A stretch of 64,000 nucleotides of DNA from an uncultured Bacteroidia bacterium (lineage in GTDB: Bacteria; Bacteroidota; Bacteroidia; Bacteroidales; UBA932), in assembly GCA_902768665.1 (NCBI GenBank), contig CACXMA010000002.1, positions 1 through 64,000 of the forward strand, in the 5' to 3' direction. The notes beneath the pieces are model-generated. The model worked only from the letters and a program-made list of their open reading frames with translations, had not been told where the DNA came from and did no database searches. Below are positions 1 through 64,000 of the stretch, one piece after another. Positions within the stretch are counted from its first letter, which is position 1. Every line of letters starts with the position of its first letter. The position numbers and the translations under genes were made by a program.

Positions 1-56
1 ATGTGTTAAGCCTGCCGCTAGCGTTCATCCTGAGCCAGGATCAAACTCTTCATTGT
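1..56 (-). rRNA. rrs: 16S rRNA, 5' end only
   Basis: Read on the minus strand, positions 49 to 38 give AGAGTTTGATCC, followed by the near-universal CTCAGGATGAACGC and the Bacteroidota-like continuation towards GGCAGGCTTAACACAT at position 1. This is the first part of 16S rRNA; counting back from the AGAGTTTGAT block puts base 1 near position 56. The rest of the operon lies outside the window. Confidence 0.97.
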
Positions 57-225
57 ATATTCATATAATGCTTAGCTGTCCTGACGCTTTCTGTTCCTTA
101 TTTGGAATCAACGCTGCTCTGTATCTTGAATCACAACTTTCGTTACAATTCCGGTACTTGCTTGTACTTTCCTTTCAGTCTTTTCAATGAGCTTTTTTTA
201 ACTTTCTCCGTTTCCTTGCGGGCGT

Positions 226-253
226 AAAAAAGTCCCGCTCTCTCAAACGGGAC
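226..253 (-). other. Hairpin plus U-run at the start of the rRNA leader
   Basis: GTCCCG and CGGGAC form a six-base stem (232-237 with 248-253), and on the minus strand this is followed by six T. It has the shape of an intrinsic terminator but sits at or just after the predicted start of the rRNA transcript, so it may be a 5' stabilising or antitermination structure instead. Confidence 0.5.
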
Positions 254-255
254 TG

Positions 256-286
256 CAAAGGTATAAACTTTTTCTTAACCTGCAAA
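256..286 (-). promoter_or_regulatory. rRNA operon promoter, Bacteroidota consensus
   Basis: On the minus strand the -33 element TTTG (283-286) and the -7 element TACCTTTG (256-263) are separated by exactly 19 bases, a perfect match to the Bacteroidota consensus TTTG, N19, TANNTTTG. Transcription should start about five to seven bases downstream, close to 250. Confidence 0.85.
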
Positions 287-438
287 ATTATTTTGAACTT
301 TTTTCAAAAAATCTTTTCCCAGTTCAGATTATTCGCCTCAGCTTGTACACGAAGCCTGTTTTTTTAGTATTTTTGCAATAGAGATAACGTGTAACAACCA
401 TCTTTCTTATAACCTAATCTTTTAACCAATCTACAATT

Positions 439-933
439 ATGGGCTTATTAATTACTTTCTGGGTCCTCCTGGCTTTAGGCTTTGTCTTCTGCTTCGTAGG
501 TAGATTCCCCGGTCAAATCCTGGCTTTTGCCGCACTGCTGATCGGCTATTTTGGCACCGACGTCATCAAATACCCTGACTGGGTTGTCATTGTCAGTGCC
601 ATTCTCGTTGTTGTCAGCCTTTATATCGGCTGGAAGATTGCCCCCAAGCTTGGGAAAAAGGTACATGATTACGGCAAGGCCAGCAAGTGGGGCACATTTG
701 TCGGTTCCCTTATTGCTCTTCTGTGCGCAAGCAGCGATGCAACCCTCTCCATCATCATGCTCTTCGTTCTCCCGTTTGCATTCGCCTTCCTGTTTGAATG
801 GTTCGCAAAGAAAGATCTCGCCGAAGCGGCCAAGAGAGCATGCGGTGGTTATGTCGTCTTCCTGGCTTCTACCCTTCTGAACCTCCTGGTCTGCGTTTTC
901 TGCATGCTGGGAGCCGTCGGCTACTTCAACTAG
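439..933 (+). CDS. DUF456-like small integral membrane protein
   Basis: This 164-residue protein is almost entirely hydrophobic. I count about five membrane segments (near residues 3-22, 26-42, 47-65, 82-118 as a hairpin, and 136-160) with a short charged stretch KLGKKVHDYGKASK after the third. The early motif GRFPGQ and the alternation of Gly-rich helices resemble the DUF456 family, whose function is not known. It stands alone between the rRNA promoter region and a terminator at 960-992, transcribed away from the rRNA operon. The family name is a recollection from sequence pattern and should be treated as moderate. Confidence 0.65.
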   Translation: MGLLITFWVLLALGFVFCFVGRFPGQILAFAALLIGYFGTDVIKYPDWVVIVSAILVVVSLYIGWKIAPKLGKKVHDYGKASKWGTFVGSLIALLCASSDATLSIIMLFVLPFAFAFLFEWFAKKDLAEAAKRACGGYVVFLASTLLNLLVCVFCMLGAVGYFN

Positions 934-959
934 CGGATAACACGAAATAGAATAACGAT

Positions 960-992
960 AAACGCATCCTGACGGGTGCGTTTACTTTTTTT
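960..992 (+). terminator. Intrinsic terminator after the DUF456-like gene
   Basis: AAACGCATCC and GGGTGCGTTT form a stem with loop TGAC (960-983) followed by ACTTTTTTT. It lies 26 bases after the upstream stop and just before the end of the convergent chromate transporter gene, so it may work in both directions. Confidence 0.75.
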
Positions 993-999
993 CAGAGGA

Positions 1000-1605
1000 T
1001 CAATACAGCAAAAAGCCCGCAATGCCGGCCAGGATGATGACGGCGATAGGGCCGACTTTCCCCCAGTAGGAAGCCACGAAAGCGCCTCCCAGCAGGAGCC
1101 AGCTCTTCCAGTCGGCGATGTTCTCCCGGACGACGGCGGCCTTGACGCTCCAGCCGTCCCAGGTAAAGCGGAATAGCAGGACCACCGCCGCGGCACCGAT
1201 CAGACCGACCACCGCCGGGCGCAGCCAGCTCATCACGCCCTCGAAGAAGGGATTGTGGTTGAACTTCGTATAGGCCCGGACGATGAGCAGCATGATGATG
1301 AACGAGGGAATCACGAGGGCCAGCGTCGTCACGAGACTGCCGACAATGCCGAGCAGGTGGCTCCCGCTCATCCCAGCGATGACATCATAGCCGACATAGG
1401 TCGCGCAGTTGATGCCGATGGGGCCCGGGGTCATCTGGGAGATGGCGACGATGTCCGTGAAGGCGCTCTCGCTCATCCAGGCATGGTCCACGACGACCTG
1501 CCCCTGGATCAGGGACAGCATGGCGTAACCGCCGCCGATGGTGAAAAGGCCGATGACGAAAAATGTCCCGAACAGTTGCAGCAGCGTCAGCAGAATCTCC
1601 ATCAC
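1000..1605 (-). CDS. Chromate transporter, second CHR half
   Basis: A 201-residue membrane protein of the CHR (ChrA) family in its short, one-domain form. The conserved FTIGGGYAM block (about residues 21-29), the loop AISQMTPGPIGIN and the later LRPAVVGLIGAA segment identify it. Short CHR proteins usually work as a pair encoded by adjacent genes, which fits the partner immediately upstream; the two reading frames overlap by four bases (ATGA). The protein is expected in the inner membrane as an anion exporter, with chromate the known substrate in characterised members. The real substrate here is not shown by the sequence. Confidence 0.88.
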   Translation of the reverse strand: MMEILLTLLQLFGTFFVIGLFTIGGGYAMLSLIQGQVVVDHAWMSESAFTDIVAISQMTPGPIGINCATYVGYDVIAGMSGSHLLGIVGSLVTTLALVIPSFIIMLLIVRAYTKFNHNPFFEGVMSWLRPAVVGLIGAAAVVLLFRFTWDGWSVKAAVVRENIADWKSWLLLGGAFVASYWGKVGPIAVIILAGIAGFLLY

Positions 1606-2153
1606 CGCGCCCTCCTTTCCTTATAATATACAAAGGAGACCGCCAGCACCAGCGTCACCAGCAGGATCCAGATCGGAGAAATGCCAAGAAAAGCGACGCC
1701 CGCCAGCGCCAGGGCCGAGATCAGCCAGGCCCACCAGGTCTTGTTGCTGCGGCGCGCCATATTGAGCATGGGCACGGCAATCAGCGCGATGACGGCCGGG
1801 CGGATACCCAGAAACACGCGCTGCACGATCGCGTTGTCCTTGAAAGCCGTGAAGACCATGGCGATCAGAAGGATGATCACGAAAGACGGAAGGATGCTCC
1901 CGAGGGTCGCAGCCACCGAACCCTTCACCCCGCGGAGGCGGTAGCCGGCGAAGATGGAGATATTCACCGCCAGCAGGCCCGGGGCCGACTGCGACAGGGC
2001 GACGATGTCCGGCAGCTCCTCTTCCGGGATCCAACCGCGGCGCTTCATTTCCCGCTCGATGATCGGGATCATGGCATAGCCGCCGCCGATGGTGAACGCC
2101 CCGATCTTCGAAAAGACCAGGAACAGACGCCAGAGTGAGACTTTTTCTTTCAT
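1602..2153 (-). CDS. Chromate transporter, first CHR half
   Basis: A 183-residue short CHR-family membrane protein. It has the same signature as its neighbour: FTIGGGYAMIP near residue 18, then ALSQSAPGLLAVN and GIRPAVIALI. The N-terminus MKEKVSLWRLFLVFSKIGAF is typical for the first subunit of a split transporter. It begins the two-gene operon and its stop overlaps the start of the second gene. It is divergent from the GH20 gene, sharing a 62-base intergenic region. Confidence 0.88.
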   Translation of the reverse strand: MKEKVSLWRLFLVFSKIGAFTIGGGYAMIPIIEREMKRRGWIPEEELPDIVALSQSAPGLLAVNISIFAGYRLRGVKGSVAATLGSILPSFVIILLIAMVFTAFKDNAIVQRVFLGIRPAVIALIAVPMLNMARRSNKTWWAWLISALALAGVAFLGISPIWILLVTLVLAVSFVYYKERRAR

Positions 2154-2181
2154 TTGCGGCGGTAAAGTTACAACATTTAAT

Positions 2182-2189
2182 TATATTTG
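2182..2189 (+). promoter_or_regulatory. Putative -7 element for the hexosaminidase operon
   Basis: TATATTTG matches the Bacteroidota TANNTTTG element 26 bases before the GH20 start. A TTTG lies at 2153-2156 but the spacing (25 bases) is too long, so only the -7 box is well supported. Confidence 0.45.
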
Positions 2190-2215
2190 TAATTCAGTAA
2201 CCATATTTCACCTAT

Positions 2216-3847
2216 ATGAAACGAATCCTTACCGCCCTCGCCGCCCTTGTCCTGATGACATGCGCCGCGACCGCAACCATCCCTGTCGTCCCCTACCCCA
2301 CCTCCGTCCAGGAGCTCAACGGTCCCGGCTTCAACGCCCGCGGCGCCGCCGTCCGCTGCGACCGGCAGGTCGACGCCCTGAGCCGCCAGTGGATCGACGC
2401 CTTCGCAAGCGACCTCCGCAAGGCTTCCGGCACGGACAAGACGACCTCCTCCACCATCTTCTTCAGCCTCAACCCGGCCATCGCCGACGAAGCCTACACG
2501 CTCACCGTCGCCAAAAAGGCCGTCAATGTCAGCGCCAGCACCGCCTCCGGCTTCTTCTACGCCATCCAGACGCTGAAGCAGCTCCTCCCTGTCGAGATCT
2601 ACACCGGCAAGGTGGCCGACAAGAAGGCCGGCTGGACCATCGCCCCCATGAAGATCCAGGACCGCCCCCGCTTCGCCTACCGCGGCATGCACCTCGACTG
2701 CGCACGCCACATCTTCACCCTCGACGAGGTCAAGAAATACATCGACGTGATGGCGATGTTCAAGATGAACCGCTTCCACTGGCACCTCACCGAGGACCAG
2801 GGCTGGCGCATCGAAATCAAGAAGTATCCCCGCCTGACCGAGATCGGCGCCTGGCGTGACGGCACCTGCATCGGAAAGGACTTCAGCACCAGCGACGGCA
2901 TCCGCTACGGCGGCTACTATACGCAGGAGCAGCTCAGGGAAGTCGTCGCCTATGCGGCGGAGCGCGGCATCACCGTCATCCCGGAGATTGACCTCCCGGG
3001 CCACATGCTCGCCGCCCTGGCCTCCTACCCGGAACTCGGCTGCACCGGCGGCCCTTACGCCGTCTGGCAGCGCTGGGGCATCACCAACGACATCCTCTGC
3101 GCCGGCAACGAGAAAGTCTACGAGTTCCTCGAGGACGTCCTGACCGAGATCATCGACATCTTCCCGTCCGAATACATCCACATCGGCGGCGACGAGTGCT
3201 TCCTTTCCCAGCTTGACGACCCGTGGGACAAATGCCCGAAGTGCATCGCCAAGATGGAAGAGCTCGGCATCCAGCGCGGCCCGCAGGAGAAGCACTACCT
3301 CCAGAATTACGTCACCGCCCGCGTCCAGAACTTCCTCCTTTCCAAGGGGCGCAAGATCATCGGCTGGGACGAGATCCTCGAAGGCGACCTCGCCCCCGGC
3401 GCCACGGTCATGTCCTGGCGCGGCACCGCCGGCGGCATCAAGGCCGCGGCCATGGGCTTCGACGCCATCATGACCCCCTACACCTATCTCTATTTCGACT
3501 ACTACCAGACCGGAGAGCGGGAGAAGGAACCCCTCTGCATCGGCGGCAATCTCCCGATAGAGACCGTCTACGGCTATGAGCCGCTCGACGGCATCTCCGC
3601 AGGTGCCGAAAAGCACATCCTCGGCGTCCAGGCCAACCTCTGGACCGAATATATCGCCACGCCCGAGCACCTGGAGTATATGCTCCTCCCGCGTATGTGC
3701 GCTCTCAGCGAGATCCAGTGGACCCCGCGCGACAAAAAGGACTGGGACCGCTTCGACAGCTCGCTGGACCACCTCTTCTCCATCTTCGATTCCCTCGGTT
3801 ACACCTATTGCCGCGCTGTCCGCGGCGTTGTCGGACTTGACAAATGA
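2216..3847 (+). CDS. Beta-N-acetylhexosaminidase, glycoside hydrolase family 20
   Basis: A 543-residue exported enzyme. Residues 1-20 form a signal peptide. An N-terminal GH20b-like domain (about 22-150) precedes the catalytic barrel. The barrel shows RGMHLDCARH, FHWHLTEDQGWRIEIKKYP and the catalytic Asp-Glu pair in HIGGDEC (D326, E327), then WDEILEG and a late W-rich substrate-pocket region. Family members release terminal GlcNAc or GalNAc from glycans or chitobiose, probably in the periplasm or at the cell surface here. It overlaps the downstream cyclophilin gene by four bases, so the two are translated together. Confidence 0.93.
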   Translation: MKRILTALAALVLMTCAATATIPVVPYPTSVQELNGPGFNARGAAVRCDRQVDALSRQWIDAFASDLRKASGTDKTTSSTIFFSLNPAIADEAYTLTVAKKAVNVSASTASGFFYAIQTLKQLLPVEIYTGKVADKKAGWTIAPMKIQDRPRFAYRGMHLDCARHIFTLDEVKKYIDVMAMFKMNRFHWHLTEDQGWRIEIKKYPRLTEIGAWRDGTCIGKDFSTSDGIRYGGYYTQEQLREVVAYAAERGITVIPEIDLPGHMLAALASYPELGCTGGPYAVWQRWGITNDILCAGNEKVYEFLEDVLTEIIDIFPSEYIHIGGDECFLSQLDDPWDKCPKCIAKMEELGIQRGPQEKHYLQNYVTARVQNFLLSKGRKIIGWDEILEGDLAPGATVMSWRGTAGGIKAAAMGFDAIMTPYTYLYFDYYQTGEREKEPLCIGGNLPIETVYGYEPLDGISAGAEKHILGVQANLWTEYIATPEHLEYMLLPRMCALSEIQWTPRDKKDWDRFDSSLDHLFSIFDSLGYTYCRAVRGVVGLDK

Positions 3848-4518
3848 AAACGCTCCGCATCCTTCTCGCCGCAGCCCTCGTCATCCTGGCCGCGGCCGCC
3901 TGCAAGAACAAGCTGAAACAGGCTCACGCAGCGGAAGTCGCCGAAGAGAGCCCCTATGCCGGCATTTATGACATCGAGACCACGCTCGGAACGATCCGCA
4001 TCGGTCTCTACAAGGACACGCCCTACCACGCCGACAACTTCGCCAAACTCGTCCACGAGGAGTACTACAACGACGTCCTTTTCCACCGCGTCATCGCCGG
4101 ATTCATGATCCAGACCGGCGACCCGAACACGCGAGACACCCTCGTCGAACTGTATGGCCAGGGCGGACCGGACTACACCGTCCCCGCTGAAATCGTCCCG
4201 GCGCACCGCCATATCAAGGGCGCCGTCGCGGCCGCCCGTCTCGGCGACTACGCCAACCCGATGCGGGAATCCTCCGGCTCGCAGTTCTACATCGTCCTCG
4301 ACGAGAACGGCTGCCGGCACCTCGACGGAGCCTATTCCGTTTTCGGCGAGACGATCGAAGGCATCGAGGTAGTCGAGAGGATCGGCGCCCTGCCGACCGA
4401 CCCGTACGACCGCCCCCTTTCTCCGGTCAAAATTCTCCGCGTAAAGAAGGTTGAGCCGGTCGCCGAGGAGCCCGAAGAGGAGAAAAACGAAAAATCGGAC
4501 AACATTGCCGAAGAATAA
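3844..4518 (+). CDS. Cyclophilin-type peptidyl-prolyl isomerase, lipoprotein
   Basis: A 224-residue protein with a lipoprotein signal ending at AAAAC (Cys20). The cyclophilin fold follows: LFHRVIAGFMIQTGD with the catalytic Arg, then RESSGSQFYIVL and HLDGAYSVFGETIEG. The C-terminal tail EPEEEKNEKSDN is acidic and unstructured. It catalyses proline isomerisation during folding of exported proteins, anchored to a membrane. The start overlaps the stop of the GH20 gene (ATGA). No other chaperone gene lies nearby, so a link to folding of the hexosaminidase is only a suggestion. Confidence 0.92.
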   Translation: MKTLRILLAAALVILAAAACKNKLKQAHAAEVAEESPYAGIYDIETTLGTIRIGLYKDTPYHADNFAKLVHEEYYNDVLFHRVIAGFMIQTGDPNTRDTLVELYGQGGPDYTVPAEIVPAHRHIKGAVAAARLGDYANPMRESSGSQFYIVLDENGCRHLDGAYSVFGETIEGIEVVERIGALPTDPYDRPLSPVKILRVKKVEPVAEEPEEEKNEKSDNIAEE

Positions 4519-4564
4519 CCCACAATTAACCGTGAGACAGCATTTTTGGCGACTGAGATTTTCT

Positions 4565-4657
4565 TAACTTTGCCAAGAATAGTTTTTTCATAGGTTAAGT
4601 TTTAGGTTAGACCTGGATGGCTCCTGATGCGAATCAAGGGCCATCCCCTTTTTTTTG
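4565..4657 (+). ncRNA. Candidate small RNA between the cyclophilin gene and apt
   Basis: A -7 element TAACTTTG (4565-4572) with a T-rich -33 region (TTTT 4543-4546, or TTTG 4545-4548) could start a transcript near 4578. About 80 bases later a strong intrinsic terminator ends it. The RNA would contain a small AGGT/ACCT hairpin followed by the terminator hairpin. No reading frame of note is present. It could equally be the 3' untranslated region of the cyclophilin mRNA. Confidence 0.35.
4615..4657 (+). terminator. Strong intrinsic terminator before apt
   Basis: GGATGGCTC (4615-4623) pairs with GGGCCATCC (4638-4646, one G-T pair), with an inner TGAT/ATCA stem closed by GCGA, followed by eight T. 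It ends transcription from the cyclophilin gene or from a short RNA. Confidence 0.8.
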
Positions 4658-4671
4658 TCCGGAAAAGGGAT

Positions 4672-4679
4672 TAACTTTG
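4672..4679 (+). promoter_or_regulatory. Putative -7 element for apt
   Basis: TAACTTTG matches TANNTTTG. The predicted start near 4685 leaves a leader of about 14 bases. The -33 region coincides with the T-run of the preceding terminator and has no clean TTTG at 19 bases. Confidence 0.5.
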
Positions 4680-4698
4680 TGGCTTAACAACGCAACCC

Positions 4699-5265
4699 AT
4701 GTACGAAGAACATCTCAAGTATTATCAGGGATTCCCTGTGGATGGCGTCAATTTCGTAGACATCATCCCCCTGATGCAGGACAAAGCTTCCTTCTGCCGT
4801 CTTATCCGCGACCTGGGCGCCCTCTGCGATGCGCCGAACGTCGCCGCACCCGAAGCCCGCGGCTTTCTTTTCGCCGCTCCGATGCTGACGGAATGCGCCA
4901 ACGTCGAGAACCTCATCCCCGTCCGCAAGAAGGGCAAGCTCCCCTATCGCGACGGTGACCTCGTCGGGGTGGACATCATGAAGGAATACGGTGCGGACCA
5001 GCTCTTCTTCCGTCCGTCCGACATCGCCGCCGGCAAGGCCGAGGACGGCGTTTTCCGCATCACCCTCTTCGACGACATCCTCGCTACGGGCGGTACGGCC
5101 GAAGGCGTGGCCCTCGCCATGAACAAGGTGGAGATCGACCTGGGCGGGAAGAAATACCGCGTCAAGGTCGCCGACTTTGTCTTCCTCGGCGAAGTACCGG
5201 GACTCGGCGGCCGCGAACGCCTGGAGGCCATCGCACCCGTCAAAACCCTGATTCCTATCGCTTAG
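4699..5265 (+). CDS. apt: Adenine phosphoribosyltransferase-like enzyme
   Basis: A 188-residue type I phosphoribosyltransferase. The PRPP loop is RITLFDDILATGGTAEG (residues 120-136), and an early PEARGFLFA block matches the base-binding hood of Apt proteins. The sequence is slightly longer than the usual 170-180 residues because of a lysine-containing stretch after the PRPP loop. The enzyme converts adenine and PRPP to AMP in purine salvage; the sequence supports the family more firmly than the exact base. It is a single-gene unit with its own promoter, convergent with the EnvC-like gene three bases away. Confidence 0.82.
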   Translation: MYEEHLKYYQGFPVDGVNFVDIIPLMQDKASFCRLIRDLGALCDAPNVAAPEARGFLFAAPMLTECANVENLIPVRKKGKLPYRDGDLVGVDIMKEYGADQLFFRPSDIAAGKAEDGVFRITLFDDILATGGTAEGVALAMNKVEIDLGGKKYRVKVADFVFLGEVPGLGGRERLEAIAPVKTLIPIA

Positions 5266-5268
5266 GGA

Positions 5269-6528
5269 TTATTTCCGCAGCCACGGCCGGGGATCCACCG
5301 GCGTGTCCGAGGCATTGCGGATCTGGAAGAATACCTCGCTCGTGCCGCCGGTGACGACGGCATGGCCCAGCAACTGGCCGGTCTTGACTTTGTCGCCGGC
5401 CTTTACCTTTATATTGTCGTCGAGGCAGCAGTAGATGGTCTTGAAGCCGCCGCCGTGCTTGATGATGACGATGTAATTGAACTTCGACCGGGTCTTGACG
5501 GCGGAGGTCACCACCCCTTCATAGATGGCCTTGACCTCGGCACCCGGAGCGACGGAAAGCGTCATGCCGTCGCTGTGGATCCGGGTATGGAAGACCGGAT
5601 CTACATTATCGCCGAAATGCTCCACGACATAGCCCTTGACCGGCCAGGGCAACTTGCCTTTGTTAGCCTCGGCGTTGAATTTCCCGCCGAGCGAGGCATC
5701 CACCTCGGTGCTGCCGGCCGCCGTCGAGCCCGCCTTTTTCTTTCCGGAAGAAGATGAGGCGGAGGCGGAAGACGATTTCGCGGCCTTTTTCTCCGCTTCC
5801 CGGGCGGCGGCGATGGCGGCGTCGATTTCCTTTTTGAGGGCATCCCGCTCGCGGATCTTTTTCTGCAGCGAAGACTCATAGCCGGCCTTGTCCTTCTTGA
5901 TGGAGTCGACCAGCTGCTGGGCGGACTTTCGTGAGCGCTGGATATCCTTGACATCCGCCATACGACGCGCCGTCAGCGACTCGGAGTCCACACGGAGGCT
6001 GTCCAGACGGACTTTTTCTTCCTCCTGGACCTGCTTCAGCTCGCGGATCCGCAGGGCCTCCTGCTTGACATCGTCGCCCAGCGAGCGCATATAGCGCGCC
6101 CGGCGGAGGCCCTGCAGGAAACTGTCCCCCGAGAAAACATAGAGATACCAGTGGCGGGTGCCGCGGGTCTTGTAGGCGGCGCGAAGAAGGGAGGTAAAAC
6201 GGGTTTTGAGCGTATCGAGCCGCAGCGCGAGCGAATCCAGCCGGTGCTCCCGGAGACGGATCTCCCGCGAGATGGAATCCAGCTGAGAGGACGCCTCGTC
6301 CAGGGCCGCCTGGCGGACATCCAGCTCGGCGCTGATGAGCCGCAGCTGCGCGGAGGCGGAATGGCCGCTGCTCTCCAGATTCCGGATCCGGTCGCGGATT
6401 TCCTTGATATCCTTGTCGTAACGGGCGAGCTTTTCCTTGTCCTTTCTCGACTGTGCGTCAGCCACGCCGGCGAGGCATAGCCCCGTCAGCAGCACCAGGA
6501 GGGTTCTTCTGAGCGTTTTTTCGATCAT
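5269..6528 (-). CDS. EnvC-like murein hydrolase activator, coiled coil plus degenerate LytM
   Basis: A 419-residue exported protein. A signal peptide (about 1-25) is followed by a long coiled coil (about 28-255, rich in RIRNLES, REHRLDSL and EKKAAKS patterns), a low-complexity Ser/Ala/Gly linker, and a C-terminal M23/LytM domain (about 300-419). The zinc ligands of active M23 peptidases are largely lost: the usual HxH is VFF in EVFFQIRN, and the YxHL block is YCCL. This pattern fits an EnvC-type activator of amidases, not a working endopeptidase. It overlaps the upstream TPR gene by four bases, suggesting a joint role in cell wall remodelling or division. Confidence 0.85.
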   Translation of the reverse strand: MIEKTLRRTLLVLLTGLCLAGVADAQSRKDKEKLARYDKDIKEIRDRIRNLESSGHSASAQLRLISAELDVRQAALDEASSQLDSISREIRLREHRLDSLALRLDTLKTRFTSLLRAAYKTRGTRHWYLYVFSGDSFLQGLRRARYMRSLGDDVKQEALRIRELKQVQEEEKVRLDSLRVDSESLTARRMADVKDIQRSRKSAQQLVDSIKKDKAGYESSLQKKIRERDALKKEIDAAIAAAREAEKKAAKSSSASASSSSGKKKAGSTAAGSTEVDASLGGKFNAEANKGKLPWPVKGYVVEHFGDNVDPVFHTRIHSDGMTLSVAPGAEVKAIYEGVVTSAVKTRSKFNYIVIIKHGGGFKTIYCCLDDNIKVKAGDKVKTGQLLGHAVVTGGTSEVFFQIRNASDTPVDPRPWLRK

Positions 6529-8252
6529 TTCCCGTCGAGTTTCCGGCGGATGCTCTCCTTGAGCTCCGCATCTTCATCCCCGGCCTTTGTCAGGGCCTGG
6601 CGCCAGTAGACCCTGGCCAGTTCCGTCTCTCCGAGCGCCTCCAGCACCTTGGCGTAATGGTCGAGAATCACGGCGCTGTCGGAGCCGCCGTAAAGAAGCG
6701 CCTGCTTGAAGATAGGCTTCGCCTCGACATTGCGGCCGAGCTTGTGGAGGATCCAGCCGAAGGTATCGAGATAGGTGCCGTTGTCCGGCTCCTGCTCGAT
6801 GGTCTTCTTGCTCATTTTATAGGCCTTTCCAAGCTGTTTCCCCTGCTGCGAGAGGTAGAAGGCGTAGTTGTTCAGCGTCGGGGCATAGTCCGGCTTGAGT
6901 TTCAGCACCTTCTTATATATCTTGAACGCTTCCTTGTCCCTCCCCATCTCATGGTAGATGTCCCCCATGTTGGCATAGGCGGAAATATAGGCGTCGGAGC
7001 CTTTCGGGGACATCTCCATGATCTTTTCGCTGTTGCGAAGGAGCCCTTCATAGTCCTTGCGCTGGTAGTCGAGATAATTCTTGAGCTCGAGGTAACGGAC
7101 ATCGCCGGGATTCTCCGCATAGGCGGCGTCCGCGGCATCCGAAGCGGCCTCAAGGTCCTCCAGATAGACAAGGTACTGGATATAGAACAGCTGCTGGTCC
7201 CATTCCTTCGGGTAGGCCCGCACACCCTCGCGGAGCACTTCCCGGGCCCGGGCCGTATTCCCGATGGAATTGAAATACAGGCCCGCGGGGCGGATCAGGG
7301 CCGTATCCGCCGGATGGGCGGCAAGGGCCAGGTCCGCCAGGGTATCGATCCGCTCGGGATGCTTCAGCAGCCGGCGGGTGTAAGGGTTCGACTGGTTCTT
7401 GAGGTACTGCGCGGCGAAGGACGACGGTGTCGAGCGGTCTCCCATGACTCCGCTCATCAACTCGTACCAGGCATCCTCCTCGCCGAGCGAGACGAGCGTT
7501 TCGGACAGGCCGAGGGTCGCCGTCAGGTCCGTCGGGTCGAGCGTCCGGGCCGCGGCAAAGGCGGCGCGGGCGAGGGTATCCCGGTCGTGGGCCTGATAGA
7601 AGGTGCCGATCTCGTTGAGAATGCGCGTCGACGGGTATTCGGCATTGAAAGCCTCCAGGGTCGCGACGGCTTCCTCGTCCCGGCCGGCACTGGAAAGGAT
7701 TTCATAGCGGTACATGGTCATGACCTCGTCGGGACCCTGCAGCTGCTCGATCTTGTCCAGCACGGCCAGCCCGTCATCCGTCCGGCCGCTGCGGAGGTAG
7801 ATGTCCGCCAGCTGGTAATTGAGATCCGCCCGGGCGGGATAGTCCTTCAGCAACTGCTCATATCCGGCGATGCCTTCCGCCGGATCCTCCCGGTAGTATA
7901 CGCGCGCGAGATTATAATAATAACGGTACCAGTAATTGCCGGGCTCGCACTCCACCGCCTTCCCGAGATCCTTCGTACCGGCCTCGTAGTCACGGCGATA
8001 GAGCCGGGACATCCCGAGATAGTACCAGACGGCGCCCTCGGCGGGGAACTGCTCGCTCAGGGGGGAGAGGAGGCTGATGACGGCGTTGTAATCTCCGTCG
8101 GCATAGGACTGGGAAGCCTTGACCAGGGCGTCATTGAGCCTGACCGCCTCCGGATACGGCTGTGCCGAAGCTTCGGAAACGGAAAGGAAAAGGGCCGCAA
8201 GGCCGGTAAGGACAGGGAGGATGCGCCTCCGGAGAATCTCTCTGAGAAACAT
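6525..8252 (-). CDS. Tetratricopeptide repeat protein, exported
   Basis: A 575-residue protein beginning with a signal peptide that ends at ASAQ. Nearly the whole mature part is built of TPR-like helices, such as AVWYYLGMSRLYRRDYEAG, ANMGDIYHEMGRDKEAFKIY and TLNNYAFYLSQQGKQLGKAY. I place the start at 8252 and not at the earlier in-frame ATG (8267), because a -7 box CAAAAATA on the plus strand (TATTTTTG on the minus strand, 8257-8264) would lie inside the longer gene. It is likely a periplasmic scaffold made together with the EnvC-like protein; its partners are unknown. Confidence 0.82.
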   Translation of the reverse strand: MFLREILRRRILPVLTGLAALFLSVSEASAQPYPEAVRLNDALVKASQSYADGDYNAVISLLSPLSEQFPAEGAVWYYLGMSRLYRRDYEAGTKDLGKAVECEPGNYWYRYYYNLARVYYREDPAEGIAGYEQLLKDYPARADLNYQLADIYLRSGRTDDGLAVLDKIEQLQGPDEVMTMYRYEILSSAGRDEEAVATLEAFNAEYPSTRILNEIGTFYQAHDRDTLARAAFAAARTLDPTDLTATLGLSETLVSLGEEDAWYELMSGVMGDRSTPSSFAAQYLKNQSNPYTRRLLKHPERIDTLADLALAAHPADTALIRPAGLYFNSIGNTARAREVLREGVRAYPKEWDQQLFYIQYLVYLEDLEAASDAADAAYAENPGDVRYLELKNYLDYQRKDYEGLLRNSEKIMEMSPKGSDAYISAYANMGDIYHEMGRDKEAFKIYKKVLKLKPDYAPTLNNYAFYLSQQGKQLGKAYKMSKKTIEQEPDNGTYLDTFGWILHKLGRNVEAKPIFKQALLYGGSDSAVILDHYAKVLEALGETELARVYWRQALTKAGDEDAELKESIRRKLDGK

Positions 8253-8256
8253 GTTG

Positions 8257-8264
8257 CAAAAATA
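8257..8264 (-). promoter_or_regulatory. -7 element directly upstream of the TPR gene
   Basis: TATTTTTG on the minus strand ends five bases before the ATG at 8252, so the mRNA would begin at or within a base or two of the start codon. No clear -33 TTTG is present. Confidence 0.5.
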
Positions 8265-8356
8265 CAAAAAACCGCAGGGATTTGGCGAATATCCGAAAAT
8301 ATTTGACGAAATTTGCGGAACTGAACCCGTCTTTTATGCAACGTTCGTGCCCCAAA

Positions 8357-8893
8357 ATGCATCTTAACGTGCAGGAGCTCATCTCGAGGAGCAAAGAAAA
8401 TGACCGGAAGGCCCAGCAAGGGCTTTTCGATTTTCTTGCGCCGAAGATGTTCGCCGTCTGCCTCCGCTATGTCGGGGATCGCGATACGGCACAGGACATC
8501 CTGCAGGACGGATTCATTACCCTTTTCGCCAAGCTCGACAGCTATGGCGGAGAAGGTTCCTTCGAGGGATGGGCCCGCAAGATTTTTGTCAACACAGCCC
8601 TGATGTATCTGCGGAAGACGGACGCGCTGAAGCTGTCGACGGATATCGAGGAGGCCCGCCGCCTCTCCTCCGACGACCCGTCCGCCCTCCAGAGAATCGG
8701 ATACCAGGAGCTCCTGCGGCTCATCGCGGAGCTGCCGCCCGGCTTCCGGACCGTCTTCAACATGTATGTCGTCGAAGGCTACTCCCACAAGGAAATCGGC
8801 GAGGCGCTCGGGATCTCGGAAGTCACTTCCCGCTCCCAGCTGCAAAGAGCCCGCAGGATGCTGCAAGACAAGATTAAACAATTGGAAAGATGA
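8357..8893 (+). CDS. ECF-type RNA polymerase sigma factor
   Basis: A 178-residue sigma factor. Region 2 is visible as LFDFLAPKMFAVCLRYVGDRDTAQDILQDGF, with FEGWARKIFVNTALMYLRK after it; region 4 contains the helix-turn-helix HKEIGEALGISEVTSRS. The ATG at 8357 (MHLNVQEL) is preferred because upstream residues do not look like sigma region 2. Its stop overlaps the start of the next gene, which encodes a membrane protein with an N-terminal cytoplasmic segment, so that protein is the likely partner or regulator. The group is typical of Bacteroidota ECF factors that act with cell-envelope proteins. Confidence 0.9.
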   Translation: MHLNVQELISRSKENDRKAQQGLFDFLAPKMFAVCLRYVGDRDTAQDILQDGFITLFAKLDSYGGEGSFEGWARKIFVNTALMYLRKTDALKLSTDIEEARRLSSDDPSALQRIGYQELLRLIAELPPGFRTVFNMYVVEGYSHKEIGEALGISEVTSRSQLQRARRMLQDKIKQLER

Positions 8894-10152
8894 TGCAAGA
8901 CCCCGATACGTTCGACCTTCAGATCCGGTCGATGCTCGCAGACGCCGAGGAACCCGTTCCCGCCGGCGCGTGGGAGGCCGTTTCCGGAGCCCTCGACAGG
9001 AAGGCCCGCCGTGCGGCGCTACTCCCTGTCTGGCGCTGGACCGCCCTCAGTCTTGCCGCCGCGGCCGCCCTTGTGGCCGGTATCTTCCTCTTCACCCCGG
9101 ATCCGTCCCCCGAGAGCGTTTCCGACACTGCCCTTCTGGCAGAAGCAACGGCACCCGCTACGGAACAGTCCTCCGCATCACCCCTGACTCCTGTATCCCC
9201 CGCGACCGACGAAATCAGTGGCGGCGGAGTGTCTGCAGAAGGCCTGTCCACCCCCGGACAGGGGCAGGGGGAGGGGCCCGTCGAATGCAAGTTATCGGCA
9301 TCGCCGATGACGCAGCAGGCGATGGGAGGGGCCGGAGCGGCGCGAAGCGACGCGGAGTCCTTCTGCGGACACTCTGCCGGCACTTCGTCGGTCGTGGAGA
9401 ATGAGCAGACAGTTGAGAAAGAGACAGCGGAAACCGCGAAGGAGGAGGAGTCCTTCGACATCCTCAACCCGGAAGCCGATCTTGTGGAAGGAGCGCCGCA
9501 GAAGGAGCGCAGGCGGCTGGCCCTTGTCGCCGGCGGCAATATGGAGAGCAACGCCTCGCCTTCCCGAAGCCGCTTCTCCGGCCGCAAGGCAGCGCCTCTT
9601 TTCCAGAAAACAGGCGTCGCCGAGCACGGGGACAATTCCTCCTACGGCATTCCGCTGACCATCGGCATCGGCCTGAAATGGAACTTCACGCCGCACTGGG
9701 CCCTCGGAACGGGCATCGGCTACTCCTATCTGAGCCGCTCCTTTACGGGCACCTACACCGAGATGAACGACGGGCTGCTCGTACGTCAGGTGACGGCCGA
9801 CATCGACAACGGCCTCCAGTATCTCGGCATTCCGCTCAACCTCTATTATCAGTTCTCCGACACGCGCCCCGTACAGTTCTATGCCTTTACCGGCATGACC
9901 GTGGAGAAGGGCATCCAGAACCGTTTCCGCATCAAGGACGCCGCCGGTGACATCCTCTACCGCGAGAGCGTGGACGGAGTCCAGGTTTCCTTCGCCCTCG
10001 GTATCGGCGTCGGCTTCCGCCTGACGGACCACGTCAGCCTTTACTTCGACCCGAGCCTCCGCTACTACCTCGAAAACGGGCAGCCGAAGAGCATCCGGAC
10101 AGCCCAGCCGCTGATGATGTCGGTCGAGGCCGGCCTTCGGTTTGACTTGTAA
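8890..10152 (+). CDS. Sigma-partner membrane protein with C-terminal beta-barrel-like domain
   Basis: A 420-residue protein with unusual order. Residues 1-45 are a soluble, acidic segment (SMLADAEEPVPAGAW) like the start of small anti-sigma proteins; 46-68 is one membrane helix; 70-210 is a Ser/Glu/Ala-rich linker; and 215-420 resembles an outer membrane beta-barrel domain (GIPLTIGIGLKWNFTPHWAL, QYLGIPLNLYYQF, ending LRFDL). It starts inside the stop of the sigma gene. The arrangement suggests an inner-membrane anchor whose periplasmic part has a barrel-like fold, possibly sensing the envelope and holding the sigma factor. Anti-sigma activity is inference. Confidence 0.7.
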   Translation: MMQDPDTFDLQIRSMLADAEEPVPAGAWEAVSGALDRKARRAALLPVWRWTALSLAAAAALVAGIFLFTPDPSPESVSDTALLAEATAPATEQSSASPLTPVSPATDEISGGGVSAEGLSTPGQGQGEGPVECKLSASPMTQQAMGGAGAARSDAESFCGHSAGTSSVVENEQTVEKETAETAKEEESFDILNPEADLVEGAPQKERRRLALVAGGNMESNASPSRSRFSGRKAAPLFQKTGVAEHGDNSSYGIPLTIGIGLKWNFTPHWALGTGIGYSYLSRSFTGTYTEMNDGLLVRQVTADIDNGLQYLGIPLNLYYQFSDTRPVQFYAFTGMTVEKGIQNRFRIKDAAGDILYRESVDGVQVSFALGIGVGFRLTDHVSLYFDPSLRYYLENGQPKSIRTAQPLMMSVEAGLRFDL

Positions 10153-10210
10153 GTCCGTATTTTTTCGATAAGAAACAGACAAAACCCTTAAGAAAGATAA
10201 AAAATCGCAC

Positions 10211-10248
10211 GGTCCCGGAGCCGAAAACGCTCCGGGACCGCTTTTTTT
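10211..10248 (+). terminator. Strong intrinsic terminator of the sigma operon
   Basis: GGTCCCGGAGC (10211-10221) and its exact complement (10229-10239) form an eleven-base stem with a CGAAAAC loop, followed by GC and seven T. Confidence 0.92.
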
Positions 10249-10275
10249 GGCGTATCCTTGCAAAAACGAAAAGCC

Positions 10276-11466
10276 ATGCGATGCGCCCTCATACCGCCAC
10301 TGCTGCTGGCTGCCGGCCTGAGCGCCTGCAGCCTCAGCGACCCGGATTTCCTGCCCGGGCCCAGCCGGAACGACCTCCTCTCCGGTCCGCGGGAAGAAAC
10401 CCCGGACGGGAGGGAGGAGCGGCACCTGTGGATCTCCGCCGTGGAGTATCCCGAAGGGTACGACTGGAAGCGGGACACGGCCCGGGGGCAGGTGGCGTGC
10501 CGGCTGGTCCTGTTCCGGGACGGAAGCCGTGTCCTGGAGCTGCCCGTGCTGGAGGGGGTGTCGCCGGATATGGATATGCACCGCATCGCCGGCGGGCATC
10601 TCTATACGGACGACGTCATCGGCGACGAGACCGTTCTGAGCTGCGACGGAAAGGAAATCTTCCGCTACAAGGGACGGGAGACGATCCGCGGTTTTATGGC
10701 CGGCAGCGGCGGGGAGATCCACACCCTCGGGCAGAACCGCAGCGGAGCGGGATTCACTTACCGGATCGACGGAAAAATCATCCACGAAGAGCCCACGGGC
10801 ATCCTGTTCGGAGAGCCCGGAAGCGGGGATTTCCGAAGCGGCGCCTTCTGCGGCGACAAGGGAATCAGCTTCTCCTTCAGCACGACCGGAGGCCATGTCT
10901 GCCTCTGGCAGGACGGCAGTCCGGAGGAGATTCAGCTCCAGGAGCCGCAGACGGTCTTTGACCTTCGGCCTGTCGGGGGACGGCCGGTTACGGTCTATTC
11001 CTCCCGCGCGAGTCCGCTCCGGCTGGCCGTCGGAGACAACGATTACACGCCCAACAGCCTGCGGGCCGTCAAAGCGCGCATCCTGCCGCTCGGCGGGGAG
11101 GCGTTCCGTCTTTTCGTGCGCTACAGGCTTGCTAATGGGGAGGATATCGACGCGCTCGTCGAGTCCAACGGGAAAGTGCGCCAGTACAAGGGCGGAGGAT
11201 ACCGGACCGAAGCGGTGGCGGACGGAGAGAGCTATGTTTCCTCAGACAGGGAAGGCCGCGTCGCCGCCATCTGCTGGAAGGGAGAAGCCGATGCTCCGGA
11301 AGCGGGACGGTGGACCCTGATGGGCCCGCAGTGCATCTGGATGGACGATGAGAATGCCTGGGTTGGCCTGACGGGACAGCCGCCGGACTGTCCTGCGCTT
11401 TGGAACAAAGGGGAAATGACGACGCTGCTGATGAACGGCTACCTGACCGGCGTGGTCTACGAATAA
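10276..11466 (+). CDS. Hypothetical lipoprotein
   Basis: A 396-residue protein with a lipoprotein signal peptide (LLLAAGLSAC). I use the ATG at 10276; an upstream TTG at 10258 would add residues without signal-peptide character. The mature part is rich in short beta strands and Gly-Asp turns (DGSRVLELPVLEG, YKGRETIRGFMAGSGG), suggesting a propeller or beta-sandwich, but I do not recognise a family. Its 3' end overlaps the convergent tsaE gene by ten bases. No neighbouring gene indicates a role. Confidence 0.75.
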   Translation: MRCALIPPLLLAAGLSACSLSDPDFLPGPSRNDLLSGPREETPDGREERHLWISAVEYPEGYDWKRDTARGQVACRLVLFRDGSRVLELPVLEGVSPDMDMHRIAGGHLYTDDVIGDETVLSCDGKEIFRYKGRETIRGFMAGSGGEIHTLGQNRSGAGFTYRIDGKIIHEEPTGILFGEPGSGDFRSGAFCGDKGISFSFSTTGGHVCLWQDGSPEEIQLQEPQTVFDLRPVGGRPVTVYSSRASPLRLAVGDNDYTPNSLRAVKARILPLGGEAFRLFVRYRLANGEDIDALVESNGKVRQYKGGGYRTEAVADGESYVSSDREGRVAAICWKGEADAPEAGRWTLMGPQCIWMDDENAWVGLTGQPPDCPALWNKGEMTTLLMNGYLTGVVYE

Positions 11467-11891
11467 TCCTCCCAGGAAAGGGTGCGGCTTCCGTCCGCGC
11501 CGACGGCAATCCGCACGCGGAGCGTCTCCTCGGGAAGGAGCGGCTCGATGTTCTCCGGCCACTCGATCAGGCAGAGACAACCGCTGTCGAGATAGTCGTA
11601 CAGACCGATGTCCAGGGCCTCCTCGAGGTGCTCGATGCGGTAGAAATCAAAGTGGAAGAGGGGCTCGCCCGCGGCGGTCCGGTACTCGTTGACGATGGCG
11701 AAAGTCGGCGAACTGACGGCATCTTCCCGGACGCCGAGCTCCTTGCAGAGGGCGGTCGTGAAGGTCGTCTTGCCGGCGCCCATCGGGGCGAAGAAAGCCA
11801 CGATGCGATTCTCCCCGATTTCGGAGAGGAATGCTTTCGCGGCGCGGGGAAGGTCCGCGAGGTCCCGGATCGTGATGGAATGCTGCTTCAT
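11457..11891 (-). CDS. tsaE: tRNA threonylcarbamoyladenosine biosynthesis ATPase TsaE
   Basis: A 144-residue P-loop protein. Walker A is PMGAGKTTFTTALC, followed by SSPTFAIVNEY and FHFDFYRIEHLEEALDIGLYDYL, which are typical TsaE blocks, and ECL-like LIEWPENIEPLLP near the end. It is the ATPase that drives turnover of the TsaB-TsaD complex in making the t6A base at position 37 of ANN-decoding tRNAs. I use the ATG at 11891 because a -7 box lies at 11899-11906 and would be inside a longer version. Divergent from yifB with 32 bases between starts. Confidence 0.93.
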   Translation of the reverse strand: MKQHSITIRDLADLPRAAKAFLSEIGENRIVAFFAPMGAGKTTFTTALCKELGVREDAVSSPTFAIVNEYRTAAGEPLFHFDFYRIEHLEEALDIGLYDYLDSGCLCLIEWPENIEPLLPEETLRVRIAVGADGSRTLSWEDYS

Positions 11892-11898
11892 GGCGGCA

Positions 11899-11906
11899 CA
11901 AAGATA
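11899..11906 (-). promoter_or_regulatory. -7 element directly upstream of tsaE
   Basis: TATCTTTG on the minus strand ends eight bases before the ATG at 11891, predicting a leader of zero to three bases. No clear -33 element. Confidence 0.5.
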
Positions 11907-11923
11907 CATTAAATAATTGAATT

Positions 11924-13486
11924 ATGCTCGTCAATGTACATGCGGCCAAGTGCATCGGCATCGAAGCGGTGCCCATTCTGGTAGAGATCGAGGTCGGCGG
12001 CGGGATCGGCATCCACCTCGTCGGACTGGCGGACGCCGCCGTCAAGGAGAGCCTGCTCCGCTTTGTCACCGCCCTGCAGGCCAAGGGATTCCGCATCCCT
12101 GGAAGGAAAATTGTCATCAATCTGGCCCCCGCCGATCTCCACAAAAGCGGCAGCGGCTATGACCTGCCCATCGCCCTCGGCATCATCCAGGCCTCCGGTC
12201 AGCGGGATCTCGGCGCCCTGGAGGACTATCTCATCCTTGGGGAGCTGGGACTCGACGGCAGCGTCCGGGCTGTCCCGGGCGCGCTGCCCGTCGCGGAACT
12301 GGCCATGGCGACCGGCCGGAAAGGCTGCATCCTGCCGCTCGGTTCCGCACTGGAGGCAGCCGACTGCCGCGATACGGAGATTTTCGGGGTCAGCAGCATC
12401 GACGACGTGCTGGAGATCCTGACCCGGGAGATCGGATTCGACCGGCATCTTATCTGGAACACGCCGGAATACCGCCGCCTGGCCGAACAGGAAAGGAGCA
12501 AACCGGCCCCGGCGGTCGATTTCGGGGATATTATCGGACAGGAAGGGGCCAAGCGCGGCCTGGAGATCGCGGCCAGTGGCGGTCACAACGTCATCATGAT
12601 CGGAGCCCCTGGCAGCGGAAAAAGCTCGCTGGCGAAGGCCCTGCCGGGGATTCTCCCGGAGATGAACCTCAGCGAGGCGCTCGTCACGAGCAAGGTCTAT
12701 TCTGTCGCCGGGAAACGCGGATCCCGCTTCGGGCTGATGCGCACGCGCCCTTTCCGGGCCCCGCACGGGACGGCTTCCCTCCCCGCCATCATCGGCGGCG
12801 GCACGGGCGAGAACATCATGCCCGGGGAAGTCTCCCTGGCGCAGAACGGCATTCTCTTTCTCGACGAGATGTGTGAAATGCCCAAGCGGGTCCTGGAGTC
12901 GCTCCGCGGCCCCATCGAAGACCGAAAGGTAGTCATCTCCCGCCTCAAGGCCAAGATCGAGTACCCCGCGGACTTCATGCTTGTCGCCGCATCCAATCCC
13001 TGCCCCTGCGGCTACTACGGCGAAGGCGAGCGCTGCAGCTGCTCGGTCGGCCAGCGGGAAGCCTACCTCTCCCGCCTTTCGGGGCCCATCATGGACCGGA
13101 TCGACATCCATCTGTGGCTCCATCCCGTGGACACCGCCAAGCTTGTGCGCCGCGTCAAGAGCGAACCGTCCGAGGCCGTCGCCGCCCGGGTACTGGCCGC
13201 CCGCGAAATCCAGGCACGGCGCCTCGCCGGGACCGGCATCTTCACCAACGCCCAGATGAACGGTCCCCTGCTGGAGGCTTTCTGTCCCCTCAGTCCCGCC
13301 TGCAACGAGCTGATGGAGAAGCTCATCGACCGGATGGGCCTGTCCGCCCGCGCCTACACCCGCATCATCAAGATCGCCCGGACCATCGCCGATCTCGCCG
13401 CCGCGCCCGACATCCTCCCCGTCCACCTCGCCGAAGCCGCCTCCTACCGCTTCCTCGACCGGCAGAACATTACCGTCCCGCAGTAA
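11924..13486 (+). CDS. YifB/ComM-family Mg-chelatase-like AAA ATPase
   Basis: A 520-residue protein of the YifB (ComM) family at normal length. An N-terminal Lon-protease-like ChlI domain (about 1-170, starting MLVNVHAAKCIGIEA and including GLADAAVKES and HKSGSGYDLPIALG) is followed by an AAA domain with Walker A GAPGSGKSSLAKALPG, Walker B GILFLDEM and the Cys-rich NPCPCGYYGEGERCSCS loop characteristic of the family. The C-terminal domain includes LSARAYTRIIKIARTIADL. ComM proteins act as helicases in branch migration during DNA uptake recombination; in Bacteroidota the role is inferred. Confidence 0.92.
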   Translation: MLVNVHAAKCIGIEAVPILVEIEVGGGIGIHLVGLADAAVKESLLRFVTALQAKGFRIPGRKIVINLAPADLHKSGSGYDLPIALGIIQASGQRDLGALEDYLILGELGLDGSVRAVPGALPVAELAMATGRKGCILPLGSALEAADCRDTEIFGVSSIDDVLEILTREIGFDRHLIWNTPEYRRLAEQERSKPAPAVDFGDIIGQEGAKRGLEIAASGGHNVIMIGAPGSGKSSLAKALPGILPEMNLSEALVTSKVYSVAGKRGSRFGLMRTRPFRAPHGTASLPAIIGGGTGENIMPGEVSLAQNGILFLDEMCEMPKRVLESLRGPIEDRKVVISRLKAKIEYPADFMLVAASNPCPCGYYGEGERCSCSVGQREAYLSRLSGPIMDRIDIHLWLHPVDTAKLVRRVKSEPSEAVAARVLAAREIQARRLAGTGIFTNAQMNGPLLEAFCPLSPACNELMEKLIDRMGLSARAYTRIIKIARTIADLAAAPDILPVHLAEAASYRFLDRQNITVPQ

Positions 13487-13537
13487 TATGTTGCAATGAA
13501 TTTATTTCTCGCGCAATCGCGGCGGCATTATAAACGA

Positions 13538-13567
13538 AACGGTCCGGGGCAGAAGCTCCGGACCGTT
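13538..13567. terminator. Convergent terminator between yifB and mdh
   Basis: AACGGTCCGG (13538-13547) and CCGGACCGTT (13558-13567) form a ten-base stem that serves both converging genes. Neither side has a long uninterrupted T-run, though the minus side continues TTTCGTTTAT. Confidence 0.65.
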
Positions 13568-13590
13568 CGGTTGATAACTGAGGGGAATCC

Positions 13591-14577
13591 CTACAGATTG
13601 GGATTCTCGTGCTTCCAGTTGCCGACTGCGGGGATGATGCCGAGGGAGATGATCTCCTCGCGCATCTTGCAGAGGTGGTTGTAGGAAGCGTTGAGGGCCG
13701 CCATTTCCTCGGCGGTGCCTTCGGGCATGGTGTAGTGGCAGCCGGTCGCATCGATGACGGTAGGCATGGCCATGAAGACGTTCTCGTACTTGCCTTCATT
13801 GACGTAGGTGCCGGCGGGCCAGGTGAACTTCTCTCCGCCCATCGCCGCTTCGATCATCTTGACGGCCTGGTATGCCGGGCTCTGGAAGGAGCTGCGGCCG
13901 CGGAGCTTGATGATGTTGCTGCCGCCCTGGACGGTCTCATGCTTGATCTCGGAGAAGCGCTCGGTCGTCAGGCCCATCTCATAAAGGGGCTTGCCGTCGA
14001 TCTTGACCTGGGAGGCGAAAACGGCCATGGCCTCGCCGTGACCGCCGTAGGTGTGGGCGCCGGTGACCTTCCACTGCGGGACACCGAACTCCTGCGCCAG
14101 GGCTTCCTGCAGACGGGTGCTGTCGAGGGCGGCGAGGGAGGTCAGCTGCTCGGGCTTCAGGCCGGAGTGGATGAGGGCGGTCAGGGCCGTGACGTCGGCC
14201 GGGTTGAAGATCACGACGACGTGCTTGCAGTCGGGGCAGTATTTCTTGATGTTGTCACCGAACTCGGCGGCGATCTGGCAGTTGCCCTTGAGGAGGTCCT
14301 CACGGGTCATGCCCTCCTTGCGCGGCGCACCGCCGGAGGAGAGGATATACTTCGCATCCTTGAAGGCGACGGCCGGATCCGTAGTCCAGGAAATGTTGAT
14401 GCCGGGGAAGGCGCAATGGTTCATTTCGGCGACGACGCCTCTCAGACCGGGCTCGTAAATATCGTACAGACAGATATTTGAAGTCAGACGGAGCAGCGCG
14501 GCGGTCTGGGTCATGTTGGAGCCGATCATGCCGGCGGCGCCGACAATCAGCAGCTTTTCATCAGTTAAGAATTTCAT
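13591..14577 (-). CDS. mdh: Malate dehydrogenase
   Basis: A 328-residue NAD-dependent dehydrogenase of the lactate/malate superfamily. The Rossmann motif is VGAAGMIGSN near the N-terminus, the substrate loop holds RKEGMTREDLLKGN, and the catalytic His is in GAHTYGGHGE. It interconverts malate and oxaloacetate, part of the fumarate/succinate branch used by anaerobic Bacteroidales. The ATG at 14577 is chosen; the upstream in-frame TTG would add only four residues. A -7 box TATATTTG lies at 14615-14622 on the minus strand. The gene stands alone. Confidence 0.93.
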   Translation of the reverse strand: MKFLTDEKLLIVGAAGMIGSNMTQTAALLRLTSNICLYDIYEPGLRGVVAEMNHCAFPGINISWTTDPAVAFKDAKYILSSGGAPRKEGMTREDLLKGNCQIAAEFGDNIKKYCPDCKHVVVIFNPADVTALTALIHSGLKPEQLTSLAALDSTRLQEALAQEFGVPQWKVTGAHTYGGHGEAMAVFASQVKIDGKPLYEMGLTTERFSEIKHETVQGGSNIIKLRGRSSFQSPAYQAVKMIEAAMGGEKFTWPAGTYVNEGKYENVFMAMPTVIDATGCHYTMPEGTAEEMAALNASYNHLCKMREEIISLGIIPAVGNWKHENPNL

Positions 14578-14614
14578 ATGATGCTTCAATAAGTTGATTT
14601 TCGTTCAAATCATG

Positions 14615-14622
14615 CAAATATA
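14615..14622 (-). promoter_or_regulatory. -7 element for mdh
   Basis: TATATTTG on the minus strand, 38 bases upstream of the ATG. The -33 position does not match TTTG. Confidence 0.5.
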
Positions 14623-14665
14623 GCAATTATTGTTGAGAGAGTGGATGCATTTCCCAAAAAATCAC

Positions 14666-14825
14666 TATCTTTGCAGCGTAAATTGTAATGACAGGTATGG
14701 AGCCTCCCAGTTCTGCCTTAGCAGGCCAATCCCTTTTCCCGGTCGCCGGTTCGGACGACCCTTTGTCGTGCATTGATATAGTATTGTGAGGTTTTACCCG
14801 CGGGATGCGTCCCGTGCGGGCATTT
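14666..14825 (+). ncRNA. Structured leader or small RNA upstream of the phosphopantetheinyl transferase gene
   Basis: A -7 box TATCTTTG (14666-14673) should start an RNA near 14680, more than 170 bases before the next start codon. The segment contains GGTCG/CGACC with an inner CCG/CGG stem (about 14739-14761), GCCT/AGGC hairpins around 14717-14730 and a final GC-rich hairpin (14797-14820) with a bulge. No reading frame of interest is seen. I do not recognise it as a known riboswitch, 6S or SRP RNA. It could be a cis-regulatory leader or a separate RNA. Confidence 0.4.
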
Positions 14826-14856
14826 ATTCGTATCCGTCATTCGAGAACAGACATAC

Positions 14857-15492
14857 ATGGCACTTTATTTAAGAAAGAAACTTGACAACAAAGCCGAAAT
14901 CGGCGTCTGGCAGATCACCGAGACCGAGGAAGAGCTCATGGCCCTGAGCTCCATCCCGTCCGACGAGATGGAGGAAATCTCCTTCATCCGCAGCGAGTCC
15001 ATGCGCAAGCAGCGCCTCGCCGTCCGCGCGCTCCTCGAGGAGATGTTCGAGGAGAAGGTCTACCTCAGCCACCACGACAACGGCAAGCCCTACATCGAAA
15101 ACGACGCCATCAATATCAGCATTACCCACACGGCCAAGTACGTCGCCGTGATTCTCCACCCGACCGAGGATGTCGGCATCGACATCGAGTCGCTGGACCG
15201 CGACTTCTCCGCCGTCGAGAAGAAGGCCCTTTCCGAGGACGAGATCGACGACCTCGACGACGACAAGCGCAACGAGCAGCTCGCCATCTACTGGTGCGCC
15301 AAGGAAGCCATCTTCAAGCGGGTATCCGTCTACAACGTCGACTTCGCCGAGCAGATCGAGATCGAGCGCTTCCGCCCGAAAGGCGAGGGCGAGCTCGAGG
15401 CAAGTTTCATTGACAAAGACGATTACGAGGAGGAATTCGAGCTGGAGTACATGACCTTCGACCGCCACGTTCTCGTGTGGGTCGTCGGCTGA
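14857..15492 (+). CDS. 4'-phosphopantetheinyl transferase superfamily protein
   Basis: A 211-residue protein of the Sfp/AcpT type. The two signature blocks are present: VGIDIESLDRD with the metal-binding Asp, and YWCAKEAIFKRVSV with the catalytic Glu and Lys; an upstream SITHTAKYVAVIL also matches. It transfers the phosphopantetheine arm of CoA to a carrier protein, possibly the fatty acid ACP. No carrier-protein or polyketide genes are nearby, so a housekeeping target is likelier. Start at 14857 follows a long structured leader. Confidence 0.85.
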   Translation: MALYLRKKLDNKAEIGVWQITETEEELMALSSIPSDEMEEISFIRSESMRKQRLAVRALLEEMFEEKVYLSHHDNGKPYIENDAINISITHTAKYVAVILHPTEDVGIDIESLDRDFSAVEKKALSEDEIDDLDDDKRNEQLAIYWCAKEAIFKRVSVYNVDFAEQIEIERFRPKGEGELEASFIDKDDYEEEFELEYMTFDRHVLVWVVG

Positions 15493-15613
15493 TGTTGATA
15501 ACTTTTTTAAAATAAAACAGAATTGTTTATATTTAGATAAATTCTAAATTAAATAATATATTACTTCCCTGTTAATCAACAAATTAACAGGGTTTTTTCT
15601 GTTTTGTGGATAA
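15493..15613. other. AT-rich island flanked by DnaA-box-like sites
   Basis: In a GC-rich region this 120-base stretch is strikingly AT-rich (about 15500-15566 is almost only A and T). It is bordered by TGTTGATAA (15493-15501) and TGTGGATAA (15605-15613). The second is an exact match to the DnaA box TTATCCACA in reverse; the first has one mismatch. Both continue as CTTTTT, so the flanks form a 16-17 base direct repeat with differences. It may be a DnaA-controlled region for nrdD or part of a replication origin. Confidence 0.45.
15567..15598 (+). terminator. Intrinsic terminator after the phosphopantetheinyl transferase gene
   Basis: CCCTGTTAA (15567-15575) and TTAACAGGG (15584-15592) are perfect inverted repeats with an eight-base loop, followed by six T. 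Confidence 0.85.
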
Positions 15614-15655
15614 CTTTTTCAGGGGTTTTGCGTTCTATTTTAGCATCTCTTGCTG

Positions 15656-15663
15656 TAACTTTG
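15656..15663 (+). promoter_or_regulatory. Putative -7 element for nrdD
   Basis: TAACTTTG, 39 bases before the nrdD ATG and 42 bases after the DnaA-box match. No well-spaced TTTG. Confidence 0.45.
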
Positions 15664-15702
15664 TTACCCGCAAAACTATCCGCTAAAAAACCTAGCCACG
15701 AA

Positions 15703-17913
15703 ATGATACAGTACGTAGTCAAAAGAGACGGCCGCCGCGTCGAATTCAACAACCAGAAAATCGTCGCCGCCATCCTCAAAGCCATGGCCGTCACCGAGAA
15801 GGGAGAGGACATCGTCCTCGCAGCACAGATCGCAGACAAGATTTCCCACCTCCCCAAGCAGGAGATGAGCGTCGAGGAGATCCAGGACTGCGTGGAGAAT
15901 GAACTCATGAACGGCCCCCGCCAGGAAGTCGCGAAGAAGTACATCGCCTACCGCAACAAGCGCAGCCTCGCCCGCAAGGCCAAGTCGACGGAAATCTTCC
16001 AGACCATCATCGAAGCCCAGGCCAACGACGTCACCCGTGAGAACGCCAACATGAACGCCGACACCCCGGCGGGCATGATGATGAAGTTCGCCTCCGAGTC
16101 GACGAAGCCCTTCGTGGACGAATGCCTGCTGGCCGACGACGTCCGCCAGGCCGTGGAGAAGAACTACATCCACATCCACGACAAGGACTACTACCCGACC
16201 AAGTCCCTGACCTGCATCCAGCACCCGCTGGACCTCATCCTCGAGCACGGTCTCAAGGCCGGCCACGGCGAGTCCCGCCCCGCCAAGCGCATCGAGACCG
16301 CGAGCGTCCTCGCCTGCATCTCCATGGAGACCGTCCAGAACGAGATGCACGGCGGCCAGGCCATCCCCGCCTTCGACTTCTACCTCGCCCCGTATGTCCG
16401 CAAGACCTTCGAGGAAGAGGTGGACAAAATTTCCGAAATCACCGGTGAAGACTATTCCGCCCTCAAGGAAGTCAAACTCGACGACTATATCCGCCGCGAC
16501 CTCGCCGGCCTGCGCGGCAGCGAGCGCGCCCTCCAGCACGCCGTCAACCAGACCGTCAGCCGCACCCACCAGGCCATGGAGGCGTTCGTCCACAACATGA
16601 ACACCATCCACAGCCGCGGCGGCAACCAAGTCGTCTTCTCCTCCATCAACTACGGCACCGACACCTCCGCCGAAGGCCGCTGCATCATCCGCGAGATCCT
16701 CAACACGACCTATCTCGGCGTCGGCAACGGCAGCACCGCCATCTTCCCGATCCAGATCTGGAAGAAAAAACGCGGCGTCAGCTACCTCCCGGAGGACCCG
16801 AACTACGACCTCTACAAGTTCGCCTGCAAGGTATCCGCCCGCCGTTTCTTCCCGAACTTCCTCAACCTCGACGCGACCTACAACCAGGACGACGCCTGGA
16901 AGGCCGACGACCCGAAGCGCTACATCCATGAAGTGGCGACCATGGGCTGCCGCACCCGCGTCTACGGCAACAAGTTCGGTCCGAAGACCTCCATCGGCCG
17001 CGGCAACCTCTCCTTCACGACCATCAACATCGTCAAGCTCGGCATCGAGGCCATGCAGGCCAGCGAGGACAGGGACGAGCGCCTGCGCATCTTCTTCGAG
17101 AAGCTCGACTGGGCCCTCGACATCGCCGCCCGCCAGCTCAACGACCGCTTCGACTTCCAGAAGACCGCCCTCAAGAAGCAGTTCCCGCTGCTGATGAGCG
17201 GCCTGTGGCTCGGCAGCGGCAAGCTCGACGACAACGACAGCATCGAATCCGTCATCAACCAGGGCACCCTCTCCATCGGTTTCATCGGCCTCGCCGAATG
17301 CCTCATCGCCCTCGTCGGCAAGCACCACGGCGAAAGCGAGGAAGCCCAGGAGCTCGGCCTCCGCATCGTCGAGCACATGGCCGGCAAGATCAACGGCTTC
17401 GCCGAGACCTACCAGCACAACTTCACCTTCCTCGCCACCCCGGCGGAAGGTCTCTCCGGCAAGTTCACCAAGCGCGACAAGAAGACATTCGGCATCATCC
17501 CCGGCGTCACGGACAAGGACTACTACACCAACTCCAGCCACATCCCGGTCTACTACCACTGCACCCCCGAGCACAAAGCAAAGATCGAGGGCCCGTACCA
17601 CAAGTACGAGAACGCCGGCCACATCTTCTATGTCGAAGTCGACGGCGACGCCACGCACAACCCCGAGGCCATCATGCGCATCGTGGACCTGATGGACAAG
17701 TACGACATCGGCTACGGTTCCGTCAACCACAACCGCAACCGCTGCCTCGACTGCGGCTACGAGAGCGCCGAACCGAACCTCGAGGAGTGCCCGCACTGCC
17801 ACGGACACCACATCGACACGCTTCAGCGCATCACCGGCTACCTCGTCGGCACGACCAACCGCTGGAACTCCGGCAAGCTCGCCGAGCTTCACGACAGGGT
17901 TGTCCACAAGTAA
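15703..17913 (+). CDS. nrdD: Anaerobic ribonucleoside-triphosphate reductase (class III)
   Basis: A 736-residue enzyme. The N-terminal ATP-cone (about 1-90) begins MIQYVVKRDGRRVEFNNQK; I start at 15703 because this is where homology to the cone begins. The body includes the NrdD blocks MHGGQAIPAFDFYLAPYV, NTIHSRGGNQVVFSS and NSSHIPVYYHC. The C-terminus has the zinc motif CLDCGYES then CPHC, followed by the glycyl radical region RITGYLVGTT. It reduces ribonucleotides to deoxynucleotides without oxygen, which indicates an anaerobic life. nrdG follows directly. Codons are strongly GC-ending and uniform, like a highly expressed gene. Confidence 0.96.
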   Translation: MIQYVVKRDGRRVEFNNQKIVAAILKAMAVTEKGEDIVLAAQIADKISHLPKQEMSVEEIQDCVENELMNGPRQEVAKKYIAYRNKRSLARKAKSTEIFQTIIEAQANDVTRENANMNADTPAGMMMKFASESTKPFVDECLLADDVRQAVEKNYIHIHDKDYYPTKSLTCIQHPLDLILEHGLKAGHGESRPAKRIETASVLACISMETVQNEMHGGQAIPAFDFYLAPYVRKTFEEEVDKISEITGEDYSALKEVKLDDYIRRDLAGLRGSERALQHAVNQTVSRTHQAMEAFVHNMNTIHSRGGNQVVFSSINYGTDTSAEGRCIIREILNTTYLGVGNGSTAIFPIQIWKKKRGVSYLPEDPNYDLYKFACKVSARRFFPNFLNLDATYNQDDAWKADDPKRYIHEVATMGCRTRVYGNKFGPKTSIGRGNLSFTTINIVKLGIEAMQASEDRDERLRIFFEKLDWALDIAARQLNDRFDFQKTALKKQFPLLMSGLWLGSGKLDDNDSIESVINQGTLSIGFIGLAECLIALVGKHHGESEEAQELGLRIVEHMAGKINGFAETYQHNFTFLATPAEGLSGKFTKRDKKTFGIIPGVTDKDYYTNSSHIPVYYHCTPEHKAKIEGPYHKYENAGHIFYVEVDGDATHNPEAIMRIVDLMDKYDIGYGSVNHNRNRCLDCGYESAEPNLEECPHCHGHHIDTLQRITGYLVGTTNRWNSGKLAELHDRVVHK

Positions 17914-17919
17914 TTGTTC

Positions 17920-17945
17920 GTCATGCCCGACCCGATCGGGCATCT
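17920..17945 (+). repeat. GTC-arm-loop-arm-CT palindromic repeat between nrdD and nrdG
   Basis: GTC is followed by arm ATGCCCGA (17923-17930), loop CCCGA, the exact complementary arm (17936-17943), then CT. It has the same frame as the repeats in sufD, aroA, aroB and the suf leader, though with a different arm sequence. It fills almost the whole gap between the nrdD stop and the nrdG start and would form a hairpin in the shared mRNA. Confidence 0.8.
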
Positions 17946-17950
17946 ATACC

Positions 17951-18457
17951 GTGAGAATTCGCGTTCTAAATATCATCGAGCAGACAATGGCCGACGGACC
18001 CGGTTTCCGTACGGCCATTTACTGTGCCGGCTGCCGCCATGCCTGCAAGGGCTGCCACAATCCCCAGTCCTGGGACTTCAACGCCGGGAAATGGATGGAG
18101 GTGGAGGAGCTGCTCTCCATCATCAAGGCCGACGAACTCTCCGACGTCAGTTTCTCCGGCGGCGACCCTTTCTACCAGGCGGAAGCCTTCACCGAACTCG
18201 CCCGGCGCATCAAGCAGGAGACCCGCAAGACCATCTGGTGCTGGACCGGATTTACCATCGAGGAGATCCAGGCCGATCCGAAGCTCGCGCAGCTGCTCCC
18301 CTGGCTCGACGTGCTCGTCGACGGCCCGTTCATCCTCGAGCAGCGGGACACGGATCTGCTGTTTCGCGGCAGCCCCAACCAGCGCATCATCTACCTCCAC
18401 GATGCCCCGCCGGAGGACGCCATCCCCGGCACCGTGCCGCTCGTTGAACTGAAGTAG
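17951..18457 (+). CDS. nrdG: Anaerobic ribonucleotide reductase activating protein
   Basis: A 168-residue radical SAM protein. The cluster motif is CRHACKGC (CX3CX2C) within CAGCRHACKGCHNPQSW, and the glycine-rich SAM motif is SFSGGDPF. It uses a [4Fe-4S] cluster and S-adenosylmethionine to form the glycyl radical on NrdD. No ATG fits the family start, so I use GTG at 17951 (VRIRVLNIIEQTM), which aligns with the usual N-terminus; the ATG at 17987 would remove conserved residues. It sits 37 bases after nrdD, with a palindromic repeat in the gap. Confidence 0.92.
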   Translation: MRIRVLNIIEQTMADGPGFRTAIYCAGCRHACKGCHNPQSWDFNAGKWMEVEELLSIIKADELSDVSFSGGDPFYQAEAFTELARRIKQETRKTIWCWTGFTIEEIQADPKLAQLLPWLDVLVDGPFILEQRDTDLLFRGSPNQRIIYLHDAPPEDAIPGTVPLVELK

Positions 18458-18460
18458 GTT

Positions 18461-18491
18461 TTTGGATTCCCGGAAAAAACGTGTATATTTG
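18461..18491 (+). promoter_or_regulatory. Promoter of the TM2-protein operon
   Basis: TTTG (18461-18464), exactly 19 bases, then TATATTTG (18484-18491): a perfect Bacteroidota promoter, starting three bases after the nrdG stop. Predicted leader about 36 bases. Confidence 0.85.
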
Positions 18492-18533
18492 TTTTTGGTA
18501 TTAAAATTTTTAAACCTTAATAATATCTCAGTT

Positions 18534-18947
18534 ATGAAGAAACTCCTTATTGTTCTGGTTGCCGTTTTCGCCTTCGCCGCCACGGCTTCCGCAGCTTCCT
18601 ACAAGCTGGATGACGCCTCCATCGACGCCATGATCGAGAACGCCACCGAGATTTCCACCGCCGACATGATGGCCGACATGAGCGCCACGGCCATGACCGG
18701 TGCCGAGATGCGTGCCGGCAGCAGCCCCGTCGTCGCCATCCTCCTCGACTTCTTCCTCGGCGGTTTCGGTATCCACCGTCACTACATGGGCACCCGTCCT
18801 TTCATGTGGGCGATCTACACCTTCACCATCGGCGGTATCTTCGGTATCGTTCCGTTCGTTGACTTCATCGTCATGATTGTATCGCTCGTCGAAGACGGCG
18901 GCATCAGCCAGTGGTGCGGGAACACGTCCTTCTTCATGTGGGCATAA
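18534..18947 (+). CDS. TM2 domain-containing exported protein
   Basis: A 137-residue protein. A signal peptide (about 1-20, ending ASAA) is followed by a short Met/Ala/Asp-rich segment and a TM2 domain (about 60-125) with two helices: SPVVAILLDFFLGGFGIHRHYMG and a GGIFGIVPFVDFIVMI helix. TM2 proteins are small membrane proteins without a settled role. I use the ATG at 18534, after the promoter at 18461-18491. It opens an operon that runs through ispE; the next gene starts within its stop codon (TAATG). Confidence 0.88.
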   Translation: MKKLLIVLVAVFAFAATASAASYKLDDASIDAMIENATEISTADMMADMSATAMTGAEMRAGSSPVVAILLDFFLGGFGIHRHYMGTRPFMWAIYTFTIGGIFGIVPFVDFIVMIVSLVEDGGISQWCGNTSFFMWA

Positions 18948-19657
18948 TGCAGCTCAGAAGACTGACACTCAGCGCACTGATTGTCATTTCCGCTACAGCA
19001 GCGGCCCAGAACAGGGTCGCTGCTGATGTGGAAGTGAAGACCGTCATGGACGGCAAGGTCACCACGCAGAAAAGCCAGGTGTTCTGCACCGCCACCGGAG
19101 ACCGCACGCAGGTCTTCGAGGGCAATCCCAGCTACTACGCGATAACCAACCTCCAAGGCGAATTCAACGCTTATTTCCCCGCCTCGAACGAGGTATTCAC
19201 AGACAGAAAGGACGACTACAGCAGCAAGGACGACGTTTTCTATCTCTTCCTCAGCGGCAAGAGCGACGACATGGGCCTTTCCTCCTTCGGCTACCGCCTC
19301 TCCGGCTCGGTCATGGAGGACGGCCTGCTGAAAAGGACCTACGTCCCCGAGAAAGGCAGCGCCGCAAAAGGCGTCTCCAAGGTCGAAATCGTCCTCGAGA
19401 ATTACCTGCCGATCTATATCGGCTACTACAACGAAAAGGGCGTACTGGCCTCCAAGACCTACCTTTCTTCCTACGCCCGCTACAAGGGCGTGATGCTGCC
19501 CTGCCGCACCACCTCCATCGCCTACACGGCCAAGAAGGACTCCACCGTGACCCGCACGCTCTATTCCAACATCCGGGTCGACGGCAACGAGCCCATGTTC
19601 CGCTTCCGGATCCCTGATAACGCCCGCACCATCAAGGCGCCCAAAACCCAGAAATAG
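18947..19657 (+). CDS. Exported protein of unknown function, LolA-like fold possible
   Basis: A 236-residue protein with a signal peptide (to about ATAAAQ). The body alternates beta strands with features seen in outer membrane lipoprotein-sorting relatives: VFCTATGDRTQVFEGN, LFLSGKSDDMGLSSFGYRL, KRTYVPEKG and KVEIVLENYLPIYIGYYNEKG. The family assignment is tentative. It overlaps the TM2 gene by one base (TAATG) and is followed six bases later by the next operon gene, so it likely works with those membrane proteins. Confidence 0.7.
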   Translation: MQLRRLTLSALIVISATAAAQNRVAADVEVKTVMDGKVTTQKSQVFCTATGDRTQVFEGNPSYYAITNLQGEFNAYFPASNEVFTDRKDDYSSKDDVFYLFLSGKSDDMGLSSFGYRLSGSVMEDGLLKRTYVPEKGSAAKGVSKVEIVLENYLPIYIGYYNEKGVLASKTYLSSYARYKGVMLPCRTTSIAYTAKKDSTVTRTLYSNIRVDGNEPMFRFRIPDNARTIKAPKTQK

Positions 19658-19663
19658 ACCCCT

Positions 19664-20629
19664 ATGACCCGCCGCTGCCACCTCCTGACGCTGGCACTGC
19701 TGGCTTGTCTTCCCCTCTCCGGCCAGACGGTGATCGGGAAGGTCCTCCGTTTCCCGGACAGCATCATGTCCGGCAATCGGATCGGACGCATCTCGCAGCA
19801 CAGGGTCGCCGCCATGCCCGAATGGGACTTCCGGGAAGCCGTTTTCGCGCCGGACGGAACCCGCCCGGTCAGTGCGGACCTCGACTTCCTGCAGCACCTG
19901 CGGGACAACAACCTCAACGCCGACATCCATACCCTCCTGCTGGGTAGTTACGCCCCCTCCGACACGCTCGACTGGCTCCGGGGACGAAGTTTGTTCGACC
20001 AGCGAAAAATCGCGCAGGCGGCGGACCTGCTGTCCGCCATCCCGGAGGACTCCCCTTTCAGCGCCCCGGCCCGGTTCCATGCCGTCGTCGCCCGGGCCTA
20101 TCTCGGCGACTACGACCCGGCGCTGATTCCCGCAGCGGCCGGTCCCTACCGCGAGCTCTCCGCCTATCAGGGCGGCGCCCTGGCCCTGCTGCGGCAGGAT
20201 GAAGCGGCCTGGAAGGCTGCCAGCAGCCGGTTCGGACGGGAAGATTATCTGCTCGGCGAGGGCGAACGCATCATGGAGGAAATCGCCCGGACCCGCTTCG
20301 GCGCGCGGCAGAAAAAGGCCTGGTTCGCGGGCCTGGCATCCGCCGTCATCCCCGGCAGCGGCAAGATGTACGCCGGCCGTTTCGGCGAAGGAGTCTCCGC
20401 CCTTCTGACCGTCGGGACCCTCGGCGCCATCACCGCCGAGCAGTGGAAACGCCACGGCGGCAACGACTGGCGGACCCTTCTCGCCGGCTCGCTCTGCGCC
20501 TTCTTTTATATTGGAAACATCTACGGCAGCTACCTGTCCGTCAGCATAGAAAACGATGAAAGGCTTACGGCTGAAAATACGCTTATCCTGTATCATCTGC
20601 ACATTCCTCTGCGGAGTCTTTTCCGCTGA
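19664..20629 (+). CDS. Membrane protein with helical-repeat periplasmic part
   Basis: A 321-residue protein with a signal peptide (ending LSGQ), a helical middle part (about 95-215, resembling degenerate TPR units, GRSLFDQRKIAQAADLL) and two or three hydrophobic segments from about residue 222. The motif IPGSGKMYAGRFGEGVSALL is shared with the next gene (VPGLGQFYLGNPGEGLLTLA), so the two are distant paralogues. The last 74 bases overlap the start of that gene. Function unknown. Confidence 0.7.
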   Translation: MTRRCHLLTLALLACLPLSGQTVIGKVLRFPDSIMSGNRIGRISQHRVAAMPEWDFREAVFAPDGTRPVSADLDFLQHLRDNNLNADIHTLLLGSYAPSDTLDWLRGRSLFDQRKIAQAADLLSAIPEDSPFSAPARFHAVVARAYLGDYDPALIPAAAGPYRELSAYQGGALALLRQDEAAWKAASSRFGREDYLLGEGERIMEEIARTRFGARQKKAWFAGLASAVIPGSGKMYAGRFGEGVSALLTVGTLGAITAEQWKRHGGNDWRTLLAGSLCAFFYIGNIYGSYLSVSIENDERLTAENTLILYHLHIPLRSLFR

Positions 20630-21332
20630 GGCGCAGTCCGTGCAGGAACGCTTGCTCGCGCTCGAGCGGACGGTCTGGTCGGCAGGCAGTCCGGAGGAGG
20701 CGTATGCCGCCCTGCAGGAAAAGGCCGCCTGCTATGCCCAGGCCGGTATGCCGGAGGAAGCGCTTGCGACGCTGGAGCGGATCAAGCTCTATATGCTCGA
20801 CGACGGACAGCGGCGGGAAATCCTTCGCTGCAAGGCCCTGTACGCCCGGGAAGCCGGGCAGGACGCCACGGCGCTGAGCCTGCTGGAAGAGAGCGGAACG
20901 GCGTGGGAGGACCCGGCCGACTATGCCCTGCTGCTGGCCGGAAGCGGCCGTTATGACGAGGCGCTGGAAGCTGCCCTCCGCTGCCCCGGGGCCGATGAAG
21001 CCGCCCTCCGGAAGCTCTTTTTGCACGCGCCGAAAGACAAAAATGAGAAGACCGCCATGTGGCTGTCCTTCGTGCCGGGACTCGGACAATTCTATCTCGG
21101 AAATCCCGGCGAAGGCCTTCTCACGCTGGCTCTTACGGCCGGATCGGTCGCCTTTATGGCATGGCAGTGCGTGGACGGCTGCTGGATCACCGGCCTTCTC
21201 GGCGGCGGCCTGCTGCTGAAAGAAACCTACTTCGACCGCAGCATCGTCCGAACGGTAGAAGAGGTTGACGCCGTCAACCGCAGGCGGCGCGAAACATTTG
21301 TCGGCCAGCTTGATAAACTACTACACCCATGA
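20556..21332 (+). CDS. Membrane protein with helical repeats, paralogue of the upstream gene
   Basis: A 258-residue protein with a signal peptide (ending AEAQ), helical repeats with TPR character (YAALQEKAACYAQAGMPEEAL, YALLLAGSGRYDEALEAAL) and a C-terminal hydrophobic pair around VPGLGQFYLGNPGEG. It begins 74 bases inside the upstream gene, a long overlap for this genome but both frames look real because each shows a family motif. It ends four bases into ispE (ATGA). It is probably translated in a coupled way with both. Confidence 0.72.
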   Translation: MKGLRLKIRLSCIICTFLCGVFSAEAQSVQERLLALERTVWSAGSPEEAYAALQEKAACYAQAGMPEEALATLERIKLYMLDDGQRREILRCKALYAREAGQDATALSLLEESGTAWEDPADYALLLAGSGRYDEALEAALRCPGADEAALRKLFLHAPKDKNEKTAMWLSFVPGLGQFYLGNPGEGLLTLALTAGSVAFMAWQCVDGCWITGLLGGGLLLKETYFDRSIVRTVEEVDAVNRRRRETFVGQLDKLLHP

Positions 21333-22153
21333 TTACCCAGCCCAACGTCAAAATCAACCTCGGCCTCAACGTCCTTCGACGCCGCAGCGACGGCTACCAC
21401 GACCTTGAGACGCTTTTCGTGCCCTGCCCCGACTTCCACGACACGCTGGAAATCATCCACGGGGACGATTACAGCCGCACCGTCGGTTCGCTCGAGGGTC
21501 CTGTCGCGCAGGCCATCTCCGAGGACGGCAAGGTGATGGTCACCATCGCCCGGAAGGAGGGCGTGGACTGGGATCCGCTCAAGGACCTGACCGTCCGGGC
21601 TTATCAGCTGCTGGCCTCCGACTACAAGCTGCCGCCGGTGAAGATTTATCTCCACAAAGGCGCCCCGGTCGGCGCCGGCCTCGGCGGCGGATCGGCCGAT
21701 GCGGCCTTCGCGCTGCGGATGATTGCGGAAATCTCGGAGCTGGGCCTGACGGACGCGCAGCTCGCCGAATATGCCGCCCGGCTCGGCAGCGACTGCGCCT
21801 TCTTTGTCTACAACCGGCCGATGTTCGGCACGGGACGCGGCGAGATCCTGGAAGATTTCCCGTTGGATCTCAGCGGCTTCCGCATCGAGCTGACCGTGCC
21901 GGAAGGCATCTCCGTTTCCACGGCCACAGCCTACCGCGGCATCGTCCCCCGCATCCCGGAAAAACCCCTGCGGGACATCCTGCTGCAGGATCCGGCGACC
22001 TGGAAGGAAGAACTGAAAAACGATTTCGAGAAGACCGTGTTCGCCGCCTATCCGGCCCTTGCGGGCATCAAGGAGCAGCTCTACGCGCGCGGCGCCCTCT
22101 ACGCCGCCATGTCCGGCAGCGGTTCGGCGCTTTTCTCCATTTTCAGGAAATAA
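21329..22153 (+). CDS. ispE: 4-diphosphocytidyl-2-C-methyl-D-erythritol kinase
   Basis: A 274-residue GHMP kinase of normal length. The ATP-binding loop is PVGAGLGGGSADAA (residues 113-126); the N-terminal NVKINLGLNV carries the conserved Lys and LGSDCAFF the catalytic Asp (about 155). The C-terminal glycine motif MSGSGSALFSIF is intact. It phosphorylates CDP-methylerythritol in the MEP route to isoprenoids, in the cytosol. It is the last gene of the TM2 operon; its stop abuts the stop of the convergent CotH gene with no gap. Confidence 0.95.
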   Translation: MITQPNVKINLGLNVLRRRSDGYHDLETLFVPCPDFHDTLEIIHGDDYSRTVGSLEGPVAQAISEDGKVMVTIARKEGVDWDPLKDLTVRAYQLLASDYKLPPVKIYLHKGAPVGAGLGGGSADAAFALRMIAEISELGLTDAQLAEYAARLGSDCAFFVYNRPMFGTGRGEILEDFPLDLSGFRIELTVPEGISVSTATAYRGIVPRIPEKPLRDILLQDPATWKEELKNDFEKTVFAAYPALAGIKEQLYARGALYAAMSGSGSALFSIFRK

Positions 22154-23782
22154 TCAGAGATTCTTCGGGATCACGGTCAGCCGCTCCTGATAGATGGAGC
22201 GGAGGCGCGCGACGGCATCGGAGAAGGAGAGATTCTCGTCTCCGTTGATGATCTTTCCGCCGTTCTGGGAGGCGTCTTCGGCAGGGTTCCACATCGCGAA
22301 ATTCAGCTCTGCGGAGCGCTGCAGAAGGGCTTTTGTCTCGTCGATGTAGGAAGGAATGGTCTGCAGCAGGGGCAGAAGCTCGTTGAAGCGGGCCTTAACC
22401 TTCTGCTTGAACACCGGATCCTTGAACAGCTGACGGTACCAGATGGCATTCCCGTTCACCAGCCCTGTCCGTGCATGCGGGGAAGTATTATAGGAAAGGA
22501 CACCCCAGTCGAAGTCCCAGCAGGGGCCGGCGACGAGCTTGCCGCCCCGGTCCTTGTGCAGGAAAACGCTGCCGGGGTTGCCCAGCTCGTGGTTCCCCAT
22601 CACCTCGAAGACAATCCAGTAGTCGATGAAGGAATCCACGTCCAGATACTTGGCATAGCCCTTTTCCGGGTCGGCGAAGTCCTTGCCGTAGATGGCGTTG
22701 GAAACCTCGGCGATGTAATTCTTGATATAGGTCTTCTGGGCGGAGGTCAGTTCGTCCGGGTCGGGATACTTGACGGCGAAGGGGATGTCGTGGTCCTTCC
22801 ACTGGAAGGTGTTGTCGTAGTGGAAGTCCAGCTCCAGCAGGTAGCCGCCCGTAACGGCGTCGCCGCTGTTGTCCTGCGGGGTCATCTCGGTGATGTCCAC
22901 GCGGTGGTTGTCCACCCGCACCTGCTCGATCAGCAGGTAATTGCCCTTGTGCTCGCCGTTGAGCACCAGTTCCACGGGCACGCAGCCGGGGGTCCAGGCA
23001 AGACGGGTGAAGGTGGAGACGCGCATGGAGATGATGTTGCGCATCATCGTCCGGTCGAGGAAGTTCGCGAGCAGCACCCAGCGCTTGTGCTTGTGCATCC
23101 CGAAGATGTGCTGTTTCTCCTCGAGTTTGATCAGATAGGGCTTCTTCGGCCAGGTCCAGGTCGTGTTGCCGCGGCCGCGGATCTCGCAGGAAGTCGTTCC
23201 CAGCCCGTCGTATTGGGCATTGCCCTTGATCATCAGGGAGGCCTTGACATAGTCTTCCTTGGACCAGATGCCCGCGCCGCCCTCCGTGTTGACATAGACG
23301 ACGGGAAGACCGGTGCGGATAATCACGCCGCCGGTATCCGCGCCTTCGCTGCGGACCGTGAAGGAAGCGGAACTGATATAGGAACGGTTGCCGGTCTCGG
23401 GATTGACCTGGACGATGGTCAGGACCACATCTTCGACATAGGTAGCGTCGAGATTGTCGTCCTGGATGATCGCCGTATAGCTGCCGGGGTCACTGCCCTT
23501 GACAACCCCCGAGAGATGGTAAAAAGAAGGCTCCGTCCCGTCCATCCGGGCCAGCTTGATCTGGCAGTCCGGAGAGGAAACGGAGTGGTTGAAAGCAAAA
23601 CCCGGATCCCGCACGGTGAAAGGCAATTCGGCATTGCCTTCCACCGGCAGAATCAGGGTCGTAGCAGATACGGTGATGGATTTGAGGCGGGCCTCCGGCT
23701 CCGTCTCGATCTGATCTTTCGAGCAGGAGACAAGCACCAGCGCCAGGAGCGCCGCCCATCCTATCCACCGTCCTTTCATCAT
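22154..23782 (-). CDS. CotH kinase family lipoprotein
   Basis: A 542-residue protein with lipobox LALVLVSC. An N-terminal beta-sandwich (about 30-170) precedes a CotH domain with ELVLNGEHKGNYLLIEQVRVD, HRVDITEM and VAGPCWDFDWGVLSYN. The first block is the G-loop-like strand and WDFDWG holds the metal-binding Asp pair of the family. CotH proteins are atypical protein or small-molecule kinases. Here it is the last gene of the glucan-type locus and is likely on the cell surface. Its target is unknown. Confidence 0.85.
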   Translation of the reverse strand: MMKGRWIGWAALLALVLVSCSKDQIETEPEARLKSITVSATTLILPVEGNAELPFTVRDPGFAFNHSVSSPDCQIKLARMDGTEPSFYHLSGVVKGSDPGSYTAIIQDDNLDATYVEDVVLTIVQVNPETGNRSYISSASFTVRSEGADTGGVIIRTGLPVVYVNTEGGAGIWSKEDYVKASLMIKGNAQYDGLGTTSCEIRGRGNTTWTWPKKPYLIKLEEKQHIFGMHKHKRWVLLANFLDRTMMRNIISMRVSTFTRLAWTPGCVPVELVLNGEHKGNYLLIEQVRVDNHRVDITEMTPQDNSGDAVTGGYLLELDFHYDNTFQWKDHDIPFAVKYPDPDELTSAQKTYIKNYIAEVSNAIYGKDFADPEKGYAKYLDVDSFIDYWIVFEVMGNHELGNPGSVFLHKDRGGKLVAGPCWDFDWGVLSYNTSPHARTGLVNGNAIWYRQLFKDPVFKQKVKARFNELLPLLQTIPSYIDETKALLQRSAELNFAMWNPAEDASQNGGKIINGDENLSFSDAVARLRSIYQERLTVIPKNL

Positions 23783-23822
23783 GGAGTCTTTCTGGAAGAC
23801 GCGGACGAGTTTCGCTCAGATC

Positions 23823-25943
23823 CTAATTGATATGAACATACTTGGTTCCATAAACGGACCCGTCGCTGTTCTTCATAACGATCTTTGCATCGCCGGAAAC
23901 GCTACCGGCCTTGATCTGGAACTGGACGGTCGCACCGCCATCAATCACCGTCAAAACCGTAACGGAGACCTCGCTGGCAAAATTGGTCCCGGAAAGGCCG
24001 GAGGCCGTCTTGTCAGCCGCATCCAGTTCGGAGAATTCAAAGGCAAAGGGGACCAGCTCAGACATTACTTTGTCCGCCGTAATCGCAGGGGAAACATTGG
24101 AGATGGTGAACCAGTGACCTTCATTGTAATTGGGGTTGAACGCCTGGAAAGGAGTGGCAATCGCATCCCAAGAGAAGTTGTAATCATACGCACAGGTCGG
24201 GGCACCGCTTGAAGCAGAAGCCTGCGTAATCGTTACAACGATATCGGACAGACCGGCCGACGAAAGGGTGACCGTGTAGATATTCGCGTTGTCCGGATCG
24301 GTATTCTCGTCGAAGGACACAACGATATTCTGATTGGAATTGCCGGAGCTGGCGCTCAGCGTCGCCGTCCCGGAAGTAACGGAAGCCGTCCAGTCCACAT
24401 TGGCCGTCAAGGCGATCGTTGCGGAAGTGGCGGAGGCCGCGACATTCAGGGATGTCGAGGGGACAGAGAACTGAACATTGCCGGCTCTGATGATGTGCAT
24501 CGTGTATGTCTTGACAGCTCCGTTGTTGGCCGTCATCGTCAGGGGAACATCATATTGAACCGGCGACAGCGACGCATTCTCCGTTACCCAGAAAGGACAG
24601 CCTGAGCCGTCAGTCCAACCGGTTCCATTGGTAAGCGAACCATCCACACTGACTCCGGAAGGAAGGTGAGCCGGATCAATGGAAAGCGTGACATTTGTCA
24701 GGGAGAAATACATGTGGAACGGGTAGTATCCTGTAGCGGGCACATTCACGGTAAACTCATCGTCGGTGTCCCCAGAGATCGTACAGCCAGATGTGACAGT
24801 TCCATGATTGAAGGACGAGGAGGCCGGCCAAGCGGGGGCAGCACCCTTTGCAGGCTGAATGATGGTAACAGTCTTTGAATTGGCTCCGGTAGCAGAAACG
24901 GTTACGGTGTACTCTTTCCCGTTTTCAGTATCCTCATTTGCCGGGACGGTGACGGAGATGGTTTGGGCAGAGCCATCCGCAGTACCGGACGTCGGAGATA
25001 CGGTAAGACCGGCAGAGCCGACAGCAGACCATTCGAGGCCGCTTGTGCCCGTTACCGTAAACTCAACCGTCTCACCGGCAGCGGCGGCATAAAGCGTATC
25101 CTCATTGACATTCAGGATTTTCTCATAGAGCGTACCCAGGTTGAGGATCGTATTCCGCTTCAACGTGACGGCCTTCGTTCCGTATTTCACGATATTCTTG
25201 CCGCCCTCGCCCTGCAGGGTGATTTTGAAGCCATTGGCAAGGGTCTGCGGCATCACGACAATATAATAGGTCTCACCGCTTTTGAAATAACTGCGGTCAG
25301 CCGGTTTGGCGAAATTCACATAATGCTGGGCGTCGGTTCGATCCTGATACAAGTCGGTGAAAGAAACGGCATAGGTCTGGGCATTCGCTTTGAAACGTCC
25401 GGAAATTTTCTCGCCGTTCCGTCCTTCGAAAATAACCATCGAGATATCGTCACTTTCAAGCTGGAAAGACACCAATGCAGCAAGATTCTTAAACTCCAGA
25501 GAAGTAGAAGTGGTATACGCTACCATCGGAGCCAGGTTATTGGCAAAACCATCCTGAACAGCTGTCTGGTTTGGATTCAAATACCACTGAATCATACCCG
25601 TTTCGGCATGATAAAGATCGCCGTTATACGGATAGAACGCAGTGAAAGTCTTTGACTCTGAAGGGACATCTACCGAGAAGGTGAAATTATCATCACCACC
25701 GGTATTCGTAACCGTCTGGCTACCCGTTCCGTCATAGATAGAAATAACATCATTGGCACTCCAGCGGACCGTCTTGTTATCAAGGCTGGTCTTGGTAGCA
25801 GGGGATTCAAGAGAAGCCGTGAAAGACATCGTCTTTACACCATTCTCTTCAATGTTCTCATTAATCGTTCGCTCTTTTTCGCAAGCCGACATAAGAAGAG
25901 CAGCTGCAGCGAGAAGGGGGAAAACACTTATTCTCATGATCAT
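23823..25943 (-). CDS. Lipoprotein with fimbrillin-like N-terminus and BACON domains
   Basis: A 706-residue surface protein. The lipobox is LLMSAC; upstream ATGs at 25961 and beyond run into the small gene at 25951-26079, so I use 25943 (25937 is also possible). Residues about 35-290 resemble fimbrillin-like lipoproteins (SFTASLESPATKTSLD, TFTAFYPYNGDLY). Two BACON-type beta-sandwiches follow, one at about 300-380 (TVEFTVTGTSGLEWSAVG, ending VTIIQPA) and one at about 500-590 (ending VVTITQASA). BACON domains bind carbohydrate or mucin or act as spacers. It likely presents a glycan-binding face for the locus. It is more AT-rich than its neighbours. Confidence 0.8.
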   Translation of the reverse strand: MIMRISVFPLLAAAALLMSACEKERTINENIEENGVKTMSFTASLESPATKTSLDNKTVRWSANDVISIYDGTGSQTVTNTGGDDNFTFSVDVPSESKTFTAFYPYNGDLYHAETGMIQWYLNPNQTAVQDGFANNLAPMVAYTTSTSLEFKNLAALVSFQLESDDISMVIFEGRNGEKISGRFKANAQTYAVSFTDLYQDRTDAQHYVNFAKPADRSYFKSGETYYIVVMPQTLANGFKITLQGEGGKNIVKYGTKAVTLKRNTILNLGTLYEKILNVNEDTLYAAAAGETVEFTVTGTSGLEWSAVGSAGLTVSPTSGTADGSAQTISVTVPANEDTENGKEYTVTVSATGANSKTVTIIQPAKGAAPAWPASSSFNHGTVTSGCTISGDTDDEFTVNVPATGYYPFHMYFSLTNVTLSIDPAHLPSGVSVDGSLTNGTGWTDGSGCPFWVTENASLSPVQYDVPLTMTANNGAVKTYTMHIIRAGNVQFSVPSTSLNVAASATSATIALTANVDWTASVTSGTATLSASSGNSNQNIVVSFDENTDPDNANIYTVTLSSAGLSDIVVTITQASASSGAPTCAYDYNFSWDAIATPFQAFNPNYNEGHWFTISNVSPAITADKVMSELVPFAFEFSELDAADKTASGLSGTNFASEVSVTVLTVIDGGATVQFQIKAGSVSGDAKIVMKNSDGSVYGTKYVHIN

Positions 25944-25950
25944 TCTTTTT

Positions 25951-26079
25951 TTACCATTCATAATCTTCTTCTGCAAAAGTCTCAAGGGAACCTGGCGCAT
26001 ACAAATTACTCGCCAGAAAATTCTTCTCAACATGAACCACTTCTAGCTCACTGAGCGGTGTTGTGTAGGTTTTTTTCAT
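25951..26079 (-). CDS. Small 42-residue peptide gene in the glucan locus
   Basis: An intact frame begins MKKTYTTPLSEL and ends EEDYEW before TAA. It is too short for most gene callers. Many Bacteroidales carry short peptides starting MKKTY and ending in acidic and aromatic residues next to surface lipoprotein genes, and this one looks like them. It lies in the gap between the GH128 gene and the BACON lipoprotein gene, eight bases before the latter. No signal peptide. Function unknown; possibly a coupling or regulatory peptide. Confidence 0.65.
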   Translation of the reverse strand: MKKTYTTPLSELEVVHVEKNFLASNLYAPGSLETFAEEDYEW

Positions 26080-26099
26080 ACCTAAAGTGTTAATTATGT

Positions 26100-27380
26100 T
26101 TAGTTGTTTTTAATTCTAAGCCAGTTAAGGCGAATAGCGGCACCGCTCTGGCCGGTGAGGCGCAGGGTGGACTTCCCGGCGGGGAGGTCCAGTTTGAGGG
26201 TGCTGGTCTTCCACTGCTTCTCGGTATTGGGAATCTTCTTCGAAGCGACGGTCTCGCCATTGACGGCGAATCCGAGCGAAGACTCCATATAAGTCAGATA
26301 GCGGATGGCCACGGAGTAGGTACCCGCAGACGCCATGTCGATCTGATACTCCACGGAACCGCCCTGGCTGAGTTTGGAGATGTCGAGGACACCGCCGTCG
26401 GTGGAGGGTTCGAGGAGGATGCTGCCTTCCGCGTAGACATACTGCTCGGCGGGAATGACGTCACCGGCCTTGTACCAGATGTTTTTGTCGAGGGTCGGGA
26501 AATGGACGAAAACCTTGCCGAGGGTTGTCAGCTCGAAGGGGCTCTCCGATGTCAGGAGGTTGTTGTGCCAGCGGGAGTTGAAGCCGCCGCGGGGCATAAA
26601 CCAGGCATAGCGGAACACATTCGGGTGGGCCTCCAGCATATTCAGCGTCTCACACATGTAGACGAGCTGGGCCTCCTCGGAGATGTTGTTCGAATTGCCG
26701 TTGCAGAACTCCGTCAGCCAGATGGGCTTGCCGTACTTGGCAAACATGTCGATGAATTTCTTCACGCTGCTTGCCGAGGGCATGTAGCAGTGGAGGGCGA
26801 TGCCGTCCATGTCATCGAGGGAGACACCGGGCTGGGCGAGGAACTCGTCCATCCACTTGATGGGGTCGTGGTAGCCTTCCAGCGTGCCGTAGTTGAGGGC
26901 CGGAGAGATGATCTTCATGCCCAGCTCCTTTGCGAGCGAGACCACGGCGGGCCAGTACTCGGCGGCCTTGGAAGGCACCATGTTGGCCTGGTCGGTCAGA
27001 TTCGGCTCGTTGAACGCGAGAATGTACTTCGCCTCGGGATGCTTCTGCTTGTACTGGCGGATGTTGTCGGGATTGTAGTTCCCGTTCCAGATCATCGGGC
27101 ACCAGTCGAGCCCATACTTCGTGAACTCCCTGTCCACCGTCTCGATCGGCACACGGGAAGACCAGTCGTAGGACCAGGTAATGGCGCTCTGCAGCAGCGG
27201 AACGTCATATTCCGGAATCTGGCCGAAGCTGAAGCTGACTCCGCGCTTGGCACTCTTGGCCTGGGTCAGCGTATAGCCCGCCTTGCCGTCGTCCGATGAG
27301 GATGCACTGTCATCCTTCTCGCAGCTGGCTGCGAGAAGGAGACAGGAAAGCAGCAGGGCCGTTATGCGACGAAACTCCAT
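26100..27380 (-). CDS. GH128-type endo-beta-1,3-glucanase lipoprotein
   Basis: A 426-residue lipoprotein (lipobox LLAASC, Cys20). The catalytic barrel (about 46-305) has the family features RGVSFSFGQ at the first strand, ILAFNEPN with the proposed acid/base E125, and WLTEFCNG with the proposed nucleophile E224. These fit the GH128 (Asl1-like) family in clan GH-A, whose known members cut beta-1,3-glucans. Residues about 315-426 form a CBM6-like beta-sandwich (VEYQIDMASAGTYSVAIRYL, KSTLRLTGQSG). The gene follows SusC, SusD and a surface lipoprotein in one operon, so the locus probably targets a beta-1,3-glucan. Confidence 0.85.
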   Translation of the reverse strand: MEFRRITALLLSCLLLAASCEKDDSASSSDDGKAGYTLTQAKSAKRGVSFSFGQIPEYDVPLLQSAITWSYDWSSRVPIETVDREFTKYGLDWCPMIWNGNYNPDNIRQYKQKHPEAKYILAFNEPNLTDQANMVPSKAAEYWPAVVSLAKELGMKIISPALNYGTLEGYHDPIKWMDEFLAQPGVSLDDMDGIALHCYMPSASSVKKFIDMFAKYGKPIWLTEFCNGNSNNISEEAQLVYMCETLNMLEAHPNVFRYAWFMPRGGFNSRWHNNLLTSESPFELTTLGKVFVHFPTLDKNIWYKAGDVIPAEQYVYAEGSILLEPSTDGGVLDISKLSQGGSVEYQIDMASAGTYSVAIRYLTYMESSLGFAVNGETVASKKIPNTEKQWKTSTLKLDLPAGKSTLRLTGQSGAAIRLNWLRIKNN

Positions 27381-27386
27381 GCGTTA

Positions 27387-28181
27387 TTACTTCTTGTAGA
27401 AGAAAGCGGCGTCGAGGTTGATGACCGTACCGGCATTGCCACCGGAAAGGAAGCAGAAGATGTTGCTGCCCGGGACGCCGTCGGCATTGGTGGAAAGGGT
27501 GTGGGTGAAGTCGACACCGGCCTCGGCGAGGGAGAACTCATACTCGTTCCACTCGTTGGCGACGAAAGCGCCGTCGTTGTTGATCGGCTTCAGGGCCTGG
27601 GTCATGACACCCTCGACCTCGGTCTGGCCCTGGCCAAGCACGAAGCGGTAGAGATTACCGTCGCCCCAGGTGATATAGCAGGCATGGGCCACGTTGGCGG
27701 CACCCTTGTAGGCGATGTGGAAGTAGTAGCCGGGCTCGTTGAGCTTCGCGATCTTCTCGAAACCGTCCACCTTTCCGGTAACAAAATAACCGGCGCCGGA
27801 CCAGCCGACATTCGTGACGGCGAGGGAAGTGTAGTCACCGGCGATGCCGTAGAAGTTCAGACCGGAAGCGGTGTTGCCGGCGTAGGTATTCTCCCAGACA
27901 TAGAGGAACTTGTTGACGTCGTCCGGGCGGAGGTCGCAGGCGATCTTGCCGGCAAGTTTGTCGGACGTGGTGCCGTCCATGATGATCGGATAGTACTCGG
28001 AACCGTTCAGGGAAGCAAAGGTGCTGGTACCTTCGTTACCGTTGCCATTGCCGTTGTCGTCACCGCCGTCGTCGATGAGATCGGAATCGTCCTTCTTGGT
28101 GTCGTCCTTGCTGCAGGAATAGGTCATGGCAAGGCCTGCGACCACTGCGCAGGATGCGAGAAGCATAAATACTTTTTTCAT
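27387..28181 (-). CDS. Surface lipoprotein of the glucan locus, probable glycan-binding protein
   Basis: A 264-residue lipoprotein (Cys23 in MTYSCSKDD). An Asp/Gly/Asn-rich linker (DDGGDDNGNGNGNEG) leads into a beta-sandwich domain with LYVWENTYAG, YYFHIAYKG and ACYITWGDGNLYRF, rich in surface aromatics. Its place directly after SusD is where surface glycan-binding proteins are normally encoded. I do not recognise a named family, so the role is inferred from position, the lipoprotein signal and the fold-like pattern. Confidence 0.75.
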   Translation of the reverse strand: MKKVFMLLASCAVVAGLAMTYSCSKDDTKKDDSDLIDDGGDDNGNGNGNEGTSTFASLNGSEYYPIIMDGTTSDKLAGKIACDLRPDDVNKFLYVWENTYAGNTASGLNFYGIAGDYTSLAVTNVGWSGAGYFVTGKVDGFEKIAKLNEPGYYFHIAYKGAANVAHACYITWGDGNLYRFVLGQGQTEVEGVMTQALKPINNDGAFVANEWNEYEFSLAEAGVDFTHTLSTNADGVPGSNIFCFLSGGNAGTVINLDAAFFYKK

Positions 28182-28203
28182 TTTTGATTGGATTTATTGA
28201 TTA

Positions 28204-29784
28204 TTAATAATTTGGATTCTGCTGAAGGGCACCGAGCTCGACCTCCTTCTGGGGAATAGGCATGAGCTCGTGCTTGCCGGCGGTGAAAGTGCCGATATGG
28301 CCGCGGGCCTCCGCACTTTCGCCCTGCTTGTAGGCCTCCATGACCTGCTGGGCGATGCCCCAGCGGCAGAGGTCGAACCAGCGATGGCCTTCCATGCCGA
28401 GCTCGACCCGGCGCTCATGGCGAAGAGCCGTCCGAAGGTCGCCGGAACCGGCATACGGGTAGTCGGCAAGACCGACACGCTGGCGTACCTTATTAATATA
28501 GGTAGTTGCCCCCGGATCGTCACCGGTCTCGAGACAGGCCTCGGCATAGAGCAGGTAGACGTCTGCGAGACGGATCTGCTGGCAGTTGATGGCGCCGCGG
28601 GAATCGTGGTCGAGATGGAGATATGTGCGGGTCGACAGGTCCATCAGGGCGCGCTTGAGGGACAGATAGCGGGAACCGAGGTATACCTCCTCGGCAGGGT
28701 TGAGGATTTCGGCGTCGGTCGGGGTGAAGATGGTGGCATCCCGGCGCGGGTCGCCGGCCTCGTACTCGTCATAGAGGCTCTGTGTAGGATGGTTGAACCC
28801 CCAGCCGCTCTCGCCGTAAGAACTCGAGCGGGAACGGGTCAGGACCACGCTGAACGTGCCGCGGGAGAAACCGTTGCCCTCGCCGTAGTCGGACATGCCG
28901 TCCTCCATGTACTGGATTTCGAAGACGGACTCGGGGCCGTTCTCGCCCTCGAGGGTGAAATTGTCGGCATAATTGGCACACAGGGCATATTCGGCGGCCT
29001 GGTCCGTCAGGAACTTGTCGCCCCAGGTCTTCGCCGCAGCGAAATAGGTCGCGGCCTCGGCGGCCTTGCCCTGGTTGACATTCCAGTCGGCGAAGTAGAG
29101 ATTCGTCTTCAGGAGCATGGCCTGAGCGGCACCCTTCGTGGCACGGCCGAGGTCCTCCGCGGGATAGGCGCTCTTGAGCGGCAGGCCGGCTTCGGCATCC
29201 TTGAGGTCATCGAAGATCTGCGCATAGACCGCCTCGACGCTGGCGCGGGGCTGCCGCCAGTCGGCGCCGTCATAGACAGGCTTGACCACGAGCGGGACAC
29301 CGCCGAACAGCCGCACAAGACGGAAATAGTAGTATGCGCGAAGGAATTTCGCCTCTGCCACGAAGCGGGTCTTGAGCTCCGGCGTCAGGGACTCATCCGG
29401 CTCGAGTCCGGAAATCTGCTCGATGGCCAGATTCGCGCGGGCGATGCCCTGATACTGGGCGCGGTAGAACTGGAGGATGATGCCGTTGTTGGCCACCACC
29501 TTGAAGTTGTCGATATCGTAGAGGTCCGGACCGTCGGCAACGTTCTGACCGCCTTTGAGGGCGTCGTCAGAGGCGATGTCGCCGAAATACCACTCCGGGA
29601 AATAACCGTTCTGGTATTCCCACATAAGGGGCGTATAGACGCCGGTCGTGACCTGCCGGGCCGTTTCCGCACTGGTGAAGTAGTCGGACACGCGGTTGAC
29701 CATCGGACCGTCTTCGGTCAGCCACTTCTCGCAGGAGGTCAGTGCGACGGCGATGAAGGAAAGAGCAAATATAACTTTTTTCAT
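28204..29784 (-). CDS. susD: SusD/RagB family starch-binding-type lipoprotein
   Basis: A 526-residue lipoprotein (lipobox ALTSC, Cys18). The SusD fold is indicated by the N-terminal PMVNRVSDYFTSAETARQV, helical TPR-like parts such as LRAYYYFRLVRLFGGVPLV, and the C-terminal QIRLADVYLLYAEACLETGD and LRHERRVELGMEGHRWFDL. It lies 12 bases after SusC. With SusC it forms the outer membrane receptor that captures an oligosaccharide; the neighbour GH128 suggests beta-1,3-glucan fragments. The symbol is the family name, not an assigned ortholog. Confidence 0.95.
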   Translation of the reverse strand: MKKVIFALSFIAVALTSCEKWLTEDGPMVNRVSDYFTSAETARQVTTGVYTPLMWEYQNGYFPEWYFGDIASDDALKGGQNVADGPDLYDIDNFKVVANNGIILQFYRAQYQGIARANLAIEQISGLEPDESLTPELKTRFVAEAKFLRAYYYFRLVRLFGGVPLVVKPVYDGADWRQPRASVEAVYAQIFDDLKDAEAGLPLKSAYPAEDLGRATKGAAQAMLLKTNLYFADWNVNQGKAAEAATYFAAAKTWGDKFLTDQAAEYALCANYADNFTLEGENGPESVFEIQYMEDGMSDYGEGNGFSRGTFSVVLTRSRSSSYGESGWGFNHPTQSLYDEYEAGDPRRDATIFTPTDAEILNPAEEVYLGSRYLSLKRALMDLSTRTYLHLDHDSRGAINCQQIRLADVYLLYAEACLETGDDPGATTYINKVRQRVGLADYPYAGSGDLRTALRHERRVELGMEGHRWFDLCRWGIAQQVMEAYKQGESAEARGHIGTFTAGKHELMPIPQKEVELGALQQNPNY

Positions 29785-29796
29785 AGCGCGTTCCTC

Positions 29797-32700
29797 CTAG
29801 AAATTAAGGTTGAGACCCAGCTGGACGGTGCGGGACTGCGGATAGTTGCCATAGTCCACGCCGCCGCCGACTTCGGGATCATATCCGGAATAACCGGTCA
29901 GGGTAAAGAGATTCGAACAGGACACCGACAGGCGGAGGCGGCTGATGCCGGCCTTGGCGGTCAGTTTCTCGGGCAGGGTGTACCCCAGTTGGACATTCTT
30001 GAGACGCAGGTAAGCGCCGTCTTCGACAAAGCGGGAGTTGTTGTCCTTGTTGTGGGAGCCGCCGAGCGGGTTCGGGATGGAACCGTCCGGATTGGTTTCC
30101 GACCACACATCGCGCATCGTCGTAGAGAGCGTGGCTTCGTTGCCGGTACCTTCCGTACGCAGACGGAGGGCGTTGTAGATTTCATTGCCTGCCACTCCCT
30201 GGAAGAAGATCTGGAAGTCGAATCCCTTCCAGTTGAGGGACCCGTTGAGGCCGTAGGTCAGCCAGGGGAAAGGATTGCCGAGGTCGGCCATGTCGTTGTC
30301 GTCGATCTTACCGTCGCCGTTGCGGTCGTGGTAACGGGCGTCGCCGGCATGGTACTCATTCGCGGCGCCGGGAGCCCAGAGATGCTCGGCAACCTCCTCG
30401 TCGGAACGGTAGATACCCTCGTATTCATAACCCCAGAAGGTATAGAGGGCGAGGCCTTCATTGCTGATGGTGCGGTCGCCGTAGACCGGAGAACCGCCGT
30501 TGAGGGCCGTCAGCTTGTTCTTGATGAAGGAGACGTTGCCGCTGACGCTGTAATCGAAAGCGCCTGCGCGATTGCGGTGCTCGAGGGAAATCTCGACACC
30601 GGCGTTGCGGACCGTACCGACGTTGGCGGTCGGAGCATAACGGTTGCCGACATGGGCAGGAGCCGTCACGCCGAGGAGCATTTCCTTGGTGTCGCGCTGG
30701 AACACATCGACGGTACCGGTGAGTTTGTTGCTCCACAGGCCGAAGTCGATACCGGCGTTGAGCTGCTCGGTGGTCTCCCACTTGATATCGGTATTGACGA
30801 GGGTCAGGATGGCGGCGCCGCCGGCGAGCTGCTGGTCGGCACCGAGCACATAATCGACGAAAGTCGGACCGTTGTTGAAGATCGTCTGCACGGAGGCGTT
30901 GTCACCGATCTTGTCGTTGCCGATGCGGCCCCATCCGGCACGGAGCTTCAGGCTTTCGAGCCACTCGGCCTTGGGCATCCAGGGCTCATGGTCGATGCGC
31001 CAGGCGGCGGCGACCGACGGGAAGTAGCCCCAGACGTGGTTTTTGAACTTGGAGGTGCCGTCCGCACGGAAATTGACTGTGACCATGTAGCGGCTGTCGA
31101 AGCTGTAGTGGGCGCGGGCGAGGAAACTCTGGCGGCGGGTACGGCCTGCACCGTCCCCGGCCGGGTTGCGGTCCTCGGTCGTCTGGGAGAGATACCAGTT
31201 GCCCTCTCGGGGAATAAGGATGCTGCTGCCCGAACCGCTGAGGGTCTCGTATTCATACTCTTCGGTCGTCATACCGCCCATGAGATTGACGCTGTGCCTG
31301 TCGAAATCCTTCATCCAGGTAAGGGTGTTCTCGACGATGACCGTGCAGTAGCGGCCGGTGGACTTCTCGAGGAAGTTCTTGTCCATCTTGTCGAAGTTCG
31401 ACAGCTGATAGGCCTCCTTGAAGAGGCGGTGACGGGTGTTCGTCAAGTCCATGGAGGCGTCGGAACGCCAGACGAGGCCCTTGATCGGGGTAATCTCCAG
31501 GAAAACGTCGCCGACCCAGCGCTCGCTGTTGTCCTTGGGGTGCGAGAAGTCGACCATCGCAAAGGGATGGGTGACGTTCTTGAAGTTCGAGGCGGCGGAC
31601 AGCCGGCCACCGAGGTCCTCGCCCTTGTGGTTCTTCGCGCCGGTCGGATAATAGACCGGGTCCCACGGTGCCATGGCGATGGCGGCGGAGAGGATGGAGG
31701 CATCCGCAGCGCCGTTGTTCATCATCGCGGTGCGCCCGTGCGAGGCCATGAAGTTGAGGTTTTCGCCGACCTTGAGCCACTTGTTGATCTGGTAGGAGGA
31801 ATTGGCACGGAGCGTCATGCGGGTATAGTCGGAGCCGATGACGGTACCGTCCTGGTCGAACCAGCTGGCGCTCAGGGACCACTGCCCCTGCTGGTTGCCG
31901 CCGTTCGCGGCGATATGGTAGTTCTGGATGATCGCATTGCGGCGGAAGACTTCTTCCTGCCAGTCGGTCTCGACCTTGGAATAGTTGAGGTTGGACGGAT
32001 GATGATCCGAGGCGTAGCCGATCAGGCGGGCGCGGACCCAGGCGTCGAGACCGTCGTTTTTCAGCGTAGAGGCACCGCCGACGCTGAGACCGGCGATCGT
32101 CTGGGCGAATTCGTCGGACTGCATGAGGTCGAGCTTGCGCCAGGGGCTCTGGAAGCCCATCGTAGCATCGAAGGAAACGCTTACCGTCCCCTCGGAAGAG
32201 CCTTTTTTCGTCGTGACCAGGATCACGCCGTTGGCACCGCGGGAGCCGTAGATGGCCGTTGCGGAAGCATCCTTGAGGATTTCCGTGGAGGCGATATCGC
32301 TCGGGCTGAGGAAGCCGATGTTATCCACGATGACCCCGTCCACGACATAGATCGGAGCGGAATTGTTGACGGTACCGATACCGCGGATGCGGACCTCGGC
32401 GGCAGCACCCGGCTGGCCGGAGGAAGCGTTGACCGTCACACCGGCGGCAACGCCCTGGAGGGCCTGGTCCAGACCGGAAGCCGGTGTGCGCTGGAGCTGC
32501 TCTCCCTTGACGGAGGCCACCGATCCGGTAAGGTCGCTCTTTTTCATCACGCCGTAACCGATGGCGACGACCTCGTCAAGCAGATAAGAGTCGGTCTCCA
32601 TGATGACATTCAGGACAGGACCGTTCACAACGACTTCCTTCTCCGCATATCCCATGCAGGCAAAGACGAGGATATCCCCATCCTTGGCGGCGATCGTGAA

Positions 32701-32871
32701 GTTACCGTCAATGTCGGTGGTGGTCCCCTGCGTGGTTCCCTTCACGGAAACATAGGCACCCGGAATCGGCCAGGCTTCCGCCCCGGCTTCCGTTACCGTA
32801 CCTTTGACCTGCTGAGCCGCTGCGGAAACGGCCGCAGCCAGCAGGAGCAAGGTAAACAGGATTCTCTTCAT
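29797..32871 (-). CDS. susC: SusC/RagA family TonB-linked outer membrane transporter
   Basis: A 1024-residue protein of normal family length. A signal peptide (to about AAAQ) precedes a carboxypeptidase-like domain (about 22-95: GTVTEAGAEAWPIPGAYV, GTTTDIDGNFTI). The TonB-dependent plug starts at LDEVVAIGYG and includes PIYVVDGVIVDN and SRGANGVILVTTKKG, and the barrel ends in LGLNLNF, a proper terminal aromatic. It imports the captured glycan across the outer membrane. It opens the locus; a promoter lies at 32921-32951. Confidence 0.96.
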   Translation of the reverse strand: MKRILFTLLLLAAAVSAAAQQVKGTVTEAGAEAWPIPGAYVSVKGTTQGTTTDIDGNFTIAAKDGDILVFACMGYAEKEVVVNGPVLNVIMETDSYLLDEVVAIGYGVMKKSDLTGSVASVKGEQLQRTPASGLDQALQGVAAGVTVNASSGQPGAAAEVRIRGIGTVNNSAPIYVVDGVIVDNIGFLSPSDIASTEILKDASATAIYGSRGANGVILVTTKKGSSEGTVSVSFDATMGFQSPWRKLDLMQSDEFAQTIAGLSVGGASTLKNDGLDAWVRARLIGYASDHHPSNLNYSKVETDWQEEVFRRNAIIQNYHIAANGGNQQGQWSLSASWFDQDGTVIGSDYTRMTLRANSSYQINKWLKVGENLNFMASHGRTAMMNNGAADASILSAAIAMAPWDPVYYPTGAKNHKGEDLGGRLSAASNFKNVTHPFAMVDFSHPKDNSERWVGDVFLEITPIKGLVWRSDASMDLTNTRHRLFKEAYQLSNFDKMDKNFLEKSTGRYCTVIVENTLTWMKDFDRHSVNLMGGMTTEEYEYETLSGSGSSILIPREGNWYLSQTTEDRNPAGDGAGRTRRQSFLARAHYSFDSRYMVTVNFRADGTSKFKNHVWGYFPSVAAAWRIDHEPWMPKAEWLESLKLRAGWGRIGNDKIGDNASVQTIFNNGPTFVDYVLGADQQLAGGAAILTLVNTDIKWETTEQLNAGIDFGLWSNKLTGTVDVFQRDTKEMLLGVTAPAHVGNRYAPTANVGTVRNAGVEISLEHRNRAGAFDYSVSGNVSFIKNKLTALNGGSPVYGDRTISNEGLALYTFWGYEYEGIYRSDEEVAEHLWAPGAANEYHAGDARYHDRNGDGKIDDNDMADLGNPFPWLTYGLNGSLNWKGFDFQIFFQGVAGNEIYNALRLRTEGTGNEATLSTTMRDVWSETNPDGSIPNPLGGSHNKDNNSRFVEDGAYLRLKNVQLGYTLPEKLTAKAGISRLRLSVSCSNLFTLTGYSGYDPEVGGGVDYGNYPQSRTVQLGLNLNF

Positions 32872-32920
32872 ATCTCGAAAAATGGTTATTTATTTCGCAG
32901 TGTTTCACTTGTGGTTAACG

Positions 32921-32951
32921 CAAAATTAGCCATTTTTTCAAATTCCCCATA
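32921..32951 (-). promoter_or_regulatory. Promoter of the susC locus
   Basis: On the minus strand TATG (32948-32951), 19 bases, then TAATTTTG (32921-32928). The -7 box is perfect and the -33 box matches three of four. Predicted leader about 45 bases. Confidence 0.65.
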
Positions 32952-32961
32952 CGCGCGCAGG

Positions 32962-32997
32962 AAAAAAGTAGCAGCGAAATGATGACAAATCGCTGCT
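32962..32997 (-). terminator. Terminator at the end of the suf-regulator-lipoprotein unit
   Basis: AGCAGCGA (32970-32977) and TCGCTGCT (32990-32997) pair, and on the minus strand AC and six T follow. It separates the upstream lipoprotein gene from the susC promoter. Confidence 0.75.
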
Positions 32998-33063
32998 AAT
33001 CAAGAAATCCCAAAAAACAATTCGCCAAAAAAAGTAGTGGCTTACAGGCCGTTTTTGGCGGAT

Positions 33064-35220
33064 TTAGTACTCCTGCTGGTAGTACCAGCCGTCCACGCCC
33101 TCGAGGGAGGTGGTGCGCATTTCCATGCCGTCCGCCTTCCAGAAGAGGAGAATGTTGGTGTAATAAATCATGGTGCCGGTCTCGGCGCTGAACATCTTGG
33201 TGCAAGGAAGGCCATGGTATTCTTCCTTGACAAAGTGGGCGCCCTCGAGACTGTTGCCCAGGCCGTTTTCATTGGCCCACCAGGCATAGTCGAAGGCCTC
33301 CAGCTGCGTGCACCATTCCCCGCCGCCGGCCGCGCCATGCTGGTTCCTGGCGAGCCAGGTACCGGGGCCCAGGAAGACGCCGCCGGGATTGGGCACTTCC
33401 CCATATCCCGGGACATACATGGTGCCGCTCAGCTTGCCGTGGTCCCAGGTCACCGTGCTGACGACGCCTTCGGAGAGATCGACCTTCTCCTGGAGGTACT
33501 CACCGTAATCCCGGGCGGTGCAAACCGGATAGAGGATGGCGTCCTCGGTGTCGATGGTATTTTTGATCTTGTACTCCTTCACGGCCGTTTCGACCTCCCT
33601 GCTGAAGGAGTCGACCGTCTCGCCCTGGCCGTCCAGCAGACGGAAATCGTAGCGGAGGCCGCAGCCTGCGGGAACCGGAACATTCACCGGCATGTCGGCG
33701 TTGCCCTCGCCGTCCATCTCGAAATAAACCGGCTCATAGGGGTACCAGCCATCGGCGCGGGGACGGACGACGCGGGGGGCCTTCGTCACTTCCGGCAGCG
33801 TGGACTGCGGCTGCGCCTCCACCCAGAAGGGCTCGTCCGGATAGGGAGCCACCGTCTGGTTGTCCTCCTCGGAACGGACCTGCACCGAAAGGCTGGAAGT
33901 CGTGTTGTAGGAACCCCGGAGGGGCTGGTCCTCCTCCGCCGCGAGCAGCTTGGCCGGCTGCTTCAGCCGGGACCATTCCCACGCGAGATGGAAATCGTCC
34001 TTCATGTAATTGTGGATTTTTTCCGGATTGGTGATTTCCTGGTAATAGGCGTTCAGGTACAGTTCCGAGCGGATGATCAGTTCGTATCCATGGAGGAATT
34101 TCCCGTCCTTGTACTTGCCGTGGAGGTTGATCTGCCCGACAATGGGCTTTAAATCCAGGCGGAGAGCTGCATTCTTGAACTTGAACAGATAGACCTTGAG
34201 CCGGGGATAGATGCTTCCGACCACGGAAGCGTGCACTTCCCCGCTCCATTCCATCTTCGGATCGCCCCGGGTAAGACTTGTTTTGAAAGAATGCTCGGGC
34301 GTGAAGACGCCGGTCTCGTAATCCATCGTGCCGCCGAAGGTCACTGTTGCCTTATACGTATAGTCACGGACATGCCTGACGGCACCGGAGACTTCGACAG
34401 CCAGCTGCGCCATCAGGTCCACGTCGAAATCCAGCGGGACCGGAACGGCATAGCACATCAGGACGATGCCTTTGTGGAAAATACTCTCTTTCAGAGGCTT
34501 GTTATATTCCGCGCTGGCCTTCCCCTTGACTTCCAGACCGACCTCGGCGCCGGTGGTAACCGTGCCCGTAAAGACGGCTCTCATCTTCTTGACGGGCGAA
34601 TTGATGCTGGTTCCCTTCTTGACGACCGGCTTGCCGATTTCGACCTCGATATCGGCGTCCAGATCCAGATCCACCCCCTTGAAATTGAAGATAAAGCCGG
34701 CGTCGAAATGCTTGAGTGCACCGAGCACGACGCCGAGCGCGCTCTTCTTGTCACCGGCCTTGGTTTCGGTGCCCGTACCGATCGTGGTATCGAAAAACAC
34801 CTCGCCGATCGCCGCCGGACGCCAGTCGAGCCGGACGGTGCTGCCGCTGACCTCCGCCTTCTTGACAAACATCGGATATGCCTCGCCGCCCTTCATGGGA
34901 ACGATGACGCAGCCTTTGTAGAAGGCGGGGACCTCGCCGGCGAAGTCCAGCGTCGCCGTATGGGCCAGCGTATCGATGGCGGTAAGGGTCACCTTGTCGT
35001 AATCCGGAATGAGGATAAGGTTCGGGTTCATGAAATCGCCTTCCGCGGGATACTTGTAGACGGAAGGGTCGACTTCGTCCGTTTCCAGATCCTGCTGCGG
35101 GATGGTCTGCTGGGGGTTTTCCGGGGTATTGTCGTCGTCGACCGGGTCATCTTTCTTCTGGCAGGCCGTAAGAGCGACGGCTGCAATCAAACAGAGGAGA
35201 TACAGGGGTGCGTGCTTCAT
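33064..35220 (-). CDS. Large lipoprotein of unknown function
   Basis: A 718-residue lipoprotein (lipobox VALTAC) with a low-complexity acidic start DDPVDDDNTPENPQQ. The body is predicted to be all-beta, with repeated short strand patterns (TATLDFAGEVPAFYKGC, FNFKGVDLDLDADIEVEIG, TYKATVTFGGTMDYETG). I recognise no family. It lies between the regulator at 35315-36904 and the susC promoter, and its own end is marked by a terminator, so it belongs with the regulator and not with the glucan locus. Probably on the outer membrane. Confidence 0.7.
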   Translation of the reverse strand: MKHAPLYLLCLIAAVALTACQKKDDPVDDDNTPENPQQTIPQQDLETDEVDPSVYKYPAEGDFMNPNLILIPDYDKVTLTAIDTLAHTATLDFAGEVPAFYKGCVIVPMKGGEAYPMFVKKAEVSGSTVRLDWRPAAIGEVFFDTTIGTGTETKAGDKKSALGVVLGALKHFDAGFIFNFKGVDLDLDADIEVEIGKPVVKKGTSINSPVKKMRAVFTGTVTTGAEVGLEVKGKASAEYNKPLKESIFHKGIVLMCYAVPVPLDFDVDLMAQLAVEVSGAVRHVRDYTYKATVTFGGTMDYETGVFTPEHSFKTSLTRGDPKMEWSGEVHASVVGSIYPRLKVYLFKFKNAALRLDLKPIVGQINLHGKYKDGKFLHGYELIIRSELYLNAYYQEITNPEKIHNYMKDDFHLAWEWSRLKQPAKLLAAEEDQPLRGSYNTTSSLSVQVRSEEDNQTVAPYPDEPFWVEAQPQSTLPEVTKAPRVVRPRADGWYPYEPVYFEMDGEGNADMPVNVPVPAGCGLRYDFRLLDGQGETVDSFSREVETAVKEYKIKNTIDTEDAILYPVCTARDYGEYLQEKVDLSEGVVSTVTWDHGKLSGTMYVPGYGEVPNPGGVFLGPGTWLARNQHGAAGGGEWCTQLEAFDYAWWANENGLGNSLEGAHFVKEEYHGLPCTKMFSAETGTMIYYTNILLFWKADGMEMRTTSLEGVDGWYYQQEY

Positions 35221-35314
35221 AAAACGATTCCTTTACGGTTCATCGTTACAAATTTCCGCTTTATTCAGGGAATAAACACCACCCCAAAGGGTGAACCGGC
35301 AGCCAAAAAGGAGC

Positions 35315-36904
35315 TTATTCCGCCTTTTTTGGCAATCTTGCAGCGGGGAGAGCCTGCGGCGGGATGTTCCGGACCTGGTTCTCGAAATCATCGCGGTCGC
35401 CGGCCGCGCCGTTCTTGACGGACACCTTGTAATTATAAATGGTGCTCACGGAATAGTGCAGCATGGAGGCAATTTCCTTGGAGTCGTCGATGCCGAGACG
35501 GATCAGGGCGAAGATACGGATCTCGGTACTGAGCAGCTCTCCCTTCCGGGGACGGACCTGCGCGTCGGGCCGGAGAAGCGCGTTGAACTGGGCGACGAAA
35601 TCGGGGTAGATGCCGAGGAAGGTCTCGTCGAAGATGCGGTAGAAATTATTCAGGGCGTCTTCCGTCCGCGTCGAAGTGGAAATCTCTTTCAATAGTTCCT
35701 CCGAACGGCCCTGCTTGAGGAGCTTCCGCGTGTGATGGTCTTCCTGCTGTAGCATGGCGACATTGGCGGAAAGATAACCGAGGAACTGGGCGATGTAGGC
35801 CTCCTTGAGCTTTCCCGCTTCCTGCAGACGGTGCTGGGCCTGCCGGAGCTCCCGGGTCCGCCGGGCTGTCCCGTACACGGCCAGAACAAGCATGAGGACC
35901 AGGATGGAGAGGGCGATGATGCCCATCACCTTCATCCGGGACATATAGGCCTGGCGCTCCTCATACTTCTCCTCGATGGTCAGGAAGAACTGGGAGATCT
36001 GCCAGGGTCGCAGCTTGGAATTGTACGCCAGGGCATCTTCCTGTGCGATGCGGAGATAATGGAACGAGCGGTCGACGTCCGTGTCCACGATCATCTGCGA
36101 TAGAATCGTCAGGGATGCATAGTCGCGGACGGCATTGACCATATCCGCCTCGGCCGACAGGAGCAGCTGGCGGAATTGCTCCTGCTCGTTGTGCTGTTGC
36201 CAGGCGCTTTCCGACAGATCGTAGTGGTAGATGGCGGCGGCATGGGAAAACGGCGGGACCATCTCCAGCAGAAGCCGCCCCACGCTGTCCGCCTCCGCAA
36301 AGCGGTACGAAGCCATCAGCGCGTCCATCTCCAGGCGGCGGTACAGCTCGCTCCTGGGCTCAAGCAGACCGAACAGACGGTCGCGGTAAACGGCCCGGTC
36401 CGGGATGGACAGGCGCTCCACCATGCCGGAATTGCCGCTGAGGTCGCGGCTGAACTCGAACAGCGCGAAGTAGTAATCGACCTTCTGCCCGTCGGTCAGG
36501 GACGTCGTATCCGTCCGGAGGTAGAGCCGGTCGTAGGCCTCCATATAGCTGCCGGACTTGACATAGAGATAGCCCAGGCGGATGCCTGCCGTCTGCTCCA
36601 GTTCCGCATTGCCGGCGGCGTACTCCTGCGCCTGCTTGAGGTAATACTGCGTCGAGTCGAACTGATAGGAGAAAAAGGCATCGGCAAGGTCCATGCAGGC
36701 GTCGAACCGTCCTATGTCCGTATGGGCCCGGCGCAGGCGGTCGCGAAGGATGGAAAGGCTCTCCTGCTTGCGGGATTCGTAATTTCCACGCTCGCGGATA
36801 TAGCGGTCGAGCTCATCCAGCAGCCCCTTGTCAATCGGAGCCGAAAAGGCCGGCAGGAAGGCCAGCAGGGAAGCAAAGATGCTGAGCAGGCGTTTCATCA
36901 TCAT
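35315..36904 (-). CDS. DUF6377-like membrane regulator: TPR sensor, one helix, C-terminal HTH
   Basis: A 529-residue protein. A signal peptide (about 1-22) and TPR-like helices (about 25-310) are periplasmic, followed by one membrane helix (about 325-345: MGIIALSILVLMLVLAVYG), a coiled coil, and a C-terminal LuxR-like helix-turn-helix (about 465-500: FALIRLGIDDSKEIASMLHYSVSTIYNY). This order matches the DUF6377 group of Bacteroidales regulators, often beside polysaccharide loci. The start overlaps the sufD stop (TAATG), so it would be expressed with suf. Targets may be the lipoprotein at 33064 or the SusC locus; neither is shown. Confidence 0.8.
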   Translation of the reverse strand: MMMKRLLSIFASLLAFLPAFSAPIDKGLLDELDRYIRERGNYESRKQESLSILRDRLRRAHTDIGRFDACMDLADAFFSYQFDSTQYYLKQAQEYAAGNAELEQTAGIRLGYLYVKSGSYMEAYDRLYLRTDTTSLTDGQKVDYYFALFEFSRDLSGNSGMVERLSIPDRAVYRDRLFGLLEPRSELYRRLEMDALMASYRFAEADSVGRLLLEMVPPFSHAAAIYHYDLSESAWQQHNEQEQFRQLLLSAEADMVNAVRDYASLTILSQMIVDTDVDRSFHYLRIAQEDALAYNSKLRPWQISQFFLTIEEKYEERQAYMSRMKVMGIIALSILVLMLVLAVYGTARRTRELRQAQHRLQEAGKLKEAYIAQFLGYLSANVAMLQQEDHHTRKLLKQGRSEELLKEISTSTRTEDALNNFYRIFDETFLGIYPDFVAQFNALLRPDAQVRPRKGELLSTEIRIFALIRLGIDDSKEIASMLHYSVSTIYNYKVSVKNGAAGDRDDFENQVRNIPPQALPAARLPKKAE

Positions 36905-37593
36905 TACAGGTGGCGGACGGCGGATTCGACACGGGCCCGGAGCGCTTCCCTTTCATCAGGATCGGCCACCTTGTCGATGACCGGGGACAGGAAGGAAAGC
37001 ATCTGGAGAATGCGTGCCTCGGCCTCGGGGATGCCGCGGGAACGCATATAGAACTGTTCGTCCTCGTTGAGCCGTCCGACCGTGGCGCCATGGGAGCACT
37101 TCACGTCGTCGGCATAGATTTCCAGCTGCGGAAGGGTATCCACGACCGCCGTCTCGGAAAGCAGCAGGTTGTGGTTTTCCTGGTAAGCTTCGGTCTTCTG
37201 GGCATCCGGAGCGACGATAATCCGGCCGTCGAAGCGGACGCGGGCCTCTCCTGCGACGATGCCCTTGAAAAGCTGATAGGAGACGCAGCCGGGAACGCGA
37301 TGGTGCAGACGGACGGTATAGCGGACCTGCTCCTCCGCCGGACAGATATAGAGGCCGCTGAGATTGACGCGGGCGCCCTCACCGACAAGGTCTATATCGA
37401 TGGCGACATCCTTGCTCTCCCCCGGGAAAGCCGTCAGCAGCAGATCAAGCGTCTCCCCCGCCCCGACGGTGTATAGATGCCCTGCATTCGCCGGGCATGA
37501 CGACTCCGTCATTCCACGGCCGGTCCGATCCGTCATTCCACGGCTGGTCCGTGGAATCTGCGCGAAGGGATCGATGTAATTCCCGTGTCCCAT
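36904..37593 (-). CDS. sufD: Short SufD-like iron-sulfur assembly protein with repeat-encoded N-terminus
   Basis: A 229-residue protein; SufD normally has about 420-450. The retained C-terminal part is clear: LHHRVPGCVSYQLFKGIVAGEARVRFDG, EAYQENHNLLLSE, QLEIYADDVKCSHGATVG and FYMRSRGIPEAEARILQM. About 12 native residues at the start are followed by some 28 residues encoded by palindromic repeats (37475-37559), and the usual N-terminal helical domain and first half of the beta-helix are absent. SufD joins SufB and SufC as the scaffold for Fe-S clusters. Whether this short form works is open; the Cys and His of the retained part (KCSHGAT) are kept. Confidence 0.82.
   Translation of the reverse strand: MGHGNYIDPFAQIPRTSRGMTDRTGRGMTESSCPANAGHLYTVGAGETLDLLLTAFPGESKDVAIDIDLVGEGARVNLSGLYICPAEEQVRYTVRLHHRVPGCVSYQLFKGIVAGEARVRFDGRIIVAPDAQKTEAYQENHNLLLSETAVVDTLPQLEIYADDVKCSHGATVGRLNEDEQFYMRSRGIPEAEARILQMLSFLSPVIDKVADPDEREALRARVESAVRHL
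37475..37559 (+). repeat. Composite palindromic repeat inside sufD
   Basis: Three parts are visible on the plus strand. 37475-37501 is an inverted copy (AGATGCCC, a GCATTCGC loop, GGGCATGAC). 37508-37531 is a 24-base left-half unit (GTCATTCCACGG then CCGGTCCGATCC). 37532-37559 is a full unit: GTC, arm ATTCCACGG, loop CTGGT, matching arm, CT. All lie in the reading frame of sufD near its N-terminus. Confidence 0.9.
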
Positions 37594-37596
37594 AGC

Positions 37597-38337
37597 CTAG
37601 AAGCGGTCAAATCCGCCCGCCTCGATCTCGTCGGCGAGCTCGGGGCCGCCGCTGGCGACAATTTTTCCGGCCTTGAGCACATGCACGTGCGTCGGACGGA
37701 CATAGTCGAGCAGCTTGCGGTAGTGGGTAATCACGATGGCGGCGTTCTCGGCGGTGTGAAGCGCATTGACGCCGTCGGCGACGATGCGGAGGGCATCCAC
37801 GTCCAGACCGCTGTCCGTCTCGTCGAGGATGGACAGTTTCGGCTCAAGCATCGCCATCTGGAAGATCTCGTTGCGTTTTTTCTCGCCGCCGGAGAAGCCG
37901 ACGTTGACCTCGCGCTTGGCAAATTCGGGGCGCATCTTCACGAAAGCCATCTTCTCCTTCTGCAGTTTGAGGAAGTCGCCGGCAGACAGGGGCTCCAGCC
38001 CGGCGGCCTTGCGACGCGCGTTGACAGCCGTCTTGAGGAAAGAGGTGATGGTCACGCCCGGAATCTCCACCGGATACTGGAAACTCAGGAAGATGCCCGC
38101 CCAGGAGCGCTCCTCCGGAGCCATGGCCAGCAGGTCCTTCCCATCGAAAAGCACGCTGCCTCCCGTAACTTCGTACTGCGGCTTTCCGGCCAGGACGGCG
38201 CTGAGGGTGCTTTTTCCGGCGCCGTTCGGGCCCATCACGGCATGGATCTCGCCGGGGGCTATGGTGAGGTCGATCCCTTTGAGGATTTCCTTTTCGGCGA
38301 TGCCGGCGTGGAGGTTCCGTATCTCGAGTAGATTCAT
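37597..38337 (-). CDS. sufC: Fe-S cluster assembly ATPase SufC
   Basis: A 246-residue ABC-type ATPase of normal length. Walker A is GPNGAGKSTLSAVLAG, the Q-loop FLSFQYPVEIPG, the family signature FSGGEKKRNEIFQM and Walker B LSILDETDSGLD. It drives the SufB-SufD scaffold in Fe-S cluster building, in the cytosol. It lies three bases before sufD and two bases after pnuC. Confidence 0.96.
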   Translation of the reverse strand: MNLLEIRNLHAGIAEKEILKGIDLTIAPGEIHAVMGPNGAGKSTLSAVLAGKPQYEVTGGSVLFDGKDLLAMAPEERSWAGIFLSFQYPVEIPGVTITSFLKTAVNARRKAAGLEPLSAGDFLKLQKEKMAFVKMRPEFAKREVNVGFSGGEKKRNEIFQMAMLEPKLSILDETDSGLDVDALRIVADGVNALHTAENAAIVITHYRKLLDYVRPTHVHVLKAGKIVASGGPELADEIEAGGFDRF

Positions 38338-38339
38338 AA

Positions 38340-38924
38340 TCAGGCTTTTTTACGATAAAGTTTCATCCAGGTGTAGAGCGACCACACGCCGTTGACGAGG
38401 TAAAGGCCGCTGACTACGGACATGAAGTAGTTGCCGACCAGCAGGTGGAGGGCGATCTGCGTGCAGTTGACAAAGAGCCAGGCGATCCAGCAGTCCCATT
38501 TCTTCATGGCGGAGAGCAGCTGGGCCATCAGGATCAGCGCCGTCACGCAGCAGTCGAGGTAAGGGTGCGGGTCCGCCGGGAAGAGGCGGTCCAGCAGGAC
38601 GCCCCACACGGCCGCGACCAGCAGCACGGAGCTGATGGACAGGATCCGCTGCGGCCAGGTCAGCATGCTGACTTTCAGCGACTTCTCATTCTCGGAGCTG
38701 CGCTCTTCCTCCCGCGGGTGCGTCCAGCGGTAGTGGCCGAGGATGTTGATGGCGAGCGAGACGGGCTGCAGGAGCAGCATCGCCAGCAGGTTCCGTTTCC
38801 AGAACAGCACGAAGAGGGCGGCGGTATAGAGATAGCCGACCCAGAAGTTATACTTGGAGTTCCGGCCCGCGAGAAACACGCAGGTCAGGCCGAGCACGGA
38901 ACATATGAGGTCAATCCAATGCAT
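38340..38924 (-). CDS. pnuC: PnuC-type nicotinamide riboside/NMN transporter
   Basis: A 194-residue membrane protein with about seven hydrophobic segments. The family pattern includes SKYNFWVGYLYTAALFVLFW, QPVSLAINILGHYRW and LLSAMKKWDCWIAWLFVN, typical of PnuC. PnuC proteins take up nicotinamide riboside for NAD salvage. Its position between sufB and sufC, with the sufB stop and pnuC start sharing one base, is unusual. A link between NAD uptake and Fe-S assembly cannot be claimed from position alone. Confidence 0.85.
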   Translation of the reverse strand: MHWIDLICSVLGLTCVFLAGRNSKYNFWVGYLYTAALFVLFWKRNLLAMLLLQPVSLAINILGHYRWTHPREEERSSENEKSLKVSMLTWPQRILSISSVLLVAAVWGVLLDRLFPADPHPYLDCCVTALILMAQLLSAMKKWDCWIAWLFVNCTQIALHLLVGNYFMSVVSGLYLVNGVWSLYTWMKLYRKKA

Positions 38925-40366
38925 TATCCGACAGATCCTTCAAGAGAGACTTGGAGCAGTTTCTGCGCTTCCACCGCGAACTCCATGGGGAGGCGGGAAA
39001 GCACTTCGCGGGCATAGCCGTTGACGATGAGGCCCACGGCGTCCTCGGGGCCGATGCCGCGCTGGTTGCAGTAAAAGAGCTGGTCCTCGGAGATCTTGGA
39101 GGTCGTGGCTTCATGCTCCACGACGGCCGTGGGATTGGCGCTGCGGATCTCCGGGAAAGTGTGGGCACCGCAGCGCGAACCGATCAGCAGACTGTCGCAC
39201 TGGGTATAGTTGCGGGCGTTCGCCGCACCGGGATTGATGCGCACGAGACCGCGGTAGCTGTTCTGGCTGCGACCGGCGGAAATGCCCTTGGAGATGATGC
39301 GGCTGCGGGTGTCGCGGCCGAGATGGATCATCTTCGTGCCCGTGTCGGCCTGCTGGAAATTGTTCGTGACGGCGACAGAGTAGAACTCCGAGGAGCTGCG
39401 GTCGCCCATCAGCACCGTCGAGGGGTATTTCCAGGTGATGGCGGAACCGGTCTCGACCTGCGTCCAGCTGAGGTGGCTACCCTCGCCGCGGCAGAGACCG
39501 CGCTTGGTGACGAGGTTGAGGATGCCGCCCTTGCCCTCGGCGTCGCCGGGGTACCAGTTCTGGACGGTCGAATACTTGACGTCGGCGCCCTTCTCGACAA
39601 TGATCTCGACGACGGCGGCATGGAGCTGCTGCTCGTCGCGCATCGGGGCGGTGCAGCCTTCCATGTAACTGACATAGGAATCCTCGTCGGCGACGATGAG
39701 CGTGCGCTCGAACTGGCCGGTGCCACGGGCGTTGATGCGGAAGTAGCTCGAGAGCTCCATCGGGCAGCGGACGCCTTTGGGGATATAGCAGAACGAACCG
39801 TCGGAGAAAACGGCGCTGTTCAGCGCGGCGAAATAGTTGTCGCCGCTCGGGACGACGGTCGCGAGATACTTGCGGACGAGGTCCGGATGCTCCCGGACGG
39901 CCTCGGCGAAGGAGCAGAAGATGATGCCCTTCTCGGCCAGCGTCTTGCGGAAGGTCGTCGTGACGGACACCGAGTCGAAAACGGCGTCCACGGCCACTAC
40001 CCCGGCGAGGACATCGCGTTCCTTCAGCGGGATGCCGAGCTTTTCGAAGGTCTCGGCCAGCTTCGGGTCGATCTCCTTCGGGCGGTCCTTGTCCTTTTTC
40101 GGAGCGGCATAGTAGATAATGTCCTGGAAATCAATCTCCGGAAGGTCGAGGTGCGGCCAGCGTGGCATTTCCATCCGCTGCCACTTGCGGAAGGCGTCGA
40201 GACGGAACTCGAGCAGCCACTCCGGCTCCTCTTTCCGTGCGGAAATGAGCCGGATGATGTCCTCGTTGAGGCCCTTGGGGATGAATTCCTGCTCGACGTC
40301 GGTGACGAAGCCTTCCTTGTACTCCCCGGTGGTGAATTCCTGTATGATCTTCTCGCTGTCAGCCAT
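38924..40366 (-). CDS. sufB: Fe-S cluster assembly protein SufB
   Basis: A 480-residue scaffold subunit of normal length. Typical blocks are [68 protein letters not shown], and near the end [21 protein letters not shown] with [15 protein letters not shown]. It is the main Fe-S scaffold of the SUF system. It opens the operon, behind a -7 box at 40446-40453 and a palindromic repeat (40372-40436) that lies in the leader. No cysteine desulfurase SufS is in the window. Confidence 0.96.
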
Positions 40367-40371
40367 ATTCT

Positions 40372-40436
40372 GTCATTTCGACCAAGCGCAACGCTCTACT
40401 TGTCATTTCGACCAAGCGCAGCGCGTGGAGAAATCT
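40372..40436 (+). repeat. Palindromic repeat in the suf leader, half unit plus full unit
   Basis: A 30-base left-half unit starting GTCATTTCGACCAAGCGC (40372-40401) is followed by a full 35-base unit (40402-40436) with outer arms ATTTC and GAAAT and the flanks GTC and CT. It lies between the suf -7 box and the sufB start, five bases from the ATG, so its hairpin could affect sufB translation. Confidence 0.85.
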
Positions 40437-40445
40437 ATTAGCCAG

Positions 40446-40453
40446 CAAAGATA
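40446..40453 (-). promoter_or_regulatory. -7 element of the suf operon
   Basis: TATCTTTG on the minus strand. A TTTG at 40476-40479 is 22 bases upstream, slightly longer than the consensus. The leader would be about 75 bases and contain the palindromic repeat. Confidence 0.5.
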
Positions 40454-40476
40454 GCAAATAATCCCGAATCAGCGCC

Positions 40477-40504
40477 AAAAAAGCCCGGCGGAAAACCGTC
40501 GGGC
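40477..40504 (-). terminator. Terminator of the small lipoprotein gene
   Basis: GCCCGACGG and CCGCCGGGC pair on the minus strand around a TTTT loop, followed by six T (40477-40482). Confidence 0.85.
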
Positions 40505-40524
40505 CCATAGAGTCTTGGTAAAGA

Positions 40525-40749
40525 CTAAAGATCGAGGGCATCAACTTTGGCCTGGTCCTCAGCACTGAGACCTTCGTACCACTCCAAATACTCGGCAGTC
40601 TTCTTCATGACACCTTCGTAATCACCTTTCTCTGAGAGTTCCTGAATCTCCTGGGCATAATCCTTGGCTTTGTCCTCAACGGACTTGCAAGCTGCGACGG
40701 AAAGCATGAGCAGAAGACCGGCAGCAGCCGCGACTAAAACTTTCTTCAT
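40525..40749 (-). CDS. Small lipoprotein
   Basis: A 74-residue protein with lipobox LSVAAC. The mature part is one or two amphipathic helices (SVEDKAKDYAQEIQEL, GDYEGVMKKTAEYLEWYEGL) ending DALDL. I use the ATG at 40749 because the longer frame has no signal character before it and the promoter lies at 40799-40830. Similar small helical lipoproteins are widespread in Bacteroidales and have no assigned role. It stands alone with its own terminator. Confidence 0.78.
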   Translation of the reverse strand: MKKVLVAAAAGLLLMLSVAACKSVEDKAKDYAQEIQELSEKGDYEGVMKKTAEYLEWYEGLSAEDQAKVDALDL

Positions 40750-40798
40750 AACGGTTGTGTGTTTTGTGTTAATAAAAGGAAAATGTGTAGTGTTGGGA

Positions 40799-40830
40799 CA
40801 AATTTCGAAAAAAAACACGACAACTCCAAA
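40799..40830 (-). promoter_or_regulatory. Putative promoter of the small lipoprotein gene
   Basis: TTTG (40827-40830), 20 bases, then GAAATTTG (40799-40806) on the minus strand; the -7 box differs from TANNTTTG at its first base. Confidence 0.45.
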
Positions 40831-40842
40831 TAAATGAAAAAC

Positions 40843-41220
40843 TTACCGGGCGGCGATGCTCTCGATTTCGACGAGGGCGCCTTTCGGGAGGGTCTTGACG
40901 GCGAAGGCGCAGCGGGCCGGGAACGGAGCGGTGAAGAACTCGGCGTAGACCTCGTTCATGGCGGCGAAATCGCCCATGTCGGCAAGGAATACCGTCGTCT
41001 TGACGACGCTCGCAAGGCTGAGGCCGGCCGCTTCGAGGATGGCCCTCGTGTTGAGCAGGGACTGGCGGGTCTGCTCCTTGACGCCGCCCTCCGGGAAGGC
41101 ACCCGTGGCGGGATCGATGGGGAGCTGACCGGAAACGAAAACGAGGCCGTGGCCGCTGTCGACGGCCTGGCTGTACGGGCCGATGGCGGCCGGTGCTTTT
41201 TCAGTGTGGATAGGTTTCAT
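40843..41220 (-). CDS. ridA: RidA family reactive intermediate deaminase
   Basis: A 125-residue protein of typical length. IGPYSQAV, FVSGQLPIDPATG and the C-terminal FPARCAFAVKTLPKGALVEIE identify the RidA family, with the catalytic Arg in FPARCAF. RidA hydrolyses reactive enamines and imines, such as 2-aminoacrylate, to keto acids and ammonia. It is six bases after aroC in the same direction, so it is probably expressed with the aromatic operon. Confidence 0.93.
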   Translation of the reverse strand: MKPIHTEKAPAAIGPYSQAVDSGHGLVFVSGQLPIDPATGAFPEGGVKEQTRQSLLNTRAILEAAGLSLASVVKTTVFLADMGDFAAMNEVYAEFFTAPFPARCAFAVKTLPKGALVEIESIAAR

Positions 41221-41226
41221 AGTATA

Positions 41227-42330
41227 TTAAAGGGCTAAATCTACAAGGACGATGGCGGCCATGGCCTCGACGACAACCGGCGTACGGAGCGCGAAGCAGG
41301 TGTCATGGCGGCCGGGAATACCGGCTTTGGCGATGCTGGAAGTGGGCTTGAAGGCCACGCGGAAGACGACGGGATTGCCGTTGGTGAGACCGCCGTTGAT
41401 GCCGCCGGCGTGGTTCGTCACGGGCGGCTGCGGACGGTGGTGATGGCAGCAGTGGTGGCCTTCGCCCTCCTCGCCATGGTGGCAGCAGTGGTGCTCCCCG
41501 CCTTCGTCATGGCCATGGCACTCGTGACCTTCCTCGTGGCAGTGGCACTCATGGCCTTCCTCGCCGTGATGGCACTCGTGCCCCTCCTCGCCTTCGTGGC
41601 AGCAGTGGTGCTCCGGGAAGGGGTCATTGTGCTCGGAGCCTTTCATCCGCGCCGCGGCGAATCCGTCGCCGAATTCGATGCCGCGAACGCCCGGGATGGC
41701 GAAAACGGCGTGGGCGAGGCAGGACTCGACGCTGTCCCAGAACGGCTCGCCGAGACCGACCGGAAGGCCTTCCACCGCGCACTCAACGATGCCGCCGAGG
41801 GAATCGCCCTCTTTCGCAGCCGCCTCCAGGGCAGGCTTCCATGCCGCGGGATCGGTCTGTCCGCCGACCTCGACAAGATGCGCCTCTATCCGGGCAAAGT
41901 GCAGGAGCTTCTTCGCGACGACACCGGCCGCGACCACGGCCACGGTCATGCGCCCGCTGAAGGCTCCGCCGCCGCGGGGGTCGTTGAAACCGCCGAACTT
42001 GAGGTTGGCCGTGAAGTCGGCGTGGCCCGGACGGGGGTTCTTGCGGAAGGACTCGTAATCCTCGCTGCAGGTGTCCTCATTATAAAAAAGGATGGTCAGC
42101 GGAGCGCCGGTCGTGCGGCCCTGGTAGACGCCGCTGACGATATCGGGCACATCGGATTCCTTTCTCGGGGAGGTCCCGGGCGCACCGGTCCTGCGGCGCT
42201 GCAGGTCCTCCGTAAAGTCTTCCGGGGACAGCGGCATGCCGGGGAGCATCCCGTCGATGGTCACACCGACGCAGCTTCCGTGGGATTCGCCGAAAATGCT
42301 GACTTTAAATCTGTTGCCAAAGGTATTCAT
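41227..42330 (-). CDS. aroC: Chorismate synthase with a His/Cys-rich insertion
   Basis: A 367-residue enzyme. The N-terminus MNTFGNRFKVSIFGESHG and blocks RKNPRPGHADFT, NDPRGGGAFSGRMTV, GSEHNDPF, TNHAGGINGGLTNG and GRHDTCFALR are all family-typical. Between GSEHNDPF (231-238) and TNHAGG (305-310), where chorismate synthases have a short loop, about 62 residues (240-303) consist almost only of His, Cys, Glu and Gly, with about 20 His and 10 Cys. The enzyme makes chorismate from EPSP using reduced FMN. The insertion may bind metal. It is the last aro gene of the operon and overlaps the upstream gene by four bases. Confidence 0.93.
   Translation of the reverse strand: MNTFGNRFKVSIFGESHGSCVGVTIDGMLPGMPLSPEDFTEDLQRRRTGAPGTSPRKESDVPDIVSGVYQGRTTGAPLTILFYNEDTCSEDYESFRKNPRPGHADFTANLKFGGFNDPRGGGAFSGRMTVAVVAAGVVAKKLLHFARIEAHLVEVGGQTDPAAWKPALEAAAKEGDSLGGIVECAVEGLPVGLGEPFWDSVESCLAHAVFAIPGVRGIEFGDGFAAARMKGSEHNDPFPEHHCCHEGEEGHECHHGEEGHECHCHEEGHECHGHDEGGEHHCCHHGEEGEGHHCCHHHRPQPPVTNHAGGINGGLTNGNPVVFRVAFKPTSSIAKAGIPGRHDTCFALRTPVVVEAMAAIVLVDLAL
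41422..41613 (-). repeat. Repetitive His/Cys/Glu codon tract in aroC
   Basis: Imperfect repeats of units encoding GEEGHECH and HHCCHHGEEG, clearly related to each other, as would arise by slippage or unequal exchange. The tract codes for the insertion in chorismate synthase at residues 240-303. Confidence 0.85.
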
Positions 42331-44492
42331 AGTTTGTTGAAGATTTCGTTGAAGGTCGGGAAAGACTTTGCGACGCAGCTTTCGTCGTCGATTTCAATGG
42401 GGGCGTCCGCACCGAGGGAGGCGACGCGAAGGGCCATCGCCAGGCGGTGGTCGCCGCGGGAACTGTAGCGGCCGCCGTGCAGCAGCTGGTGCCGCAGAAG
42501 ACGCCTCACAAGGCTCTGGCCGCCGACGGTCATGCAGTCGTCCTCGATGCTGGCCGAAACGCCCATCTGCCGCAGCATATCGAGGATGGCGGCTGCCCGG
42601 TCGGTCTCCTTGTGGGCCAGGCGCTCGGTGCCGTAGATGCGGCTCCGGCCCGGGCAGAAGGCCGCCAGGACGGCCACGATCGGGAAAAGGTCGGGGCAGT
42701 GATTGAGATCCGCCTCAAAGCTGCTGAGCGGCGCACGGACGACATGGATGTTTCCGGCGTTCTCCCCCTCCTCGATGCGGGAAATGCCAGCGCCGGCGTC
42801 GGTCAGGATATCGAGGATGGAGATGTCCGCCTGCAGGGAATCCGCCTCAAGACCAGCCACTTCCACCTCACCGAAGAGGGCTCCTGCGACGAGGAAATTC
42901 GCCGCGCCGCTCCAGTCGCCTTCGATGCGGAAGTCCGCCGCCTTCAGGCGCTGGCCGCCCTTGATCCGGAAGTTGAGTCCCGTGCAGTATGTCCAGTCCT
43001 GTGTCTCCATGAAGCGGCTGTCCCCCTCCATCTCGCTGCCGACAGTGACGCCGAACTTTTTCAGCACGTCGAGCGTGATGAAGAGGTAGGGAATGCTTTT
43101 CGGCTCCGTGACATAGAGGCGCGAGTCGCCATCGCACAGCGGCAGAGCCGTCAGCAGGCCGGACAGCAGCTGGGAGCCGCCCTTGCCGGACAGCTCGGCC
43201 CGGCCGGGAATCAGCGGCCCGCGGACAGTCAGCGGCAGGTAGCAGTCAAACGGCCGGGCGCTGTCGAAGCGCTCCTCCGGCTGCAGACGCCCGCCGAAAG
43301 CCGCGAGATAGTCGTGTGCATTGGTCAGCGGCCGTCCCAGCAGGGTCTTTTCGCCGGTCACCCGCACGGGACCCTCCGAGAGGACGGCCAGCAGCGGAAT
43401 CAGCAGCCGCGTCAGCAGACCCGACTCGCCGGTATGAAAAACCGGCGGAACAGATGCCCCGCATTCGCTGGGCATGACGGGCGCGTCATTACCCGGCTGG
43501 TCCTTTCCGTCATCACCCGGCTGGTCCTTTCCGTCATTACCCGGCTGGTCCGGGTAATCTTTCAGGCATCCCGGCGCCGCGGCAATGCCGGTAATCACGA
43601 GGGCATCCCCCTCCCGCCTGACCGTCGCCCCCAGCGCCTCGGCCACGCCGATTGCGGCCTCGCTGTCGCCGCAGGGTGTATACCCGCCGAGGTGCGATGT
43701 CCCCTCTGCCAGCGCCGCACAGAGAATGGCCCGCTGCGCAAAGCTCTTCGCCGCGGGCATGGGAACCGCCGCAGCCGGAGAAATGGGCACGAAAACGGGC
43801 TTTTTTGTGCCCGAATCCGCATTTTCCCTTCCATCGGGCACGAAAACGGGCTTTTTCGTGCCCGTTCCATACACCGCCTCCCGCATCTCGGCCGTCGTCC
43901 ACTGCCCGGGCGCCGTCGCCTCACCATCGCTGACGCAGGCATAGGTAAACGGCGCACCCCGGCGAAGGCACGTCAGGCGGCTTTCCCGGCCGGCCTCCCC
44001 CATCGCAAAGGCGATGAGCCGCGCCCGCGAGGGCTTGTCCTGATAGAGCCACAGCACGCGCTGCGCATCGGCGGCGGTATGAGCCGTGGTCACGTTTTTC
44101 ACGATATCCGCGCCGGCACCGTGGCAACGTTCCGCATAAGAGCGAAGAACCACCTCCGCCGGCGTCTCTTTTTCGTCATGGTAAGACACGATGAGGGTCG
44201 TTCCATATTCCTCGCACGCACTGCGGATGCGCTTTCGCAAGGCCGCCGGCAGCAGCAGGTCCACGTCCGCAAAACGGGCTCCGGCCTCGATCGCAGCCAG
44301 CATCCGCTCCTCGTCCTCCTCCCGCCGGCAGGTCGCCACGAGCGGCAGGTCCGTCGCCGAAAACAGTTCGGACACATCCTCCACGCTCAGCGGACAGAGG
44401 TCCAGCCGGATCTCCGCCATCTCTATCTCACCGCCCTGCAGCAGGGCCCATATTTCTTCGAGGTTCCGTCCCCGTATCGATGTACAAATCAT
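42327..44492 (-). CDS. aroDA: Fused 3-dehydroquinate dehydratase (type I) and EPSP synthase
   Basis: A 721-residue two-domain protein. Residues 1-212 form a type I dehydroquinase: AEIRLDLCPL, LIVSYHDEKETP with the catalytic His, and DIVKNVTTAHTAADA with the Schiff-base Lys. Residues about 245-721 form EPSP synthase: AKSFAQRAILCAALAEG, HTGESGLLTRLL, GGSQLLSGLLTALPL, and CPDLFPIVAVLAAFCPG. A palindrome pair (43785-43864) encodes the linker, which repeats GTKKPVFVP, and a second repeat block (43452-43560) adds the QPGND-type residues ahead of the GESG segment. It performs two steps of the shikimate pathway. It overlaps aroC and aroB by four bases each. Confidence 0.93.
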   Translation of the reverse strand: MICTSIRGRNLEEIWALLQGGEIEMAEIRLDLCPLSVEDVSELFSATDLPLVATCRREEDEERMLAAIEAGARFADVDLLLPAALRKRIRSACEEYGTTLIVSYHDEKETPAEVVLRSYAERCHGAGADIVKNVTTAHTAADAQRVLWLYQDKPSRARLIAFAMGEAGRESRLTCLRRGAPFTYACVSDGEATAPGQWTTAEMREAVYGTGTKKPVFVPDGRENADSGTKKPVFVPISPAAAVPMPAAKSFAQRAILCAALAEGTSHLGGYTPCGDSEAAIGVAEALGATVRREGDALVITGIAAAPGCLKDYPDQPGNDGKDQPGDDGKDQPGNDAPVMPSECGASVPPVFHTGESGLLTRLLIPLLAVLSEGPVRVTGEKTLLGRPLTNAHDYLAAFGGRLQPEERFDSARPFDCYLPLTVRGPLIPGRAELSGKGGSQLLSGLLTALPLCDGDSRLYVTEPKSIPYLFITLDVLKKFGVTVGSEMEGDSRFMETQDWTYCTGLNFRIKGGQRLKAADFRIEGDWSGAANFLVAGALFGEVEVAGLEADSLQADISILDILTDAGAGISRIEEGENAGNIHVVRAPLSSFEADLNHCPDLFPIVAVLAAFCPGRSRIYGTERLAHKETDRAAAILDMLRQMGVSASIEDDCMTVGGQSLVRRLLRHQLLHGGRYSSRGDHRLAMALRVASLGADAPIEIDDESCVAKSFPTFNEIFNKL
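43452..43560 (+). repeat. Composite palindromic repeat inside the EPSP synthase domain
   Basis: 43452-43478 is an inverted copy (AGATGCCC, a GCATTCGC loop, GGGCATGAC). Two 24-base left-half units follow at 43485 and 43509 (GTCATTACCCGG or GTCATCACCCGG, then CTGGTCCTTTCC). A full unit ends the block at 43533-43560: GTC, arm ATTACCCGG, loop CTGGT, matching arm, CT. The order is the same as in sufD. Confidence 0.92.
43785..43864. repeat. Paired palindromes in the AroD-AroA linker
   Basis: Two copies of a palindrome (43785-43812 and 43835-43864), each with outer arms GGGCACGAAAA and TTTTTNGTGCCC around CGGGC, separated by 22 bases. They encode the repeated peptide GTKKPVFVP twice in frame. Confidence 0.88.
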
Positions 44493-45646
44493 AGCAGTTC
44501 CAATAAAACTTCCGGCTGCAGTACTCTCTCTTCCGTCTCACCTACACGCCGAAGCAGGATAAAGCGCACCCCTTCCGTTTCCCCCTTTTTGTCGCGGTGC
44601 ATGGCATCCACAAGGCTCGCAATCGGATAGGGACAATCCACCGGCAGGCCGCAGGCCGCGAAATCGGCCGCCAGCCGCCCGGCCAGCGAGGCAGACCCCA
44701 CGGACAAGCCATGGGGTGACGGGGTGGACAAGCCATGGGCGGACGGTGCGGACAGGCCACGGGCGGACGGAGCGTCATTCCACGGCTTGTCCGTGGAATC
44801 TTCGCCAAGGGCCTCGCTCAGCCGTGCCGCAAGGACCACGCCCATCGCCACGGCCTCGCCGTGCCGGATGTCGTCCCCGCGCCGCAGCGCCTCGTGCTCG
44901 ATGGCATGGGCAAAAGTATGCCCGAGATTGAGCTTCCGCCGCTCCCCCGTCTCATACAGGTCGCGCTCCACAATCCCTTCCTTGATCTCTGCCGCCCGGC
45001 CAATCAAATCCCGCAACCTGTCCTCAAAAACGCCTGTTTTGGAGGACAGACCGGCCAAAACCATGGACTTGTCCTCAGAAAAGGCCTTTTTGGAGGACAG
45101 CCCGGAGAAAAAGCGGACAGCATCGGCATAGAGGGCCGCGTCAGAGAGCAGGAAAGTCTTCAGCAGCTCGGCGACGCCGCAGCGGAACTCCCGCAGCGGC
45201 AGCGTCGAAAGCACTTCCGGACAGAGCCAGACCCATTCCGGCTGCCGGATCACGCCGAGCATATTCTTGTAGCCGTCGAGGTTCACGCCCGTCTTGCCGC
45301 CGATGCCGGCATCCACCTGCGCCAGGAGCGTTGTCGGGATATTGGCATAGCGCACGCCGCGCTTATAGATCGAGGCCGCGAATCCGGCCATGTCCGTCAG
45401 CGTCCCGCCGCCGAGCGCCACGACGAGCGCCTTCCGCGTCGCTCCGGCCTCCAGCAGAAAGCGGCAGACCGTCAGCACGGAATCCATCGTCTTGGCCTGC
45501 TCCGAAACCTCCAGCGCCAGGCTGCCGCGGAAAGCACCGCCCGACAGCAGTCTCGCCGCAAACGCCTCAACTGCCGCGTCATAGACGAGGTAGCATTCCG
45601 GCTCTCCCGAGAGCGAAGGAAGGGTCTGTAGAAGCCGCTTTTCCAT
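44489..45646 (-). CDS. aroB: 3-dehydroquinate synthase with two repeat-encoded insertions
   Basis: A 385-residue enzyme; family members usually have about 350-360. The NAD and metal-binding blocks are present: ALGGGTLTDMAGFAASIYKRG, PTTLLAQVDAGIGGKTGVNL, GYKNMLG, and LNLGHTFAHAIEHE with RHGEAVAMGV. Two additions stand out: RFFSGLSSKKAFSEDKSM and the repeated GLSSK, coded by the palindrome pair at 45018-45100, and a Ser/Pro/His stretch (SARGL, SAHGL, SPHGL) coded by repeats at 44702-44801. It makes 3-dehydroquinate from DAHP. ATG at 45646 chosen; a -7 box ends only seven bases upstream. Confidence 0.93.
   Translation of the reverse strand: MEKRLLQTLPSLSGEPECYLVYDAAVEAFAARLLSGGAFRGSLALEVSEQAKTMDSVLTVCRFLLEAGATRKALVVALGGGTLTDMAGFAASIYKRGVRYANIPTTLLAQVDAGIGGKTGVNLDGYKNMLGVIRQPEWVWLCPEVLSTLPLREFRCGVAELLKTFLLSDAALYADAVRFFSGLSSKKAFSEDKSMVLAGLSSKTGVFEDRLRDLIGRAAEIKEGIVERDLYETGERRKLNLGHTFAHAIEHEALRRGDDIRHGEAVAMGVVLAARLSEALGEDSTDKPWNDAPSARGLSAPSAHGLSTPSPHGLSVGSASLAGRLAADFAACGLPVDCPYPIASLVDAMHRDKKGETEGVRFILLRRVGETEERVLQPEVLLELL
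44702..44801 (+). repeat. 24-base tandem repeat ending in a full palindrome, inside aroB
   Basis: Three 24-base units start at 44702, 44726 and 44750 (GGACAAGCCATGGG-type), followed at 44774-44801 by a full 28-base palindrome: GTC, arm ATTCCACGG, loop CTTGT, matching arm, CT. The period is exact and is a multiple of three, so the frame of aroB is kept. Confidence 0.92.
45018..45100. repeat. Paired palindromes inside aroB
   Basis: 45018-45049 has arms CTGTCCTC and GAGGACAG; 45070-45100 has GTCCTC and GAGGAC, each with an A-run/T-run inner part. They are 20 bases apart and encode the repeated GLSSK peptide of AroB. Confidence 0.88.
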
Positions 45647-45652
45647 AGAATA

Positions 45653-45660
45653 CAAAGATA
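45653..45660 (-). promoter_or_regulatory. -7 element directly upstream of aroB
   Basis: TATCTTTG on the minus strand ends seven bases before the ATG at 45646, predicting a near-leaderless mRNA for the aro operon. It lies back to back with the tRNA-Leu promoter. Confidence 0.5.
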
Positions 45661-45668
45661 ACAAATGT

Positions 45669-45699
45669 TTTGCAATTCGGAAGAAAACACCTATCTTTG
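45669..45699 (+). promoter_or_regulatory. Promoter of tRNA-Leu
   Basis: TTTG (45669-45672), exactly 19 bases, then TATCTTTG (45692-45699): a perfect consensus. The predicted start is about five to seven bases before the tRNA. Confidence 0.85.
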
Positions 45700-45711
45700 C
45701 ACTCCCCCGAA

Positions 45712-45795
45712 GCCCTGGTGGCGGAATGGTAGACGCGCTGGACTCAAAATCCAGTATCCCTTAAAGATGTGCGGGTTCGAGTCCCGCCCGGGGCA
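45712..45795 (+). tRNA. tRNA-Leu (anticodon CAA)
   Basis: The acceptor stem GCCCTGG pairs with CCGGGGC (one G-T pair). The anticodon stem CTGGA/TCCAG encloses the loop CTCAAAA, giving anticodon CAA. A long variable arm (around TATCCCTTAAAGATGTG) marks a class II tRNA, and GGGTTCGAGTCCC is the T arm. The CCA end is not encoded. It decodes UUG. Confidence 0.95.
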
Positions 45796-45806
45796 CAATA
45801 AACGAC

Positions 45807-45888
45807 GGAGATGTCCCCAAAGTGGGACATCTCCGCATTTTAAGCCCTTATTCTGCGGAGATGGTCCTGAAACGGGGACATCTCCGCA
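45807..45888. repeat. Paired palindromes downstream of tRNA-Leu
   Basis: 45807-45835: arms CGGAGATGTCCC and GGGACATCTCCG around CAAAGT-type loop, then CATTTT. 45854-45888: arms TGCGGAGATG and CATCTCCGCA with a less regular centre. The first could act as a tRNA terminator. The layout, two palindromes about 20 bases apart, matches the pairs in aroB and the AroD-AroA linker. Confidence 0.8.
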
Positions 45889-45904
45889 CTTCCCCCCCCC
45901 ACTA

Positions 45905-46915
45905 TCAGGAAGGATTCCGCCGCAGATTGCCGCCCGCGAGGGAGCCGGCGTAGCGGAAGAATTCGCGCGGGGCAAAACGCAGCGAGAAAGGGATGCCACG
46001 GAGAAAACGAAGGACCGTGTCCAGCTTGCGGGCACGGGTACCGGCCTTTTCGGCCTGGCGGCGGGAAGACGACGCGCGCCCGAAATCGCCCGAGCGCAGC
46101 ACGATGCGCCGAAGGGGCCGGGAACGCATCCTGTCGTCCGGGAAGAGTCCCGGGTCCGTCCCGAGCTCGTCGCGGAGAAATGCGGCCAGAAGGCGGTTCC
46201 AGCGCAGGGTTTTTGTCGCCCGGAAATACCCCAGCAGCCGCTCGCGGTCATAGGGAAGGGCTCGGTAGGCCAGGGCCATGTCGCAGAGTTGCCGCACACC
46301 GATTCCGGGGCCCAGGCAGTGCTTGAGGATATGGCTCGAGAGCATCAGCAGGGTCGCCTCCGCAGATGGAACGGGCGGAAGCACCTCCGGACGGACATGA
46401 AGATCGTAATAGCGGCAGTGCTGGTCGATGACGATGCCGTCGCGGGTATAGAGGACGCTGCCATCCGGCGAGACCTCGACCGGCAGACCGCTCCCCCGGG
46501 CCATTTCGGTCGCCAACGGGAATTCAGCTTCCGGAAGGAAAATGTCGATGTCACCGGCGGTCCGTAGCTCAGGCTCGGGATAAAAGGCCGCGACCGAAGG
46601 GCCCTTCATCACGACGGGATGGAGTCCTTCCGCCTCCAGCTCCGCAACCAGCGACCGGCTCAGGGCCAGGACTTTCCGCGAGCGCCGGCGAATCCCGTCC
46701 GCTGCGACCATCAGCCTGAAAACCAGCGCTTCCGGCACCGCCACGGAAGGGTCGAGCTGGGAAACGGCCTGCGAAAGGATGCCGACGGCCTGCTGCTTCT
46801 GGGCGATAGCCACCACCTCATCCCACTGACTGTCCGACAGCGAGAACCCCTCCGGCACAGGATGGCCGAAAAGGGCGAGGCGAAGAAGCGCGAAAAAGGC
46901 CTCCTGCGTCTTCAT
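45905..46915 (-). CDS. Nucleotidyltransferase-like protein (NTP_transf_5 type)
   Basis: A 336-residue protein. The core VVMKGPSVAAFYPEPELRTAGDIDIFL has the G-x-D-x-D form of a nucleotidyltransferase metal site (GDIDIF), as in the uncharacterised NTP_transf_5 group. The ATG at 46915 starts within the PqqD stop (ATGA), so the two are coupled. Such proteins often sit with PqqD-like proteins in polysaccharide and peptide modification loci, but their substrate is unknown. It ends the exopolysaccharide operon. Confidence 0.75.
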   Translation of the reverse strand: MKTQEAFFALLRLALFGHPVPEGFSLSDSQWDEVVAIAQKQQAVGILSQAVSQLDPSVAVPEALVFRLMVAADGIRRRSRKVLALSRSLVAELEAEGLHPVVMKGPSVAAFYPEPELRTAGDIDIFLPEAEFPLATEMARGSGLPVEVSPDGSVLYTRDGIVIDQHCRYYDLHVRPEVLPPVPSAEATLLMLSSHILKHCLGPGIGVRQLCDMALAYRALPYDRERLLGYFRATKTLRWNRLLAAFLRDELGTDPGLFPDDRMRSRPLRRIVLRSGDFGRASSSRRQAEKAGTRARKLDTVLRFLRGIPFSLRFAPREFFRYAGSLAGGNLRRNPS

Positions 46916-47178
46916 TCCTCTGTCAGCTGCCGCTTTTCCCATAGCGCGATAACCTGTCCGGCCTCCCGGGCAGCGTCTTCCGGATCGAGACCATACTCCT
47001 GCTGCAGGGCCGCCGCAACGTCCGCCGGGGAAAACTCCTTCCCTTCCAGCGTCCGCCAGAGAAAGGCGAAACTCTGATTGACCTCCAGCGCCTTCTGGCC
47101 GCGCATATCCGACGACGGCAGAAGGAGAAGATACTTCCCCCTCATCTCCAGAAGTGTGCAAAGGCCGGAGAGTCTCAT
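46912..47178 (-). CDS. PqqD-like peptide-binding protein
   Basis: An 88-residue protein. GKYLLLLPSSDMRGQKALEVNQSFAFLWRTL and a C-terminal helix LDPEDAAREAGQVIALWEK match the PqqD/RRE fold that binds precursor peptides in RiPP systems. The start at 47178 overlaps the stop of the HAD gene by four bases; the longer open frame upstream is out of character. No radical SAM enzyme or precursor is seen, so its partner may be a glycan or protein factor of the locus. Confidence 0.8.
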   Translation of the reverse strand: MRLSGLCTLLEMRGKYLLLLPSSDMRGQKALEVNQSFAFLWRTLEGKEFSPADVAAALQQEYGLDPEDAAREAGQVIALWEKRQLTEE

Positions 47179-47594
47179 CCGTGATGCTTTTTCCGGAACA
47201 GGCCGAAAAGGCCCTTCCTGCGGGAACGGTGCTTCGACCGGGCGGCCTCCTTGCCGGAAATGATCCGGTAGATGTGGTCCCAGGAAGGAAGACCGCCGAC
47301 ATTGCGGTCGTCGATATACAGATCGGCGGTCACTTTCGTCGACTTGGTGTCGGACTGGAAAACCAGCGCCTGATCCGGGTAATTGCTGTTGACCGCATAA
47401 AAGCGGATCCCCTGCTTCTCGCACCAGTCGACAGCCTCTTGCAGGAGCGCCCCTTCGCGGGACGTCCAAAGAATCAGACGGTGGCCGTCCCGCATCAGCT
47501 GCGTCAGGGTCTCGACGGCAAAAGGCTTGGGTTTGCCGATGGAGGGATAGCGGTGCTCGACGATCGTTCCGTCAAAATCTACGGCAATGGTCAT
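47175..47594 (-). CDS. HAD-family phosphatase
   Basis: A 139-residue short HAD protein. The first motif is AVDFDGTIVEH (DxDGT), motif II LILWTSREG and a late YIDDRNVG. It is like small Bacteroidales HAD enzymes for which sugar or polynucleotide substrates have been suggested. It lies two bases after the tyrosine kinase gene and overlaps the PqqD gene, so it is likely part of the exopolysaccharide operon. It could dephosphorylate a sugar, or a protein of the export system; neither is shown. The tail KHRSRRKGLFGLFRKKHH is basic. Confidence 0.8.
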   Translation of the reverse strand: MTIAVDFDGTIVEHRYPSIGKPKPFAVETLTQLMRDGHRLILWTSREGALLQEAVDWCEKQGIRFYAVNSNYPDQALVFQSDTKSTKVTADLYIDDRNVGGLPSWDHIYRIISGKEAARSKHRSRRKGLFGLFRKKHHG

Positions 47595-47596
47595 GA

Positions 47597-50014
47597 TCAG
47601 TCGATTTTATCGGGTTCGTCGTAATAGCTGCTGTCGCCATAGCCGTAGCCGTAGTTATAGCCATACCCGTAACCATAACCATAGCCATAGCCGTAACCAT
47701 AGCCGTAATGGCCGTAGGTCTTACGGATCTTCGTCGCATTGAGCAGAACGGTCAGGTTCCGGAGCTTACCGCTCTCGTGGAGCGATTCAAGCTGCGGCAG
47801 GGCACGGCGGTCGAACAGACCGCTGCGCATGACGAAAAGGGTCAGGTCGGCCAGCCGGTCGAGGATGAGCGAATCGGCCACCATGTTCATCGGCGTACTG
47901 TCGAGAAGGACATAGTCATACCGGGCGCGAAGCTCCTTGACGAGATCGTCCATGCGCTGGCGGGACAGGATTTCGGTCGGATTCGGCGGGATATGACCGG
48001 CCGGGATGAAATCGATTCCGGGATTGACATCCTTGCGGAGAATCTCCTCGATCGGCATATCCGGATCCACCAGATAGTTGGAAAGACCGACAACGCCGTG
48101 CTTGAGGCCGAACTTGGCGGAAACGGAGCGCTTGCGGAGGTCGACATCGAGGATGACGACTTTCTTCTTTGCGTCCGCGAGACAGGCCGCAATATTGCGG
48201 ATGATGAAGGACTTGCCGGCGCCGACATTGAAGGAAGTCGACATGATGACCGGCGCCTTGACATCGCTTGGAAGCAGGAAGTTCAGGTTGGCGCAAGCCA
48301 TCCGCATGGCTTCCTTGAAGCTCTTTGTCGAGGCGGCGTTGTACTCGGCGTTCGTGTCGCCGTCGTCCTTTTTCTTCGAGAAAAGGCGCTTCAGCCGCTC
48401 CCAGCGCGTCAGTTTCCGGGATTCCGGAATCTCAGCGAGGAAGGGGACCGAGGAGACGGCGGTGATGTCGGCGGCCGAATGGACCTTGGTGTTGAGGAAC
48501 ATCGCGGCGACAAGGACGATGGCCGGAAGAAGGAGGCCGATCAGGAAGGCCAGAAAGAGCATCTGGTTGCGGATCGGATAAATCGGGGCGGAAGAGCCGC
48601 TCGCGGCGTCGATCATCCGGGCGTTGTTGTCAGCCATGGCCTGGGTCAGTGCGTTCTCTTCCCGTTTGTTGAGCAGGAACATATAGAGCGTCTCCTTGAT
48701 GTTCTGCTGGCGCTCGATGGAAAGCAGCTGCTTGGCCTTGGCCGGCATGGCCGTGAATTTGCGGAGGGACTCGTTCTCACGACGGGCATAATCCTGCCGC
48801 TTGAGCTGGAGACCGCTGCGGATATTGCGGACCTGGCCGAGAATGTCGCGTTTCAGCCCGTCCAGCGTTTCCTCGGTCTGCTTAACGGCCGGAGAAGACG
48901 TACTGGAGGAGGCGACAAGGCGGTTGCGGCGCGTCACCTGGGCGTTGTACTCGGCAATCAGCCGTTCGACGTCGGCGCTGTTGAGGCCCGAATTCGAAGG
49001 GATGGTTTCATAGCCACCGAACGCGGTGGTAAGATAGTCCAGCGTATAGTCCGCCATGGCGATATCGGTCTCCACGGAAACGATCTCCGAATTGTAGCTG
49101 CGGTTTTCCGCCAGATACTGCGAAGCGGTCTCGCCGACATCCATCACCCGCTCGCTGCTCTTGAAGCGCGCAAGGCTGGTCTCAACCTCGCCGAGTTCCT
49201 CCTGGATGATCATGAGGCGCTCGTTGATGAAGGCGGCCGTGTTGACGGCGATGCGGTTCTTTTCGCGGATGGCATCCTCGTTGTACTTGTCCACCAGCGT
49301 GTTCAGGACGTCGATCGACCGCTGGAGGGAGAAATCCTGGAGGGAAAGCTGGAGGATGGAGCCGTCCATCTCGGTCTGCTCGACCTTGAGACGGGCGTCG
49401 TAGTTGGCCGCGGCGGCAAAGAGCGGATGCTTCACGATGGAAACCTTCTTATTCGTCCCATAGCGGAGCCAGTGGGCCGTCGGCTTGAAGAAGACCTCGG
49501 TCCCGGCGATGCGGATCGTGTCTCCAAGCGTCACGACCGTGTCCAGCACAACCGGGTGGGACACTTTCAGGCCGAGCGTCTGGTCGCCGGAGGTCGTGAC
49601 CATGGCCTGGAAACGGGGGAAGAGTTCCTCGTTGCGGGCGAAGAACATGCGCACCGGCGTCCTGGTATAGAGCTCGATGTCGCGCAGACGCTCGTGGACG
49701 GTATAGTCGACGTCCGCATCCAGCGTCTTGACGACTTCGGCCATCAGCTGCCGCGACTGGAGCTGGAGGATCTCGTTGGACAGGCTGACCTGGTTGATCA
49801 TGCGGCTGTAGGACTCGAGCCTGGCCGTCGCCTGCGCGTTGTTCGGGTCCTTGATGATAATGGTCGCTTCGCTGCGGTACACCAGCGGGGTCTTGGCATA
49901 GCGATAGTACGCGATACCGACACAGATGACGACGCACAGGACGAACCAGTACCAGTTGCTGAGAAAATAGAAGAAGAGGTCGAGGATATTGACCTGATTG
50001 CGTTTTTCCTGCAT
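47597..50014 (-). CDS. Wzc-like polysaccharide chain-length regulator and tyrosine autokinase
   Basis: An 805-residue protein. Membrane helices at about 17-37 and 493-513 enclose a Wzz-type periplasmic part with coiled coils. The cytosolic kinase domain has Walker A SFNVGAGKSF (about 596), Walker A' VVILDVDLRK (about 620) and Walker B YDYVLLDSTP (about 700). The C-terminal tail carries a run of YG repeats (about 767-795), followed by DSSYYDEPDKID; such tyrosine clusters are autophosphorylated and control polymer export. It acts with Wza. The tail is coded by a tandem repeat of six bases. Confidence 0.95.
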   Translation of the reverse strand: MQEKRNQVNILDLFFYFLSNWYWFVLCVVICVGIAYYRYAKTPLVYRSEATIIIKDPNNAQATARLESYSRMINQVSLSNEILQLQSRQLMAEVVKTLDADVDYTVHERLRDIELYTRTPVRMFFARNEELFPRFQAMVTTSGDQTLGLKVSHPVVLDTVVTLGDTIRIAGTEVFFKPTAHWLRYGTNKKVSIVKHPLFAAAANYDARLKVEQTEMDGSILQLSLQDFSLQRSIDVLNTLVDKYNEDAIREKNRIAVNTAAFINERLMIIQEELGEVETSLARFKSSERVMDVGETASQYLAENRSYNSEIVSVETDIAMADYTLDYLTTAFGGYETIPSNSGLNSADVERLIAEYNAQVTRRNRLVASSSTSSPAVKQTEETLDGLKRDILGQVRNIRSGLQLKRQDYARRENESLRKFTAMPAKAKQLLSIERQQNIKETLYMFLLNKREENALTQAMADNNARMIDAASGSSAPIYPIRNQMLFLAFLIGLLLPAIVLVAAMFLNTKVHSAADITAVSSVPFLAEIPESRKLTRWERLKRLFSKKKDDGDTNAEYNAASTKSFKEAMRMACANLNFLLPSDVKAPVIMSTSFNVGAGKSFIIRNIAACLADAKKKVVILDVDLRKRSVSAKFGLKHGVVGLSNYLVDPDMPIEEILRKDVNPGIDFIPAGHIPPNPTEILSRQRMDDLVKELRARYDYVLLDSTPMNMVADSLILDRLADLTLFVMRSGLFDRRALPQLESLHESGKLRNLTVLLNATKIRKTYGHYGYGYGYGYGYGYGYGYNYGYGYGDSSYYDEPDKID
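47636..47712 (-). repeat. Hexamer tandem repeat coding for the YG tail
   Basis: About a dozen near-identical six-base units (TATGGT/TACGGC-like on the coding strand) encode Tyr-Gly pairs. The unit count is likely to vary between strains by slippage. Confidence 0.8.
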
Positions 50015-50024
50015 AATCGATGAT

Positions 50025-50807
50025 TTAACGGCCCAGGAGCACCATGATATAGGCGGTAAGCGTCGCGAAGGAGATGGCGCTGCCGAGGACCGAAAGGATG
50101 GTCTCTCCGGTAGGTGTGATGCGGAAGCCGGTCGGCTTGATGTAGACGATGTCGTTCTGCTTCAGGTAAAACACCGGGGAATCGAACAGCTTTGCGCTCT
50201 GCAGATCGACCGTATGGGCCGTGCGCATGCCGTTCTCCGTGCGGACGACAATGACCTGGTTGATATTCCCCTCGATATTGACGCCGGCGGACATCGCGAT
50301 GACCTGCAGCAGATTGACGCGGTCCTGGTCGATTTTCAGCACGGAGTTGGTCGTCTCGCCGATCACGGTCACGTTGAAGGTCTCCAGCGAGACGTTCACG
50401 ACCGGATTCTTGATGTATCCCATCTCGGAGATTTTGGCGGCGATGCGGTTCTCGCATTCCTTGAAGGTACAGCCCTCGACGGGAACGCGGCCGATGACGG
50501 GGAAATCGATGCAGCCGTCATTCTCGACCAGATAAGAGGCGTCATGGGCCTGCTGGTCGCTGCCGGTGGTGAGATTGAACGGCCGGGCCAGTTCCGGTTC
50601 GTCGCAGAAGACACGGACTGCCAGACGGTCATCTACCTGGAAACGGGTCTCCGGAGCCTTGGTAGCGACATAGGCGCTGTCCAGCTGCATGTTCATCAGG
50701 TAGGTGAACTTCTTGGACGTCGCACAACTGGTGGCGAAGATTCCGCTCAGCACGAGGGCGAGCAGGAAGCTAAAGCGAAACATTCGTATTTTCATATAGT
50801 TCTTCAA
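50025..50807 (-). CDS. Wza-like polysaccharide export lipoprotein
   Basis: A 260-residue outer membrane lipoprotein (lipobox FATSC). A polysaccharide export domain (about 55-150, VFCDEPELARPFNL, FPVIGRVPVEGCTFKECENRI) and an SLBB-type domain (VNVSLETFNVTVIGETTN) are present; one C-terminal helix is likely membrane-associated. It forms the outer membrane channel with the Wzc-like kinase as partner, ten bases downstream. Two in-frame ATGs near the start overlap the upstream glycosyltransferase; the first is used. Confidence 0.9.
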   Translation of the reverse strand: MKNYMKIRMFRFSFLLALVLSGIFATSCATSKKFTYLMNMQLDSAYVATKAPETRFQVDDRLAVRVFCDEPELARPFNLTTGSDQQAHDASYLVENDGCIDFPVIGRVPVEGCTFKECENRIAAKISEMGYIKNPVVNVSLETFNVTVIGETTNSVLKIDQDRVNLLQVIAMSAGVNIEGNINQVIVVRTENGMRTAHTVDLQSAKLFDSPVFYLKQNDIVYIKPTGFRITPTGETILSVLGSAISFATLTAYIMVLLGR

Positions 50808-51885
50808 TTTTTTCTATCATCGTTTCATAGCGGAACCAGCGCTCGAAACGGGCACGGGCGCCGTCCGAATACCGCTGCCACTGACTGCCGCAGATCTTCT
50901 CCACGGCTCCGGCGATGGCCGCTGCGTCACAGACCGGAACATTGATTCCGGACACTCCGTCTTCGTTGACCCACGAAACGCCCGATTCCGGGATTTTCGT
51001 CGCGACGACAGGCCGTCTGCAGGAGAAGGCTTCCAGCTGGACGATGCCGAAGGCCTCGGTCTTCATCACCGAACTCAGGACGAAAACATCACAGGCGCCG
51101 AAGAGCGTCGGAACGTCGTCATCCTCAACATAGCCAGTAAAGATAATTCTTTTTTCGTTTCCTTGTTCCTTCGCCAGTTTTTCCAACGCCGGCCTCTGCG
51201 GCCCCTCTCCAGCCAAAACGAGCACATAATCATCTGGAAGATAAGCCATTGCACCGACAAGGAAAGCGTAACCCTTGTAAGGAATCATCCGGCCGAGCGA
51301 AAGGACGATTTTCTTCCCGGGATACCTCGCGCGGAAGGAAGCGACCTTCCTGGCGTCCGGAAGGACCGGGTCGATACCGATCGGGACGGCGAGCGTCTTG
51401 TCCTGGAACTTCCGCAAATCGGGGGATTCGCGAAGATAGACCGGCGACGTTCCGACGACCGTGTCGCAGCGGCGGAGCATCCAGCGCTGCAGCGGGCGGT
51501 AAAACATCAGGAAAAAGCGCTGTGAGACAATGTCGCTGTGCCAGTGGACGATCACCCTTCCCCTGTATCCGCTCAACCGCAGGGCCAGGCAGGCCATCGG
51601 GTCGGGATGGTGGATATGGATGATGTCGTACTCGTCCTTATGGCGGCGGAGCCATCCGATCATCTTCGGGGCGATCATCGTACCCGCCTTCTTCGTTTTC
51701 GCAGGCAGGCAGATGACGCGTCCGTGCGCGTTCATCTGAATGATGTGCGGCTCCCGGATGCCCAGTTCCGCGCACAGCATGTCACAGTCGGTCCCGCGTT
51801 CGGAAAGTCCGCGCGTGAGGTCCCACATGACCTTTTCCACACCGCCCCGGATGGGGTAGAACTTACCGAGCTGCAGAATCTTCAT
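50770..51885 (-). CDS. Glycosyltransferase family 4
   Basis: A 371-residue GT-B enzyme. GKFYPIRGGVEKVMWDLTRGL is the N-terminal nucleotide-binding loop, GRMIPYKGYAFLVGAM starts the second domain and the EX7E motif is in KTEAFGIVQLEAFSC. The start at 51885 fits the family; the longer frame begins in the upstream gene. It transfers a sugar in building the exopolysaccharide repeat unit; donor and acceptor are unknown. Confidence 0.88.
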   Translation of the reverse strand: MKILQLGKFYPIRGGVEKVMWDLTRGLSERGTDCDMLCAELGIREPHIIQMNAHGRVICLPAKTKKAGTMIAPKMIGWLRRHKDEYDIIHIHHPDPMACLALRLSGYRGRVIVHWHSDIVSQRFFLMFYRPLQRWMLRRCDTVVGTSPVYLRESPDLRKFQDKTLAVPIGIDPVLPDARKVASFRARYPGKKIVLSLGRMIPYKGYAFLVGAMAYLPDDYVLVLAGEGPQRPALEKLAKEQGNEKRIIFTGYVEDDDVPTLFGACDVFVLSSVMKTEAFGIVQLEAFSCRRPVVATKIPESGVSWVNEDGVSGINVPVCDAAAIAGAVEKICGSQWQRYSDGARARFERWFRYETMIEKIEELYENTNVSL

Positions 51886-52987
51886 CTTCAAGAAGGCAGT
51901 TAAAGACATCATCCCAGGAAGGGGCGTACGGCGCAGCCGACCTCACCGGCGGCACCGGAGCGAAATGCTCGGGACGGCCGCAGACAATCTCTTCCATCAG
52001 CGCGGCGAGCGCGGCGGCATCCTCCGGCGGCACGAAGGCGCAGCAGGGATGTCCGGCGGCGCTTTCCCGGGCATACGGCAGGTCCGCCAGGATCATGGGC
52101 CGGCCGGTCGGGGCAAATTCCGAAACGGGAAGGCCCCAGGTCTCGCTGCGGGAAGGGAAGACAAGGCAGGACGCCTCGGCATAGGTGCGGTAAAGCGCCT
52201 CTTTGGAAAGGAAGCCGCCGAAACGGATCGAGTCGATATGGCCCCAGCGCCGGCGAAGCCAACGGGCGTAACGGTTCTCGTCTCCGCCGACCGTCAGCAG
52301 GAGTCGGAAGCGACCGGCCCCCAACTTTTCCTCCAGCATCTGCGCCGCGCGGCAGGCCAGTTCGAAATTCTTGTGGCAGTCGGGCGTGGACGGGAAGAAA
52401 AACAGCGGCGGGACGGCCACGGGGACCTCCGGCAGGGAAGGATTCCGGAAGGCGGGCGGGGCGACGATGATCTGCTCCGCCGGGAAACGGGTCAGGCGGG
52501 AAAGCCCCTCGCGCATCCACTGCTGCTGGACAATGAGCCGGCGGTTCCGGCGCACATTCCAGCGGTAGGCGTATTTGGTAAACCAGGCGAAGAGCGGGAT
52601 CTTCGGATCCATCCGGAAATCGCGCCCACGGACTTTCATGAACGGGAAGGAAGTGTGGCAGTAGACCGCCTGCCGGGCCGCCCGGACCCGCGGGGTCGTG
52701 TCATGGAGGGACAGCCACAGGTTGACTGGACCGATCTGCCGGGAGATTTTCCCCATCGTCACATATTCGCACCACAGGCGGCGGCACCAGCCCTTCGCGC
52801 TCCAGGGAATCTCGATGTAGCTGATTCCCTCGAAGCGGCAGAGGTCCTCCCGGTGCACGAGTGCCGTCACGCGAAGATCCTTCCGCGTGGACAGATAGCC
52901 AAGGCAGTCCCGAAGGACGGTCAGTGTGCCGCCCTTGCGGACATTTACCGCCGAGACGACAATATGTCTTCGAACAGGCTTGTCCAT
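51863..52987 (-). CDS. Glycosyltransferase family 4
   Basis: A 374-residue GT-B protein. NVRKGGTLTVLRDCLGYL at the N-terminus and VFPSRSETWGLPVSEFAPTGRPM, with the usual EX7E site, identify the group. It overlaps the neighbouring glycosyltransferase genes on both sides (43 bases with the one upstream), which marks a tight translational unit. It probably adds one sugar of the repeat unit. Confidence 0.86.
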   Translation of the reverse strand: MDKPVRRHIVVSAVNVRKGGTLTVLRDCLGYLSTRKDLRVTALVHREDLCRFEGISYIEIPWSAKGWCRRLWCEYVTMGKISRQIGPVNLWLSLHDTTPRVRAARQAVYCHTSFPFMKVRGRDFRMDPKIPLFAWFTKYAYRWNVRRNRRLIVQQQWMREGLSRLTRFPAEQIIVAPPAFRNPSLPEVPVAVPPLFFFPSTPDCHKNFELACRAAQMLEEKLGAGRFRLLLTVGGDENRYARWLRRRWGHIDSIRFGGFLSKEALYRTYAEASCLVFPSRSETWGLPVSEFAPTGRPMILADLPYARESAAGHPCCAFVPPEDAAALAALMEEIVCGRPEHFAPVPPVRSAAPYAPSWDDVFNCLLEDEDSAAR

Positions 52988-54078
52988 TGTTTCATCACCG
53001 TATCACGGTCCCATCGGCAGGATTCCGCGAGCGCCGCAGCGCCCATCTTCCTCCGCAGGGGTTCGTTGCTCATCAGGGTTTCCAGCGCCTGCGCCAGGCC
53101 GAGGATGTCCCCCTGCGGCACCAGCAGTCCGCTCTCGCCGTCGGAGATGACGTCCGAGGGACCGCACTGGCAGTCGAAGGCGACCGACGGGATACCATAG
53201 GCCTGCGCCTCGAGAAGGACCATCGGCAGGCCCTCGTAGCGGGAGGAAAGCGCCAGGACCGAGGCTTCCCGGTAAACGGCGTCCATATCCGCGCTCGGGC
53301 CGTCGAGAAGGACCGTTCCGCCGACGCCCAGTTCACCCGCCAGCTCCGAAAGCGCCTCCCGGTCCTCTCCGTCGCCGACAATGCGCAGCTTCCAGCCATC
53401 CGGCACATCCGCCGACGCCCAGGCCCGGATCAGCCGGTCGAAGGACTTCTGGTAGGTATAGCGGCCGACGGCCAGCACCGTCTGCGCGGAAAGCTCGGAA
53501 GGGTTCGCAGGGAAGGCCGACAGGAAATTCGGGATCACGACCCCGTTAGCGGGATTGCCCCAGTAGCCGAGGTCCTCCCGGGTCAGCGTCACGAAGCGGT
53601 CGAACCGGCCCGCGCAGGAAAGGTCCCTGCGGCTCCGGATGCGGTCCGCCAGCGCCCACAGGCCCCGCCGGCCATACTGGAGCCGCTTGAAGCGCGAGAA
53701 ATGGACCTCCAGCACCTTGGCGCTGCCGTCCTTGAAAGAAGGCAGGAAGCGCTCGTCACCGCAGAAAAGCGACACGACGATATCGGGGCGAAGCTCCGTC
53801 AGCAGGGCGGAAAGGGCCCTGCGGTGGCGCCGCACCTTGGCGGGATGGCGAAGGGCTTTCGACAGAAAAGAAGCCCCGTTGTTGTCTTCATAACCGATGG
53901 CAAGGTCCCGCGTCCGGACGGCCGGGTGCAGCGGAAAAGCGTTCGGACGGCCTTTCTGCTCGGTCGTTACGATAATCACCTCATGCCCCAGTTCGGCCAG
54001 TGCGGACGCCTTCGCGCTGACGATGCGTTCCATCCCGGCCGGACGGTAAAGACCTGCTATGGTATAGACGACTCTCAT
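52945..54078 (-). CDS. Glycosyltransferase family 4
   Basis: A 377-residue GT-B protein. IAGLYRPAGMERIVSAKASAL, AVGRYTYQKSFDRLIRAW and SRYEGLPMVLLEAQAYGIP with CQCGPSDVISDGESG are family-typical. The last block resembles enzymes using UDP-GalNAc or similar donors, but this cannot be settled. It overlaps the polymerase gene by four bases. Confidence 0.9.
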   Translation of the reverse strand: MRVVYTIAGLYRPAGMERIVSAKASALAELGHEVIIVTTEQKGRPNAFPLHPAVRTRDLAIGYEDNNGASFLSKALRHPAKVRRHRRALSALLTELRPDIVVSLFCGDERFLPSFKDGSAKVLEVHFSRFKRLQYGRRGLWALADRIRSRRDLSCAGRFDRFVTLTREDLGYWGNPANGVVIPNFLSAFPANPSELSAQTVLAVGRYTYQKSFDRLIRAWASADVPDGWKLRIVGDGEDREALSELAGELGVGGTVLLDGPSADMDAVYREASVLALSSRYEGLPMVLLEAQAYGIPSVAFDCQCGPSDVISDGESGLLVPQGDILGLAQALETLMSNEPLRRKMGAAALAESCRWDRDTVMKQWTSLFEDILSSRR

Positions 54079-55358
54079 GGATTCTCCAGGGCGGGTTGTT
54101 CAGGCTCATCCTCTTCCTGCAGGATACCCGCGGACAGGAACAGGGCGAAGAACAGGAAGGTATCTGTCGAGACTTTGAACCAGACCGTCAAACCGACCGC
54201 CAGGGCCAGCAGGAAAACGATCTTGTCCTCCGGGAACCTGCGGATGCACATCAGCGCAGACCAGGCAATCACCGCAACCATCAGCAGCATGCCCGGCACG
54301 CCGAAATAGAAGATAAAGCGGAGGTAACCGATGTCGGTTCCCATGTAGAAACCCTTGTCGGTCGCATCGCCGAGGTAGTTGATATCGTTACGCGAGTTCT
54401 CGAAATAACCGTCGCCGAGGATCCACGTATGTAGCGTTTCCGGATAGACGACCATCGTCGCCAGACGGTCCGTAGAGTCAATCTGCCACTGGCCTTTCTC
54501 TACCAGGGAGAAGAAGCCCTCGAAAGCAAAACGGAAGAAATAGCGGAACTGCGGATTGAACTGATAGAGCAGCGTACAGACAACGACCGCCACCGCGATA
54601 AAAAGAAGCCAGGGCAGCAGCGACGGCCGGCCCTTTTTTCCGGGAAGGAAAGCGGCAATGACGATCCAGGCAAGACCGACGGCCGTACCGACCAGGGCTG
54701 TCCGGGCCACCATGTTGCCGATCACCGTAATGACAAGGAACGCGGCGATATCGAAATAGGTCCATCCGACAGACAGACGCCCCATGCTGAGCACGGCGCC
54801 GAGGGCCACCAGGATCAGGGCATAACGCAGTCCGGCGACATCCAGCGAAGAGCCGATGCCGTAGAGACGGTCCAGTTCGTGGAGCAGGGTCTGGTCCTGC
54901 GCGACATAGCTGTCCACGAAACGCTGGAAGGCCGGATCGTAGGAAATCCACATCGTCACGGCGCATTGGCATATGGCAACGGCCGCCAGGTAGTGGACGA
55001 TCAGTACGACGTCAATGCGCCCGTGGACGGCCTTTATACAGCTGCAGACGGTAAAGGCGGCACAGAACCACGTCAGGAATGAAACGATATAGGTGACGTA
55101 GGTGTCGTCCGGCGTATGGTGGATCGTCTGGGAGAAATACGCGACGATGGACACGCAGCCGGCGATCAGCACCAGGATAAGCATATCCCGTGAAATCGAG
55201 AAGGCCCGCCGCCGGGCAAAGGAGAGGCCCATCAGGCCCAGTCCCACGACGGCCAGGAGCATCTTCGTGTTGATTCCGGGAAGGAAAGTGAACTCGAAGG
55301 GAAAATAGAACAGGCTCATCAGGATGCCCGTCACAATGATTTGCACAGCCCGCATCAT
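54075..55358 (-). CDS. Wzy-like O-antigen/exopolysaccharide polymerase
   Basis: A 427-residue polytopic membrane protein with about ten hydrophobic segments and one large periplasmic loop (about 255-330). This matches O-antigen polymerase or ligase families, which share little sequence. The start at 55358 is set by an ATGA overlap with the upstream glycosyltransferase. It lies between glycosyltransferases, Wza and Wzc, where the polymerase of a Wzx/Wzy system is expected. Confidence 0.75.
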   Translation of the reverse strand: MMRAVQIIVTGILMSLFYFPFEFTFLPGINTKMLLAVVGLGLMGLSFARRRAFSISRDMLILVLIAGCVSIVAYFSQTIHHTPDDTYVTYIVSFLTWFCAAFTVCSCIKAVHGRIDVVLIVHYLAAVAICQCAVTMWISYDPAFQRFVDSYVAQDQTLLHELDRLYGIGSSLDVAGLRYALILVALGAVLSMGRLSVGWTYFDIAAFLVITVIGNMVARTALVGTAVGLAWIVIAAFLPGKKGRPSLLPWLLFIAVAVVVCTLLYQFNPQFRYFFRFAFEGFFSLVEKGQWQIDSTDRLATMVVYPETLHTWILGDGYFENSRNDINYLGDATDKGFYMGTDIGYLRFIFYFGVPGMLLMVAVIAWSALMCIRRFPEDKIVFLLALAVGLTVWFKVSTDTFLFFALFLSAGILQEEDEPEQPALENP

Positions 55359-56335
55359 CCCTTTCTGAATCCGATCCGATAAAACAGGCCGACAAGCCGG
55401 ACATAGGCCCGCACCCGGCCGAAACGGCCCCGGGAAGCCCACAACATGACCCTCCGCGTCCGGGCCGGAAGATACTGGTTATCCGGGATGCTCCGGTCCG
55501 CCTCCGGCCACCAGGCCGGCCACTGGCGCATCAAGGCGGCATCGCCGGAAAACAGCAGCGGTAGCTTGAGGCTCAGCTTGAAGAAATCGAGGAAGCGGCC
55601 GATGTCCGAAAGGCCGGACGACGCCACGGCATCCATCGTCTCCGCGGCGTTGAAACGGATATCTTCCTGCTGGCGCGGGGAAAGCGTATTGGACATGGCT
55701 CCGGCGTTGAGCTTGACATAGTGATAGAGTGCCTCGGGCACATGGACGCAGGTCCGGGCATGGAGGCACAGCCGGATGACGGTCATGTCCTCCCCCATCG
55801 CATGCCCCTGAGGGAAACGGATTCCGCTCCGGAGGTAGAGATCCCTGAGGATCAGCTTGTTCCAGACATTGAATTTGCAGCGGCCGGACAGGAAGCCCTC
55901 TTTGAGAAGGTCTTCCGCGCGCGTGAAATCCGGATTCGTCATATACCGCTCGCCGCTCTCGAACGAGAGGTAGAAGTCGGAATAGGCGATATCCGCACGC
56001 GCCGCCTCGGCAGCCCGAAAGAGCTTCTCAAGCATATCCGGCTCGGGATAGTCGTCGGAGTCGATATGGCAGATGTATCTGCCGGTCGCGGCGTCCAAGC
56101 CGGTATTGCGGGCGGCCGGGAGGCCCCGGTTGACCGGATGGGTCAGGATCTGGGCGTTGCGGCCGGGATGGGCGGCAAGGATTTCCTCCAGTATCCGGCG
56201 GCTGTCGTCGGGCGAGGCGTCATCGACGAAGAGGAACTCCACGTCGGAAAGCGTCTGCGCCATAAGGGCCTCGGCACACCTTCCGATGAAGGGAGCCACC
56301 TTGTAAAACGGCACTATGACGGATACCTCAGGCAT
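55355..56335 (-). CDS. Glycosyltransferase family 2
   Basis: A 326-residue GT-A enzyme. SVIVPFYKVAPFIGRCAEAL, FLFVDDASPDDSRRIL and YICHIDSDDYPEPDMLEKL (DxD) are standard. It adds a sugar to the lipid-linked repeat unit. The C-terminus overlaps the polymerase start. Confidence 0.92.
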   Translation of the reverse strand: MPEVSVIVPFYKVAPFIGRCAEALMAQTLSDVEFLFVDDASPDDSRRILEEILAAHPGRNAQILTHPVNRGLPAARNTGLDAATGRYICHIDSDDYPEPDMLEKLFRAAEAARADIAYSDFYLSFESGERYMTNPDFTRAEDLLKEGFLSGRCKFNVWNKLILRDLYLRSGIRFPQGHAMGEDMTVIRLCLHARTCVHVPEALYHYVKLNAGAMSNTLSPRQQEDIRFNAAETMDAVASSGLSDIGRFLDFFKLSLKLPLLFSGDAALMRQWPAWWPEADRSIPDNQYLPARTRRVMLWASRGRFGRVRAYVRLVGLFYRIGFRKG

Positions 56336-57218
56336 TCTTCCGGTCCAGGGGATAACGAAGCACCATCTTGATCCGTTTCATCAGCCCCAGGCGCTCGAGA
56401 CGGTGATGCTGTCCGTCCCAGAAGTCCCGGCAGAACGCCTCGTCGAAGAAGATGGAGCGGCGGTAGCAGTCCCACCAGATGTCCATATTGAGGCAGATCC
56501 CCTTCCAGGGCTTCTCGCCGTTGTAGTGGACGATGCCGCTGGAAAGGGCATGGTCGACTTCGGCAGCGCCGTAGACGGATTCCATGTCAGCGCGGCGCCC
56601 GACCAGAAGCTCGTAGAGCTGGCAGGTCATGCAGAACGCCGGCCCCATCTCCCGGAAACGGCCGTTGCAGGCGATGTTGATGATGTCCATATCCTGCTGC
56701 TTGAAGGCCTTCGTACCCAGCGCACGGAAGCGCTCCAGCAGGCCGTCGCGCCGGATGGCGGCGGAGTTGATCAGCAGATTGCCGGAGTAGTAATACCCCT
56801 TCTGCCAGTCCAGCCCGAGCGACTGCGTGACATATTTCCGGACATCGGGACGGAACCGTCCGCAGTTGTCCACGGCGCCGAAATAAGCGTCGCCGAGGTC
56901 GATGGCATAATACGGGGCAAGATCCTCCCGGATGATCACGTCGACATCCGAATAGAGGATCTTGTCATACTCCGGAATGATTTCCGGCGCCAGCAGGCGA
57001 TAGTAGGCCGTCTCGGGGATGCCCCGGATCTCGTAGGCGCCTACAAACTCGCCCTCGACCTTGCGGAAGGTCAGGCGGCAGTTCGGATAGCGCTCCGGGA
57101 GCCGGGAAAGGGCCGACCCGGAGAAATCGCACCCCGGGGCGTGGAGGATGAAAATATCGTAGAACGTGTCCGCTGCAGCGCTTTCGAGCAGAGAGGTCAG
57201 TGCCACGCCGGCCGGCAT
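56328..57218 (-). CDS. Glycosyltransferase family 8; true N-terminus upstream of the first ATG
   Basis: A 296-residue GT-A retaining enzyme from the ATG at 57218. GIPETAYYRLLAPEIIPEYDKILYSDVDVI has the DxD metal site and HYNGEKPWK is the typical C-terminal block. The same frame continues upstream with PILFTFDEGLA, the usual first strand of GT8 proteins, back to a stop inside the OmpA gene, but no ATG, GTG or TTG exists there. Start may be an unusual codon such as ATT at 57246-57248, or the shown start is true and the strand is lost. It shares the operon with the OmpA gene. Confidence 0.88.
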   Translation of the reverse strand: MPAGVALTSLLESAAADTFYDIFILHAPGCDFSGSALSRLPERYPNCRLTFRKVEGEFVGAYEIRGIPETAYYRLLAPEIIPEYDKILYSDVDVIIREDLAPYYAIDLGDAYFGAVDNCGRFRPDVRKYVTQSLGLDWQKGYYYSGNLLINSAAIRRDGLLERFRALGTKAFKQQDMDIINIACNGRFREMGPAFCMTCQLYELLVGRRADMESVYGAAEVDHALSSGIVHYNGEKPWKGICLNMDIWWDCYRRSIFFDEAFCRDFWDGQHHRLERLGLMKRIKMVLRYPLDRKNA

Positions 57219-57265
57219 GGCAAGCCCCTCATCGAAGGTGAACAGAATCGGAACAACGTTACGCG

Positions 57266-58705
57266 TTACTTTTCCCGGTTGATGATGACGGCGCGGCGGT
57301 TGAGCGCGCGTCCGCCCTCGTTGTCATTGCTTGCGGCAGGTTCGTCGGCCCCGACACCCTGCGTCGCGATCCGTCCGGCGCCGATGCCCTTCCCGACAAG
57401 GTACTCCTTGACGGCCTCGGCCCTTTCGAGGGATAGGCGCGCGTTGTACTCCTCGCTGCCCTTGCTGTCGGTATGGCCGACGACAAGGACATTCAGCGCA
57501 GGCTCCGCCTTCATCTCGGCTACCAGCTCATCGAGGATGCCGGAAGCCAGGTCACTGATGTCATACAGGTCGAAGTCGAAGTACACGACTCTCAGGCGAG
57601 ACTGCACCGGGGCGGCTTCCGTCTTCGGGGATTCCTCCTTCACGGTCATCACCGGAGTACCCTGCGAAGGCGTCACCGGAATCTGCTTGAAGGAAGTCTG
57701 GCCACCCAGGGCGTTCGGATCGATAATCGGATCGCCCGTTTCCTGCTTCTTGGCGGAAGCCGGCGAACCCTGCGGATAATAGAGGCCCACCTCCGGCGGC
57801 ATGAATTCGTTCATGAGGGTGTTCGAGGCGGAATTGTTGACGCCCGAAGCGGACTGGATCGGCACGGCCGTGGTCTCGGTCCGGACCGGCTCGACAGCGC
57901 TTTCCACAGCCTGTTTCTCACGCTCCGGCTTAGGTTCCTCCTTCTCCTTCTTCTCTTTCTTCTGCTTGGCCGGTTTTTCCTTCTTCGGCTTCTCGGGACG
58001 GGCTTTCACCGTTTCCTCCTGGCCCTGGAGCATCGCAAACTCCTCATCCGCGGAGACCGGCTTGCGGCGCCAGACCGTGCCGCCGATGGTTTCGACGGAC
58101 TCCCAGTGCTCCGGATCGTGGTGCTTGCGTTCGGCACCCAGGCTGACATAGACGCCGAGCGTGGCGGAGGTGCTCAGACCCACGCTGCCGGTGCCGTTGT
58201 TGAAGGCGCGGCTGCTCAGGGCGGCGACGCTGACATCGGGAATGACGGCCACGCGCTGGGAAAGATGGATCGGGAACATCAGGCCGACACCGCCGGCGAG
58301 AGATCCCTTGTTGATGTGGGCATAGCCGGCATGGAGATACGGGATGAAACCGTTACCGGACTTGAAGAGCACATCGCCGTGGAAGTAGAGGTTCTTATAC
58401 TTTCCGAAGTTGGTATACTGGTCGGAAATGGTGATGCCCCGGATTCCGGCGCGGAAACCCAGATTCTCGAAGAGCCAGTAGCCGGCATAGGCGTCAATCG
58501 CCGCACCGGCACCGGAGTGAGACACCTCACGGCTCTGGAATTTTTCTCCGTCAAACCCTACATTGAGTCCCAGACCGCCGCCGACAAACCACGTATCCTC
58601 GTGGAAGGCACCTTCAGTATATGAAGAATTCGCAGGCTGAGCAGCGGCCGCAAAAGCGGCGGCAAGCAGCAGTGAGACAACAATTCCTTTCTTCTTAATA
58701 TTCAT
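57266..58705 (-). CDS. OmpA family outer membrane protein
   Basis: A 479-residue protein. A signal peptide (ending AAAAQ) leads to a barrel-like domain (about 30-175), a charged linker rich in Lys and Glu (about 210-255) and a C-terminal OmpA domain (about 365-479) with LRVVYFDFDLYDISD, VVGHTDSKGSEEYNARLSLERA and NRRAVIINREK. The C-terminal domain binds peptidoglycan. It lies eight bases after the next outer membrane protein gene and heads the export operon with it; a structural role in anchoring the export machinery is possible. Confidence 0.9.
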   Translation of the reverse strand: MNIKKKGIVVSLLLAAAFAAAAQPANSSYTEGAFHEDTWFVGGGLGLNVGFDGEKFQSREVSHSGAGAAIDAYAGYWLFENLGFRAGIRGITISDQYTNFGKYKNLYFHGDVLFKSGNGFIPYLHAGYAHINKGSLAGGVGLMFPIHLSQRVAVIPDVSVAALSSRAFNNGTGSVGLSTSATLGVYVSLGAERKHHDPEHWESVETIGGTVWRRKPVSADEEFAMLQGQEETVKARPEKPKKEKPAKQKKEKKEKEEPKPEREKQAVESAVEPVRTETTAVPIQSASGVNNSASNTLMNEFMPPEVGLYYPQGSPASAKKQETGDPIIDPNALGGQTSFKQIPVTPSQGTPVMTVKEESPKTEAAPVQSRLRVVYFDFDLYDISDLASGILDELVAEMKAEPALNVLVVGHTDSKGSEEYNARLSLERAEAVKEYLVGKGIGAGRIATQGVGADEPAASNDNEGGRALNRRAVIINREK

Positions 58706-58713
58706 CTTTTTAA

Positions 58714-59418
58714 CTATTTAAATCGATAGGTAACACCAAAAGACACCATGGCGCGAAGGTCCATCGGGAAGCCGGCATATCCTTCCTCGTAAAGATCCTG
58801 GTCCGCTTCTGTCGGACGAAGGCCGTTGTACAGATCCGTGAAGCCTTCCGCACAGATGTCGAAATAAACGCCGAGATGCGGGCTGAAGTCGTATTCGCCG
58901 ATAAAGCCCATCCGGACGCCAAAGGCGAAATTGTTCTCGGAGACGTCCTGCCAGGGGTGCATCGGATCCGAGAAATCGAAGGAGTAACCGACACCGAGAC
59001 CGACATAGATCTTCGGGAAGAACACGCTGAAGCGATTGGTCGCGAAACGCTGGTTAATACCCTTCAGGACCACATCGCCGAAGAGATTGAGGCTCCTGAA
59101 CGTATAGGGATAGAATCCCCGCGCGGCCGTATTGAGGCTGTTGCAGGCTCCCGAATTCTTGCCATAGGAAAGGGAGACCCTCCCCTCGAAGACATTGCCG
59201 ATACCCCGACCGGCGCTGATGGCGATGATGGGATGGAAGAGATCGGATCCCGCGGAATTGTCAAGATAGGTAAAAGCGTTTTCACCGTAGGAGAACATTT
59301 CGCCGACCTGGACCGAGACATATTCCGAATAGGGGACAAGCGTCTTATATCCGCCCTGGGCCCGGAGAGACAGAACGGAGCATAAAAGCGCCAGAATCAA
59401 AACTGCAGATTTTCGCAT
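58714..59418 (-). CDS. Outer membrane beta-barrel protein
   Basis: A 234-residue protein with a signal peptide (ending LRAQ). The body alternates strands with aromatic girdle residues (YVGLGVGYSFDF, NFAFGVRMGFIGEYDF, GVTYRFK) and ends near the usual aromatic. It is the first gene of the operon running through the exopolysaccharide genes; a promoter lies at about 59520-59550. No finer family is recognised. Confidence 0.8.
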   Translation of the reverse strand: MRKSAVLILALLCSVLSLRAQGGYKTLVPYSEYVSVQVGEMFSYGENAFTYLDNSAGSDLFHPIIAISAGRGIGNVFEGRVSLSYGKNSGACNSLNTAARGFYPYTFRSLNLFGDVVLKGINQRFATNRFSVFFPKIYVGLGVGYSFDFSDPMHPWQDVSENNFAFGVRMGFIGEYDFSPHLGVYFDICAEGFTDLYNGLRPTEADQDLYEEGYAGFPMDLRAMVSFGVTYRFK

Positions 59419-59519
59419 GGATTCGTTGGTTGACTAAAAAAGATGAACGGCTACGCCGCCGCCCGCACAGCGTGCAGACGGAACGGAAGCTATAGAAACG
59501 GCAAAATCCATTTCGGGCA

Positions 59520-59550
59520 CAAATTTAGTGCTTTTTCCGGGGAAATAAAA
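59520..59550 (-). promoter_or_regulatory. Putative promoter of the exopolysaccharide operon
   Basis: The -7 box TAAATTTG (59520-59527) is perfect; the -33 region is T-rich (TTTT-like) at 19 bases. It overlaps the end of the acyltransferase gene. The leader would be about 95 bases with no gene in it. Confidence 0.5.
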
Positions 59551-60535
59551 AAGTTTTTAAGTATTTATACCCTTGCGTCAGCAGCAGGCAGGCCGCGGTG
59601 GAGGCTGCAAAATACAGCAGGACGTAATACCAAGGCGCGGGACAGGCGGGCTGAAAGACATGGAGCCACCAGCGGTTCAGATAGACATGGATGCAGTAGA
59701 ATATCAGGGTGTTCCGCCCCACAAGGCCCAAAAAGGCGGACACGGGGCCATGCTGCGGGAGACGACTGAAGAGCTCATACACAAGGGTCATCACCGCGAA
59801 AGACCCGACCAGGCCGATCACGACCCGGAAGATGTCGTCATACAAAAGGATGGCCGGAGAATCGATGCCGCTGAAAAGGTAAACCGTCGCGTTGTAAAAG
59901 GTCTGGCGGAATGAGAAGAAATGCAGCAGCACGCAAAAGGCCGCGGTCAGCGCAGCGGCCACAAGGGGCCGGCCGGGCAGCGCCTTGTATTTCCGGTCGA
60001 GCCCCCAGCGGTTGAGGTACAATCCGGCGACAAAGCAGGGGAACATGAACTTCGACCCCGTGGAACAGGCGAAATCCGGCACGAAAAGGAATGCGGCGCA
60101 AAGGGCAAGATAGACAAGGAGCTGGAACGTATGGCTCCGGATGAACCGATCGACGGCAAGGACGGCCAGACAGGAGAGGAAAACGGCCTGCAGGAACCAC
60201 AGCGTCCGGATCAGGACGGCATAATAAGCGGCGGCCATTTCCCGGACGGGACCAGCATGACCGGCAGTGAAAAGGAAATCCAGCGTACCGATGACCAAGA
60301 CAGGCAGGAGCAGTTGGAAGAACTTCCGGCTCAGGTTCTCCCGAAAGGAGTGCCGCTGGAGGGAGTACTGGAAAAAGAAGCCGCTGATGATCATGAAAAG
60401 CGGCATGTGGAAGGCATAGATGGCACGGTTGAGCAGCGATTCCTTCGCAAGGGAGGCATGCCCGAGGACAACGAGCAGCATCGCGATGCCGCGCAAAATA
60501 TCCCAATACAGGTTTCTATTGTTGTCGGACTCCAT
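59525..60535 (-). CDS. Acyltransferase family 3 membrane protein
   Basis: A 336-residue membrane protein with about ten helices. NLYWDILRGIAMLLVVLGHA at the N-terminus carries the conserved Arg and His, and FHMPLFMIISGFFF follows. Members add acetyl or other acyl groups to sugars. I use the ATG at 60535, after a -7 box (TATCTTTG, 60566-60573 on the minus strand). It probably decorates the exopolysaccharide. It is divergent from licD. Confidence 0.88.
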   Translation of the reverse strand: MESDNNRNLYWDILRGIAMLLVVLGHASLAKESLLNRAIYAFHMPLFMIISGFFFQYSLQRHSFRENLSRKFFQLLLPVLVIGTLDFLFTAGHAGPVREMAAAYYAVLIRTLWFLQAVFLSCLAVLAVDRFIRSHTFQLLVYLALCAAFLFVPDFACSTGSKFMFPCFVAGLYLNRWGLDRKYKALPGRPLVAAALTAAFCVLLHFFSFRQTFYNATVYLFSGIDSPAILLYDDIFRVVIGLVGSFAVMTLVYELFSRLPQHGPVSAFLGLVGRNTLIFYCIHVYLNRWWLHVFQPACPAPWYYVLLYFAASTAACLLLTQGYKYLKTFLFPRKKH

Positions 60536-60599
60536 CTTCTCTTCCTTAATTATGTTATGGCGTGACAAAGATACGCTTTTTTCATTACTGTCATTATCG

Positions 60600-60631
60600 T
60601 TTGCCGTTTTCGTCGCGATTGATTATTTTTG
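60600..60631 (+). promoter_or_regulatory. Promoter of the licD operon
   Basis: TTTG (60600-60603), 20 bases, TATTTTTG (60624-60631). The spacing is one base over the consensus. The leader is about 37 bases. Confidence 0.6.
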
Positions 60632-60674
60632 CAGGACCGTCCCACAGGGCGGAACGAGCGATTCGCCGCAGGCC

Positions 60675-61472
60675 ATGGAACCGATATCCATACAAAGACT
60701 CCGCGCCATCCAGCTGGACATCCTGGATGACGTCAACCGCTTCTGTCAGGAGAAGGGGATCCGCTGGTCGCTGTGCGGCGGGACCCTGCTCGGGGCCGTC
60801 CGCCATAAGGGTTACATCCCCTGGGACGACGACATCGACCTGATGATGCCCCGGGCCGACTTCGACCGCTTTGCAGCTACCTATGACTCGGAGAAAAACG
60901 AGCTGCTGGACCTGCGGAAAGCCGATTATACCGTGGAAATCTGCCTGAAGGTCTGCCGGAAGGGGACCCGGATGGTCGATCTCTCCCTGGGACGCGAGCT
61001 GTGGGGCATCAACATCGACATCTTCCCGATCGACGGGGTCCCGGACGACTATCCCGCTTTCTGCCGGAAGATCCTTTCGGAGCGCAGGACCCTCGCCCAT
61101 ATCTGCCCCTTCTACAAGAAAGTTCCGGCCCGGAAGGCTGTCTGGTTCGCGAAATACCTCCTCAAACGGATGTTCCACCCGTATTTCCATGACATCCTTT
61201 ACCTGAAGAAAGAAATCGACCGCCTGCCGGCCCCCTATCCGCCGGAGGACAGCCGTTTCGCCGGCGTCGTCCTCGGAAGCTACGGCGAGAAGGAGGTGGT
61301 TCCCGCAAGCGTTTTCCGCGCCATGACGCAGCTGCCCTTCGAAGGGCGGATGCTGCCGGCCATCCGGGACTACGACACCTATTTGAAAGCCATCTACGGC
61401 GATTACATGCAGCTTCCGCCCGAGTATAAGCGGGTAACGCACCATTTGTACGACGCCTACGCAGACGAATAA
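60675..61472 (+). CDS. LicD family phosphotransferase
   Basis: A 265-residue protein with the LicD motif GGTLLGAVRHKGYIPWDDDI. LicD proteins transfer phosphocholine or related phospho-groups onto glycans. ATG 60675 gives the family N-terminus MEPISIQRLRAIQLDIL. It opens a plus-strand operon with an acyltransferase, a glycosyltransferase and a flippase, divergent from the main operon. The donor group cannot be told from sequence. Confidence 0.92.
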   Translation: MEPISIQRLRAIQLDILDDVNRFCQEKGIRWSLCGGTLLGAVRHKGYIPWDDDIDLMMPRADFDRFAATYDSEKNELLDLRKADYTVEICLKVCRKGTRMVDLSLGRELWGINIDIFPIDGVPDDYPAFCRKILSERRTLAHICPFYKKVPARKAVWFAKYLLKRMFHPYFHDILYLKKEIDRLPAPYPPEDSRFAGVVLGSYGEKEVVPASVFRAMTQLPFEGRMLPAIRDYDTYLKAIYGDYMQLPPEYKRVTHHLYDAYADE

Positions 61473-61484
61473 GACCTGAGCATT

Positions 61485-62213
61485 ATGGCAAAAAAGAACT
61501 GGACCACGGCGCTCCTCAGCAAAATCGGGCGGGACATCTGTTCCCCGTTCGCCGGGACGGCGCGTTTCTGGAAACAGAAACTCCGCTGGCGCGGCATCGT
61601 CCGTTTTACCCGGAAGGCCCGGATCGGCGAGGGTTCCTCCTTCGAAGGCGCCAACAGCATCGGAGACCGCTCCTCCTTCACCGGGGATATGGGCTACGGG
61701 ACCTACATGGTCGAAGACTGCCACATCGAAGGAAGCATCGGACGCTTCACCTCCATCGGCTCCGAGGTCCGGACCGCCGTCGGAACGCATCCCTACCAGC
61801 TCCCTTTCGCCACGACCTCTCCCCTGTTCTATTCCACGCGGCGCCAGGCCATGGAGACTTTTACAGAATCCCAGTGCTTCGAGGAGATCCGCCCCGGCGT
61901 GAGGATCGGCAATGACTGCTGGATCGGGATGCGCGTGCTGCTGAGCGGCGGCATCTGCATCGGCGACGGCGCCGTCGTCCTGAGCGGTGCGGTCGTCACC
62001 AAGGACGTTCCTCCCTTCGCCATCGTCGGCGGGATCCCCGCGCAAATCCGCGGATACCGCTATGACGAAGAAACGGTCCGTTTCCTGCTGGAAACAAAAT
62101 GGTGGGACAAACCGATTCCCTGGCTCAGGGAGCACGCCGCGCTCCTTTGCGATATGGAAGCCTTAAAACAATGCCTCAATGAAGATATCCGTCATAACCG
62201 TCAACCGGAATAA
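61485..62213 (+). CDS. Left-handed beta-helix acyltransferase, CatB-like
   Basis: A 242-residue protein with hexapeptide repeats (IGEGSSFEGANSIG, IGNDCWIGMRVLL, GICIGDGAVVLSGAVV) and the C-terminal GGIPAQIRGYRYDEETVRFLLETKWWD, as in xenobiotic and sugar acetyltransferases of the CatB type. The catalytic His is probably in GTHPY. It likely acetylates an exopolysaccharide sugar. It overlaps the next gene by 35 bases. Confidence 0.85.
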   Translation: MAKKNWTTALLSKIGRDICSPFAGTARFWKQKLRWRGIVRFTRKARIGEGSSFEGANSIGDRSSFTGDMGYGTYMVEDCHIEGSIGRFTSIGSEVRTAVGTHPYQLPFATTSPLFYSTRRQAMETFTESQCFEEIRPGVRIGNDCWIGMRVLLSGGICIGDGAVVLSGAVVTKDVPPFAIVGGIPAQIRGYRYDEETVRFLLETKWWDKPIPWLREHAALLCDMEALKQCLNEDIRHNRQPE

Positions 62214-63027
62214 CCGGGAGGGCCTGCGAAAGACGCTGGAAAGCGTAGCGGCCCAGACGGTCCGCCCCTTCGAATGCATCGTCATCGACGGCGCTTCGAC
62301 GGACGGAGGGGCGGCGCTGCTCACGGAATTCGCGCCGGTCATCAGCTGGTCCGTCAGCGAACCGGACAAGGGCATCTACAATGCCATGAACAAGGGAATC
62401 TCCCATGCCACGGGCGACTGGTGCCTCTTCATGAATTCAGGCGACTGCTTCGCTTCCGATACGGTCCTGGCCAGCCTGGAGCAGCTGGGGCCCACCGCTG
62501 ATATCATTGCCGGGGACACCCTCGTCCTTACGGACCCGCCCCATCAGAAAACCGCGCCGGAGCAGGTCAGCCTGCGTTTTCTTTTCAATGAGAGCCTCTG
62601 TCACCAGAGCGTGCTGATCCGGACCGCGCTCCTGCGGAAATACCCCTATGACGAGGACCTGACAATCGTTTCCGACCGGAAGTTCTTCCTCCAGTCCCTG
62701 GTGTTCGACAACGCCTCCTATCAGGCCGTACCGATCGAGATTGCCGCCTATGACGTCAGCGGCTACAGCGCGCAGAACCGCTTCGCTTCCGAACAGGAGT
62801 GGCAGGGTGCCCTGGAGAAGATGATTCCGGAGCGCATCCTGACGGATTACGGGAGGGAATCCAAGGGCGCGCTGTACGGGACCTCCGCCTATGAGAAGCT
62901 GTTCCTGGAAATCGGCCGTCGCCGCTACCGGGACCCCGTTTACAGACTGGTCCGCCGCCTGCTGCGGTTATGCAGCCTTTTCGCCAAATCGGCCGCATTC
63001 GTCAAATCATTCCCCAGGAATCCATGA
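62179..63027 (+). CDS. Glycosyltransferase family 2
   Basis: A 282-residue GT-A enzyme. KISVITVNRNNREGLRKTLESV and CIVIDGASTDGGAALLTEF identify it, followed by WSVSEPDKGIYNAMNKGISHA, the usual substrate-side block. It starts 35 bases inside the acyltransferase gene and ends four bases into the flippase gene. Confidence 0.9.
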   Translation: MKISVITVNRNNREGLRKTLESVAAQTVRPFECIVIDGASTDGGAALLTEFAPVISWSVSEPDKGIYNAMNKGISHATGDWCLFMNSGDCFASDTVLASLEQLGPTADIIAGDTLVLTDPPHQKTAPEQVSLRFLFNESLCHQSVLIRTALLRKYPYDEDLTIVSDRKFFLQSLVFDNASYQAVPIEIAAYDVSGYSAQNRFASEQEWQGALEKMIPERILTDYGRESKGALYGTSAYEKLFLEIGRRRYRDPVYRLVRRLLRLCSLFAKSAAFVKSFPRNP

Positions 63028-64000
63028 CACAGGAGCCGAAAAGTTTGCGCCGAAAGACAACGGACGGCATGGTCTGGAACAGCCTCGAACGGCTGTTTTC
63101 CAAGGGCGTACAGTTTGTTTTCAGCGTACTCATCGCCCGGCTGCTGCTTCCGGAGGACTACGGCATCATCGCCATCGCCAACTTCTTCATTTCCATCTCC
63201 GACATCTTTGTTGACAGCGGCTTCTCCCGCGCGCTCATCCGCAAAAAGGAGCGGGACGAGACAGACTACAATTCCGTCTTCTATTTCAACGTCGGCATCG
63301 CGGCGCTCCTGTATCTGCTGCTGTGGTTCCTGGCGCCGGTCATTGCCGGCTATTACGCCAGTCCTTCCCTGACCGCGGTCATCCGCGTCATTACATCCGT
63401 TTTGATAATCAACGCCTTGGGTGCCATACAGGCACTGATGATGAACGTCGCGCTCAACTTCCGGCCCATCGCCGTTTCGGCCGTCGTCTCCATGCTCGTT
63501 TCCGGCCTCGCCGCCTGGCTGCTGGCCTGGCGCGGCTGGGGGGTATGGGCGCTGGTCGCCCAGACGGTCATCATGGCCGTCGTCAGGACGGGCATGCTCT
63601 GGATGCTCGTCCGCTGGCACCCCGCCCTGCTGTTCTCCTGGAAGAAGCTGAAGGAATTGTTCTCCTTCGGCTCCAAACTGCTGGCCAGCGACCTGCTGGA
63701 AAGGCTTTACAACGGCATATTCACCCTGGGCATCGGCAAGGCATTCTCCACCAACACACTGGGCTTTTACGGGAAGGCCGACGCCTTCTCGTCGCTGCCG
63801 TCGAACCTCGTCTCCGGGCCGGTCAAGACCGTTACCTATCCGGCCATGAACGGCATCCAGGACGACAAGGCGCGCCTGGGAGAGAGCCTCTGCCAGATGG
63901 TCGGGCTCCTGTCTTTTGTCATCCTGCCGCTGATGGCGGGACTTGCCGCCGTCGCAAAGCCGCTCATCGCCGTCCTGCTGACGGAAAAATGGCTGGAAAT
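63024..64000 (+). CDS. Polysaccharide flippase, Wzx/MATE-like, cut by the window end
   Basis: An open frame of at least 325 residues with no stop in the window. It begins MTQEPKSLRRKTTDGMVWNS, a typical start of polysaccharide transport proteins, and contains at least eight hydrophobic segments such as FVFSVLIARLLLPEDYG and LYLLLWFLAPVIAGYY. It would flip the lipid-linked repeat unit across the inner membrane for the Wzy-like polymerase. Full members have about 480 residues, so about two thirds are present. Confidence 0.9.
   Translation, partial: MTQEPKSLRRKTTDGMVWNSLERLFSKGVQFVFSVLIARLLLPEDYGIIAIANFFISISDIFVDSGFSRALIRKKERDETDYNSVFYFNVGIAALLYLLLWFLAPVIAGYYASPSLTAVIRVITSVLIINALGAIQALMMNVALNFRPIAVSAVVSMLVSGLAAWLLAWRGWGVWALVAQTVIMAVVRTGMLWMLVRWHPALLFSWKKLKELFSFGSKLLASDLLERLYNGIFTLGIGKAFSTNTLGFYGKADAFSSLPSNLVSGPVKTVTYPAMNGIQDDKARLGESLCQMVGLLSFVILPLMAGLAAVAKPLIAVLLTEKWLE

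Follow-up and report, generated by a model that had tools for sequence, protein, structure and literature searches.

CGTC-tagged REPs were described in 2013 (Di Nocera, De Gregorio and Rocco, PMC3733652). Their hosts include Bacteroidetes, copies lie inside genes of several species, and RPE-4 and RPE-6 of Rickettsia are members. That study found no association with a transposase. Its Table 1 lists dimers with the tags outside (HH) as predominant and dimers with the tags inside (TT) as rare. Another group of short bacterial palindromes is associated with RAYT genes; in Bacteroidetes, a RAYT subclass with atypical REP structures was reported (PMC6006769). Here we examined a family of GTC-arm-loop-arm-CT palindromes in a Bacteroidales genome. 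The initial annotation knew of no such elements from Bacteroidales; this novelty has to be cut back, as the 2013 report already places CGTC-tagged REPs in Bacteroidetes and inside genes. Earlier reports in this particular group were absent among the matches listed from the open-access literature, which is weak evidence of absence. We conclude that the unit is a real, amplified CGTC REP which enters protein genes in frame, an unusual form of a known kind.

The window is a stretch of 64 kb from genome G000 (2.03 Mb, 26 contigs, 88% complete). A strict scan of both strands required GTC with A as the next base, perfect arms of 7-15, a loop of 3-13 and then CT. Four perfect hairpins were detected, whereas 100 dinucleotide shuffles of the window yielded 0.02 on average and 1 at most. 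This established that the plan, initially noticed by inspection of the letters, is real. Six loci of one plan had been proposed; those beyond the strict matches are real but looser and consist of inverted ATGCCC hairpins and 24-bp tandem repeats (37505-37551, 43484-43551 and 44701-44774). Three of the four perfect hairpins belonged to composites. The sufD and aroA composites have an inverted ATGCCC-type hairpin opposite at least one 24-bp half unit and a full unit; in aroB the full unit is opposite inverted half units. The proposed location within sufD, aroA (a DHquinase-EPSP synthase fusion) and aroB was confirmed by identification of the host genes. A search for known RNA families in 36800-47400 returned nothing beyond one tRNA at 45712-45795.

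Table 1. Palindromic inserts and host genes in the 64-kb window.
Feature	Position	Strand	Basis
GTCATGCCCGACCCGATCGGGCATCT hairpin, 8-5-8 subfamily	17920..17945	+	strict scan
sufD (SUFBD_core), host gene	36904..37593	-	
Inverted ATGCCC-type hairpin in sufD, partner in tag-inside dimer	37475..37501	-	GTCATGCCC at 37493, GGGCATCT at 37475, minus strand
Half unit GTCATTCCACGGCCGGTCCGATCC	37508..37531	+	window scan, 24-bp repeat
Full unit ATTCCACGG-CTGGT-CCGTGGAAT, near sufD start	37532..37559	+	strict scan and genome matches; G085 without unit there
Intergenic GTCATTTCGACC...AGAAATCT units	40372..40436	+	window scan; G085 without such unit there
DHquinase_I and EPSP_synthase fusion gene (aroD-aroA), hosting two different palindrome insertions	42327..44492	-	
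Inverted ATGCCC-type hairpin in aroA, dimer partner	43452..43478	-	window scan
Two 24-bp half units in aroA, GTCATTACCCGGCTGGTCC... and GTCATCACCCGGCTGGTCC...	43485..43532	+	window scan, half-unit pattern
Full unit ATTACCCGG-CTGGT-CCGGGTAAT in aroA	43533..43560	+	strict scan; low occupancy in 29 congener ORFs; G085 without it
Second insertion in aroA, unrelated to CGTC unit, GGGCACGAAAA...GTGCCC palindrome pair	43785..43864		
aroB (3-dehydroquinate synthase), host gene	44489..45664	-	
aroB half units, inverted and in tandem with a 24-bp period	44701..44773	-	
Full unit ATTCCACGG-CTTGT-CCGTGGAAT in aroB	44774..44801	+	strict scan and genome matches; G085 without unit there

The genome-wide search which the initial annotation had called for was carried out with the main unit, GTCATTCCACGGCTKGTCCGTGGAATCT. 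G000 contained 81 matches with up to 3 mismatches, 43 of them without any, and the backward-read control contained none. About 3 kb around the unit matches held 83 copies at up to 4 mismatches. GTC was preceded by a C in 79 of these 83 copies, and that C by a pyrimidine in 73. Therefore, the tag is CGTC. In the tail after CT, T occupied the second base in 54/83 and the third base in 43/83 copies. The conserved unit thus is slightly longer than the earlier GTC...CT description, with C 5' of GTC and a T-rich stretch after CT. The arms are 9 or 8 bp long and mostly start with AT, some with AC; the loop of the main unit is 5 bp, and 6-bp loops occur as well in the related genome G087. The unit was also present outside genes.

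The half-unit pattern matched 69 times in G000 and once each in five of 60 relatives, a set that excludes G085; the matches in these relatives did not exceed the 6 of the control. The exact 27-mer was found in 19 stretches of a species-genome collection. Twelve were from G085, an uncultured Bacteroidales MAG (CAMKRY) and sister species with 77-91% identity over a 10-kb query, four were from other Bacteroidales/Bacteroidia MAGs and three, with four copies, from a Rickettsiales MAG. Another subfamily, GTCATTNCGAGCGNAGNCGAGNAATCT, had 31 matches in G000 and occurred in 12 of 61 genomes, all of the same genus.

The arrangement of neighboring units was distinctive. Among the 83 copies, 21 were in tag-inside dimers, 11 were paired in the same orientation and none was in a tag-outside dimer; at 658 random positions the corresponding values were 1.4, 1.4 and 2.0%. 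The tag-inside layout in G000 is the reverse of the published norm. All six adjacent pairs listed for the Rickettsiales MAG with the same 27-mer were tag-outside.

Next, the placement in protein genes was analyzed. Coding was called by a codon model on 240-bp flanks with an open reading as part of the test; this missed RsmE and sufD. By this model 28 of the 83 copies (27 of the 81) were located in frame inside ORFs and were open in the frame of both flanks. Five copies had same-strand flanks in another frame, three had a stop between the flanks, and in 47 the two flanks were not both coding on the same strand. Of the possible six readings of the unit, five are open and the sixth holds a stop. 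The in-frame copies used (+,2) 16 times, (-,2) five times, (-,1) four times, (+,1) twice and (+,0) once. As the test itself included an open reading, the absence of copies in the closed sixth reading is no evidence. A Pfam scan of 24 further host ORFs put 23 above the cut-off. They comprised Fmt, thiamin pyrophosphokinase (TPK), MiaA, RimM, RsmF, KsgA, MetRS, CysRS, an ABC-F-like protein, an altronate dehydratase-type protein and others; the names KsgA, MiaA, RsmE, ABC-F and GltD-like were assigned from Pfam matches. The insert was located between Pfam domain matches in MetRS and CysRS and inside a domain match in Fmt, GH92 and a HAD hydrolase.

Are these peptides conserved among relatives? 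In alignments of 29 congener ORFs, some of them partial, residues 312-348 and 214-236 of aroA and 288-321 of aroB were occupied in at most one quarter. In G085 the corresponding places of sufD, aroA and aroB were free of a CGTC unit. G085 also lacked the GGGCACG pair of the second aroA insert, where a short stretch of doubtful descent was left. Conservation of the peptides, which would have spoken against a mobile element, was thus not observed. The comparison was extended to orthologous sites in G085; it covered 25 of 83 sites with a two-sided match, and some G085 loci had been chosen for element-like matches. G085, like G087, is a MAG whose completeness is unstated. Twenty distinct coding sites were compared: the model had called 18, and RsmE and sufD were added. 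In every one of these the lengths in G000 and G085 differed by multiples of 3; in three other rows the differences were -18, 0 and 20. Sorted by eye, G085 was empty at 12 of the 20 coding sites (Fmt, TPK, GH92, MiaA, RsmF, GH77, sufD, aroB, MetRS, the 6-O-methylguanine-DNA methyltransferase gene, ABC-F and a solute-binding protein). At one site (OstA) it had a unit of the same kind and at another (BatD/TPR) a palindrome elsewhere nearby. At all three other sites, C1:85075, C16:2647 and C9:69488, the unit was common to both genomes. The units shared at OstA and these three sites place part of the spread before the separation of G000 and G085; other copies do not match. With 81 copies, in-frame insertions and empty sites in G085, the notion of an amplified palindromic element tolerated in coding DNA was borne out.

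The net insert compared with G085 was 33 bp in the TPK gene and 66 bp for a dimer in the 6-O-methylguanine-DNA methyltransferase gene; in GH92 the gap was 33 bp. These three sites suggest a unit length of about 33 bp. A target-site duplication, which together with terminal inverted repeats typifies MITEs, was not visible by eye in the ortholog comparisons, in which flank identities were 75-97%. As a within-species empty-site comparison we considered contig L092 of the RUG784 MAG, which was 97.9% identical to G000 over 1,609 bases, but the CysRS contig of RUG784 was only about 77% identical and L092 looks misbinned. RUG784 (G087, 40 contigs) was used as a third species instead.

Of the new findings the strongest is a turnover of stems, different and well paired, at identical codon sites in essential genes. 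At six of the 20 coding sites, sorted by eye, the place was taken in G085 by a different palindrome-like unit: in RimM, RsmE, the HAD hydrolase, the altronate dehydratase-type protein, CysRS and a GltD-like protein. Of these, the HAD case has short arms and a long interior, RimM a mismatch, and CysRS starts with GTT, not GTC. The CysRS linker and the RsmE site were followed through further genomes and their occupants again sorted by eye. The CysRS linker holds a tag-inside dimer in G000, a GTTATCCCGAG...GGGATCT unit in G085, GTCATTTCGA types in G081 and G075, and in G087 again a tag-inside dimer, whose arms differ; one row (L253) had no sequence in this segment. A single RsmE site contained GTCATGGCCGACTTGATCGGCCATCT, GTCATTCCCGACCTGATCGGGAATCT and GTCATCCCCGACCTGATCGGGGATCT in G061, G078 and G075, respectively, a ATTCCACGG unit in the same orientation in G085 and one with a mismatch in G019. 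Several congeners were empty there. One hairpin-like match (L294) without the CGTC look was set aside. In sufD, G087 has a dimer of the G000 layout with a different second arm, and G085 is empty.

How did different palindromes arrive at one codon site? They may be independent insertions into a few tolerant hot spots, a reading that we would accept almost as readily as reject. It agrees with the differences in both arms and loops at six of 20 sites, with empty sites interleaved among congeners in CysRS and RsmE, and with the position of the MetRS and CysRS inserts between Pfam domain matches. It fits less well that the units often share an end base (GTCATT...AATCTCTTT in RimM and the GltD-like protein, ...ATCTCC in CysRS) and that G000 and G087 have the tag-inside dimer layout and its orientation in common at sufD and CysRS, with differing arms. 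Alternatively, one ancestral insertion may have been rewritten in place. Then the coding REP stem of this genus would be a self-complementary cassette in which both arms change together between species while tag and loop class are kept; this is possible, and we lean somewhat against it. If true, essential proteins would gain coordinated multi-residue changes from a hairpin process at the level of DNA and not from selection on the protein.

Is the unit a classical REP or REPIN mobilized by a RAYT-like Y1 protein of G000? The genome search gave two Y1_Tnp matches in G000 just above cut-off, and the whole-ORF scores of the two proteins were 21.0 and 22.6 bits compared with a cut-off of 23; hence the RAYT label by Pfam is weak. 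One of these proteins had five matches in G000 by similarity. The protein at C1:111575 had no Pfam match and is RAYT-like by its similarity to the first Y1 protein (27% identity, E 1.4e-18). Y1_Tnp was found in 46 of 61 genomes, G000 included, and in all seven carrier genomes tested, in the Rickettsiales MAG in short frames of 80-115 aa. In addition, the RAYT-like gene G000:C11:55-1164 has one unit 486 bp downstream. This was the single near case: the CGTC unit occurred at one of 22 RAYT loci and another CGTC hairpin at three, about 0.7-1.8 kb off the gene. Of 27 RAYT loci scanned 26 were placed, and at least five of these genes had, by eye, the same palindrome on both sides, none of them CGTC. 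RAYT-like genes were also common in relatives without the unit (45 of 60), and the 2013 survey had found no association of CGTC REPs with a transposase. Mobilization of the unit by RAYT is therefore unlikely. The initial annotation had advised to look for a RAYT gene. Such Y1 genes are present, yet a link to the CGTC unit did not emerge, the bracketing palindromes being different. As a dedicated mobilizer RAYT was not supported by the Pfam search, the flank scans and the palindrome search at the examined loci. The palindromes beside the RAYT-like gene G000:C1:111575-112381 resemble the second aroA insert and also a pair within RsmF. Entry into genes is thus probable here for RAYT-type palindromes as well, which are an element different from the CGTC unit.

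Next, the pairing of the stems was analyzed. Matches anchored on tag, loop and tail only, from loci largely chosen for carrying the unit, had perfect stems in 109 of 166 cases; when the 3' arms were redealt the mean was 48 and the maximum 59 (n = 200). Backward-read sequences gave five anchored matches and no perfect stem. The 40 contigs of G087 (291,536 bases) contained 23 perfect hairpins, the control none. Two of these contigs, C218 and C94, had been chosen for RAYT matches and the other 38 blind to content; 18 of the 23 hairpins were in the blind set (264,161 bases). When complementarity was not required, G087 yielded 70 matches, 23 with no mismatch, two with one, none with two or three and a background peak at six; both single mismatches were G-T. 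In G000 198 such matches included 71 perfect stems, eight with one, one with two and three with three mismatches. Stems are less clean in G000 than in G087. From the 25 G087 hairpins with up to one mismatch, 20 which differed in stem or loop were aligned. Pairs 2, 3, 4 and 8 changed on both sides, and pairs 5-7 were invariant. All cells paired (100%) compared with 84% in shuffles, and the covariation score was 0.459 compared with 0.151 (each 0/500); slid structures paired in at most 45% of cells. In these 20 sequences the number of pairs with two-sided changes (4 vs 3.0; 130/500) and of further pair types (8 vs 7.9; 339/500) was not above shuffles.

Two processes can make stems perfect and yet variable: selection for a hairpin that works, and template switching, which is able to create hairpins and to repair stems in one step (PMC8794818). 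One may then ask whether anything moves in trans or whether hairpins arise and spread by template switching in replication, slippage and recombination between copies. The 24-bp tandem half units in all three window composites are in line with this, as are the perfect G087 stems despite variable arms, with two one-mismatch cases in 25. But 43 mismatch-free places and the empty sites require that one unit was copied to new loci, and local template switching alone yields neither a fixed CGTC tag nor a few fixed loops. We consider such an origin quite improbable. That the hairpins are conserved functional parts of mRNAs or proteins is very hard to credit: the stems are strongly maintained, but the host genes are unrelated, the units are read in five different ways, relatives often lack them and some copies lie outside genes.

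Most probably, then, we are dealing with CGTC-tagged REP elements, non-autonomous mobile palindromes which are moved in trans and tolerated in genes. The unit would be approximately C-GTC-ATTCCACGG-CTTGT-CCGTGGAAT-CTGTN, about 33 bp. A putative trans-acting enzyme may recognize the tag and the hairpin shape, and may insert single units or tag-inside dimers, leaving no visible duplication of the target. Copies in genes would persist since inserts can amount to a net 33 or 66 bp, the unit is open in five of six readings and the sites tolerate an extra peptide. The arms would vary because pairing alone matters; their complementarity might be maintained by selection for mobility, by template switching at the hairpin, or by the two together. 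A given permissive site may be refilled or rewritten repeatedly. The genus is a dense natural experiment: identical sites of essential genes can be followed codon by codon through numerous related species, with empty, occupied and re-occupied states available for comparison. Such comparisons could tell apart selection and template switching as the source of perfect stems. More generally, the genus illustrates how housekeeping proteins can receive new peptides from small DNA elements.

How does the element relate to known systems? The G000 element has the defining features of the CGTC superfamily and departs from it in tail and dimer layout. Common to both are the unpaired CGTC at one end, a stem of 8-9 bp which usually begins with A:T pairs, a loop of 4-5 bp (5 here), a 3' tail, complementary stem variants in families, some intragenic copies and, judged here from the RAYT loci examined, no tie to a transposase gene. 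Two differences concern typical and not defining traits: the tail here is mostly CT followed by a G/T-rich stretch whereas theirs is mostly CCA, and dimers are tag-inside (TT) here and tag-outside (HH) there. Tandem half units, about one third of the copies in frame in ORFs, and the same sites with different stems in related species further set it apart. RPE-4 and RPE-6, as described in PMC3733652, likewise are short palindromes in frame in many protein genes, yet in a different phylum from the Bacteroidales host. The Rickettsiales MAG, which has the very same 27-mer, differs from this genus by the opposite layout of its pairs. dRS3 of Neisseria (CGTC-1) is by description of the same superfamily but mostly occurs in large clusters (PMC3733652). 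Finally, RAYT-associated REPs and REPINs also are short palindromes which form dimers and are amplified within one genome; however, they have another sequence without the CGTC tag and lie beside a RAYT-like gene, whereas the CGTC unit is located elsewhere.

Besides the CGTC-tagged REP hairpin, the aro genes carry repeats of other kinds (see table). The pairs in aroA (the DHquinase_I and EPSP_synthase fusion gene) and in RsmF are similar to palindromes which adjoin a RAYT-like gene of the same genome. CHSERSEES-like peptides are present in aroA of other congeners (L126, L131, L133); the repeat behind them is presumably GTCATTCTGAGCGAAGCGAAGAATCT-like. In the aroB variable loop of a sister-species MAG (G085) similar TGTCCTC...GAGGACA-type palindromes with altered arms were seen, and other congeners have repeats of a different kind there. 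The aroC tandem repeats were read by us as histidine-rich.

Coordinates of further repeats in the aro genes, RsmF and next to the RAYT-like gene
Feature	Position	Location
Two TGTCCTC...GAGGACA palindromes	window 45019-45048, 45070-45099	aroB variable loop
Tandem repeats, 27 bp	window 41501-41601	within chorismate synthase gene (aroC)
Pair of GGGCACGAAAA...GTGCCC palindromes, ~51 bp apart	window 43785-43864	within aroA
Pair of GGGCACGAAAA...GTGCCC palindromes, ~51 bp apart	L069 2304-2382	within RsmF
Palindromes	L165 2015; additional copies 4524, 4575	adjoining RAYT-like gene G000:C1:111575-112381

The CysRS linker of two congeners (G028 and G061; loci L244, L245) contains long palindromes with the common interior CATTTGCCCG.ACAGGGTCGCGAAGCGAC and quite different arms. 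These are another family occupying the same linker. A hairpin at window 17920-17945 overlaps the listed ATG of the minus-strand ORF 15676-17943; therefore, this start codon may have originated in that element.

Contig L092 (OMQK01000229.1), assigned to MAG RUG784, is 98% identical to the genome containing the window (G000), whereas matching stretches on other RUG784 contigs reach only about 75-82%. This suggests that L092 was misbinned.

In L031, L036 and L037 arrays with a 40-bp period consist of a half unit and an AGCGCC.GCGGCA.TTGAACC-like spacer, followed by a full unit; they are a larger composite repeat. The 27-mer was found identically in a Rickettsiales MAG (L097, L098, L102). There, all six of the adjacent pairs listed have the CGTC tags facing outward, unlike the pairs with inward-facing tags in the Bacteroidales genome G000.
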